A DNA stretch of 64,000 bases from NCBI GenBank assembly GCA_016858145.1, contig JAEHOE010000025.1:1092939-1156938 (forward strand), given 5' to 3'. Origin of the DNA: Edaphochlamys debaryana (taxonomy: Eukaryota > Chlorophyta > Chlorophyceae > Chlamydomonadales). Of the stretch, positions 1 through 64,000 are shown one piece after another (the first letter of the stretch is position 1; every line of letters begins with the position of its first letter). The notes beneath the pieces are model-generated. The model was not told the DNA's origin. It worked only from the letters and a program-made list of their open reading frames with translations, and did no database searches. A program made the translations under genes and the position numbers.

Positions 1-2243
1 CTCATGCGCAAGCGGCGGCTGCCGAGCGAGGGGGCGCTGGAGGGGCTGCTCATGGGCGGCGGCGGGGACGCGGAGGCCGACCTGCAGGCAGCGGTGGCCG
101 CAGCAATGGCCGCTGGGGCCGGGGGCGACCCCTACCGCACACGGCCGGACGACGCCCTCAGCCTCCAGTACGCCAGCCAGCTGTCCGACCACGCCCTGCT
201 GCACGCCCACCTGCAGGCGCAGGCGCAGCGCGGCGGCGCACGAGACGCCGGCCGCCTGGCCGCCGCGGGCTCCGGCGGCCTCTACGCCGCTGCGCCCCAG
301 GGCCAGCGGAGCAAGGCGCAGGGCCGGGGGTCGCAGTCTGCGGGCTACGGGCGCCAGGGGTACGACGAGGACGACCTGGGTGTGGAGCCGCACACCTTGT
401 GGGCCCAGCCGCCTGCCGCCAAGGCCTCCCGCCTGCCCGAGCCCCCGGCGCCCGAGCCCGAGGCCTCCGGCATCCACGCGCAGCTGCTCAAGGCGCTGCT
501 GCAGACCGAGTCGCAGCGCCGGGGCCGGGCGCCCGAGGACCAGCGGCTGCTGGACGCGGGGCTGTACGCGGTGGCAGCGGCGGAGGCGGAGGCGGCCGCG
601 GCGGCGGAGGCGCAGCGCAGCCAGCGGGGGCAGGGGCAGGGGCAGCCGCGGCGGCGGGCTTCTGCGCTGGAGCTGGGCGCTGCCGATGCGGCTCCGCTGC
701 AGATGCAGATGCAGCTGGTGCAGATGCACGAGGGGGACCCGGCGGCCGCCCGCGCCCCCGTGCGGCTCATGGGGTGGCCCACGCACGGAGCGCCGGCGCC
801 GGCGGATAGCCTGGGGTCCGCGGGCACAGGGCGCCGCAGCAACCCCGGGCTACCGGCGGGGAGCTCCGGGGCTCCGGGCCGCACGGGCAGCCAGGGCGTG
901 CCCCCGGTGGATGTGGCCCGGAGCCCCAGGCTGAGCGGCCCTCCACCAGCCGCAGCGGAGCCTGCGGTGCCGGACACCCGGCTCTTTGCCGACACGAGGC
1001 CAATGGACGGGGCGTCGGCGCAGGGCGCAGGTGCCGCCGCGGGTGCGGGGGCCGGGACGGTGCAGGGCACGTCGGTGCCGGACGTGGATGCGCTGCTGGC
1101 GGCCATTGAGCGCCTGTCTGCGCGGCCCCCGGTGAGAGCGGCAACGGGCTTGCGGGGCTTGGGACCATTCCGTGGGAGCTGTATCAGCGTTAAGAGCTTC
1201 ACAACTGCACCGGCTTTACAGTGGCCAATTAACGTCTCCCCCTCCCCCCGCCCCCAGGCCTTCTGCGTGGTCAGCGTCACGGCTCTGCTGGGCATGCACG
1301 CGGCCGCCGCCGCACGGAGGGGCGCGCAGCCCACCCCCTGGGCGCTGGCGCAGGCGCGCGGCCTGGCCACGGCCCAGGCGGCGGCGGCCATGGCCGGCGC
1401 CAGCGCTGCCCAGGTGGCGGCGCTGGACCTCAAGCCGCTGCTGGTGCTGGACATGGGCGGCGGGGCGCGGGCGGCGGGGGGAGCAGCACCCGCTGCAGGG
1501 GATCGCTGGTTCGTGCTGCACCTGTGGCTGCACGAGGCGGGGGCGGGGGCGGGGGCGGGCGGCACGCCAGGGGCGCGAGGGCGGGGCCAGCTGGAGCCCC
1601 TGCGTGCCTTTGTGGCCCGCTTCTGCCCCGAGGCCCCGCTGGATGCAGCCGCAGCCGGCGGGGGCGGGGCAGGGGAGGGCGAGGCGCTCGCCTCAGCGGT
1701 GCTGGAGCTCGTCCGCGTGCTGGTGGGTGCGGGGCGGGCCGGCTGAGGCGCAGCGGGGGGCAGGCTCTGCTTGAGATTCTGCCCATGCTACTAATCACAA
1801 ATCAATCGTATCGTTTCACTATCTGGGCCCTTACTCACCCTCTTGCCGTGCAATGCCCCCATGCCCCCCTGCACCCTCTGCAGCCCACGCCCGCTGCCAG
1901 CGGCCTGGCGGGGCTGGAGGCGGTGCACGGGGCGCTGTCGGGCGGCGCGGTGCCGGGGGAGGCGACCCTGGGCGCCTGGCTGGGTGCCGCGGAGGGGGGC
2001 GAGCCCCTGCGCCTGAGCTGGGAGGCCTGGCTGGACGCCCCGGGCCCGGAGGCTGGCGGGGGCAGGGGTGCGGGCCTGGCCTCGTCCGCGGGGCCGATGG
2101 CGGGGGAGGACGCGCAGGCGCTCGCGGGCCACCGCGCGCTGCTGCTGCTGGCGGAGGCGGCGTCGGGCGCACACGGCAGGGCCTCGCCGGCGGCACCAGC
2201 GCCCGGCAGGCAGGGGAAGGCGGGCGGCGTTGGCGGGGCATAG
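1..2243 (+). CDS. 3' part of an unrecognised Ala/Gly-rich protein gene (5' end outside window)
   Basis: Three in-phase exons are visible: 1-1131, 1258-1722 and 1884-2243, each bounded by GT/AG sites and ending in TAG. The frame is open to the window edge, so the true start may lie upstream; an ATG at position 4 exists but nothing supports it as the start. The first exon is low complexity (Gln/Ala/Gly/Pro) with a helical patch around LLKALLQTESQRRG. The later exons have more globular stretches such as FCVVSVTALLGMH and DRWFVLHLWLHEAG. I recognise no family. It lies upstream of, and in the same direction as, the repeat-protein gene. Confidence 0.55.
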
Positions 2244-4799
2244 GCTTGCGGCGCGCCGTGCTAGAGCTGGCTGAAGGCTGTGTAGCCGGGGAGGGGTGGA
2301 CGACGTCTCGAAGGGTCGAGGTGGCTACGCGGTACGGGTGAGCCGTGTCATGAGCTAAACAGTGCTGACGTGCGTACCGGTACGAACCCCCCGCCCCCCG
2401 CCCGCGGGGCGCGGGACATGACCAGGACCGGCTGTGACAAGGGATGTCTCATCCGGATAAGGCCGAGACGATCCACGCCCTCCGGTAGGGACCTTACCCA
2501 TGGGCTGACCTCAACCCTGTGTGCGTGTGCAAAACCGTCTGAATGCATCAGCGGAATGGACGAACCTATCTTCCAAACTTGAACGGTATGGCAGTGGGGC
2601 TGGCGCAGGGGACGGGGCTGTTGACGCCTGGGGTGAGGAAGAGTGGGGCCGGGATGAGCGTGAAACAGAACGTGCGGGACGCACAGGCTTTCAATCAGTC
2701 GTAGTGGTAGCCTACGGTCCCCACCTGGACCGGTCTGGGGGGGTTGGTCAGCTCACCCTTTTAATAATAAGTTCATTACTTGTGAGGCGCAGGGTTGTGG
2801 GTATGTGTGCTGACCCTGTGGGTATGTGTAAGGGCCTGTTTACGGGCTCCGTCAAAGTGGAGCCGGCCGCTTGGCTAACGTTGCTGAAGGCAGGTCCAGT
2901 CAGGACCACATCTGGGTTGCACTCCGCCTTTGATCTTGTCACGACAAGCCCAAGGGTGACGCCTATCGGTATCCAGAAGGCGGCCAGTGGCAGAAGCTGT
3001 GAAAGAGGGTCATGGACGGGTGGTGACGCCATGTTGCACTCCTCTGGGGCGGCTGTACGGCTAGAGCGGCGCCCTGTGTTTGAGAAGCTGCAGGCCGATT
3101 GGCCTGCGTACCTTGAACGCGGCGGCTGGATATGATTTGATCTGGCTTGAGTTGTAAGGATGCCAGTGGGCTGTGCCGAGGCGCCATTAGGCCCGTTTGG
3201 GCACTGATGTTAGTCTCTACCCTGCTCTCTCCCGCTCTGGGCTCCAGCTGCTTGCCCGGGCTTGGCCGGGGTCCAGGACGAGTACGGAGACGGACTGCTG
3301 CGTGTTGGTAGAAGGCCTTGACGCCATGCACAATTGGCACAGGGGCGAGGCAGTGGGCAAGGCATCGGTCCTTCCTTCCACCCTCGGGGCACGTTGACCA
3401 GCTGGTGTGCGGCGTCCTCTCCAGGCCCACACTGCATCGGCACCGGACGGGTGCTTCTGTACTCGCAGGGGGCATGCAGCGTAGTCAGGACGACGCCGGG
3501 GGATGCAGCTGAGCGCGTCGGCATAGCCCCTGCCGAACGCGCGAGAAGAACTGGAGGGGAGAGCTATCCGGTCTGGCTCCCAGCCCGTACTGCGACGAGC
3601 AAAGCAACAGCCAAGATACCAGAGTGTGCAACCATAACCGTTGCAAGGGGGAGTGGAGCGAGGAAGGGGGTGGAGAACCCTGGTGCTTGGGTATTGGTCG
3701 CCTACGACCTCAAGGGCCTGAGGTCCGGTCACCACCCCTGCCGGTAACCAACACTTGAGCACCGTGTGATGGTTAAGCTTTAAGGGACCAGCCCGAAAGT
3801 ACGGAGGACATACATGCAGCTTGTGCGGTGTCAAACCTCTGCAATTGGTCATACGACGGCAAGAGACAAGCAAGTACGCCCCTCGGAGACGGCCCAACCC
3901 AACTGTCTCCGAAGGGGGTTTGACGAGAACGTCGTGGCAAGGGGGTGCGTGGGGGGGTGGGGCGGGTGGCGGGGTGGGATCGTGTAGGAAACTACGGAAC
4001 TTACGTTCCTCTTCCCCTGGCTGAATTGCCGCATTGCCGCTGTTCGAGACCGATGGGTCCAGGGGGCCGTCAGGGCGGCTCTTAGGCGGTGCGCCGCGTG
4101 GCAACCAGAACGCTGTGGGCAGCAAGGGCGGGGATTGGCACGCCAACAAGAACTCGCACGACTGCCCTGGGCCCAGGCCCGGACCACCGTGGGGAAGCGC
4201 GAGCGGAAGTGGATATGGATGAGGAGACTGATCCAGGTACGCAAAGGGCCGCCAAACCGCAATTAGCAAGTAGGTACGCGGATGGGCTGGAGGCGGTGCC
4301 CGCAGCGCCCGGAGGGTGCCCGGGCGTGCCAAAGCCGGACTGAAGCCGGAGCCGCTTCTTCTCCCCTGACTCCGGCACCACTTGTGCACCCTCTACCTTT
4401 CTTTAATAGTACAGTCTTTGTTTGTGCCTGGTGCCTGTGAACTGCACGGTTTTGCGCGCCAACTCGCGTCGTAAAATGAATCTCTCATCATACAGCGCCG
4501 CGTGGGCGCCAACCCAAAACCTCCCCTCACTTACCATTTGACAATCCAAATAAGGTTGAGCTGTCACCAGCCGGTTATCCGGCGCCGGCAACGCGGATGA
4601 CACTGGCGTAGACCGCGCACAGGCCTGTCTCCCAGCGGCTGCTAATACTCTGTGAACGTAGCCGAAGTACAAAGCGAAATCAGACCTAGGGTAGCGCGTT
4701 GTGAAAAAGTCTCTTACTTGCGAGAAGTCTCGGCCAGCTGGCCAGGCTGAAGAGGGGCGCACGTAGCCCTAAACCCCTTATATAGCGTGCAAGATTAAG
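2244..4799. other. Intergenic stretch, no gene recognised
   Basis: Open frames here are short and lack the codon bias and splice structure of the neighbours. TGTAA motifs occur near 2827 and 3155 and could serve as poly(A) signals of the upstream gene. A TATATA sequence lies at 4779-4784, just before the next gene. Nothing else is assignable. Confidence 0.5.
4779..4784 (+). promoter_or_regulatory. TATATA box before the repeat-protein gene
   Basis: This is the only clear TATA-like sequence upstream of the gene. It sits only about 16 bases before the ATG at 4800. If it positions transcription about 30 bases downstream, the mRNA would begin after that ATG, and translation would start at the in-frame ATG at 4884. 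Confidence 0.35.
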
Positions 4800-7700
4800 A
4801 TGGCAGACGCTGCTGGGCCGGTAGCTGAGGAGCCTGGCAGCGCATGCCCTGGCTCCGACGGAGAACGCACGGCTCAAGCTCCCATGAGCGTATACGAAGC
4901 AACGGCCATAGCGGAGACTACGGCGGGCTACCCGGCCGGTCGGAAGCGGCCGTCGACCGCACTCGACGCGGAGCTGCCCGCGGCGGACGCCTCTGCCGGG
5001 GCCCCCCAAGCCGCCAAGCGAATCCGTGACCTGACGGCGCCGCGGAGTGAAGGGCAACCGCCAGTTACCGCGGATCAGAGGAACCACGGACCGGTCGGGG
5101 CCTTGACCAGGTGCCGGCCAGAGGACTTGGTCCGTGTCACGGCATGGAGCCCCCAGCAGGCGGCCGCAGTGCTGGCAGCAGCAGCGGCTACGGCGCAACC
5201 GGGAGCCCTGGCGACAAGGCTAGTAAGTTGATCTGAGGTAGACGGGTGTGGAGCGCTCACCGTTGCTAAGCGTTGCATTGGGCTTTTCCTGGGGGCAATA
5301 AGCCCCAAGCAGCGGTTGACTCATCATGGCAAGGCGCACCGTACGTTAGCTCCTCTCCACCCCCACACCGCTGCCCCCACCCATGCCCGTCATGCCCTCA
5401 GGCCTACGCCCAGCTGAGCCCCCACTTCGTCAGCGGCTTCCGGCTGCTGGCGGGCGCCTGCGGGGCCGCGGCGCTGGGCGGCTCCGGGGTGGACCTGGCG
5501 CGGGTGGTGTGCGGGGCGCCGCTGGAGCTGCTGCTGCTGAGCCCGGGCCCACGCCCGGGGCAGGGGCAGGGGCAGGGCTCGGGGCAGGGGCCCGGGGCCC
5601 AGGTGGCCTCGCTGGAAGAGTGGCGTGCGGTGCACGTGCTGACGGGGGACGGGGCGGGGACCGGGGGCGAGGAGGCGGTGGTGGAGGCGCTGCCTTCGCT
5701 GGCGGCCCGCGTGCTGGGGCTGCCGGGGGGGCGGGGGCCGGACGGAGTGCTGGCGGCGGCGGCGGCTCTGCAGCTGTGCCGGCAACTGAGGGTGGCGGTG
5801 AGTTGGAGAAGAGGGTGGATAAGAGGTGCACGCGGCGAGCACCCTGCCTTGGACGTACCAGCGGCGCCCAACGCTTGCTGTCCGTCCTCCCCGCCTGCCC
5901 CCGCAGGACCTCGAGTGGTGCTGCGCCCAGCCCGCAGCCCCTCCGGCCCTCAGCACGGGCTGGCGCACTCTGGCGCAGTGGGCCGCTGCCCCCGCAGCGC
6001 CGCACGCCGCTGGCACCACTGCCCCCAAGGCGCAGGCGCAGCCCCAGCGGGCGGTCGCGGCGCCAGCACCGCCTGCGCCCACGGACCAGCGCCCGGCCGC
6101 CCAGCCCAGCGGCGGCTCCCAGTGCTCGGCAGGGCCCGCTGCTGCAGGCCCCGCCCCGGCCGTGGCCCCGGTCAAGCCCGCCCCAAGCCCCGACCCTGCC
6201 CTGGCTCCCGAGAGGGCCGCGGGCGATGCGGCCGGGGGCGCCGTTGCGGCCCTGGAGCTGTACCGCCGGGTGGAGCCCGAGGGGGCGCGCCTGGCGGGGG
6301 AGGCGCTGCGGGAGCGGAAGGACTGGGTGCGGACCGGCCGCAACGCTCCGGTGCGTCGCAACTGCAGGCCGCACCAATTGCACGCCTCTGCGTGGGGCGC
6401 CCTTGCCAAGCTCACCGCTAACCCTTGTCACGGTACCCGGCTCTGCGTGGAGCGATCTCACGTGCCACGAACTTGGTCTGCCCCCTCCCTCAAGCCCCTT
6501 CACAGCCGGCATACTGCATGCGCACTGAGGCGCCTGGCAACCCTCCGTCCCCTCGCAGACGCTCTGGCGCCTGGTCACCGGCAAGACCACGCACTACGGC
6601 CTCGCCTTCTGCCCCTCGGGGGCGCACTACGGCGACGGCCGCCCCGGCCGCGGCACCCGCGTGCGTGTGCTGCACCCGGGCCCCGGCCCCACCCCCGGCT
6701 CCGGCCCCCGGGCCCTCCGGGAGCTGGAGCCCTGGTCCTGGTTCGGACTGCACATGGGCCAGAGCTACGTGGCGCAGGTGGGGGGGCGAGGGAGGGGAAG
6801 GGGCAACGGGGAGGGGGACGGGGAGTGGTGCGATGGAGGAAGAAAGACCGGCGTGTTGCTTACGTCAGCCAAAGGCGTGTGGGCCAGAGATGCACGTGAC
6901 GCGTGGTCTCCATGCGTACCCCATCCGGCCCTCCCTCCCGCGCAGCGCTGGCCCAAGAAGGTGGAGATCGCGCTCACCCCCGAGCAGCTGCCGCTGGTGG
7001 AGGGGCGCAGGGAGCCGGGCGCAGCCAAGGTGCGCTGCCGCCCGGGGAGGGGCGGGCCGCATGCGTCGAGCGGATGGGAGCGGGGCGAGGGCAGCGGCAT
7101 CGTGTCCCGCATGTAGGCGTGGGCTTCAAGAGCCTTCCTTCCAGTTCTACCCCTCACCCTTTCGCCTTTCTCCCGCCCCCGCCCCAATTACCCCCGTCAG
7201 TCCCGGGAGCACGGCGGCATCCACTGGATGCGGTTCAAGGACTGGCTGGGCGCCGTGGCGGCCAGGGTGCGGCTGGTGGTGGGGGGGGGGACACAAGGGC
7301 GGGGAGGTTCAAGGGGGTTGGTGCAGGCCGTGATTGGAGCGGGGGACATATCACCGGGCGCATGTGGCTCACCTGCTCCCCCCCCCCTGTGCCCCTGGCC
7401 TCCACCAGTTGGACGGCGAGGGCGCCAGCGACACGGGCAGCGGCAGCGAGGGCGAGGAGGCCCTGGGGCCAGAGCCCAGCGGCGGGGGCAGCGGCGCCAG
7501 GCAGGCCGCGTCCGCAGACGCGCCGCCGCCGCCCCGGCCCCGCGTGGGCCGCCCCAGCGCCCCCGCGGCAGGGGTCGCCACGGGCAGCGGGCCTGTGGGC
7601 GGCCCGGGGTCCGGTGCGTCCGGGTCGGGCGCTGCGCTGGCCCAGCTGCAGGCGGTGGACCCCGAGGGGGCGGAGCGGGTGGCGGAGGCCCTGGCGGTGC

Positions 7701-10700
7701 GCAGCGTGGAGGCGGCGGGGGACAACGCACCGGTGAGTAGGGGGGGGGGGGTCAGGCGGGGAGGCGTTGACCGGCTGGACCGCAGAGCCTCAGGACGTTG
7801 CGTGCCACTCCAAGCCCCGTTGCGCGCCATGCGCCCCCCCCTCCGTGCCCCGCCCAGACCCTGTGGCGCTGGAGCCTGTCCGGCGAGGCGCAGTACGCTG
7901 TGGCCTTCGTGGCCCGGGGCGCCTCCTACCTGGACGCAGCGCCCAACCGCCACGGGGGCACGCCCGTGCGCCTGCTGTGGGCGCCGCCGGCCGAGGCGAC
8001 GGGGGCGGGCGGGCGGCGGTCCGCGCTGGAGCTGCCCCCGCGCGCCTGGTTCCACCAGTCTGCGGTGAGCACAGACGGCTTGGCGTGTGGCCGGGGGGGG
8101 GGGGGCTACTTGTGCTGGGAGGGCAGGAGCTGTACGATTGCGAACCGATGGGCCTCGTGAGGGGTTGGGTGAGTGGCGTGGTGGCTGGCTAGCTCGCCTT
8201 TGCACCGAGGAGCCCCGGCGCCTTGCTGCCATGCACCGCCTGGTCGCGGACCCCCCCCCCACACGCACACACCGTTCCGTTCGGGTGGGCTTCGGTCTCG
8301 CGGGCTGCTCGGTACGCATGCTTGCTCTGCTGTGCCCGTCTGCGCCGCCGGCGGGCCGCACCAGCTCTAGTCTACCTCATTATTACCAGCTACAAACTAC
8401 GGCTCCGACGCGGCTCCAGCGGCGACACAACCGGAACGGGTCCGGGATGGGCGTGATGGGTCGGGCTTCGGTTTCCTCGGGCTTTCGGTTCTGTATCTAT
8501 GGCCGGCTAATCACCGCGCCTAAGACTCCCAAACTCATGCGAGCAGCCCTTCACACACACACATACCTCCCCCCCCAATCCCTCAGGGCCAGCTCGCCCG
8601 GGGCCGGTGGCAGTTCAAGGTGGAGGTGGCGCTGCTGCCCTGGGAGGTGCCGCCGCCGGTGGCCAAGGTGGGACTGGACTAGCGGGGTGCAGGAAGGGGC
8701 AAGGCGCATGGGGAGGGGTGAAGGCATGGGCCTGGAGCCACCTGTCCGACTGCCCGGTGCCCCCGATCACGCCCTCACCCGCCCCCCCCCCCTGCCCTGC
8801 AGCCGGGGTTCGACGGGCTCACGTGGGTGCCCTTCCACAAGTGGCGTGGGTGCAACCTGCAGGCCGGCAGGGCCGCGGGCGGGGGAGCAGGCGGGGGCGA
8901 GTCGTCCGAGGGCGAGGAGGCAGAGGCGGAGGATGCAGAGGTGTACAAGCCCGCGGCCCGGGGTCGCCGCCGCGGCAGGGCCAAGCAGGCCGCCCCCGTG
9001 GACTCGGGCACTGAGGAGGAGGAGGCGGAGGAGGCGGGGGAGGAGGACGCGGAGGAGGAGGCGGGGGAGGAGGAGGACGCCGGCGGCGACGAGGCGGCCT
9101 CGGAGTCGGGCGGGGAGGGGGAGGAAGGGGAGCCTGCCGAGGAGGAGGACGCGGCTGCGGCCGGGGAGCCCCTGGGCGACGCGGCTCACAGCCTGGAGGC
9201 GGTGGGGCTGCTGCGGGCGCTGGACCCGGGGGCGGCGCGGCTGGTGGCGCTGGCGCTGACCCGGTGCCGGGTGCAGGCGCAGGGGGCCAACGCACCGGTG
9301 AGGCCGGGGAGACCTGGGTGGGGAGACGGCTGTGGGCGCGTGCATGGACCTCAAGACCTCAAGATCGCGTCACTGACCCCCGCACGTGTCGCCTCGGCCC
9401 CCCTCCCCTCTCCGCCACGCAGCGCGTGTTCGGCTTCCGCTTCCCCGAGCGCTCGGCCCTGTGTGTGGCCTTCTGCCCCCCCGGCATGTAGGGCGGGGCC
9501 CCGCTGATGCGGGGTAGCGGCTGCTGCGTGGCACCCCACCGCTGGGTGGGGCTGGCAAGTCTGCAAGACCACCCAGGATGCGGCAGGTAGAGCGCCATTG
9601 CACTCCCCGTCCTTCCCCTCACCCTGCCCCTCCCCCCCCCCTGCCCCCAGCTCCTTCAACGCCAGCCGCCAGGGCCGTGACTCGCTGGTGCGCTTCGTGG
9701 CGGTGATGCGGCGGCGGGGGGGCACCGAGGGCGGATCCAGCAGCGACGAGCGGGGCAGGGCGGGGGCCGGCGAGGCGGGGGGCAGCGAGGGGGAGGAGGA
9801 CGGGGCCGACCTGCACAAAGGTGAGCGCGCGGCTGGGTTGGAGGGGGGGCAGCGGGCCTCTTAAGGCTTAGCTAAAGGGGAGCGGGGGTGGCTTGGTGAG
9901 GTAACCGGCAGCTTCAGGCCCTGGGTTGCTTTGCCCAGCCGTCAGGTCTGGCATGCTCTTGTGGGCCCAGGCGGTGGGCCTGCAACGGGCTCCAGGTGGT
10001 GCTGCTGCCTGTCGAGGCTTCCCCGCAGCCACATTGACCTTCCCCGATTCGTGTGCCCACCCGCCCCCAGGCAAGCGTAGGCGGCCCCACACTCGCGCGG
10101 AGGTCCTGCAGCCGTCCGCCTGGTTCAAGCGCCTGGCGGGGCGGTACGGCAGCACGTACAAGTGGCAGCACAAGGTGGAGGTGGCGCTGCTGGCGGGGGA
10201 GGGCGTGGACCGGGGCACGTCCCCGCCCAGACCCAAGGTGGGCGCGGCGGGAGGGTGGCGGAAGGGGAGGCGCGGGCGGACAGGCGCCAGTGCAGTGGAG
10301 GCGGGCTCCCTGCGCCTCAGCGCTACCAGGTTGCAACCGGGGGTAGGCGTCGCGGGGTCGGCCCTGCAGGTTGGACTTGGACTTTTCCTCGTGCAGCCAA
10401 GCCCCTGTTGCCCGTGCGCTCCCGCTCAGCTCTGAACACCGCCTTGCCGCCTCGCCCCTACCCTCCTCCGCCCCCTTCCTGCCCCCTTCCTGCCCAGAGC
10501 TTCACGTGGCGGGGCCTGCGCTGGGCCAAGTACCAGGACTGGCGCCTCACCCTCCCGCCCGCACCCGGGGCGGCGCACTCGCCCCGCGGCGCCGCGCCCT
10601 CCAGCCCCGACAAGCCCCGCCGCCCGGCGCACGTCAAGCAGGAGCCGGACGCCGCCGTGGCCCAGGGGCCCACCGGCCCCACCACGGCCCGTGTGGCCCG

Positions 10701-13241
10701 CCCCACCACCCCCGGCATCGCCAGCATCTCCCCCCTCACGGTGCCCAAAGCAACGCCGGCAGCGTCCGTCACGGCCGCGCCGCTGGCAGCCCCGCCCCCA
10801 GCCGTGATCATCGCGGCCCCGAGCTCCCGCCCCGCCCCCACCGCCCCCTCCGCGACCCCCTCGGCCCTGGAGCTGCTGCAGCGCCTGGAGCCGGAGGCGG
10901 CGGAGGCGCTGGAGCGGGGGCGGCAGGGGCTGGCGGGGGCCGCGGCAGGGGGACTGGCCGCTGCGGTAAGGGCCTGCACAATGCGGGGGGTTGAGGTGAG
11001 GGGATACAGTCCGCCGGGGGCAGGTATCTTATACTCTTACCCTCACTGCCTCCCTCCCCACCCCAACCCGGCAGACGCTGTGGCGACTCGTCCTGCCCGA
11101 TCCAGCCGGCGCAGGGCCGCCCCGCACGCACCTGGCCCTGGCCCTGCCCCCCGCGGCCGGCAGCGGAGGAGACGGCGCGGGCGAGCGGGCGGGGCCCAGG
11201 GTGCTGTGCTGGGAGGCGCAGGCAGCCCAAGCTGCCGCGGGGGCTGGCGCCGGGGGCGAGGCCGGGACGGGGGCGCCCACGCTGCGGCTCACTGTGCTCA
11301 GCCCGGCGCAGTGGTGCGAGCGAGCGGCGGGCGGGGAGCCTGCCCGGGGGAGCTGGGAGGAGGAGGTGGAGGTGGCGGAGGCGGCAAAGGTGGGTCGTGG
11401 GTGGGACAGCGGGCGCGAGGGGGGCAATCCTGCAGGTGTGGACCGCGTCTTCCGAGGAAGCGCACGCGGCGCGTCGCCCCTGAGTGCCGTACACCTGATC
11501 CCCCCTGTTCCTTGCCCTCTGGCACGCAGGCCGGCAGCTCCGCGCCCACCTGGGTAGGCTATCGGGAGTGGAGGTCCCGGCAGCCAGCCACCACGCAGCC
11601 GCCTCGAGCCCCGCCCGCAGCGCCGGCCGAGGCCACCCGATCGGCGGGTGCCCCTGCCCCTGCCGGCGCCGGGGCGGCACCCGGACAGCCGGGTACGGCG
11701 CCCACACGCAGCCATGACGCGGAGGGCTTCCCAGCCCGCGGCGGTGTGGGCACGGGGTCGGGCGCTGGCGGCTCCACCCCGGGCCCCGCGCTGGCGCTGG
11801 GCAGTGACGCTGACGACAGCGGCGGCAGCCCCGACGGCGGCGGCAGCCCCGACGGCGGCGGCGCGTCCAAGCTGGACAGCGATGCGGTGCTTGACGCCCT
11901 GGAGGCGGCCTTCCTGCAGCACGTGCAGGTGGGGCGTGGGGTGGGAGGGGGTGGGAGGGGAGGCGGCGTGTTAGGCGCAGGATGGCAGAGGCGCGGAAGC
12001 GGAGGCGAGCGCAGGGCCTGTGTTGCTTGCGTCAAACTCAAGGGGAGGAGAAGTGCCCAGAGTACGAGAGGGGCCATGAGCCATGCCTTGGTCGAGGCTG
12101 GGCTGCCGCTCGTCTGAGTCCTGACCTTTCGCTGGGCGCGCCCTGCCATCACCCTCGCCCCCACCCCCACCCCCCGCAGTCGGGCAAGGCCTCGGTGGCG
12201 GAGGGCGGCCAGGAGACGGCGCCGGTGGGGGCCGGGGCGGGCGGGGCGGAACCTCTCGGTGTTGGCGGGTGGCACCCAGGCAGGCCCTGCCACCTGCCGC
12301 GCATCCCCATCCCTCCTCTCCCCCCCCCCTGGCCGCGCAGGTGCTGATGCGGGTGCGGTGCTCGCGCAACAGCGAGGTCTTCAGGTGGGGCTGGGCGGGG
12401 AAGGGCGGCGCCCAGCCGTGGGCCCTGCGGCGCTTGGTGCTCGGGCCCGCCCCTCCACCGGGCTCTTGGTCCTCCTTCGCTTCGCATGTGCTTGCATTCG
12501 CCATACGCTGGCAACCTTCTCCCCGCTCTTCCCGTTCCCCCCTCCCCTGTCTCTGCCGCAGGTTCGGCATCGCCTACTGCCCCACCGGCGCCCGCCACGG
12601 CGACGGCGCCCCCGGCCGCGAGACGGGCGTGCGGGTGCTCTACGTGCCGGACGAGGCGCTGCCCAAGGCCCGGGAGCCGGGGGCGGAGGGGCCGGCGGCG
12701 CCCCCGCGGGACCCCGCGGACGTGTACGCACACGCGCAGGTGCGTGCGTGGGCGCAGGGGGCAAGGAGGGAGGACAGTGCGCGGCTTCCTGCTCTTGGCT
12801 GCCCGTATCAGGGTCTCCTCTGGAAGGCATACTCCTCCTCCCCTCACCCCCTGCCCCCCCGGCCCCAGGTTCTGACGCCCACTGTCTTCTGCCAGCGCGC
12901 CTCCGCGGGCGCCAGCGGCACCTACCCCTGGCGCTCCTGGGCGCAGGTGCTGGTGGCCTCGCCCCTGGCGCCCAACAGCGAGGCGAGTGCAGGGGCGGGG
13001 AGGGGAGAGGGGGGGCGGGGAGGGGAGAGGGGGGTGGCACTCGTGGACGCACGGGCGGCTTCTAGTGGAGACGCATGTTGGGTAGTGCCTTTCGAACACG
13101 GGGCCATGGGGCAACCGGCCGTCTCAGCTGTCGACAAGGCCTGGTCAGCTTGCGTTCGGCTCTCCGCCGTCCCTCCCCCCGCAGAGCACCTGGCGGCCCT
13201 ACGGCGACTGGGTCAAGGAGCTCAAGGCGCGGAAACCCTGA
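4800..13241 (+). CDS. Five-module tandem repeat protein, function unknown (21 exons, about 1586 aa)
   Basis: Exons: 4800-5222, 5402-5797, 5907-6350, 6559-6777, 6946-7029, 7201-7266, 7409-7732, 7858-8064, 8587-8667, 8803-9297, 9423-9487, 9651-9820, 10071-10237, 10498-10965, 11075-11389, 11530-11928, 12180-12224, 12341-12384, 12562-12739, 12869-12982 and 13185-13241. The product carries five diverged copies of one module. Each has a helical segment (ALELYRRVEPEGARLAGEAL type) ending near NAP, then TLWR or VFRF followed by an AFCPSG-like strand, then RVRVL, a W-F motif, KVEVAL, and a closing W-x(2-4)-K/Y-x-DW motif (FKDWLGAV, YQDWRLTL, YGDWVKEL). Acidic Glu/Asp linkers and basic patches separate modules. 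The closing W/DW pattern recalls SAND-type domains only weakly, so I do not assign it. The last intron uses a GC donor. The start is uncertain between 4800 and 4884. Confidence 0.7.
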
Positions 13242-15152
13242 GCGCAGCCCCCGGCCTCACCGTCTGCCCGCGGCGCCAAGGGCGCTGTCCTAGCCCTGCT
13301 TGACCGTGGCGCGGGTCTGCATGCGTGCCCTGTCCGTGCGCTTCTCTAATTGATGCAGCAAGGGATAACAGGGAGGCAAGTGGACCAGAAGCCACGCTGC
13401 CAGGCTTCGGCGCTTCGGCGAGATACCTCCGATAATCGGAAGAAAGGTTGGAAGGTTGTTGTTACACGCAGAAGGGCATCAGCCGTGTACTCCCATCCGG
13501 GCCGTGGGCCAAAGGGACGTGTAGGGTTGATGTGAGTGACGTGAGTGAGGGTTGATGGGACAGGCTGTGGCTCTGCGTCACTTGATGGCTGCATGCCGGC
13601 TCCTGGACTTGCGGGCAGTAGTGCCGCTGGCAGTCCTTGACCAGGTGGATAGGAATGGCCGTCCGGACGGGAAGGCAGCGAGGCATCACTTTGCCGCCAG
13701 GCGTGGGGGGCAGCAACGTGGTTGCTGGGGATGGAGGAACAATGGCGGAAGGTCCATTGGCAGGGTGCTCAATTACTCTCGACCCCCCGTTGGTAATGGT
13801 TGAGGCCAAGCGCATCGCTGGGAACAGCGCCAGCTGCGCCACAGCCAGGCGGGCCCAGTCGCGCTGAGCCGCAGTAGCCCAGGCACGGGGCACGGACCAC
13901 TCGCTCGCTGCCGCCCACGCACTAGTGACCGGTGCCCCCTAGGTGACCTGCCCTCCCAGCGTGCGCCCTACATGTATGGCCCACAACCCTCAGGCCAACT
14001 GAGCTCAAGGTCGATTGATTGCTGCAACCTGTCTTGTCGGGCTACGGCACAGGCAGCTCCACTGCGCAGCTGCGAAGCGCAAGTCAGCACACCTCTCTGC
14101 GGGAAGAACAGCAGCGGTGCGCACAGCCCCTTTGCAGCCCTGGGAGGGCCACATGCGTCCACACAGGCAACACTCCGCCCAACCGGACTGCTGACCGAGC
14201 CTCATCAAGAGAGGTATCTGTCTTCCTCACACAAGGAGAAGGAATGGAACTGGCAAAGACATCAAAAAGGACTGGGCGGCTCGACTGCTTCAAAGGACCC
14301 AACACGTTCCTGCTCAAACACACGCCCTACAACGCCAGCGGCACCAGAAGAGCCTTACACCCCCGCACAGCACATGAACGGTACAGCACAGCAGCTCGTT
14401 TGCGGAGAAGATGATCTTTGCAGAAAGACATCGATGCCGTCACAACTCTGCACCCTACGGCCCGCTTATCGTACGCATGTAGCTAGTAAATATGCTAGGT
14501 CGGCCCGTGCATGTCTCATATATTACCTCAAAGCAGCACTACTACGCCAAGCCGCGAACGCTTTACCCAAATCAGGGCGGGTAAAAGTATCCCGCCTCGG
14601 CCGACGGCTTGCGCCCGAGTACGGGCCACGGGGCTGGGCACTGCAGGCGCCAGCACTCACAGCGTAGGGGGCGTGAGAGACCGAACGACATGACAACTCC
14701 AGGTTTCAACCACACATCGATAACCGTCACCCGCACTACAGCAATGCTGCCAGGCGGCCTTAACCGGACAGTGGCAGCCGCGCAGTGGTGGGTGACCCCA
14801 CCCTTTCAACAGCCTGTACCTACCGGCGTCCCATCACCGCTTGCCCCACACGTCACATCCGAGCCTGGCCTCAAAACACTTTCCCCCCTCGGGCCTGCTA
14901 AAGCCCAAATTCCCCTAAGCGCCAAAGGGGTTGCTCATACCTTGGTAACTCAGGACAGACTGCACTGTTACCCACAAATGCTTATTGCGGCTACGCCTGT
15001 GGCCTTCGCTCCGACCTCCGCATCGTTATGTACGGGCCCACGAGCCCTTGCTCCTTTAATGTCAGCTAGGTGAAACGCGCGCCCTTCCCCTTCAATAACC
15101 CTTAACCCGCCCAGTTGACAATTGGGTAGGGTGCGTGACTGCGTGTAGCCCC
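13242..15152. other. Convergent intergenic region, no gene recognised
   Basis: It lies between the 3' ends of two converging genes. Short open frames on both strands show no conserved motif and no coherent exon series. No RNA gene was recognised. Confidence 0.5.
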
Positions 15153-18100
15153 CTAGTCCACCTTCTTGCTGCCCGAGGGCCCCCTCGCCGCCAGCAGGGC
15201 GCTGCCGCCCGACCGCTCCCGCGCCGCCGCCTCCCGGGCCACTCGCATGTGCAGGTAGGCGTTGCAGACCAGGCAGGTGGCCTGCAGGCGTGCCGGGCGG
15301 AGGGGGCGGGAGGCGGGTCAGGGAGAAGCGGGGCCCGGCAGTGGTGCCGAGTGGAGAGGCTGCAGGGCAATGCCGTGGGCTGGCTCGCGCCCCGCTGTCG
15401 GTGTGCCTCCGCATGGAGCCCGCGTGCAGCGCACCGAACTCACCAGCGCCAGTGCCTCAATCCGCGCAGCGCAGGCCCACGCAATCCACGCCGGCTTGTT
15501 GAAGTGATTGATCATCATGACGGCTGGGGGGGGAGGTGCAGGAAGAGGAGGGCAAGAGGTGATGGGGGTGCCCTGGCGGCGGGTTGCGGCCCGCATGCGC
15601 CCAACGCTGCCCCTCCTGACTTCCTCAGCCCCACGGCCCCACTGCCCACCGTTTGACACCATCTTGAGGGCCGACACCACCATCGCAGCGGGCCACGACA
15701 CCTGGGTGCGGGTGCGGGGGGGAATGGCAGTTGGGAGTCCGCACGTCAGGCGGTGCGGTCAGTGAAGCCCGAGGCCCACCGCAGGCACCGGTCCATGCGC
15801 CCCAACCCAGCAGCCCTCTGCGGGGCCCTGTGGCCCCATCCCACGCCCCCCTCGCCCCACCAGGATGCAGCCGGGGATGATGATGCCCTCCAGGAGCACC
15901 CCCCCAGCGCCGGAGACGTAGGAGGCAATGCCCGGGGGCGAGTGGAAGCCTGCGCGGTGTGGCGAGGCAGCCGTGGCGGACACCCTCAGCCCAGGATACG
16001 CCGTGGCAACAGCGGCCGCCCCATCGGTGACCCGGAATGGTCGTGCCCCTCCCCCTCCCCCCTCCCCTCCCTCACCCGCCACCGCAACCATGGCCTTGGC
16101 CACGATGTGCCCCGCGTAGCGCAGCGGGTGCACCCGCACCACCAGGGCCGCCCAGCGGGGGCCCGGCAGCAGCAGCCAGGCGCACAGCGTCACGAAGCCC
16201 AGCCCCACGCCCACGGCCACCACGCTGCCCGCCGACGTCACGTCGCCGTGCGCTGCTGCGCGGCAGGCCATGACCAGGAAGGCCATGCCCTCCACCGCCT
16301 GGCTGCGGGGCGGAGGGGGGGACGGGGGGAGGCATTTGAGCAGGGCACTGACGGCGAATGGAGGACTGGCCATGTCGGCAACGTGGGGGCAAGTAGGGCT
16401 AGATCCTTGTGGCGCAGTCATCCGCCCGGCAGCTGTGTCTCGGCGCGCAAGCACTCACAAGGGCACCGCCTGTGACAGGATCCACGCGCGCTTCTCTGCA
16501 CGGAGGAGCGGGACCTGGGGGAGGGACACCAGGGGGCCCCGGGCGTGGGGCGCCGTCAGCACAAAAACATGGTAAGCATATGACGACGACCAGGCTTCCG
16601 TCTGCAGCTTAACGCCGCCTTCGGGCCTCATACCGCAAGTGGTCCTCGGGCAGCTAGGCCTAACTTGCTGACTTGTGTCAGACCCATGCGTTCGGGGCTT
16701 GGGCCCACCTGTGCCGCGGGGACCGCCTCCAGTCCCATGACCCGCGGCAGGACGCTCAGCAGCGGCCGCTCCTCGGCCTGCGCGCGGCCCTGCGCAGCGG
16801 CCGCCGCCCGCTGGTCCGCACGCGGGGTCTCCTCGACGTCGCCGCTCGACATCGGACCAGCGGCGCAGGTGGCGGCGGCGGCAGCGGAAGAGCCTGAGGT
16901 GGAGGCTCCCGCCTGAGCGTCTGCAGGCCGCTGCAGCGCCGCCATCGCCCGCCTCACGTGCGCCTCGGCCGCTTGCAGCCCCGCCGCCCCCAGGAACTCC
17001 GCGAGCGCGGGGCCCACGCTGGCCGCCACCCGCTGGTCCCCCGGCAGCCGCGCCCCCGCCGCCGCCGCCAGTGTGCCCAGGTCCATGAGCAGGTCGAAGC
17101 AGTCGGGGTCGGCCAGCAGCCCGCACGAGGACAGCTCGGAGGCCAGCGCTGGGGGGCGGGGGCGGGGGGGGGGGGGGGTTGGGACGCACATCCCCAGGGC
17201 GCGACGCATGCCCACTGCTGTGCGAGGCCAACAGCTTCTGGGGGCAGTGCAGATGCAGCGTGCCGGTTGAGGGGCTAATGCGGCTGTATGCTGGGCGCCT
17301 GCGCTCAAGAGCTCTGACTTTGCGAGGGAGCCCCTGGGGTCTTGGAGTCAAAGCTGCAGGCAAGGGGTTGGTTGCCCCAACGTTCGGCACCGACAAAGCC
17401 CAGCCCAGCCCAGCACGAGGCCCGCGCCTACCGAGAGCCCCGCCCTGGCGCCACCCAGGCCCCACCTGCATCGTCCGTGAGCAGTACGGGCAGCAGCGCG
17501 CGCGGGCAGCCTGGCGGGCATCCGGAGCAGCGGAACTCCACCTGCACGCAAGCAGCATGCATGGGACGATTGAGACGGGCCGTGAGGGGGCACACGTGAG
17601 GACGGATACGACTTGTCACATAACCCAGGGGGGGGGCTGGATGCTAGGGCCCCTGCTACACCGGCAGGTCAAGCGCGGCGTATGGTGATGTCCACACCAC
17701 CGGAGCTGCCGTGTAGCTCGCATGCAGCTTGGCTGGCCCTCAGTACTCACCAGCAGGGTGCCGGGCGCCTCGGGCAGGCGGGGCAGCTGGAGTGCATAGG
17801 CCCACGCGTCCACCTCGGCACCTCCACGCCCGCCCAGCACCGCCGACTCGTCCATGCCCCGCTCCCCCTGCAGCGGCAGGCGCTGCAGCCTGCACGGCAG
17901 GTACTCGTTGCCCGCCCGCACCAGCACCTCGAGCTCCGCACCCGCCGGGAGCCGCACCTCCGCCTCCAGAGTCGCGCCCCCCGCCCCGGGCCCCGCCGCG
18001 CTGGGCAGCAGCAGCACCCGGGGAGTGAGGCGCAGCACGGTGGGGGCCTCCTGTGCGGACCCGGCGCCCGAGCGTGGCGCCGCAAGGGGGAGCTGCGCCA

Positions 18101-20639
18101 TGTGCAGCGCTGGTCCGCGGGCGCCCTCGCCGCCGCCGGCCCCCCCCTCGGGCGGCTGCAGGCCCAGCGCCTCGAGGACCTCGTCCCAGGGGGGCAGCCG
18201 CCATTCGCGGGAGGAGTCCGATGCGTTGTCTGCTCCTGCAGTCCGTGGGATAGCGATGTCGGGCTGCAAGGTGTGCGAAAAGGTGTGGGCCCCCGCCATG
18301 TGCGCGGTACACCCTGCAGTTCCCCCGCGTCCAGATGAGCCCCCGCACCCCCTCTCCGCCCCCCACCCCCCTCTCTGCCCCGCCCAGCACCCACCCTGGT
18401 TGTCGGCCGCCTGCTCCGCCTCCAGCACCATGAGCAGCTCCACACAGCCGGCGCGCACGTACGCGCCCACCTGCAGGCAAACCACGTCGCAAACGCCAAT
18501 CAGCTCACCCCAGGCACTCAGCCACACGCTCCCCTTGTGCCGGTACTCCCTCAGCCGCACCAGGCGCACGCTGCCCCCGCCCTCCTCCGTGCAGCTGCGA
18601 TCCATGACGGCCGCCAGCGCGGAGCGGAAGTTGCCCGCCAGCTGCTCGGGCTCGGCCCAGGGGATCTGCGCGCGGGCCAGTACAAGAGTAAGCGCGTGTC
18701 TGGAGCTTGTCGGTTCTGCTAGCGTCAAGGGCGCCACAATTCTGTCCGGCCGTGTGACGGCGCCCTTGGTACCCATCTGCTGACCTTGACGTAGACGGTC
18801 CGCCGCGGCCGCGGGGTGCGGTAGGGTCGCTGCCGCAGCACCTGCTGGTAGGCGGCCAGCTTGGCTGCTTCTGCTTGGGTTACTGCGAGCGACGGAGCGG
18901 GGGAGGGTGGAGAGGGTGGAGCGAGGGAGGAGGGAGTGATGCGGAAGGGCTTTCTCAAGCACAGGCACTATTCTCTCGCTGCCATAGCTCCTTTCGCTTT
19001 CGCTGCGCTCCAAGCATGGGCAAACAGCGCCTGAGCGCCAAGGGTACGCCCAAGCGGCGCCGCCGCGCTCCGCCTCGCGCTCGCTCTCGCCGCCGCTCCG
19101 GGGGAAGCGCCAGCGCGCCACCGACTTGTACGCGCCGACGGCCGTCTGCACCCACCCGTTGCCGACAGCGCAGACGCAGTGTACGCCTGAGCCTGCCCCA
19201 GCGAGCGGCAGGAGCCAACCAAGCAGCCCTGCGCCTGCGGATCCGGCTCGCCGGCCTGCTCCTCCTCAGCATCCTGCTGCTGAAGCGGCTGCAAGAGCAG
19301 AGCCTTGGCGCTGCAGGTGGGGCCCGCACAGCGCTGTGTCGAGGCCGCAGCGGGGCCTGGCGCAGACCGCTGCGACATGGGACCGCAGCAAAGGGGGCGA
19401 CGGTGAAAGGCTGTTGGGGGCCCAGGGCCTGCGCTGACCGTGAGCCTGGCTCGACGGCTTCAGCCCTCCCCACCTGAGTTTGCCTTGACCCAGGCGACGA
19501 GAGGTAGAGGGCAGCTGCCGACACCGCTAGGCGCGCCGCCAGGTGGTATGCCGTATTGATGCCAAGCTCGGGCAGCGTGCGGCGCCACCAGGTGCACAGC
19601 AGAGCCATGGCCACCGTAGAGGCGATGGCACACAGTCCCTCCACCAGCATGAGCGGCTCCTGGGGATCAGGCGTTGGGGCAAACGGGGTTGGGGCAACGG
19701 ATCCGTGGCGGGGCAGTGGGTACACACAGGCAGTACCGTAGCTTGCATGGACCCCTGGCGCAGCCCTCACATAGATTCCCAGCAGCGACGAAAAGAAGAC
19801 CAGGTCGAAGACCGGGTAGGTCCCCAGGAGGCTGCGATATCGGAGAGGGGGAGGCGGTCAAAGGCTGGTGGTGGGTCTGGTGCTGAAACACACCTCATTC
19901 CCAGCTCCTTCCTGCCGCCCCGCCCGGGGCCGGGTTCCCCGCACACCAGTGCCGGGTCATGAACGTTGGCACCGCCGAGGGGCCGAGGAATACGTTCCTG
20001 CGAGCGTATGAAGACGAACCCGGCCACGGACAGCAGGTGAGAACAGAAAGCTGCATTCGGCCGTCCGAAAGCAAATTCCTGCGAGCTCACCAGGCGGGTG
20101 CGATGAGCCGCTCGACGTAGATGGACAGCGGAGCTATAACCTGCACACCACCTTACGCGTGTGAAAGAAGAGAGAAGCGAAGACTAGACGTTCCCAATTG
20201 GACAACCATCGCAAAAGTAGTTCTCGGCCAGTTAAGCGCCTACCTGGTTGTGCAGCCGCGCTGGGGAGACAAAAGCAGACACGGCGCGCACCAGCAGGGC
20301 CACTTGGGCAGCGCTAACCCATGTGTCACCCCAGCTGCAGTGGGGAAGGCTCCAGACGAGTTCCTTGAAGACCAGGTGGGCGTTGCTCACAATGAAGGCG
20401 GAGCGCTGAGCTGCCGAGCCCTGGCACGGAAACCCGGGCAGAGCTTCGGGAAAGGCGGGGACCACCCCCTCGACGGGCGCTGCACACGTAGGCGTGAGGA
20501 TAGTGGCATAGCTGATGAGGCCCACGACCAACAGGGCCACAGCACAGAACCGCTCCGTTGCCGACACGCGCGAACACATGTCTGGTGCCGCAAGCCGCAC
20601 TGGTGCGCGTATTCGCAACGATGCCATGGTTGTGAGCAT
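15153..20639 (-). CDS. Large multi-pass membrane protein, family not recognised
   Basis: At least 14 exons read from right to left. The first (20639 down to 20244) encodes an N-terminal membrane span (VALLVVGLISYATILTP) and ends at a GT donor. Short hydrophobic exons follow (about 20143-20094, 19832-19771, 19660-19490). A hydrophilic middle part comes next (about 18885-18787, 18670-18395, 18240-17752, 17540-17455, 17150-16710, 16570-16455). The C-terminal membrane part follows (about 16310-16076 with VVAVGVGLGFVTLCAWLLLP, 15960-15860, 15703-15655, 15521-15443) and a last exon ends in a SGSKKVD tail. Alternative start codons lie at 20696 and 20627. The stretch 18886-19490 is poorly resolved, so two adjacent genes are possible. 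The exon 1 sequence is duplicated in inverted orientation at about 21.92-22.37 kb. Confidence 0.55.
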
Positions 20640-20697
20640 GATACCTGCTATGTGTGCGCTAGAGCATTGACCCCTGTCCCCCAGACTCGTGAGCATG
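20265..20697 (-). repeat. Arm 1 of an inverted duplication (intact exon 1 copy)
   Basis: About 430 bases matching, in inverted orientation, the segment at 21920-22366. This arm holds the open reading frame of exon 1 of the membrane protein plus some upstream sequence. Its inner edge falls inside exon 1, about 20 bases before the splice donor. Confidence 0.85.
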
Positions 20698-21919
20698 TTG
20701 TGCGGCGGCCGTACAACTCCGTAGCAATCCGACAGGCGGTTGATGCCGTGACAATGCTTGGCAGCCGGCCCCTAACCCCTGAGGAACCCTGTCAGCAACC
20801 CATGGGGCGCGAGGGTGAGCGGAGGTGAAGAAGGTTTGGGCATTTGCAGCCGCCCTCCCGGGGTTAAAAGCAGGGTGTATGGGTTGGTGGGCATTAGGGT
20901 CGTCTGAAGCCGAGGTGCGGGCCCGCCGTCGGTTTGCCGGCCCAACCTGGGCCCCTCCTTTCCCCCCAGGCCCCCCTCCCCCCCTTGTACCTTACCATCT
21001 ACCCAAGCACCGGCCGACCAGGTGGTTTGTGCTAGACGTGACATCACGCTCAGGGTTGCGCATACCGGTCGGTATACTGGCAAGTGTGCGCATGAGAACC
21101 ATACGTGTCCGCTCGTCCGTCTAGCGTACGACATTGAGGGGCGGTGTGGGTGGAGGGTGTGTGTCAAGAGCTGCTCGTGTAGTCGTGTAAGCCGGGGAAA
21201 CCACTGAGCTGCGCAGCAGTCGGGGCTTGCCCCCTGTTCGTGTCGGCGGGGAGGCGGACACGGTCGCCATGACGGAGAGGGGCAGGGGAACACCGGCCGG
21301 AAAGCCTCCCGCCTCCGGCGAGATTGGGGCAGGATTGGGACAAGTCCCTGTAGGCGGGAGGAAGGGGGCAGGGGGGAGGGGGCGGGAGGTTGTCGAGCGT
21401 GTGTGTGTGTATTTTGGGGAAAGGGGCGAAGGGGGCAGGCAAAGGGGATGCAGGAGGGGGCGGGCGGGGGACGCGGTGAGGCGGGAAGTAGAGGGAAGAG
21501 CGAGCCGGCGAGGAGGGCAAGACAGGACCGGGGCCGATGGGGCAACCCTGATATTGTGCCGGCAATCCAACAAGTCAGGGCGGCTTCGAGCCATGTGCGC
21601 CATGTGCCCCTTTCCGGCCTTTCTGGGGCCCTACCTTCCAGTATCACCGGAGAGTGCCACCCGGTGCCAGTGCTCCTCTGCTGCAGAGCCAGAATGCCCG
21701 ATGCCTACATGCAGCGCCCGCCAGCACACCTCTCAGTGGGCATGGGCGGTGGCATTGGGTGGGAGTAGACAGGGCAACAGAAGGGCTGTAGTAAGCACGG
21801 TCGGTGCAGAAGGGGTGGGGATTGCTGCAGGCGATGGAGACCTACTGATGTGGTTTCCGGTAGCCCCTGGTGATGTGGAAGGGCTCCGGGGCGGGGCGGC
21901 CGGGTGTCAGTTGGGGGGG
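20698..21919. other. Spacer between inverted arms, likely including the promoter of the membrane-protein gene
   Basis: About 1.2 kb with purine-rich stretches and a short GT run near 21400. No convincing coding exons are seen on either strand. Confidence 0.4.
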
Positions 21920-22366
21920 ACGACATGCTCACGAGTCGGGGGGACAGGGGTCATAGCGCACGCATAGCAGGTATCATGCTCACAACCATGGCATCGTTGC
22001 GAATACGCGCACCAGTGCGGCTTGCGGCGCCAGACATGTGTCCGCGCGTGTCGGCAACGGAGGGTTCTGTGCTGTGGGCGCTGTGGCCCTGTTGGTCGTG
22101 GGCCTCATCAGCTATGCGACTATCCTAACGCCTACGTGTGCAGCGCCCGTCGAGGGGGTGGTCCCCGCCTTTCCCGAAGCTCTGCCCGGGTTTCCATGCC
22201 AGGGCTCGGCAGCTCAGCGCTCCGCCTTCATTGTGAGCAACGCCCACCTGGTCTTCAAGGAACTCGTCTGGAGCCTTCCCCACTGCAGCTGGGGTGACAC
22301 ATGGGTTAGCGCTGCCCAAGTGGCCCTGCTGGTGCGCGCCGTGTCTGCTTTTGTCTCCCCGGCAAT
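21920..22366 (+). pseudogene. Inverted, frameshifted copy of membrane-protein exon 1
   Basis: Nearly identical to the reverse complement of 20265-20697. Relative to that copy it has a one-base loss just after SATE (GAGCGG becomes GAGGG) and a 9-base tandem duplication in CTGTGGGCGCTGTGG. The frame starting at MLTTMASLRIRAPVR therefore runs into a stop, while the downstream frame is preserved. Homology stops at TCTCCCC, before the splice donor of the source exon, so it cannot splice as the original does. Confidence 0.8.
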
Positions 22367-23149
22367 TCACACCCAAGCATCAGCCGCATGCTCAGGCACA
22401 AACATGCCCGCTCCCTCCTGCAGCTCACCACTCTGATCAAGGCTTCAGTCGCTCGATACCTTGAGAGCGCGAGTACACACTACTCCACTGTTGGCGCCTC
22501 ACACCTCCGGGGTCTCGCCGGGCTTTCTGCTTGCTTACGGTTTCCACGTTACCTAACACTACTCCACTGCTGAAGCACGGCAGGGCAGACCTCTGCCCTC
22601 CCCCTGTGCACGGTGGCCCAGTGTGAAGGCTACTGCATGGAGCCGAACCCGCAGGCAGTCACCCGCCGCCTCACCGTCACGATACTCATGTGCACAAAAG
22701 CCAGGCTAAAGCGATCCAAGCTTATGCCCTATGTTCACGCTCTACATGCCCCAGCCCTCCAGCCCACTCGCTCGCAGAATCTGCACAAACCATTCCTATT
22801 GTGTGTGGTCACGTCACATAGCGCATTGCTGTAACCCATTGTTGCACAACTTAGCAAATCGTATGGCCTCGGAGGCACTGCCCAGGGCTGCCCGTCCTGC
22901 ACAGTCGTTTCCATGAGCCTCGTGCAAAATCCTGCCTGAACCCCGCCAGCGCAAAGCCGGACTCCAGCTGGGATCATGTGCACTGCACAACCGTCTGTGT
23001 CGTGGCAGCTTGACCGGATGCACATTGTGCCGTGCCTCGCTTGGAGCTGCCCGCACGTGCAACGTCACATCCACCCGAGATACAACCACGTCGAGAGCTC
23101 CTGGCCCCACGTCGTCGCCAACGCTCCCGGGCCGGCGCGCCCACAGGCC
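22367..23149. other. Intergenic stretch, no gene recognised
   Basis: Lower coding bias than the neighbours and only short ORFs. No tRNA-like structure or repeat was recognised. Confidence 0.45.
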
Positions 23150-25579
23150 TTAAGGGCTGGCCAACGCCAGAACGCCGCCCGCCTCGGCTGCAGCCGTTGC
23201 GCGGACTTGTTGCCGCAGAGCCGCAGCCTCCGAGCAGTCCTGGTTCGGAAGAGAGAGGGAGGGGGCGTTGTTCTTGAAGGGCCGTACCGTACGGCCGAGG
23301 GGGCACGCCCCTGCCAGCAGCAGCAGCCTGGTGATCTCGGTCCACCTACCGTGAGCAGCACGTCGTAGAAGGCCACGGCGCTCTCCGCCTGCGGCATCAG
23401 CTCCGCCGTAAATGCGCGCCACTGCTTGCTGCCGGCGCCCATGAGGGAGGGCAGCTTCATGGCCTTGATGCAGTCCTGCACCAGCCCCTTGCAGGCGGCC
23501 TGGCAGGCGGCCACGTCCTCGGGCTCCAGGGAGCCGGGCGCAGAGGACAGCGCAGTGGTGGCCTAAGGAGGGGAAACCCAGGAGCAGGAGGCAGGGTGAC
23601 GTGCCATCAGGGGGGCGGGGGGCATGCTACTCAAGAGCCCAGGCGCTCAAAAGCTTGAGTGATGCTATCAATCTTCATACCCCCTCCCTCCTTTGCCTGT
23701 ATCCTGAACATCCGGGCACGGCCGAACCCCGTCCTACTTTTGAGACGGCTTCAACCCGCTTGTGTATGGTGATGGGCAGCCGCTCCTGTTGAGGGGATGC
23801 GCGGTAGCTGGAGCTTAGCGCGTAATGGGGCACGGGCGAGCACAGGCACAAGGCAGCAGCGGCCCATGCTAGCAACAGCAAGCGCATGGTCTTATGAGTA
23901 AACTGCACAGGCTGGATGACTCGGCAACATTGTCATCGCCCACACAACCCAACCGAACGGTGTTCCTGCGCGCCAGACCCAGCGCTCTCACGTGCAGCTG
24001 CTTGCAGCGAGCGATGAGTTGCGCGCAGGCCGAAGCGGACAGGGGCGGTAGCGGCAGCTCCAGCGAGAACAGCTCCCGCTCCCAGCCCTCACCGAACAGC
24101 TGTGGGCAGGGGCAAAGGAGGGTGGGGGGTGGCGTCGACAAGAGAGTATGGGACGTTTTGGGAAGCGGCCAATTACGCAGCACGAAACCTCTACATAGAT
24201 TGCGACACCATCAGTGCATGAACTCTGCCAGTGCGCGCTGCTACGAGCCCCAGCCGTGCCCGCCGTTACTAGGGAGCAGGCCGCTGCACTGAACTTGAAG
24301 CCCCGGGCCCAGCTTGGGATGTGAGCTGCCCACCTCCATCAGAGCCCCCTCCAGGAAGGGCCCCACCACCGCCTCCAGGGCCTGAACGCATACACAGACA
24401 GGGGGTCATCAGACCACTCAGCACTGTCAGCAGGCATGGCGGAGGCAGCAAGGCATGCGCAGGAGCAACCACCGGCAGGCGATTCTGAGCCTCCACGCAT
24501 GGCTGGCAGCCAGGCCCCACACTGAGCCTGCGCACCTGGCAGCCAGCCTCCACCATGAGCGCCCAGCAGCTGCAGCTGTCGGTGCCTGCGGAGCATAATG
24601 ACACAGCTCAAGTAGGAGAGATGGCAACGTGTGGGCTTCGCCAAAGTCTCCGCCTCTCACCCCAACGTCTCCGGCAGTCCCACTCGCCCATGTGCAGCCC
24701 CAGTCCCATGCGCCTGCGCTACGGACCCTCAGTCCCTCCCAGCCCGGCTTACGTGTCCGCGGCGGCTGCGGGAAGGCGGGCGTGAGGAAGTGGGGGTTGG
24801 TGGGGGCCTCGGGTTCCACCTCCGCCTCTGGCTTGGGTGATGCCGAACCGGAGCGAGCTGACACGGGAGCAGAGGCGGGAACACCCCGGTCCAGCAGCGA
24901 GTCACGGTCAACGGCAGCCGGGAGGGGGGCCTGGGCAGCCGTGCGCCGTCGCACGGAGGGGACTCCCGAGGCTGCCCCTTGACCCGGGCGGTCAAAGGAG
25001 CTGCGGGGCCCTCCACCGTACTGGCTGACCGGGCCCTGCTGGGGCACACCGTAGGCTGATGGAGCCTGGTAGGGGGCACGTGGGCGCACGTGCGCCGGGG
25101 GCCCTCCATTGGGGCCAGGCGGGCAGGCGGGGTTCCTGCATACGGGCGACACGAGGGGTGCGGGGGCTTCAGTGCTCCGCATCACCGCTTGCTGGAGACC
25201 GCCCGGGCTCGCCAGGGCAAACTTTCCAGGCTCACCAGCCTTGTGCTGGCGTCATGGCATGCGGGTGCGGGGCGTACTGGGCAGGGTCGGCATAAGCGTA
25301 CTGGGCAGGGTAGGCATAAGGGTCCACCTGCCGCGGAGGGCCTCCGCCGCCATAGCCCCCATAGCCATATCCTCCCCCGCGGCCGCCGCGCGGCTTAGAA
25401 GCATACGAGTCTCCATAGTCGTCATAGTCATAGGCGTGTCGAGTATGCGGGCCTGGTCGTTGGGGCGGAGGGGCGTCGTGTTAGAAAACGGGGCGGCGAC
25501 AGGGGGCATACGACCGGGGTATAGCAGCGCAGCGCGATAACATACCTGAGTACCCGCGGCCGCGGCCACGGCCTGACAT
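23150..25579 (-). CDS. RGG/Tyr-Gly-rich protein with a helical C-terminal part, function unknown
   Basis: The ATG at 25579 starts MSGRGRGRGYS, which is followed by a GT donor at 25546. The next exon (about 25455-25250) encodes a Tyr/Asp-rich segment (AYDYDDYGDSY), an RGG box (PRGGRGGGYGYGGYGGGG) and a small duplicated PAQYAYADPAQYA motif. A Pro-rich exon follows (about 25185-24755). Small exons then encode TDSCSCWALMVEAGCQ, ALEAVVGPFLEGALMEV, a WERELFSLELPLPP segment and AACQAACKGLVQDCIKAM. The final exon, ending DCSEAAALRQQVRA...LASP, stops at TAA (23150). The low-complexity RGG/Tyr head suggests RNA binding or condensate formation, which is inference. The exon 2 to 3 junction phase was not resolved. 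Confidence 0.6.
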
Positions 25580-26851
25580 TTTGAGGCTTGCCCTCTGAGG
25601 CCCTTGAGGGCGCGCGCGCGCTGCCGATGTCCGGTTCTCGAGATGGGCAGGCAGCAACGGCTCCCCGCGCTGGACCGCGTCGATCTCTGCTATGTGTGAG
25701 CTCCAGAAGAAAGCGCGACTTGGATCTCAACGTTTGCGACACAAAGTAGCCTTTGCAGGAGTTTGATGTCACCGGTCGCTGGTCGCGGGTGGCTGGGGCC
25801 TTAAGCAGGCTAACGCGGAGGTACAAGAGCAAGATCTGGGTTTATAAGTATGCAGCGCCGACGTGGCTCGCGCCAAGATGCAAGAGGTCCAGGCCCATGC
25901 TCGGAGCGGGTTCACATCGCTTCGAGGGAGAGCCCTTTCGCGCATCGACCACGACGCACAAAAAGCGTACAAAAGTCAGGTTCTGGGGGGTCACAACGCT
26001 CGGGTGTTGACACGGACGTGCTTGACACGGCTCAGGCGGCCTCTTGTGTGCCCCACGACGGCCCACTGCTGTACTTGTTCCCCTCCCCAAACCCTCCTCA
26101 ACCAGCCCCAACCAGCGCAGCGAAGTCAGATGGTGCAAACGGGCAGCCTGCCGACCCACATGAACCCCGCTCTTGCGCTCCTCCCCCAGTGCTGCTCCTC
26201 CCCTCCCCACCCCGCCTCCCGCTGGGTTACAAGACATCAACGAAGCGAAGCGCTTGGGTACAGTGCCCCACCCTGCCTCCCACATCGCCAGCTGCCCTCG
26301 CCCAGTCGCCAGCTGCATTGATCAGGGTTCTCGTCGGTTCTTGCCAAATTACCTGCTCTAGTGGACCCGGCCTGCAGTTGCAAGTTCCCCCCGCACCACC
26401 ACTTGCTTGCCTACGCACCTTTCGTTAAGGCTTACCGCCTACCCAGGGCCAGTGGCACGCACCGAGCGTCCATCTCAGGTAACCCTTGTAGTCCCGCCCT
26501 TGCACGCATCCTTGCGCTGCCCTTGTCGTGATCCAGTTAAGTTACATACGAGCCTCCCCCCCTCCGCTCTGACCGCTCTCCCCTGACCTTGTAAGCGTGC
26601 CAGCCCCTGCTCACCCTGGACACCCAGCTGAACCCTCGCCGGCTTCACGATAGGCAGCTCATCGCCCTCATCGTCGTTCCCCTCAGCACCGCAGCTCGCT
26701 TCAAGCCTTGCGGTGGGCGAACCTCGGCCGGGCGCTTGCATCCCAAACCGTTCACTTCTCGTTGCCTTGTTACGGCGCGCATCGCTCGCATGCACCACTC
26801 ACACAGCCAAGACTGCGGCTCGTCGCCTCGCCGCCACACGCGGGCTAGCCA
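25580..26851. other. Intergenic: promoter side of the RGG gene and 3' side of the MYST gene
   Basis: Contains the complement of a TGTAA motif (TTACA at 26542-26546), about 300 bases beyond the MYST stop, which could be its poly(A) signal. No coding exons recognised. Confidence 0.45.
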
Positions 26852-30667
<3,816 letters not shown>

Positions 30668-31386
30668 CAAAAGGGGTGGAGTGCATTTGGCAGCGGAATG
30701 ATGCGAGGGGGGTTATCGATTGCGCGTCTCACAGGACGAGGACGGTGGGGGGCCCAAAGGGTACCCGGCCCGCTACCAGCTTTTAAAGTGAACAGCCTGG
30801 CCAATGAGGGGTAGCGCCTCCCATTTGAGTTCGTTGCGATATGTGCATGAGCTCGGGGTAAGGGGGATGCCAGGTGCGGTTCAGCAGGGCAGGCACGTCC
30901 GCTGACCCGTGCAGCGGAATCCCTCCGTGCGGGACCCTCCAGGAGCGCACCTGGTGCCCCCCGGCGTCCGCTCCCTCCCCGCCATGGGGTTCGGGAGTGC
31001 CAGAAGTGTCAACCATAGCGCCTCGCGGCCGTTCAAGCGCTCAGCACGCGTGCATCGCTAAGTTCTCCCGCGCTTTGGCCGTCAGGCGCTGGCCAGCGCC
31101 TGGCCGTTATGAGGGTATAAAGGACGTTTCACAGGTAATACTGGAAGGGTTAATGGGCCCGGACAGCTCGGCTGGAGAACGCAGCTGCGGCACCTCGGCT
31201 TTGATCGTCAACCACGAATTTCCACGCTGTGTGCTAAACTATCACAGTGGCTTAGTGAGCAGCAAAGCACACAAGGAGCGCTTGCAAGGGCCCGAACTAG
31301 CCCATGCGAAGGCCCGAGCAATTGCTCTCCCCTGCTCGCTGACCCGAGATTAGCTAGCCCGGCACCCCACACGGCTGCAGACTGCT
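30668..31386. promoter_or_regulatory. Shared upstream region of the divergent MYST and ArgRS genes
   Basis: About 720 bases separate the two start codons, so promoters in both directions must lie here or in untranslated leaders. No clear TATA box or other motif is visible, and short ORFs lack support. Confidence 0.4.
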
Positions 31387-35535
<4,149 letters not shown>

Positions 35536-36380
35536 GCCGGAGCTAGGAGGAGTAGGCGGTCAATGGTGTGACCATGTATAACGGTAACGCGCGCAGGGGT
35601 TGGACCGCAAAATGACTGCGTGCCGGAGGTGGGGCACTGCGAGCAGCTGCAGAGGCACGGATACACGGGGTGCAGAGAGCTTGTGCGCGTCCGGCACCTT
35701 CGTGAGTGCCAGACATCATCTTTGGGTGGAGCTGAGGGTTTTAGTGCGCGGCTCCATTCCTGCCGTCCTTCGAGGGCTTACTGCTGCAAGCTATGCAAAG
35801 GGTGTGAGGGCTGTGAAGGCGTCGAACAGATACAGCGCCTGGCACGATGTGGTGGGCTTGTCCGTGGTGAAACCCTTGGTATGCTAGCCAGGATAGGGTT
35901 CCAGACCCCGTGCTGGACCCAAATCAGAGACCAATGCCTTGCCACCTGTCATGCCTCTCCACGACTCCACGTCTCCAGGGCGCCCCCACCGCATTGAACT
36001 TTGGGGCCGGCTGCTACCGGCTCACGTGACAGTTCTCCCACCAGCTAGACTACCTCTCTGGCCCTATCTGAGCGTCCAGGTTGAATCAGTGCCTTCAAAT
36101 CTCTGTCTCAGTGACTACCATGTCGCACAGCCAGGCACGCTCAAATGTTCGCAGTCCTCTTCCAGCCGCGTCACAAACCCTACATCCAGTGGGTCGCCGG
36201 CTGACACACCCTGTCGCCTGCTACCACTTTACAAAACCCTTGCGCCTCTGTTACCCTCAGCCTTCATGTGCAAAGCATGCAGCGCTTGTTTAGGCCTGGC
36301 ATCCTGATCCATACATGTCCTCCGCCAACTGCTCGTTACCCGGACGCTTGCCTCCCCACACTGCTGGCCTCCTATGCCCT
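35536..36380. other. Convergent intergenic region
   Basis: Lies between the 3' ends of ArgRS and the kinase gene. Apart from one TGTAA motif on the minus strand I see nothing assignable. Confidence 0.45.
36229..36233 (-). terminator. TGTAA poly(A) signal candidate of the kinase gene
   Basis: TTACA on the plus strand reads TGTAA on the minus strand, about 150 bases beyond the stop codon. TGTAA is the common poly(A) signal of many chlorophyte genes. Confidence 0.4.
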
Positions 36381-39300
36381 CTATTCGTCCGCCTGCAAGA
36401 TCACCTCCTTAAAAGGCTTCTTGGTGTCCTTGATGCGGTCCCTGTTGCCCTCCAGGATGGGCCGCCAGCATTTCGCGCACTTGGGCACACCCCGCATGTC
36501 CATCACCACCGAGCAGCAGGGCGGCTGGGGAGTAAAGCGATAGCGTGGAGCAGAGCGGGGAGGGCTCTCGGCCAGGGCAGTCTCGAAACCGAGCTGTGGA
36601 GGGGCAGGGAGGTGCTTGGGTTTAGGGCAGGGCAGGCCATGGGGGAGGGGCGAGGCCACGCCCGTTGCCAGGCATGAGGTGCGGGGGACACGCGGGCAGC
36701 AACAGTAGTCATTAAGAGCAGTCTAGATCCTGGCGCTGCACACCGTATGCTTGCCCGCGCGCCTGACAAGCCGCGCCCTCACCTGAAGCATGTCTCTCGA
36801 TCGCCGTTTAAGAATCTCTGCCGGCTTCCGCGTGTCAAACCCGTACCGTGCCATGATCTCCGGCACCGGATGGTTCGCCAGCGCCCGCATGCAGCGCTCC
36901 AGGCCGGGCAAGTACGCCTTGCCCATGGCCGCTTTCTCCACGTAGCAGCTGGGGTGGGGCAGAGGGCGATGCGGGCAACAGTGGAGAATTCGGAGGATCA
37001 GCAGGTTGGTCTTGTAAAAGGACACGCCCCAGCTGGAAGTGAGCCCCAACCTGTGTGCACGGGCTACACCTGGCCGGTATGTGCCATCTGTACCCTCCAA
37101 CTGCCAACCAGCTCCCAGCTCCTGGGCATGCCTCCCAGCACTCACCGATAGTCGATGGTAACACGGATGTCGATGGGCCCCGTGCAAAACTGCGGCTTGT
37201 GCGCGTGGGTTTTGTAATAATTTGAATACGCCTCGCCCCAGTAGCTCATCCGCAGCTGGGTATGGTACCTGGGGAAGGACGGAAATATGGGTCAAAACGA
37301 TCTGTTTGGAGGGCTGTTGTGCGGAGTTGGTGCGGTGGGGCGGGGGGGTTCGGGGTCGGGGTCGGGGTCGGCACTGTCGAGCCCACACACCCGCCGACCG
37401 ACCACCCAAAACCTTCCTTTTTCGCGTTCGGCACAACACCTCTTAAGCTCACGATATTGATAACAACCAATCATGTACAACTGAGAGCTCTCGCTTGGCT
37501 GCGAGGGGGTGTGGGGCAGGGACCACCGAGCCCACACCGGCCAACCGCCACCGCGAGTCGCCATGCAGCCGCCTCGCGCTTTCTCGTTTAAACAACAAGC
37601 ATACTCGTGATAATAATAACACGAACCCGTTTGAGCGCGCTCGGGAAGTTGGCGGGTCGCGGTTGGCCGTGCACCGACCTCCTCGAGGCACCACCTTTTT
37701 CCGCACCCGCTTTGCGCCTGCTGTATGGCATTTCTTCGCCTTCCGCACTCGCTACCCAGCCTCGCAACAATGGGCAAGCAGCGCCGCCGCCTCAGCGCCA
37801 CGTGCGCGCCCACGCCGGCTGCACCCTCGGGCCAGCACGCCCTGGGACCCTGACTACGGCACCCCGACCACGGTATCCCGACCACAGTATCCCGACCACA
37901 GTACCCCGACCACGGTACCCCGACCACGGTATCCCGACCAAGGTACCCTGACCACGGTACCCCGACCACGGTATCCCGACCAAGGTACCCCGACCACGGT
38001 ATCCCGACCAAGGTACCCTGACCACGGTACCCCGACCACGGTATCCCGACCAAGGTACCCTGACCACGGTACCCCGACCACGGTATCCCGACCAAGGTAC
38101 CCTGACCAAGGTACCCTGACCACGGTACCCCGACCACGGTATCCCGACCAAGGTACCCCGACCACGGTATCCCGACCAAGGTACCCTGACCACGGTACCC
38201 CGACCACGGCATCCCGACCATGGTATCCCGACCATGGTATCCCGACCATGGTACCCCGACCACGGTACCCCGACTATGGCACCCCGACTACAGTACCACA
38301 GGACGGTACCCTGACGACAAAGTCCCGCGATTTCGCTACCCAGCACCCGAGAACGGAACACAAGAATGCGCTGTCACTGTACATCTTTGACCGTGCGCCC
38401 ACATCCCAGATGCCCCTTCCACCCCTGCAGGGCGCAAACCTACAGCCCTTGCTTCCCGCCTGCATACCTGTTGCCCGGTAGGAGCATGGAGTCCCCGCCA
38501 CACCGCGTCACAACCCCCAGCGCCCGGTCGTTGTCAATAAAGGTCAGCTGCCCGGACTGGGGGCAGCAATAGAAGAGGCAGGAAAGCAAACTTGAGGGTG
38601 GATCCGGCGGGGCCAGAGAGGACTACGTTGTGCGTTGGATGCGACCCACTTGGGTTCATGTTCCCTACCCAACATGACAGTGCCCTCTGGCCCTGCTCAC
38701 CTGCGTGATGAACACGTTCTCGCTGTGCCGGTCGCACTGCGCGGTAAGGAAGTCCAGCACCGTCTGCTGGACTACCTGCAGGAGTGTCCAGAGGGGCCAG
38801 GGCAGTGGAGGGCTTGCGAGTAGCTGGGGCGTGATGCAGGCTGCTTCCTCAGCCTTAACTGTCTCCGCGCTGACCGTCTTTATCCCGCTTTACAACATGC
38901 GTGGCCCTCAGCTGAGCCCTTCCTAATGTTTGCGATGAGCCCCCTCAGGATGAAAGCAAGCCGGCGGGAACCTGCGGTCACGATTCCCGTAGCGGGGCGC
39001 GGTCCAGATGTAGCCGCGTCCTTGTTGCCTCTGGTCTGCGTAAACCCTGCTGGCTCTTTTGCGGCTTTCCGTACCCTCTCTCCCTTTTCGACACGCCCTG
39101 ACCTTGACCCACCTGCGTTTTGTTGATACGCTTCGTCACAAGGTCAAGGTAGGCTGCCTCCGCGCCCACAGCAGTGAACAGTCCATGCAGGGTGATGCCC
39201 GGAGCCTCCTCCATCCAGAGACCGTGCCAGCGGACGTGGTAGCCGCGCAATGGACCGTGCGGGATGATTGCGTTGACAGGAGCAACCCACACCCTGGACA

Positions 39301-40830
39301 AGGAAGGATGGTGGATGTCATTGCTTGGAGAAGAAAAGGGGGGACTTGCCCAGTACGGGTGCCAGCATGCCGAGGGCCATTGGTTTGGGCCAGCCACCGG
39401 TCCAGGCGTGCTTTACGGCGGGGCGCTGGAACGCTTCCGTGGCTGGGGGTGGATGGCGCTAGGCAACTGCACCAGTACCTGACCGTGCCCCTGCCCCACC
39501 CACCCACCGGGGCGTAATGCCGCTGGCATCACACTCGTCAGTCAGGCGGACCTGCGACCGGTGGTACGGGAAGGCAAACACGCGCATGAAACTTGCAGTG
39601 CCCGAGGGACTGCCCTCATCACATGTGAACTTCATGCTGGGCTCCCCGTGTACACGCCTGTCTGCAGGACACACCAACTATACCGGTACACACCTGCGCC
39701 ATCATGAAGCGCATGCGCTCCGTGTACACTTCTGAAGCGCATGGCAGCACCTTGCCAGTGGCCTTGTGCCAGGGCATGCAGTACACCTGTCAAGGAAAAG
39801 GTGGCGAGGGTGTGGGAAGAAATGTCACGTGGTCAAGGGACCCGGGTCTGCTTACAGCCACTGGCTAAACCGAGCTCCCTCCCTTCCCCCTCCTCAATCG
39901 TGTGCAATGACCTGGCCATTGCCCATCCGCTGCAGAGGAGATGAGCCAGGCCTGTCTCCAGTGTTTGCCCCCAGCCCCCCCTGCCCACCTTAACGATGTA
40001 CCTCTTGCTGCTCCCCGCGGCCTTCCCGAAGAAGAGCCAACCGTTGGTCCCCCCTTTGCCGTGCATGAAGGTCAGCCCCTCCATGCCCTCTGCCTGCACA
40101 GGCGCTGTGTGCATGTCCATCAGCACCGTGGTGCAGCCCGTGCAGCGGGTGCAGTTGGGCTTAAGTTTCTTGGCTTCATGATCCGAGGGAGTGATCATGG
40201 GAGCGAGGACAGCGTGCGGGTTGGAGATAGCGCCTGGGATGCCTGACGCTGCTGAGGCTGCCTCGTACACCTCGTCTGGCTCGCTAGCCCAGGAGCTCAT
40301 GCCCTCGGTTGAGGGCAGCCCCTGCCCCTGCCATTGATGGAGCCCCCGCGAGGAGGACCCGGTCTCCGGAGTCATCAGCTCGCACTCCTCGCAGAAGTTG
40401 CAGTCGTTGACGTGGGGCAGCGCTGCGCGCACCAGCCCTGGACCGTGCTGCGGCAGAAGGGGATTACGGTGGGAGCTCACATACGTGTGGCCCCTGTAGC
40501 CCCCAAGACGCCTTGCCCGTTCGGGTTAGCCTTAATTACTACCAGCATGACGTGCTGCGCTGAAGCGACTATCCGAGCAAGGTTGGAAGCGACTATCCGA
40601 GCGAGGATGGACCCCCTGCCAGCTGGATGGGGGGGTCCACGCGGCCACGGCGGGTGCCCGTGCGGCCACCGCCCGCCGTGCAAACCCCTCACACGGGTCC
40701 TGACCCCCGCCCATAAACGCACCAGTTGCACTGCACCGATAAGCGCAACTAGGAGAAGGCGCTGCGCCCATCGCCGGCGCGTCGCATCCCTCATCGCCCC
40801 AATCCACAACAGCTCCTCAGCGAAGGCCAC
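36381..40830 (-). CDS. FAM20-like atypical kinase with N-terminal membrane anchor (539 aa)
   Basis: Exons: 40830-40693, 40447-39989, 39786-39692 (alternative end 39694), 39657-39508, 39293-39113, 38775-38701, 38556-38468, 37268-37146, 36948-36783 and 36524-36381. Residues 14-21 are basic (RDATRRRW) and are followed by a hydrophobic span, giving a type II signal-anchor. Kinase landmarks appear in order: KRYIVK with the beta3 Lys (K199), SEVYTER with the alpha-C Glu, LDFLTAQCDRHSENVF with the catalytic Asp (D356), and QLTFIDNDRALG with the metal-binding Asp. The DRH...LDFL and IDN(D) signatures resemble the FAM20/secretory-pathway kinases more than ordinary protein kinases. PI4K-like enzymes share parts of this. 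It would phosphorylate secreted or Golgi proteins or glycans (inference). The intron between the two exons at 38468 and 37268 holds a minisatellite. Confidence 0.65.
37857..38300 (+). repeat. 14-bp minisatellite in a kinase intron (about 31 units)
   Basis: Units of the type CCCGACCACGGTAT alternate with variants containing AAGGTACC or CACAGTAT. Open frames through it on both strands (repeated SRPRYPDHGTPT or GVPWSGYRGQ patterns) arise from the repeat itself. Confidence 0.9.
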
Positions 40831-41893
40831 GGCCGTGCCTTTTTTGAGCTCTGAGGCGTCTATATGCAGCGCTGGGCAAGCTTTAACCCGTGCGGGTGTT
40901 GACGAATTGCCGAGCGCTGACCCTTCGCCGCAGCTATCATCGCCCTGCTGGAGCGCTGACTACAGTCATAAGACACTACTTCACACTCAGGTATAGCGTA
41001 AAATCCATTGCGTGTAAGAGCAGTCTTTCTCTTGTCGAGTATACTAGCGGAGCCCGCTTGCAACCTCTCGCGACGATGGTGATTTGCGCTCTACTTGCCA
41101 GCGTGCAACGTCTTCGGAGGCTACAGTTGGTCGCAGCGGTCTACACCCGGGCCGGATCGCACCCGGCTACTGCCAGGCTGCGGCAGGCAACAGTGGGCAC
41201 CTCGGGGCAGGTGGTAGTATAGGTACAACTATGGCATTGCCCAGGGACATGCTTCGACGCTGAGAACGAGGACTTCGCGGAGGATGCACCGCGACCCCGG
41301 GGTCAGCATGTTTGTTCGCAACACGCGACACGTGTCGAGCCCTTCTACACAACATGTGTGATGCTGGAGCTCGGGTGAAAGGTTCGGGTAGGTTGACGAG
41401 GTGAAGGGCAGGGGCGGGGGTCAGGGCCGGGGGTCGGGGTCGGGCAGATGTCTCCCGGGTAGAGGTTCGGGGTGAGGGTGAGGCCGGGTGGGCTTATCGA
41501 GGTCACAGCCGTAGACCGCACCCGTAGATCTGATCCATGGCATAGCATGCATCCTTCGTCCATTGTCGCGCACCCAGCAGTGGGCCTCCTGCAGGAGGCT
41601 TGTCAAAGCACTGCGAGCTCAGCCAGCCCTGAGCGCAGCTCAAGCGGCCTTCGGCTGCGGGCAGCACACTTGACAAGGTGCTGCAGGCGGGTACACACTA
41701 CAGCAGCGAAGCTCTGGCCGCAACCCGTGGCTTGGGGATAAATGGGCAGGCATCCAATGCCCTCCGTCCCCACGGCCACCCCCAAGGAGGAGACTGACCG
41801 AGGGAGCGGGCCAACTGTGTGCCGCGAGGGATTAGAGCAGTACTTGTCATTCCACTGGCCTCGTCCCCCTCCTCGCCCGCCCCGCCCCTCCCC
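40831..41893. other. Intergenic stretch, no gene recognised
   Basis: Upstream side of the kinase gene. Contains G-rich GGGTCGGGGTCGG-type runs near 41430. No coherent exons found. Confidence 0.4.
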
Positions 41894-44800
41894 AGAGGTG
41901 CATGGCGCCAACCCCTTGCACAACTTTGTGCACCAGTGAGCCCCAAGGGAAGGGGAAGGAACGGGGGCTTGCAAGTGTGATGTGAGTGTGAACCTTAGTT
42001 GCGACACCTTCCTCTTGCCCCCCCTTTCAACCCCCACCCCCACCCCAGCTTCACGCACCGTGTGGTCCGCGGCCTGCTGATCGCCCTGGGCCGCCCCGAC
42101 GGCCGGCTGTACTCCCAGACCAAGTCGGAGAGCTGAATGCTGCTGGGGCTGCTGCAGGCCAAGGTGGTAGGCGGGAGGGGGCGAGGGAGCCTAGCATGCG
42201 TTCCTACTAGCCCGATACCACCTTTCCCGCCCCAGCCCCCCCTCCCCAGGTGATCACCAGCTGGGGCCACCAGCCCGAGGTGGTGTCTGTGGGCCACAAC
42301 CCCTACCACCCCCCCGTGGTGGACACACACCTCTGCCTGCCAACCAACAGGCCGTAAGTGGCGAGCAGTGCTGCTATCTTCCTTTCGTTCTCGTGCATGT
42401 TCCGGTTCTGAGGGCTCTGCACGAAGGCGTTTTGGCAACTTTCGTGCAGACGTAACGAAGGATTCTCCCCTGGGGACCCATGTTTCGTGCCTATGTACCG
42501 AAGGTTTTGGCCCCTCCTGGCCCCCTTTCGGGCATCTGGGCCAAGCTGGGGAACACTTTCTGACAAGTCCTTCCTGACACAAGGGCCTTCACGGGGTCAG
42601 TTGCACGCTCCCGGAGCGCTGACACGCCGAGGAGACGGGTTTGCTTGACGGGGAACACTTTCCGACAAGGCTATCATGCTGACGCCGCACCGAACGGTGC
42701 CTCCTGTGCGCCCTTTCAGCTCTACAAGGACAGGGATCAAGGTTCCTGTAGCGGGGAACACTTCCTGACGAGGGGCCCTAGCTAGCGCAGGGCACGACCT
42801 TGCCAGCTGCAAGACGGCCTCCCAACACCTTGTACCGAAACCGAAAGCCAACGAAAGCCAACTTTTGTGCACATGTACCGAATGTCACAACCCCTGGAGG
42901 GGGTACTTTAGGTCACAGCCAAGAGCCAAGCCCCAGGAAGATAGCAGCACTGGTGGCGAGGGAGATGGAGGGGGTGTACCGAGGCGTGCTGCGGGGCCGC
43001 CCGCTGCTCAACGCCTGTTCTTTGGCTGCTTCCCACCTACCGGCTGTCCCCTCCCCTTCCCCTCTCCCCACAGTCGCCTGCTGGTGGAGGCCCTGGAGCA
43101 CGGCAGCGGGGAGGCGGTGGACCCCAACCAGCTGTGGGCGCGCGAGGAGGAGGTGGGGAGGCGGGGAAGGGGCGCCGGCTACCATGGGCCGTCCCCAACA
43201 GCGATGGTCTCTGTGGTCTGGCCGCAGAACTGATTTCCTCAGATCCTCTCTGTGCCCCTTCTCCCCCAAAGGCACATGGTGACCAGCAAGTTCCCTCTGC
43301 ACGACCGCGCCCGGGAGCTGCTAATGGAGTTGGGGGACGGAGCGGCGAAGGGGGCGCAGGCGGTGGCGAGGGGGGCCTCAAGGGCGCTGGTGCGGGGGCG
43401 GCTGGGGGCGCTGGCCTAGCGGCGCCCAGTGCATGAGGAATGCCCAAGGGTGAGGCGAGGAGGGGCGTTGTGCGGCCTGCAACAGATAGGGTTAGGAGTA
43501 AGGTCCTCTGATTTCGACAGCAGACAGAAGGGGGGTTCCAGCGGGTCCAAGCACTGGTCAGGTTGTGCCAGGTCATCCACTGACAGGTTCCCCCATCCCG
43601 CGCGGCTTCGTCCAGCGGGAGGGCCCGGGGGGAGGCAGGGCTCCCCCACGGCGCATGGGGTCCGGTGCTCTCCAGCCCTCGGGCACCTGGGCCCGTCTGC
43701 AGGGCGGCGCCTGCTTGGCCTACAGCCTGCTCAGCGGCCAGGACGTGCTGGGCATGTGAGGAGGGGGAGTGGGGGGTAGCGTGACGGGGCAGGAGCACAA
43801 AGGGGTCGCAAGGTTCGCTGGGACCTTTTCCTGCCGGGACTGATTACGTCCCCCCCCCCTCCCGCTCTCAGGTCCCCCGAGGCCACTTCCGCGTTGCTGG
43901 CCCCGCGTCCAAGCACCTAGTGGGGGGGCACCTGCTGTACACCATCTTTAAGAAGGCGGAGCTGAGGCGCATGTGGGACAAGGTGAGCGTTGGGAGGCAG
44001 CGGCGGGAGGGGAGGAGAGCATCGAAGTGCACTTGCTCCTGCCTTGCTAACGGACACGCGCCCCCAGAAGTGCCAGGTCCTCATAACTGCCGCCGCGTGA
44101 TGAAGCTGCTTCCTCTCCCCCGTCCCCCCCCACCCCCTCGCCCCCAGGTACCTGTCCCTGGAGCGGCTGCTGTCCTTCATGGCCATGTTCCACGCAATGA
44201 CCCGCCGGTGGGGGGGGAAGGGGGGGGGGCGGGCGGGGGTGATACAGCATTGGGAGTCCGGGAAGGGCCACGATGGCACAGCGCATATGGATAGGGACTA
44301 GGCAGGCATGGGCAGGCATCCCAGCTCCCAATCTCCTCCCCTCCGCTCCCCCCGCCGGTCCGCCCTCCCCCTGCCTTCAGCACCGCCGACTGGTGGCCGC
44401 TCACGTTCGACATCTCCCGCTCCCAGAGCGGCCTGCGGGTGACCACCACTGCGGCGCCCGTCACGGTGCGGGGGAGGGGCCCAGGGGCGCGAGAGGGGAG
44501 GACCGGGCGGCAGCGAGCTGAGGCCTTTCTTGGTTGCCAGAACACAGCCCGCGCTTGCTTGATCATGTGACGTGTCCTGACGCTGCCGCCCCCCGTGGCT
44601 CCAGGCCTCGGAGCTGGAGCAGAGCCTCGCGGAGACCATGGCGGGAGATGTGGTGGAGGAGGCGGCGCAGCGGGGCGAGCAGGAGCGGAGGGTGAGCGGG
44701 GAGGGCGGGGCGGGGCAGTACGCCATGCAAGGCGGGTGCGTGTGCATGGCAGTAAGCAGTCTGCATATCTGTCCAGAGCTCATGTGCTGTGTCCCCTTGC

Positions 44801-44989
44801 CCTCCCTTCCCGCCCCCCCAGGACCGGCTGCAGGCCATCATGTCACCTGCGCCACCGCAGGCCAGTGGGCTTGGCAACCATTATGGAGTGACGGGGTGGT
44901 GCCCGGCCTCTATGCTCTCTGGCCTGTGGAGCCAACTGAGGAGCGGGGTTGAGATGTACAAGGCATGGCAGCTCAGTTGGCGTGGATGA
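41894..44989 (+). pseudogene. Degenerate multi-exon gene of unrecognised family
   Basis: Exon-like segments bounded by splice sites are readable: VHGANPLHNFVH (41894), FTHRVVRGLLIALGRPDGRL (about 42051), VITSWGHQPEVVSVGHNPYH (about 42250), RLLVEALEHGSG (about 43074), HMVTSKFPLHDRARELLMEL (about 43272), GTWARLQGGACLAYSLLSGQ (about 43685), GGHLLYTIFKKAELRRMWDK (about 43925), YLSLERLLSFMAMFHAMTRR (about 44152), TADWWPLTFDISRSQSGL (about 44384), ELEQSLAETMAGDVVEEAAQ (about 44608) and a last exon ending at TGA. The second segment carries an in-frame TGA after TKSES, segment five ends in TAG, and phases between several middle segments do not match. Either the gene is decaying or my exon choices are wrong there. 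The last four segments are phase-consistent. Confidence 0.4.
42366..42952. mobile_element. Non-autonomous hAT-type element (587 bp) with 8-bp target duplication
   Basis: Terminal inverted repeats of 17 bases, CAGTGCTGCTATCTTCC at the left and its exact complement at the right, are flanked by a perfect direct repeat GTGGCGAG (42358-42365 and 42953-42960). An 8-bp duplication and CAGTG-type ends are typical of hAT elements. There is no transposase inside; the interior has repeated short motifs such as TTTCGTGC and GGGGAACACTT. The left duplication abuts a splice donor (GTAAGT) of the degenerate gene. Confidence 0.85.
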
Positions 44990-45626
44990 CGCGGCTGAGG
45001 AGAGGGGGCAGGACTAAACAGATATGGATCTAAGTAAGGAATGGGGTTGAGGAAAAGGGTACAAATAGGTGCTGATCTTTAGATTAAAGGTTAAAAGGCG
45101 CAACACGTGAGGCAGGCCAATGCTGCCCTCGTGTGATGTTCTCATACACTAGATGGACCTTTTGCTCTGAGGCTGGCTGCGATCACAACATAATGTTGGC
45201 CTGAGGTTTGCGGACAAGCAAGGGCCTGCTCTAGTCATCATGTGCCAGGGCCTGCACTCGTCATGTGTGCTCTATTCTATCCTAAGCTGATGGCTGGTTG
45301 TAGTCTGCACTTTCCACAAGTAGCTGAGCTGAGCTGTGCTGGACAGGAGACATTGTCATGTTCATATGCTATATGTGCTGTAGATTCAATCCTGTAACGA
45401 GAAGAGTGTTCCTCACTTGTTCTTTGCCTGTCCCCAGCTTCCATGCTTCCTAGCTGTCTCCCCACAAACTTGATACAGGGGGTAACTCTCTGGAAGCGCT
45501 ATCTTTTTTAACATACAATTGCTATTCTGAACCAGTGCTTCAAGTCCTATCTTTCACCAGGGTCGGCTTGAACTCACTTGTAGATCTGAAAGACACAGCA
45601 GCTACCAACTGTCAGCATCCAGGGCG
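44990..45626. other. Lower-GC intergenic stretch before the satellite
   Basis: Noticeably more AT-rich than the rest, with no open frame of interest and no recognised RNA gene. Confidence 0.45.
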
Positions 45627-46713
45627 GGTGTGGAGTGTGGTGGGAGCAGGCAGTGGAGCATGGTGGACTCACACAGCTGGCAGCCTGAACGCTGCAGGAC
45701 TGCTCTGCTGAAAACGATTACTATGCTGGCAGGGACTGGGGGGCAGCAGGAGCCAGCTTGCAGGCATCCTGACCCGTGACCGTGAGGGGGGTGGGGTGGT
45801 GGTGGGTGGGTGTGGAGTGTGGTGGGAGCAGGCAGTGGAGCATGGTGGACTCACACAGCTGGCAGCCTAAACGCTGCAGGACTGCTCTGCTGAAAACGAT
45901 TACTATGCTGGCAGGGACTGGGGGGCAGCAGGAGCCAGCTTGCAGGCATCCTGACCCGTGACCGTGAGGGGGGTGGGGTGGTGGTGGGTGGGTGTGGAGT
46001 GTGGTGGGAGCAGGCAGTGGAGCATGGTGGACTCACACAGCTGGCAGCCTGAACGCTGCAGGACTGCTCTGCTGAAAACGATTACTATGCTGGCAGGGAC
46101 TGGGGGGCAGCAGGAGCCAGCTTGCAGGCATCCTGACCCGTGACCGTGAGGGGGGTGGGGTGGTGGTGGGTGGGTGTGGAGTGTGGTGGGAGCAGGCAGT
46201 GGAGCATGGTGGACTCACACAGCTGGCAGCCTGAACGCTGCAGGACTGCTCTGCTGAAAACGATTACTATGCTGGCAGGGACTGGGGGGCAGCAGGAGCC
46301 AGCTTGCAGGCATCCTGACCCGTGACCGTGAGGGGGGTGGGGTGGTGGTGGGTGGGTGTGGAGTGTGGTGGGAGCAGGCAGTGGAGCATGGTGGACTCAC
46401 ACAGCTGGCAGCTTGAACGCTGCAGGACTGCTCTGCTGAAAACGATTACTATGCTGGCAGGGACTGGGGGGCAGCAGGAGCCAGCTTGCAGGCATCCTGA
46501 CCCGTGACCGTGAGGGGGGTGGGGTGGTGGTGGGTGGGTGTGGAGTGTGGTGGGAGCAGGCAGTGGAGCATGGTGGACTCACACAGCTGGCAGCCTGAAC
46601 GCTGCAGGACTGCTCTGCTGAAAACGATTACTATGCTGGCAGGGACTGGGGGGCAGCAGGAGCCAGCTTGCAGGCATCCTGACCCGTGACCGTGAGGGGG
46701 GTGGGGTGGTGGT
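45627..46713. repeat. 182-bp satellite array, left block (about 6 units)
   Basis: Near-identical units start at GGGTGTGGAGTGTGGTGGG and contain AAAACGATTACTATGCTGGC. Spacing is 182 bases, with rare substitutions (GCCTGAACG, GCCTAAACG or GCTTGAACG). The same unit resumes at 63291 on the other side of the transposon, so this is one array cut by insertion. The 61-residue frames on both strands repeat with the unit and are not genes. Confidence 0.95.
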
Positions 46714-46751
46714 CCCTATGGCACTACTTGAGTCCGTAATGGGGGGGTAGA
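46714..46751 (+). repeat. Left terminal inverted repeat of the transposon
   Basis: 38 bases identical to the reverse complement of the right end. Starts CCCTATGGCACTACTTGAG and continues through GTCCGTAAT and seven G. Confidence 0.95.
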
Positions 46752-46755
46752 TCAC

Positions 46756-47180
46756 ACACACACATTACGGACCCCCCCCCGTAACGGTCTCTGATGTGGC
46801 TACGGAGTTGAGTCCATAACGGAACCGTAGGGGGTGTACCATCCGTAACGGATCCGAGTCCATTACCAACCCCCCCGTAGGCTTCATACCGTCCGTAAAG
46901 GACCAGTCCATTACCTACCCCCCCGTAGCTGCACACCATCCGTAAGGGACCCGCGTCCGTTACCCCCCCCCCCATAGGCTTCAGACCATCCGTAATGGAC
47001 CCGCGTCCGTCACCTACCCCCCGTAGGCTTCATAGCATCCGTCAAGAACCCCCATCCGTTACGCACCCCCCCGTAGGCTTCATAGCAACCGTCAAGGACC
47101 CGCGTCTGTCACGTACCCCCCCGCAGGCTTCATAGCATCCGTCATGGACCCCCGTCCGTCACGTACCCCCCCATCAGCCC
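46756..47180. repeat. Left subterminal repeat array (about 7 units of 55-62 bp)
   Basis: Degenerate units combine ACCCCCCCGTAGGCTTCATA, (A)CATCCGTAA or CATCCGTCAA, and GGACCCGCGTCCGTTAC. The CCGTAA core also occurs in the terminal repeat and in the right subterminal array, so it may be a transposase-binding site. Confidence 0.85.
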
Positions 47181-47217
47181 CCAATGCCACCTCCACCAAC
47201 CCCGCTGCCTGCTCCTG

Positions 47218-50050
47218 CTAGCGGTCACCCCTGCCGGGTCTGTCGCCGCGGCCATTGCCCCGGCCGCCAGGGCCTATGGCTTTTGGCGGCCTGTAGGGCG
47301 GGTTGGCCTTCGTGCTGTCTGCCCTGCCTCCCGCCACGACGGCCGCCTGGGCAGGAGGCTTCTGCACGTTCCGCGGTTCCGCGGTTCCCGGCTGCTCGGG
47401 CTGTGCCGTGCCCTGTGGCGCCCCCGTGGCTTCCGCGGCCACACCTGCCGCACCCGCTCCACCGCCTCCTCTGTCTCCACCGGCTCCTCCGTCTCCACCG
47501 GCTCCACCGGCTCCTCCGTCTCCACCGGCTCCTCCCTCCTCCCTTGGCGCGACCTCGATGCTCTTGTGGTTTCGGGAGAAGGAGTCGTCTTAGTGGGGCG
47601 AAGCCATGCCATGTCAAGCCAAGCCGCCCTTCAATACCCTCCCCTGCCTCCAAGACCTCTCCAATCAAGTTCCCTCACCACCAAGGCCCCTCCCCGGCAG
47701 CAGCACTAACCAAGCCTATCCCCGAGGGCCCTGGCTTACATGCCCACCAGCTGCTCCACGCAGAACTTCACGCTGGGGCTGTACACGATGAGCATGAACT
47801 CGTTGATGCTCGCTGTAGGCAGGGGCAAGTTAGAAGTTAGTAAGCTGGGCACATCATGCAACAAGCTGGGCAAGCAAGCAAACAGCAAGTCAATTTGGTA
47901 GCACGTGTTGTAACCAACCCACCCATGCTGGTGCACTTGTTGCCACCGGCAATGTCGAACTCCTTGAAGATTGCAGCAGCCTCGTTCATGAAGAAGTAAG
48001 CCCGCGCCGCCTCCATGCTGCATGGCGGGCCGCGACCGCCGGGTAGCTTCCGACTGTATCCCCAGGGGTACACCCGTTCGTCGAAGGCGTGCGTGAACTG
48101 CGCGGGTGGCTTGAAGGTCGTGGCCACCGCCACCACCGCCTCCACCTCGCTGTCAGTCACGGCACAAGCCGCCGCCGCAGCTGCGGGCTGCTCAGCCGCC
48201 CCCCCGCTCCCCGCGTTCGTCTTCCGCCGCTTGGGCAGCGGCCTGCTGGGGCCGGCTGCAGCCGCGTCGACAGCGGAAGCAGCAGAGGCGTCCTCAGCGG
48301 CCCTCGCCGCCTTCTTCGCCCTCTTCTCCAGGATCTTCTTGATGAGGGGGAACACTGCGAGGAATAGAGGGCAGCACACCGGCACAACAACATTAGGACA
48401 AGGCAGGGCTCTCCATCAGCTTAAGAAGCCAAAACCTGGAAGCTTCACGTCCCCCCCCAACTTAAAACAGCCCTGCATCTATCCCCCACCACCACCACCC
48501 CCACCTACGTCTGCTCCCTTGGATGTTCTGCATCACGTTGCTGATCTTGTCGTTGAGGAGGTCGCCCAGCGCCCTGACCTGGCTTAAGGTCAGGTTGGCC
48601 ACGTGGTTTGTGGCGCTCTTATCGCCCGTGTAGTTGATCCACGCCTTGAGGATCGACCGGACGTAGCTGACATACAGAACGTGCATGTCCATGCCGTTGA
48701 CGACTACCTGGCCAATATCAGCGCTGCGCCCCTTGTATACATCCGCCCACTGCAGCCCGCAGCGGACGAACCTGCATGGACGGGAGGGTATAAGCCACTG
48801 GCTTGAGAAACACGAGTTGTGGATTGCATGGGCAAGCGGGGTGTGCTGGTTGACTTCGCCGGTTTCGGGAATTTGCCAGCCCAGCCAGCCCAGCCAAGCC
48901 CAGCCAAGCCCAGCCGGCAGGCTCACATTCGGGTCATGACGAGCGCCACGCCGTACACCCGCACCAGGCTCGCGTGGTTTATCTGGAGCCCCAGCTTGTT
49001 GAAGACCTCCTCGAATGGCTTGCCCAACTCCTTGCGCAGGGTTTCCTGCGCCTCGCTGAGCTTTACCTCGCCCTTCTCGCTGCTCTTGGCCTTGGCGCTC
49101 GGCCTGCTTTGGTCGAGGGAATGGGCACACGGGGGTGTTGTAATTACGACTCCTGGCTCACGCGTACGCATTTATGCAGAGACCAGCCCCTGACACATTC
49201 ATGCCGAGACCAGGCCCTGACGCCCGCCCCAGATGCACAGTCCCCTTGCACCCGTCCCCAGACGCCCGTCCCCAGATGCCCTGTCCCCTTGCGCCCATCC
49301 ACAGATGCCCATCCCCAGGCGCCCGTCCCCAGACACTTACGCCCATCCCCGACACACCTCGAGCTCTTGGTCTTGCCGCCCGACTCCGGCGTCAGGCTTG
49401 TCTCCCCCAACACCGCGACGATTGCTGACGCAATGTAGTGCCCGAGCACGTCACCTCCCATTGCCTGCACCATCATGCTCTGCAAGCCAGGCACATTGGC
49501 AGCGAGGGAAATCGACGACTTCCAGAGGTCGTCGCAGCTGTCCCATATGGGACTGGTCTCCACAGTCAGCACCAAGCGCTGCACGGCGCCCTTAGTCTGC
49601 TGGAGCTTGCTGCGCAGCGCCTCTGGAAGCCCGCGATACCCGATGCCGCGCAACTCCTCGCGAAGCTCCTCGCTGTACTCAGCGTATGGATCCTCCTCCT
49701 CCCCTTCAACATCACCTGCAACACCGGCGGGACAGCCAGACGGTCAGCGGTGTCATGGCAAGTGCTTGCTTCCCGGTCAAGCGTCTGGGCGGGCCTTCCA
49801 GGGCTCCCCGCTGCCCAGTCCTATCCCTAGAAGTTATTAACGTCCCAGAGAACTACATATACATCAGCGGGTCGGCATCACAAGCCTGCACCAGAGCCCC
49901 GCCGCTCGAATCACAGAGCTCACCTGGCAGCTGCGGACCTTCTCCCTCTATTCCGCTGTGATGCTGCTCCTCCCTCTCCACACACTCCTCCGCCTCTGCC
50001 ACGTCATCTGTAGTTGAAGGCTGAGCCTCGACTTCTCCTATACCGGCCAT
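47218..50050 (-). CDS. Transposon accessory protein with nuclear signal, about 600 aa, function unknown
   Basis: Exons: 50050-49924, 49715-49358, 49103-48927, 48771-48509, 48354-47923, 47812-47740 and a last exon in about 47640-47218. It begins MAGIGEVEAQPSTTDD and has an acidic first exon. A mostly helical body follows (ELREELRGIGYRG, LRKELGKPFEEVFNKLGL, LSQVRALGDLLNDKISNV). A basic patch PLPKRRKTN looks like a nuclear localisation signal. The last exon is ambiguous because all three minus frames stay open: one gives an acidic EEPVETEEPVE tail ending at 47274, one an Arg-rich tail, one an RGG-like tail ending at 47218. The phase of the preceding exon favours one of the first two. It may correspond functionally to TnpA-type DNA-binding proteins of CACTA elements, which is inference only. 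Confidence 0.6.
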
Positions 50051-50394
50051 GTCTGCCAACGCTTATGTTAGATGTATGGCATTCGCGCGGTAACGGACAG
50101 GGAGATAGTGGACAGGAAGACAGTGGATAGTGGATAGCGGACTGCGGTGGTTTGTGGCGCAGGAGACAGGATCAATCGACCATGGCAATGGGGGGCATCT
50201 CCGTGGCATGCGCCGCCCAGCCAAGGTACGCACAGACCCCAAGCCGTTTGTAATGTAGATACTTTCCCCAGTGCTTCACTAGCGCCATGTCGCGCGCGTA
50301 CGCGCGACACTCTCCTTACCCTGCCCACCAACCTGCACGCCACATCCTCCTTGCACTTACTCTCACTGCCCTGCTAATCGCGTCTGCGTCTTTC

Positions 50395-53300
50395 ATGGGA
50401 CGACAACGTAAGCGCAAAGCCCACGATGACAGTGGTTGTGGCATCGGCGCTGTCGAGAGCGTGGCTGGCAATGGAAATGCCGATGGTATTGGGCCCCTGG
50501 GCTCGCCTGTTCCTCGGCACCGAGCGGTACAGGACATTCCTCTACTGGAACCTGCTGAGGCCTACTTTCTGGACCGGCACGAGGCCATAGCCCCAGGCGA
50601 CGGAGCATTGTCTTCGCCAAGCACCAGTGGCCGCGGCGTACAGCATCAGGCAGCAACTCCACTGCTACTCAGGCCCTCTCCCATTCCCAGCCTCAGCCCA
50701 TCTCTCCTTCGGCGTCTCTCCAATGACTCCGCAGGGGGCACAGATCCTGGTGGCCCTTCCCAACACGACCAAGATCAGGGTGGCGGCCTACACCCAGGCC
50801 CGCACTCGCAAGACGTCACGCCAGCCGCCCCCCCTCCTGCTGGTGCAGCCCCCCTGGGACCCCACCCCATTCCCCCCGCCGGGCCTGCACTTGACGAAAC
50901 GGAGCTAGCGGAGTGGGGCATAGACGAAGCAGAGCCTGAGCCGGGGGAGGTTGGAGCAGCAATCCCTCCGGTCACTCAACCGCCTGCTGCTGACGCACTA
51001 GCAGCTGCAGCTGCAGCACGCAGTGGGGGTGTTGGCGACGTTGACCCCGTCATCCCAAGCCATGGCGGGGGCGGCATTGGCGGCGTCGAGAACTTCACCG
51101 GTTGGGACGGGGGGTCTAGGCTTTTCAATTGGGCCAGGGAGCAAGAGCGGGGGGCGGGGGACAGAGAAGCCTCTTTTCAGGGGGGCGAGGAATGTGCATG
51201 CCGCTGATCCCGGTATCCGTCCTTCCCTATCCCACCCATTTTGCGCAGCTTCATCTGGCTTGTTCGCCCGGTGCCCTGGCAATGGCTGTGATGGCGGAAA
51301 GCCTCGCCGCCGTGCGCAGCGCCTTCAGTACCTCGAGCTCCCAACTGGAGATGCGGATGTTACACGCCTAGTCACCCGTGTCCTATACCAGGCCATCCTG
51401 CAGAAGGAGTGCAGCCCTGGCGCGACCGAGACCTCAGTGGCGCGCTTTCTCAAGAGCATCCGGGAATCCTTTGCGGGTCCCTTTGCGAGTGAGGTGCAGA
51501 AGCATGCTGCCAAGTACCTGCCCACCACGTTCAAGCAGGTGTGTTGGCGTAGGCTGGGGAGCAAGGGGCTCAGTGGGTTTGTCAGGTGGTTGGCGGGTGG
51601 GTTTGGCGGGTGGAGGGTTGCGGTTCCCTTGCGGTCCTACACGTTGCGGTCCACTGCAGGTACTCACCATGCTGGAGGACATTGCTGGAGTGAAGTGGCC
51701 GGTCATCTGGCGATACCCCATGTGCGAGTGTGGCTTCGTGTATCGCGGAGAGCACGCCAAGGCGAAGGCCTGTCCGGCCCTCTCGCCAGGCACCAAGTCC
51801 AAGCGCTGCAACAAGCCCATGGACCCATCACGCTATATGCTCTACAACTCCATCAGGCAGTGGCTCCAAAGCATCTACAGCAACAAGGTGACCGCCTCTC
51901 AGTTTGGGGCATGGAAGGAACGCCTGGAGGCGCAACACCGGACACAGCCCCACTCGGACTGCATGTTTGACATCGGCGATGGGGCAGCCATCGCCGACCT
52001 CTTCGCCAAGCAGCCTAAGTTTAAGACTGAAAGGCGCAACGTCATCTTCGTCCTCATCACGGACCCGTTCATTGTAAGTGCTGAATCCGGCGGGGGGTGT
52101 GGGGCAGGAGGGGCTGGTGCGTGGGGCTGGTGGAGCTGGTGGGGCTCAGGGGCTTGTGGGTTGCTTGGGGCACTTCGGGCACCTGGGATGCTTGTGTGCC
52201 TTGCATTCCTTATATGACTGGGTGTCCTTGCCCTTGCCCCGCCTTATAAAGGTCCCCTCCGACGAATCGCAACGGTCAAGCACTCCATGGTACCTGGTGG
52301 CCGTCAATGCCCCTCAGGAGAGTCGATTTGAGCTCGGTTACTCATCCGTGCTCGCCATCATTGGCGGCAACATCAAGTACCCGGGAGACAAGTGTGCGCC
52401 TCCAATGGACCCTAACCACGTCCTCGCCCTCATCTTAGACGAGCTTCGGTTCCTGGAGGAGGAGGGTGTCCTGCTGCAGGACGCCTCACGTGGCAACGAG
52501 ACGTTCAGGTGAGGATCCAGGCACCAGTGACTGCTACTACTACTGCTACCTCCGCTGTTACTGCTACTACTGCTACTAACGCCACGCATTCAATCCCTCC
52601 CCCCTCCCCAGGTGCTATGCCACCCTCCTGGGCATGGTATCAGACTACCGTGGGCTACAGAAGCACGTGGGCGTCAAGTTCTCTCCTGCCCTGTGGGCAT
52701 GCCTCAAGTGCTGGCAGCCAGGCTTCAAGTGTGGCGGCAAGACGGTCTATACCGACCACTTTCGCTTCCTTCCTACCAGCCACCCTCTCTTTGGCGCTCT
52801 CAAGGCCAACTTCACCAGCCGTGATCCCGAGGGCCAGGGCTGGGGCCGTCAACAAGAGCGTCAACAAGAGCGGCCAGCAGACGGCACTGACAACGAGGAC
52901 AATTGGGTTGAAGAAGATGAGGATGCGGGTGGTGATGGAGCGGCGGACGCAGCAGCGCCAGTTGTGGCTCAATCATGGAGGCTGGCCGGGAACACTAACC
53001 CCTTCAAACGGCCCCGGCAACGGGGGGCAGAGGAGATCCGCCGGGGCATGAACGGCCCACCAGCAGCAAGTGAGCCCAACCTCCCTCCCCTCAACGCTAC
53101 CTGGAGCCGTGTAGCAACCCCCCGTTCGCGTGATCAGCCCCAGGTGTCCTCGCCTGTTTACAACTCACCATCCTTTGACCCGGTACTGTCGTGGAACTAC
53201 GACGCCATGCACACCCTCGCCAGCGTGATTAAGGATACCATCGTACTGACTCTCCAGAACCTGCGTGAGCGGAGCCCCGCCATTACTGCATACGACAATG

Positions 53301-55470
53301 CAAACAACCTGACCATCACACGTAAGGAAGGGGGCTGGGGGCTGGGGGCTGGGGGCTGGGGGCTGGGGGCTGGGGGCTGGGGGCTGGGGGCTGGGGGCTG
53401 GGGGCTGGGGGCTGGGGGCTGGGGGCTGGGGGCTGGGGGCTGGGGGCTGGGGGCTGGGGGCTGGGGGCTGGGGGCTGGGGGCTGGGGGCTGGGGGCTGGG
53501 GGCTGGGGGCTGGGGGCTGGGGGCTGGGGGCTGGGGGCTGGGGGCTGGGGGCTGGGGGCTGGGGGCTGGGGGCTGGGGGCTGGGGGCTGGGGGCTGGGGG
53601 CTGGGGGCTGGGGGCTGGGGGCTGGGGGCTGGGGGCTGGGGGCTGGGGGCTGGGGGCTGGGGGCTGGGGGCTGGGGGCTGGGGGCTGGGGGCTGGGGGCT
53701 GGGGGCTGGGGGCTGGGGGCTGGGGGCTGGGGGCTGGGGGCTGGGGGCTGGGGGCTGGGGGCTGGGGGCTGGGGGCTGGGGGCTGGGGGCTGGGGGCTGG
53801 GGGCTGGGGGCTGGGGGCTGGGGGCTGGGGGCTGGGGGCTGGGGGCTGGGGGCTGGGGGCTGGGGGCTGGGGGGCTGGGGGCGGGGGGCTGGGTCTGAGC
53901 ACCGTCTTCCCCATCCCACAGCTTTCCCACCTGACGTGATTGCCAAGTTCCGGGACGCACTGCTGGAGATTGCCAAGATCGATCCAGGGGCAAAGCGTCT
54001 TGCCCGCCTGACCTCCGCTGGAAAGAAGGCCAAGTCGCATACATTCTTCCTGCTGGCGGGGCCATACGGGTCATATGCCGTCGCGAGCGCGGGGCTCAGT
54101 CCTGAAGTGGAGGAAACGCTCATCGCCCTTCTCCAGGTGTCGTGTGACCTGTGGGACAAGATTCCGTGCCGAGACAGGCTTCCAGCCCTTAAGGCACGGG
54201 TCGCAACCGCATTGTGCCTCGTGGAGACCTACCTGGGTGCAGTGCAGCTTGACATCAAGCTGCACAACTGCATCCACCTGGTGGACGGCATAGCCAACTT
54301 CGGTGGGCCTGGGGGGGGGGGGGGGGCGGGGCCTTGGGTTTTGGGTCAGTTGCTCGGGGGCCTTGGGGTTTGGGTGGAGGCCTAGGGGGCTCGGGGGCCA
54401 TCGTTGTGCTCTTCCCCATCCCTTTTCCTACGCCCATATCTCCTTATACAGGGCCCCTTTACTGCACTGCCATGTTCAAGGCTGAGCACTTATGGGGAGT
54501 GCTGGGCCGGTGGGCACACAGCAAGCGCTACATGGAGGCCTCCATGTTCTACTCGGCCCTCGACAGGCAGGTCTGCCTTGCACTGCGGCTGGAGTACGAG
54601 GCCACGCAGGCCGACGCGGAAGGTGGCGGAGGGGAGGGCATGGGCAGTGAGGCCGATCCCGAGGCCGAGGTCGATGGTGACAGGGAGGGTGAGGCTGAGG
54701 CCAGGGGTGAGAGCGAGGGCTACGCTGAGGGCGGGAGCGAGGGCAACAGTGATGAGGGTGGGAGCGAGGGCGAGGGCAATGAGGGTGGGAGCGAGGGCGA
54801 GGTCGAGGACGAGGGGGGGCTGCGCGATGTCGAGCGTGTGGCCGCCTCTGAAGAGGAGGACGCTAACTGCGACGACCTGGTCGACATGTACGACGAGAGA
54901 GCCTACTTCTGCCGTACACTGACTGTTGTCCCCATCGGGGACGATGAGGAGCGACGGGCGCTGCCGGAGATGACCCTGTCGAAGAAGAAGCAAATGTCGC
55001 AGCTCGATGCGGCATATGAACGGTGGGACATGGACAGTTCGGTGGGTGGGGATGCGACGGTCAAAGTCCTGAAGGGAGTGAGGGTGGGGCGTGTGAAGCT
55101 GTCCGCTGGGTCCTGGTTTCTCTGCCGCCCTGACACGTCGGGTGAGCTTTGGTTCGGCAAGGTGGAAAACGTAATCAAGCACGTGGGACGTGACGGGTAT
55201 GCAGAGGCACTGGTGATGGCCAAATGGTACAAAGCCGAGTCAAAGCCTGACCCCCTGCTCCACTGCCCAGTGATCCCCATGGAGGCGAAATCACACGCAG
55301 ACGGGCCATGGTTCTTGCCGAGAGCAATTGTGCCCTGGGTGTGCTTTGCACAGCCGCACCCACACAACGAGAAGCGAGCCGCTGCAAAGCGGCGACAAGT
55401 CGTGCTCGCAAGGCACTGGCACGTTCTCCGCAACTTCAAGAGCCTCCACCTGCGGTGGCGACGATGGTAG
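50395..55470 (+). CDS. tnp2-like CACTA transposase (about 1289 aa)
   Basis: Exons: 50395-51193, 51249-51538, 51660-52073, 52252-52508, 52612-53321, 53922-54302 and 54452-55470; the first donor is weak. An upstream in-frame ATG at 50287 would add a hydrophobic stretch, so I prefer [13 protein letters not shown]. Order of parts: Pro/Ser/Gly-rich head with SRLFNWARE; a Cys cluster (ARCPGNGC, later PMCECGFVY); the core with [52 protein letters not shown] and [18 protein letters not shown] followed by CLKCW; then [32 protein letters not shown], which matches the DUF4218 pattern of plant CACTA transposases. After an acidic EGGSEGE repeat comes a [17 protein letters not shown] region resembling the DUF4216-type C-terminus. 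Family matches are by eye. No internal stops were found. Confidence 0.75.
53329..53895 (+). repeat. (GGGGGCT)n heptamer array, about 77 copies, in a transposase intron
   Basis: Almost pure GGGGGCT repeats between the donor at 53322 and the acceptor at 53921. Three units equal 21 bases, so each frame is open and encodes a seven-residue GGWGLGA repeat in the transposase frame. Splicing removes it and restores phase (ITPFPPDV). G-runs on one strand could form quadruplexes. Confidence 0.95.
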
Positions 55471-55722
55471 TGGCGGTGGCTGCGGTGGCTGCGGTGGTGG
55501 CCTTGGTGGTAGTAGATGTAGTGTGCCGGTGCGGTGGTTGGGACGTTGGCGGCTGCGGTGGCTGCGGTGGTGGCCCTGGTGGTTGGAGGTGTAGCGTGCC
55601 GGTGCGGTGGCGGTCCTGCGGTGCGGTGGCGGCGGTGGTGGCAGATGCAGTCAGATTGGCGGGGACGTTGACTGGATGGTCTTTACGGCCTTGCAAGAGT
55701 GCAAACGAGATGAACGCCGCTC
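55471..55722. repeat. GGT/GCG-rich tandem duplications after the transposase stop
   Basis: Imperfect repeats built on GTGCCGGTGCGGTGG and GGCTGCGGTGG, with two longer similar copies of about 73 bases. No coding signal. May be part of the transcript's 3' region. Confidence 0.6.
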
Positions 55723-57020
55723 GGATGACTGGTACCCCTTCCCAGCCCGCTGGCAAAGCCCTGTCCTGCCGACTGTCCTAGATGGTCAGCCCCTTTGCGC
55801 GAGAGCCCCGCCGCTCGGATGACTGGTACCCCTTCCCAGCCCGCTGGCAAAGCCCTGTCCTGCCGACTGTCCTAGATGGTCAGCCCCTTTGCGCGAGGGC
55901 CCCGCCGCTTGGATGACTGGTACCCCTTCCCAGCCCGCTGGCAAAGCCCTGTCCTGCCGACTGTCCTAGATGGTCAGCCCCTTTGCGCGAGAGCCCCGCC
56001 GCTTGGATGACTGGTACCCCTTCCCAGCCCGCTGGCAAAGCCCTGTCCTGCCGACTGTCCTAGATGGTCAGCCCCTTTGCGTGAGAGCCCCGCCGCTCGG
56101 ATGACTGGTACCCCTTCCCAGCCCGCTGGCAAAGCCCTGTCCTGCCGACTGTCCTAGATGGTCAGCCCCTTTGCGCGAGAGCCCCGCCGCTTGGATGACT
56201 GGTACCCCTTCCCAGCCCGCTGGCAAAGCCCTGTCCTGCCGACTGTCCTAGATGGTCAGCCCCTTTGCGCGAGAGCCCCGCCGCTCGGATGACTGGTACC
56301 CCTTCCCAGCCCGCTGGCAAAGCCCTGTCCTGCCGACTGTCCTAGATGGTCAGCCCCTTTGCGCGAGAGCCCCGCCGCTTGGATGACTGGTACCCCTTCC
56401 CAGCCCGCTGGCAAAGCCCTGTCCTGCCGACTGTCCTAGATGGTCAGCCCCTTTGCGCGAGAGCCCCGCCGCTCGGATGACTGGTACCCCTTCCCAGCCC
56501 GCTGGCAAAGCCCTGTCCTGCCGACTGTCCTAGATGGTCAGCCCCTTTGCGCGAGAGCCCCGCCACTTGGATGACTGGTACCCCTTCCCAGCCCGCTGGC
56601 AAAGCCCTGTCCTGCCGACTGTCCTAGATGGTCAGCCCCTTTGCGCGAGAGCCCCGCCGCTCGGATGACTGGTACCCCTTCCCAGCCCGCTGGCAAAGCC
56701 CTGTCCTGCCGACTGTCCTAGATGGTCAGCCCCTTTGCGCGAGAGCCCCGCCGCTTGGATGACTGGTACCCCTTCCCAGCCCGCTGGCAAAGCCCTGTCC
56801 TGCCGACTGTCCTAGATGGTCAGCCCCTTTGCGCGAGAGCCCCGCCGCTCGGATGACTGGTACCCCTTCCCAGCCCGCTGGCAAAGCCCTGTCCTGCCGA
56901 CTGTCCTAGATGGTCAGCCCCTTTGCGCGAGAGCCCCGCCGCTTGGATGACTGGTACCCCTTCCCAGCCCGCTGGCAAAGCCCTGTCCTGCCGACTGTCC
57001 TAGATGGTCAGCCCCTTTGC
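55723..57020. repeat. 94-bp tandem array, 14 units, with dimeric higher-order pattern
   Basis: Units start GGATGACTGGTACCCCTTCC and contain CCTGTCCTGCCGACTGTCC. The base before GGAT alternates between CTC and CTT contexts in nearly every successive unit, so the array appears to have grown as 188-bp dimers. Only single substitutions separate the units. Confidence 0.95.
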
Positions 57021-57448
57021 GCGGGGGCAGATGGGAACGATCGAAGGGGGCAGCACTAATGTTGAGCCCGTTACAGTTCTGCTCGAATCTCTGTCAAGCC
57101 GCTCAATCCACTTCTCAAGCAAAAGGGCATCACCAGCCCGCAGCCGTCCTGTCCGCCACCCTGCATGCTGACACCCTTGTGACAGCAGACCATCTGGTTC
57201 TATGCATACAGTTCCAGTGCCCCACATAAGGAAACGGTGCACCCAACCGTCAAGGGCCGTCGCTCAAATCTCTGCCATACCGCAGCCAGCGCACTTGCAT
57301 CCCTCTAACTAGACCTCGTTGCTGCTTGGCATCACCAGCCCGCAGCCAGACCAAACACACACAGTTACTGCCATCCTGTCCACCACCCTGCATGCTGACA
57401 CCCTTGCGCCAGCGGACCATATGGTGCTATGCATACGGTTACTGCTCT
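57021..57448. other. Non-coding stretch with a direct duplication
   Basis: Segments near 57131-57215 and 57334-57440 share CACCAGCCCGCAGCC, CACCCTGCATGCTGACACCC and CTATGCATAC in the same order, with small insertions. No gene recognised. Confidence 0.6.
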
Positions 57449-58505
57449 TTACACCAGGAAGCGGTACCGCTTCGCCTTTAGCCACCTGGCCTGCTGCTTG
57501 GTGGCCACGATGAGGTTGCTGGCGTTGTTGTTGAAGCGGTTGCCGTCGATGTGGAAGACGTTGTAACCGGGGCGGTGCAGGAGAGAGCCGTTGCCCAGCC
57601 AGGCGTGCGCCACAATCATGTCAAGGCGGGCCGCCTCACCGCGGATCCTCACCATGACGCGGCTGTGGTGGCCACGGTGAAGAAGGGCGTGTCCCCTCGG
57701 GCCCCACACCTCACCCGTGGGCGAGACACGGTATGCAATGTCACGGTAGGAGGGACGGAGCACGGGGGGAACACGGAGGCGCGTGGACGCGGAGGGCGGA
57801 GCGGAGGGCGGAGCGGAGGGCGGAGGGGCGGGGGCCAGAGCGGGCGAGGGGCCCTCAGTGGTGGACGAGGCGGCTGGACCCAGCAGAGGGTGTGCGGGGA
57901 TGGGTGCGGGCGGTGGAGCCATCAGCAGGGTGAGGTTCGCAGTGGGCATGGGCTCCATGGAGCTGGGAACAGGCACGGGCGCCCACGGGAACGGCTTGAA
58001 CTCGAGGCGCATCTTCTGGCGGATGAAATTGGCCCTCATGATGCGCTTCAGGTCCTTGCACTTCTGCATGTCCATGACGTAGCGCCCCGAGCCCTTCTTA
58101 TTCTCGAAGTAAGAGGGGGTGGTGTTGATGGCGTCACGTACAATCCAGGAGGGGATGCACGGAGGCAGGAGGACTCCAGGGATGCCGCTCAGATAGGCGC
58201 GGATAGCCGTCTTGGCCTCCTGGAAATTCTTCTCAGACCTGAAGCGGGAATCCTCGCAAAGGTAGTTGATGCCCTTGAAGGTACGAGGGGGACAGCTGTG
58301 GGGGGAAGGGGGGCGGGGGTGAGGTGCGAGGGTGGCGAGGAGGCGAGTTCGGTAATAGCGTGCCGTGGAGGCTAGCGGCCTTCCCAGCTCAAAATACACC
58401 CTGAATTCACTGCACACCCTGCACTCACTTAGTCTCATCTGTGGGGACGGTCTGCAGCTCCGTTACCAGGTCGCCGAAAGCTGAAGAGCGAGGAGTCGAC
58501 GACAT
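57449..58505 (-). CDS. HNH endonuclease encoded by the transposon (307 aa)
   Basis: Exons 58505-58429 and 58295-57449 join in phase; the start is MSSTPRSSAFGDLVTELQ. The N-terminal half (GINYLCEDSRFRSEKNF, AIRAYLSGIPGVLLPP, a Lys/Arg-rich KCKDLKRIMRANFIRQKMR) is unrecognised. A Pro/Ala/Ser linker separates it from the C-terminal domain. That domain reads YRVSPTGEVWGPRG, then MVRIRGEAARLDMIVAHAWLG, then VFHIDGNRFNNNASNLIVA (H274 onward). This is the pattern of NUMOD/HNH_3 nucleases from phages and homing introns, with the metal-binding His and both Asn positions kept. It would nick or cut DNA. A TGTAA overlaps the stop codon. Confidence 0.85.
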
Positions 58506-58940
58506 AGCGGGCACGGAGGGCTTGGCGTATTGGGGGCGATGGGGGGCGTGTGTGTCTGGCGCTGCTTCAACACATGCACGAGCAGTTGCTTGTGGGACTC
58601 ACGCTGAAGTGCGGCAACTTAAATTTCGCGGGCTTGCATGGACTTTGTGTACGGCGCCCCAGGGCGGACAAGGCAGGAGGAAAGGTGGGGGGGGGGGTGG
58701 GGTGGTAACGGGGTGCGGGGAGGCTACGGGGGGCACAAGGGTGCCTTGCACCCTCCGTAACGGGGGGGGGTAACGGGGCGCGGGAGGTCTACGGGGGGTG
58801 CAAGGCTGCGCTGCACCCCCCATTACGGAGGGTGCAAGGAAGCCTTGCACCCTCCGTAATGGGGTCGCCGGTACGGCACAGGGACTGGTCGCCTCTCTAA
58901 AGCACCCTACTGCACATAGGCTACCCAATATCATAGCAAC
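58506..58940. promoter_or_regulatory. Divergent upstream region of the HNH and JmjC genes
   Basis: Separates two oppositely oriented starts. It holds several copies of CCCTCCGTAAC/T and GGGTGCAAGG, matching the CCGTAA core of the element ends, plus one perfect palindrome. It could bind the element's own DNA-binding protein. Confidence 0.5.
58822..58860. repeat. Perfect palindrome, 18-base arms, 3-base loop
   Basis: ATTACGGAGGGTGCAAGG, then AAG, then the exact complement. The outer part ATTACGGA is the same core found in the terminal inverted repeats. Confidence 0.9.
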
Positions 58941-61096
58941 ATGTCAAAGGACTACTGCTTCGTGCAGTGCGGCGCACAGAAGTGCGGGCGGCGGGCCGCG
59001 TACACAATGTGCGCTTGCCCGGACCTCTGCCTACAGGACCCCAACAACATCAGGTCGAGTGTTAAGCTGTTCTGCAAAGACCACATAGGCCAACATGTAG
59101 TGGAGAAGCTGTGCCGGAAGCCCACCAGCAAGCGGATGCTGGCGTCGTTTCTTGACGACGACGCTCCCAACGCCGACCTGGACCCTGTCCTTGCCAGCGA
59201 TTGCTGCATCGAGCAGTGGGAGGCCCGCTACGGGTCTCACGCAGCGAAAATCGTCCGGCACATCAAGCTGCCGCCAGGCCGGGAGGACGAGGCGCGCCAC
59301 CGGGAGGAGTCATACGCACTGGTCGCTGCTGTGGGGACTATGCTGGGACAGGGCAAGGGCAGGCACTCAGTAGACGAGCTGCGTAGGGAGAGCATCATCA
59401 GGCGAGAGAACAATCAGAGCGAGGGTGGCGAGTGGACGTGCGCTTTGTGCACGGCCAAGTGTGCGCTTGTAGTGTTCGCACAGCCCAGCAAGGAGGCGAT
59501 TGGGTATCAGGAGGAGGGCTCGGAGTGGTGGTGCTGGGCGTGCGCTCCCGTTGTGGCAGCCCAGAGAGCGGAGGAGGAGGGCTTCTGCCTGCAGCGCTTC
59601 TGCATTGCCGAGAAGGAAGAGTTGGATGCGCTCGAGTGCGTAACGCGGGGAGGGGGGGGGGGGGCGGGGCGGGTGAGAGGGGAATGAAGAGGGGACGAAG
59701 GGGAAGGAATGGGTACGTGCCTGACTCGTGCCTACACTGCCCGTCCCCTGAGTACAGGAAGGTGCTCAACGCCTACCACATCGGTAACATCCCCTTCAAG
59801 CCGACCAACTTGGCTAATACGCCACCAAGGTGGGCGGGACACTGTGGTCAGGGGAAAGAGTAGAGCGCAGGATTGGGGGTGGGAGGGAACAGTGAGGGCA
59901 TGCTAGGCTGAAGAGGCCAAGCTGCTTCTGTGCTTGCGGTTCCTGTCCTGTAGCGTCTACCCTGTCCTGTCTGAGCTGGGCGCTGTCGAGGAGCTACAAT
60001 GCCTGCTACCTGAGCGTGGAGCGCCACGGTGGACGCCAGAGATGATGGAGGCGGAGATGACGCTGTGGGGCAACTGTGCGTTGGCGAGGCTTGTGAAGGA
60101 GGAGAAGGACCCAGAGTTCAGGTGTGTTGGAAGGTTGGATTGGGAAGTTCAGGAGCCTCTGGCCCAACCTTGCTGACCACACCCATGCTTTGCCTGGCTC
60201 TTGTGCTCGGTAGTACTACCAACCTGGGTGTCCTCCCCGCCCCCTTCCCTCCAACGACCTTCTCCGTCTGCTCCCGCGCCCCCCACCCCACCCCCACCCC
60301 CCCGTGTCCCTCTTGCAGTGCGCTGGTTGAGGAGGGAGGAGCCGCGGCAGTGGGGAGCTGCCTGGCGGAGGACTCGAATTGCAAGATCTACCGCAGCTTC
60401 AACTACGACTGCCCGCCGCAGAAGCGAGAGAAGTCCATCCTGTACTGGGTGATCAAGACGCTGTGGGACGAGGTGGAGTCTGGCGGGGGCGCCCCGGGGA
60501 GGGACGTGTCGCCTTGGTCGATGATCGTGCTCATAATTGTTGGGCGGGGAGGAGTGACCTTCTCGGCTTTCCACATAGATCGTGCGGGGGCAAAGAATGT
60601 CGCGTTTGCAGCATGGCACGTGCCTCCTGGTGCGGTGCTTGCACGCTGGGTGTTCATCAGCCCTGCAATAATCTCAAAATTCAACGAGTGGGTGGTGGGG
60701 CTGAAGGGGAAGAAGGGAGGGGCTAAGAAGGTGAAGTGGGAGCGCCGCAACCGCACACCCTGGGCGCCTACTCCGACCTGGGTGATGCAGCCTCACCTCA
60801 CACAGGAGGGCATTGACGCATGTGTGGAGGAGTTCGGGGAGGAGCATGTGCGGGTGGTGGACCAGAAGCACGCTGACCTGGTGGAAGTGCCCCCGGGGTG
60901 GGCCCACCAGGTCACCAACGTCAACAGCAATGTCAAGGTGGCGTGGGAGGTGGCCGACCTAAGGATGGCAGGGCCCCTCTTCTGGCTCCCTCGTTTCCTG
61001 GCCACTCAGGGCCTCATTTCATACTATGGATTCGACTATACGTACCTCGAAAAACTGGTGACCAAAAATGTAGTGGCGTTGGCGAGGGTCCTGTGA
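58941..61096 (+). CDS. JmjC-fold dioxygenase with Cys-rich N-terminus, encoded by the transposon (570 aa)
   Basis: Exons 58941-59635, 59758-59829, 59954-60121 and 60319-61096 join in phase. The N-terminal 60 residues (CFVQCGAQKCGRR, YTMCACPDLC, FCKDHIGQHVVEKLC) and a second cluster (WTCALCTAKC, WWCWAC, GFCLQRFC) look like zinc-binding modules. The C-terminal 200 residues carry the JmjC signature: VTFSAFHIDRAGAKNVAFAA with the iron-binding HxD (H397, D399), a WVFISP strand, then QKHADLVEVPPGWAHQVTNV with the third iron ligand (H508) followed by VKVAWEV. These are the hallmarks of Fe(II)/2-oxoglutarate histone demethylases and related hydroxylases. The substrate cannot be told from sequence. 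A TGTAA lies 223 bases beyond the stop. Confidence 0.85.
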
Positions 61097-61729
61097 TTAC
61101 GTGGGGGGCCTCAGGGGCTTTCGGTGCATTAGGCACGCTTCTTCCGGCCAACATATGGTGGTTGGACGCCTGTTAACATTCGGATGTCTAGCGTGGCTTT
61201 GGTGTGGGAAATGAGGATGATGGGAGCAGCGGAAGAACTAACGTGCGTGGCATGACAAGGAATGGTTACGCTTAAGGGCCCGTGGTAGTGCATTAAGCTG
61301 AACACGCTATGCCTGGAGTGTAAGGCAGGGCACATAAACAATGAAGGGCTGTGATGGGCTGTGGTGAGCAGGAGCAGGAGAGTGGACACATGTATAGGGG
61401 CACCGACAGGACACAGGCTTTAACATCATTAGTGCTGCATCCATACGTCCGTGTCTTGCCAACATCCTGCAATCCTGCGCCCCGCCCAAGCCGCTCCAGC
61501 CCGCCCCAGACCAGATCTTGCTGGCCCTCAACGCTTCCCAAGCCACTCATTGACGTCCATAATGCCATGCCACCACAAAACATGCCTTGGCTCCGAAAAG
61601 TTCCTGCGCCAAATGCCAACAACCAAAAGGCGCCCGGGGCCCTCTTGGCCCATCCATCCATCCCATCCTCCAAGTGCAAGTACCTCTTGCGCTCAGGACA
61701 AGCTTCAGCTGCTATTATGCATATGGCTA
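61097..61729. other. Non-coding region between convergent transposon genes
   Basis: Contains the poly(A) signal candidate of the JmjC gene. Otherwise no motif or exon recognised. Confidence 0.45.
61319..61323 (+). terminator. TGTAA poly(A) signal candidate of the JmjC gene
   Basis: Sequence GAGTGTAAGG, 223 bases after the stop codon, in the usual distance range for such signals in chlorophytes. Confidence 0.4.
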
Positions 61730-62613
61730 CTATGCCATGGCCTCGGCCTCAGCCTCGGCCTCGCCATCGGCGGGGTCAACCTGCAGCACGGCGCCCTGCA
61801 CGGCAGCGCCCTCCTCCATGGGGGGGGCGTCCACCCCTCCCTCGGGGTACCAGATGCCCAGGTGCGAGGGCAGGCGGTCCAGGACGACGGGGTTGGTGAG
61901 GGCGTTGGTGAAGATGGGAGCGTAGGTCAGGGACACGCGCTCTACCCAGATGAGCCCCTCCACGGTGCTGGTGGTGGGCCAGGGGACCGAGCGGGGTTCG
62001 GGGTGCAGGAACGCGTGACTGCGGTTCTCGCTTAGCAGGCCCCAGGCCCTGGTGTGGGGGCAGAGAATGGGGGTGCAGCGCTCGAGGTCGTGGTCAGACA
62101 GCTCGACAAAGGGCAGCTCGAGGCGCAGCCGGGACACCAGGTCCTCGTAGCTGATCTCGCAGAAGAAGCAGTCCGGGTCGACGTGGCCGCCTGCGTACAG
62201 GGTGCCGATGGTGACGTTGCCGGCGGGAATCCAGGCCTGTGAGCGGATGGTAAGGGAGGGGGGGGGGAGATCTGTAGGATCGGAAGGTCTCTACTGCCTT
62301 TGCTGGCCCTTTTGGAGACCCCATGAGGGCCAGACGCAACGTATGGCTGGCCAGCGCTGAACAAAGATAGGCGACTGACCTTGACCGGGTGAACGCCCTG
62401 GGCGTTCTTGGGAATCAGGGAGGCGGCGTAAACGTCCTGAATCCTGAATAGGGGCGTGATGGGGCCGCTCCGGCGGAGGACAGAACCAATGGAGCAGCGG
62501 GCAGGCTGTCGCAGCTTGAGGCCGTGGTTGCCTCCCAGGGGAGTGCCGGGGCGGATCATCCAGTGAGTATCCGTGCCTGCGGCAATAACGTGGGAGTCCA
62601 CCTCGTGTGCCAT
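61730..62613 (-). CDS. Unrecognised 246-aa transposon protein
   Basis: Two exons, 62613-62380 and 62236-61730, join in phase with good splice sites. It starts MAHEVDSHVIAAGTDTHWMI and ends in a Glu/Ala repeat (DGEAEAEAEAMA). Visible features are a Cys pair in DPDCFFCEISYEDLV, a LELPFVELSDHDLERCTPI segment, and WVERVSLTYAPIFTNALTNP. No membrane span, signal peptide or familiar active site is seen. A capsid-like or DNA-binding role cannot be judged. It may have a further upstream exon, because the ATG follows closely on CCCAGAGAA. Confidence 0.6.
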
Positions 62614-63080
62614 TTCTCTGGGGGAGAAGGCAAGGAGAGTGGGAAAGCGGCCGCGGGGTTGGGGGCTGTGGGGGATAAGGCCTTCCGATGCTGGCTTAAA
62701 AGCTCAGGGAGGCAGAGATAACGGGGGGGTCCGTGAGCAGGAGCAACCGCGGGCTAGGGGCTAGGGAGGCTGTGGAACGGGCGTGCTCCTCTACAGCGAG
62801 CCAGAGCAGGCAGCGATGGCTGCAAGCCAGTGCAGCCAGGCAACAACGGAGAGCACTCAAGAGCAAACAAAGCCCGCGCTTACTTGAATTACTTGGACGC
62901 GAGCGACGCGCGAGGGGCAGGAGCAGGGTGCAGCGTTGGGGATACGCGTCGAAGACGTGATGTGTGGTGATAACAACCTGGCAGCGGCAACTTGAGCTAT
63001 AAGAAGGCGCCCAGGCGAGTTCCAGAAGTGTACGAGCACATGAAGGCGTCTGTCGAGGACGTCGCGAAAGGCGCGAAAGG
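62614..63080. other. Upstream region of the 246-aa gene inside the right end of the element
   Basis: No gene recognised. Merges into the right subterminal repeats. Confidence 0.45.
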
Positions 63081-63084
63081 CGCG

Positions 63085-63240
63085 AAGAGGGGCTACGGAG
63101 GGAAGGGCTACGGTGGGCAACGGTGGGGTGGCCGTAAAGGGGGGGGGGGCTACGATGGGCTACGGTGGGGTGGCCGTAAAGGGGGGGGGGGCTACGATGG
63201 GCTACGGTGGGGTGGCCGTAAAGGGGGGGGGGGGTTACGG
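63085..63240. repeat. Right subterminal repeat array (3 units of about 43-44 bp)
   Basis: Units of the type GCTACGGTGGGGTGGCCGTAAAGGGG followed by a G run and CTACGATGG. They share the CCGTAA core with the left array and the terminal repeat but have a different unit length. Confidence 0.85.
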
Positions 63241-63252
63241 AGGACAAGGGAC

Positions 63253-63290
63253 TCTACCCCCCCATTACGGACTCAAGTAGTGCCATAGGG
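63253..63290 (-). repeat. Right terminal inverted repeat of the transposon
   Basis: Exact reverse complement of the left 38 bases, ending CTCAAGTAGTGCCATAGGG, followed by the GGT target duplication and the satellite. Confidence 0.95.
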
Positions 63291-64000
63291 GGTGGGTGGG
63301 TGTGGAGTGTGGTGGGAGCAGGCAGTGGAGCATGGTGGACTCACACAGCTGGCAGCCTGAACGCTGCAGGACTGCTCTGCTGAAAACGATTACTATGCTG
63401 GCAGGGACTGGGGGGCAGCAGGAGCCAGCTTGCAGGCATCCTGACCCGTGACCGTGAGGGGGGTGGGGTGGTGGTGGGTGGGTGTGGAGTGTGGTGGGAG
63501 CAGGCAGTGGAGCATGGTGGACTCACACAGCTGGCAGCCTAAACGCTGCAGGACTGCTCTGCTGAAAACGATTACTATGCTGGCAGGGACTGGGGGGCAG
63601 CAGGAGCCAGCTTGCAGGCATCCTGACCCGTGACCGTGAGGGGGGGTGGGGTGGTGGTGGGTGGGTGTGGAGTGTGGTGGGAGCAGGCAGTGGAGCATGG
63701 TGGACTCACACAGCTGGCAGCCTGAACGCTGCAGGACTGCTCTGCTGAAAACGATTACTATGCTGGCAGGGACTGGGGGGCAGCAGGAGCCAGCTTGCAG
63801 GCATCCTGACCCGTGACCGTGAGGGGGGGTGGGGTGGTGGTGGGTGGGTGTGGAGTGTGGTGGGAGCAGGCAGTGGAGCATGGTGGACTCACACAGCTGG
63901 CAGCCTGAACGCTGCAGGACTGCTCTGCTGAAAACGATTACTATGCTGGCAGGGACTGGGGGGCAGCAGGAGCCAGCTTGCAGGCATCCTGACCCGTGAC
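63291..64000. repeat. 182-bp satellite array, right block (about 3.9 units, runs off the window)
   Basis: Same unit and orientation as the left block, in register with it once the transposon and one GGT are removed. Two units have one extra G in the GAGGGGGG run. Confidence 0.95.

Follow-up and report, generated by a model that had tools for sequence, protein, structure and literature searches.

A tnp2-type DNA transposon of the green alga Edaphochlamys debaryana carries a selectively maintained JmjC-domain gene that may act against silencing

One complete DNA transposon of 16,577 bp occupies positions 46714..63290 of the window, by which we mean the whole 64,000-nucleotide stretch of the Edaphochlamys debaryana genome that was analysed (assembly GCA_016858145.1, contig JAEHOE010000025.1, positions 1,092,939 to 1,156,938, forward strand). 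Its terminal inverted repeats (TIRs), target-site duplication, exact empty site and further copies confirm what was observed in a preliminary description made from the sequence alone. On balance, we consider it fairly probable that this is one copy of an EnSpm/CACTA-group element with an enlarged gene set, moving by cut and paste, active in recent times and potentially autonomous, and that its JmjC protein has a putative role against silencing. The features are as follows.

46711..46713, no strand: left target-site duplication, GGT
46714..63290, no strand: complete transposon (TIRs, target-site duplication and exact empty site; other copies)
46714..46751, + strand: left 38-bp TIR, starting CCCTATGGCACTACTTG
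46837..47172, + strand: left subterminal array, 6.8 copies of CCGTNA-rich units of about 50 bp
47736..50050, - strand: G1, 6 exons, 477 aa, without a Pfam match, Ka/Ks about 0.8 (weak constraint)
50395..55470, + strand: tnp2-type transposase, 7 exons, 1289 aa, Transposase_21 at 3.5e-12
53330..53893, + strand: GGGGGCT 7-bp minisatellite, about 80 units, within transposase intron 5
55715..57023, no strand: 94-bp tandem array, 13.9 units
57449..58505, - strand: HNH-domain protein, 2 exons, 307 aa, HNH_3 at 1.6e-6, atypical active-site region
58941..61096, + strand: JmjC-domain protein, 4 exons, 570 aa, Pfam JmjC, HxD (H397, D399) and H508
61730..62613, - strand: G5, 2 exons, 246 aa, without a known domain, kept in related families
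63105..63233, no strand: right subterminal array, 3.1 copies of 42-bp units
63253..63290, - strand: right 38-bp TIR, same sequence as the left
63291..63293, no strand: right target-site duplication, GGT

The two TIRs are identical at 38 of 38 bases, with the first mismatch at base 39, and when the flanks are joined minus one GGT they restore an adjacent 182-bp satellite unit over 80 of 80 bases, an 80-mer that occurs six times in the window. Since the empty site is exact, a tandem-repeat artefact as the source of the element is ruled out. The perfect 38-base inverted ends, the 3-base duplication and the subterminal arrays that had been reported earlier are thus all borne out. Counted on both strands, the motif CCGTNA numbers 17 in the element's first 500 bases, 4 and 3 in the final two 500-base bins, and 0–2 in every internal bin but one, which has 5. 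An Rfam search of the window yielded no match. The earlier label "CACTA-like" does not extend to the ends, for the termini are CCCTATGG..CCATAGGG and not CAC..GTG, and all 11 family-1 copies that were read start with CCCTATGG and finish with CCATAGGG. The ends read CCCTAT..ATAGGG, and the string CACTA is confined to the interior of the TIR, where it starts at base 9, so the element is CACTA-like by its transposase only.

All five genes splice into open frames with GT-AG introns throughout, and the earlier claim of five splice-consistent genes in an intact tnp2-type transposon therefore stands. When the spliced proteins of the five models were scanned against Pfam, the transposase matched Transposase_21 (3.5e-12, 46.4 bits against a cut-off of 28.6), and G1 and G5 gave no match. 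Copies C62 and C173 show a stop at the junction between transposase exons 1 and 2, which leaves that junction uncertain. By inspection, the putative D, D and E motifs and the CxxC are kept in a second family described below, where the segment ACLKC, lying between VSDYRG and FKAEHLWG, is also conserved; HFRFLPTSH was noted by eye as a candidate H(3-4)H motif, with a spacing that is ambiguous relative to the published alignment. Transposase residues 265–1000 found no relative at E 0.001 among 5.8 billion proteins (8000 scored), and the PF02992 profile found no match in the E. debaryana genome, nor did the controls give any, which makes that scan uninformative. A structure model of G5 exon 2 reached a pLDDT of 37.5.

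In the same genome the left end is present at 28 places and the right end at 30, some of them partial, and hence the element is not a chance pattern. Both ends are present in 16 of 43 match clusters, and eight clusters contain G1, HNH, JmjC and G5 together. Exact 3-bp duplications, every one different, flank 8 of the 11 family-1 copies read, so that multiple full copies with one gene order and differing duplications, which the preliminary description had proposed to look for, do exist, and the JmjC, HNH and 246-aa genes are a property of the lineage and not of a single copy. Of seven copies compared, five match the window at 99.1–99.8% identity in every one of three sections that are free of arrays. 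In copy C65 all five frames are intact under the gene models of the window, and in C368, C444 and C190 the JmjC frame is broken.

Copies without JmjC and/or HNH, which the same description had named as evidence for a chance capture, are also present, but all three of those read are internal deletions (the short two-ended C27, C15, C18 and C338 were left out). In C171 and C69 the HNH gene is missing together with most or all of JmjC, and in C230 the loss is confined to HNH sequence; C69 lies at a dispersed site, flanked by a matching duplication of its own, AGT. Some copies have mismatched flanks, which suggests recombination between copies. G5 is present at C9, C62:60500-69900 and C89, and the last two, which we read as deletion derivatives, carry a 64-aa JmjC N-terminus besides G5 and no further matched gene of the set in one 9.4-kb stretch each.

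Family 2, in the same genome, carries transposase, HNH, JmjC and G5 in the same order and orientation as in the window element, with JmjC 49% identical overall. The dS values between the families are 1.0–2.0 for the transposase, JmjC and HNH exons, as expected from shared descent, and 0.4 for G5, much below the other genes. Given that so deeply diverged a family has the same order and orientation, the gene set is, by this comparison, not a recent capture. Family-2 elements start CCCTAT[AG]GG, and 3-bp duplications, CCT and CTT, were found in two of two. Features that leave the full intactness of their genes uncertain are a JmjC gene lying in more than one frame (C393), a differing end (C11) and a short G5 match (C173b). 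G1 gave no tblastn match to family 2 at E 0.01, and open frames on the same strand occupy its place there. In a search of the genome with JmjC exon 4, the closer divergent matches (C173, C69, C11, C202, C211, C393) adjoin HNH and/or G5 matches; weak matches at C123 (E 0.12) and C6 (E 0.6) have surroundings that lie outside the comparison. C59 carries a lone JmjC fragment, 45–48% identical, and within 12.5 kb none of the element's other genes, and a distant locus on C25 (891000-899500) carries HNH together with a 29-aa match to the JmjC N-terminus (E 0.002).

The JmjC protein is identified by sequence, with scores close to the Pfam threshold. The spliced window protein matches Pfam JmjC at 2e-4 with 22.2 bits against the curated cut-off of 24 bits, and exon 4 scores 22.7–23.5 bits in direct scans, under the cut-off, and 24.5 bits, just over it, as a frame in a six-frame genome search that gave no match in 14 control genomes. 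In family 2 the scores are 26.1–27.2 bits (C11) and 27.1 bits (C69), over the cut-off, and 17.6 bits for the joined C173b protein. The match covers the second half of the JmjC model only, and weak matches to the cupin-type families GPI and Polysacc_synt_C occur alongside it. H397, D399 and H508 (HxD..H) are conserved in both families, and we take them, from JmjC biochemistry, to be the Fe(II) triad; the region PPGWAHQVTN presumably resembles KDM3. At position +18 from the first His the window has Pro, and family 2 and two host JmjC exons have Lys. By inspection, two conserved Cys-rich regions lie ahead of the domain. An AlphaFold single-sequence model of exon 4 was poor (pLDDT 42.2, pTM 0.28) and too weak to decide the matter by Foldseek, in which 0 of 238 matches reached E 0.001 and no JmjC title stood among the 50 matches listed. 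Against 5.8 billion proteins, residues 240–570 gave none at E 0.001 (5072 candidates) and the two-family alignment none at E 1 (7999 scored); a PDB sequence search with the JmjC profile found no relative (two unrelated matches at E 1.3), and viral contigs held no confirmed relative of the JmjC or HNH protein. Down to matches as weak as E 1, Pfam gave no TET/JBP family, although a very remote relation to TET/JBP is possible since HMMER filters drop weak matches. The label "demethylase", given to the protein earlier, is putative.

The JmjC gene is under purifying selection, and more strongly so than the transposase (p 0.003). Between subfamilies its Ka/Ks values, the lowest usable, are 0.12 (17 synonymous and 7 replacement changes; Fisher p 6.6e-7) and 0.18 (16 and 10; p 2.4e-5), compared with 0.54 and 0.56 for the transposase, and the two values are not independent because C62 and C173 resemble each other. 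Stronger constraint on an accessory gene than on the transposase indicates that the element needs the JmjC gene, and its maintenance by selection offers a hint that the element may protect itself from silencing.

For the HNH protein, the domain match is above the cut-off (HNH_3, 28.1 bits against 24.8; phrog_959, 6.5e-10), and that part of the earlier assignment holds, but the nuclease label does not simply follow. The active site reads VFHIDGN in the window, VYNINGD in family 2 and VYNIDGN at the distant C25 locus, and two phage proteins, weak relatives at E 0.007–0.008, have VNHIDGN and VNHKDGN; the residue before the active-site His thus differs from the phage proteins in all three, the His itself is Asn in family 2 and at C25, and the site looks eroded. 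A PDB sequence search found no relative (three matches, none better than E 0.14). Subfamily copy C173 shows no substitution relative to the window in 818 bp (57341-58158), where the remainder of the section would predict about 19, and C62 likewise shows none over 57341-58132. The 57341-58158 tract makes up most of HNH exon 2.

The tnp2 transposase would cut and insert the element by recognising the terminal and subterminal CCGTNA repeats, and the element-made JmjC protein would oppose host silencing of the element's copies. The simplest route would be removal of a repressive histone methyl mark, with interference that needs no catalysis as the alternative. DNA recognition or complex assembly may be supplied by the HNH-derived protein, G1 and G5, and G1, which is under the weakest constraint, may keep pace with terminal repeats as they change, much as VANC is tied to diverging tandem repeats.

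Several other explanations were weighed against this mechanism. An anti-silencing protein that works without demethylation, by binding silent chromatin and displacing silencing factors, has a precedent proposed for fission-yeast Epe1 (PMC7192584, in the part consulted), and both the atypical residues near HxD, including the +18 Pro, and the Cys-rich regions, which by inspection could be binding modules, would fit it. Nevertheless, HxD and the distal His are kept across both families and lie where the protein is best conserved, suggesting that the iron site matters, and we regard this version as unlikely while giving it serious weight. Not all JmjC proteins are histone demethylases, and a cupin such as a 2-oxoglutarate oxygenase, with the transposase or some other protein as its target, required for transposition itself and unrelated to silencing, would accord with the cupin-type matches and with a constraint exceeding that on the transposase. 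That seems improbable to us, given that JmjC is the best Pfam match and exceeds the cut-off in two family-2 copies; the Cys-rich regions, moreover, look like chromatin-reader modules, by inspection only.

The substitution-free tract could also mean that HNH behaves as a selfish gene of the homing type, spreading between copies by break-induced gene conversion in the manner suggested for KolobokP endonucleases, and in the part consulted of the KolobokP report (PMC9587614) a His-Me finger nuclease likewise lies on the complementary strand. The altered active site speaks against this, and ordinary recombination between copies, as suggested by the mismatched flanks, would leave the same trace, so that we hold homing to be distinctly improbable. 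Very improbable indeed is that one element captured host genes by chance and that these spread by hitchhiking, with no role for the element. The dispersed C69 derivative and the isolated C59 fragment (45% identical) could be cited for it, but it is disfavoured by family 2, with the same genes in the same order at dS 1.0–2.0, by the JmjC frame being kept at Ka/Ks 0.12–0.18, and by the closer divergent exon 4 matches adjoining HNH and/or G5.

Returning to the anti-silencing reading, transposon-borne enzymes against DNA methylation are already known, and if the JmjC protein does oppose silencing, a histone-mark arms race would become testable with one gene, using many near-identical copies in a probably culturable alga. 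Among the matches listed from a search of open-licence PMC literature there was no DNA transposon with a JmjC gene.

The element resembles EnSpm/CACTA (CMCT group) transposons in its tnp2-type transposase with a CxxC between the putative second D and E, its TIRs, subterminal repeats and 3-bp duplications, and differs in its CCCTAT..ATAGGG rather than CAC..GTG ends and in the extra conserved HNH, JmjC and G5 genes. KolobokP elements, as far as the part consulted goes (PMC9587614), also combine a DDD/E transposase with a downstream gene on the complementary strand for a His-Me finger (HNH-type) protein, but they belong to another transposase superfamily, have long terminal direct repeats and are described there without mention of JmjC; here the transposase is of the tnp2 type and the ends are 38-bp inverted repeats. 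The VANC proteins of Arabidopsis VANDAL elements are transposon-borne anti-silencing factors associated with fast-diverging tandem repeats (PMC10398659, in the part consulted), the role proposed here for an accessory protein; VANC, a sequence-specific protein binding noncoding regions, belongs to a MuDR-type element (PMC12730594), whereas ours is of the JmjC kind and its element of the tnp2 type. Amoebidium harbours endogenised giant viruses (PMC11244446) that also represent selfish elements carrying a JmjC gene, although these are viral insertions with KDM4-like JmjC and ours is a DNA transposon with a divergent one. Comparable too are fungal EnSpm and Plavaka transposons bearing TET/JBP oxygenases (Kojima 2025, PMC12730594), which share the transposon group, an oxygenase-type gene and a proposed anti-silencing role, but TET/JBP acts on DNA bases, the match here is to JmjC, and the host is no known fungal case. 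We raise tentatively, as a real possibility that falls short of being probable, that a transposon-encoded histone demethylase, an HNH-derived DNA-binding protein and G5 form a conserved self-protection module, targeted to the element's own copies via its subterminal repeats, which would be the histone-level counterpart of these fungal transposons.

The element at 46714-63290 (window C25:1092939-1156938, GC content 66%) is a genuine DNA transposon, belonging to a multi-copy lineage of the EnSpm group whose ends are not of the CACTA type. The perfect 38-base inverted ends and 3-base target duplication given in the preliminary description are both confirmed, the duplication being GGT, and the host site is a 182-bp satellite array in which the joined flanks, minus one GGT, rebuild the preceding satellite unit at 80/80 bases. 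Its designation as CACTA-like holds for membership of the EnSpm group, given the Transposase_21 match, but not for the terminal sequences. The five splice-consistent genes were recovered as five spliced models, with GT-AG introns throughout, although the junction between transposase exons 1 and 2 is in doubt because two diverged subfamily copies, C62 and C173, carry a stop at that point.

Features of the element and its flanks (Pfam matches are for spliced proteins)
46714-63290: transposon, terminal 38-bp ends identical
45622-46713 and 63291-64000: 182-bp satellite array, flanking the element on both sides and reaching the end of contig C25, which stops at the window end
53330-53893: near-perfect 7-bp minisatellite, about 80 units, within a transposase intron
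G1: minus strand, 477 aa, no Pfam match
Transposase: plus strand, 1289 aa, Transposase_21 (3.5e-12)
HNH: minus strand, 307 aa, HNH_3 (1.6e-6)
JmjC: plus strand, 570 aa, JmjC (2e-4, slightly below the cut-off)
G5: minus strand, 246 aa, no Pfam match

Upstream of the element, a 14-bp tandem array of 33.6 units occurs at 37847-38315.

Within the host genome (141.9 Mb, 502 contigs) left ends were located at at least 28 places and right ends at at least 30, some of them partial. Grouping the ends, in a hand-made list, with family-1-like matches to G1 exon 2, HNH exon 2, JmjC exon 4 and G5 exon 2, and excluding divergent matches and repeat-only or TIR-only rows, yielded at least 43 clusters, at least 16 of them with both ends and at least eight in which G1, HNH, JmjC and G5 are all present, whole or in part, and keep the same order; all these counts are lower bounds because the searches score best candidates only. 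Matching 3-bp duplications, each different (GGT, ACG, CAC, GCG, CCT, CAG, AGA and AGT), border eight of the eleven copies read, including that in the window, and thus the copies of common gene order and differing duplications that had been proposed as a check do occur. The flanks are mismatched in C444, C190 and C171. For C444, which lies outside the eight four-gene clusters and has a fragmentary G1, and for C190, the left or right flanks equal those of other copies (extracted stretches L016-L019), and their mismatches may reflect either ectopic recombination between copies or misassembly.

Over three array-free sections, compared for seven copies, the window element shares 99.1-99.8% identity with C7, C190, C368, C444 and C65, and 96.1-98.0% with C62 and C173. 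All five frames are intact in C65, while each of the other nine extracted copies, when the window's models are applied, lacks at least one gene or carries it disrupted; the sole break in C62 falls at the uncertain transposase junction, and C173 has, in addition to that break, a length change in the transposase that is not a multiple of three. A G5-bearing derivative (L039, 195-6941) contains a tandem-repeat tract of about 6.7 kb in which three reading frames stay open.

A second, deeply diverged family is represented by C11 and C173b (14,725 and 14,658 bp) and by C393, which is 98-99% identical. Its ends are CCCTATAGGG (left) and CCCTATGGGACTA (right), with duplications CCT and CTT, and it carries transposase, HNH, JmjC and G5 in the order and orientation of the window element; in C173b a long repeat breaks up HNH and the G5 match is short, and the C393 JmjC is spread over more than one frame. 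Between families, identity is 39-88% for the transposase by segment, 57-58% for JmjC exon 4 (34% for the N-terminal part, 49% for the joined protein), 57-58% for the HNH C-terminus (33-35% N-terminally) and 50-60% for G5. Values of dS are 1.4-2.0 for transposase exons, 1.4 for JmjC and 1.0-1.1 for HNH, and dN is well below these for JmjC (0.34-0.36) and HNH (0.41); G5 exon 2 (61730-62236), at dS 0.4, is out of line with the other genes (1.0-2.0). The JmjC/HNH/G5 gene block is long-standing in this transposon lineage.

Selection within family 1 was assessed by comparing the window element with C173 and C62, which, being close relatives, do not yield independent values. Ka/Ks was lowest for JmjC (0.12 and 0.18, respectively), followed by G5 (0.37, 0.38), transposase (0.54, 0.56) and G1 (0.82, 0.80). 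For JmjC, the C173 comparison has 17 synonymous changes and 7 replacements (Fisher 6.6e-7) and the C62 comparison 16 and 10 (2.4e-5), and constraint differs from that on the transposase (p 0.003). HNH was left out, with too few changes (1 synonymous and 3 replacement for C173, 3 and 2 for C62), and among the nearest copies changes are scarce and the ratio sometimes exceeds 1.

The constrained protein appears, from its sequence, to be a JmjC-domain protein with a divergent match near the Pfam cut-off of 24 bits: the window protein scored 24.5 in a six-frame search and 22.2-23.5 by direct scans, the family 2 copies C11 and C69 26.1-27.2 and 27.1, and the joined C173b protein 17.6. The match covers the domain's second half. 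Both families retain HxD (H397, D399) and H508, and at +18 from the first His two host JmjC exons and family 2 have Lys and the window protein Pro. An alignment-free AlphaFold model reached pLDDT 42, and with it Foldseek found no match of any kind at E 0.001 and no JmjC structure among the 50 matches listed; nor did relatives appear among the best candidates scored in a database of 5.8 billion proteins. Anti-silencing would best explain the constraint on the JmjC protein.

The HNH protein was originally described as a nuclease. Its family membership is upheld by a good match to phrog_959 (6.5e-10), but the motif is atypical: VFHIDGN in the window, VYNINGD in family 2 and VYNIDGN at a distant C25 locus outside the window, versus VNHIDGN and VNHKDGN in two aligned phage proteins, one annotated as an HNH homing endonuclease and one hypothetical (E 0.008 and 0.007). 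It may rather be an HNH-derived DNA-binding protein, its cutting activity being doubtful. Between the window and C173, 818 bp over HNH exon 2 (57341-58158) show no substitutions where about 19 are expected, the rest of the section differing by about 2.4%; this could result from recombination between copies or from homing-like conversion.

No transposon-borne JmjC gene was found in the literature among the matches listed, and the main text of one relevant study does not use the term JmjC (PMC12730594). The same study describes fungal transposons, EnSpm and Plavaka among them, that carry TET/JBP, and refers to SET-domain cases and to VANDAL. A His-Me finger nuclease is present in KolobokP (PMC9587614), and KDM4-like genes occur in endogenised giant viruses (PMC11244446).
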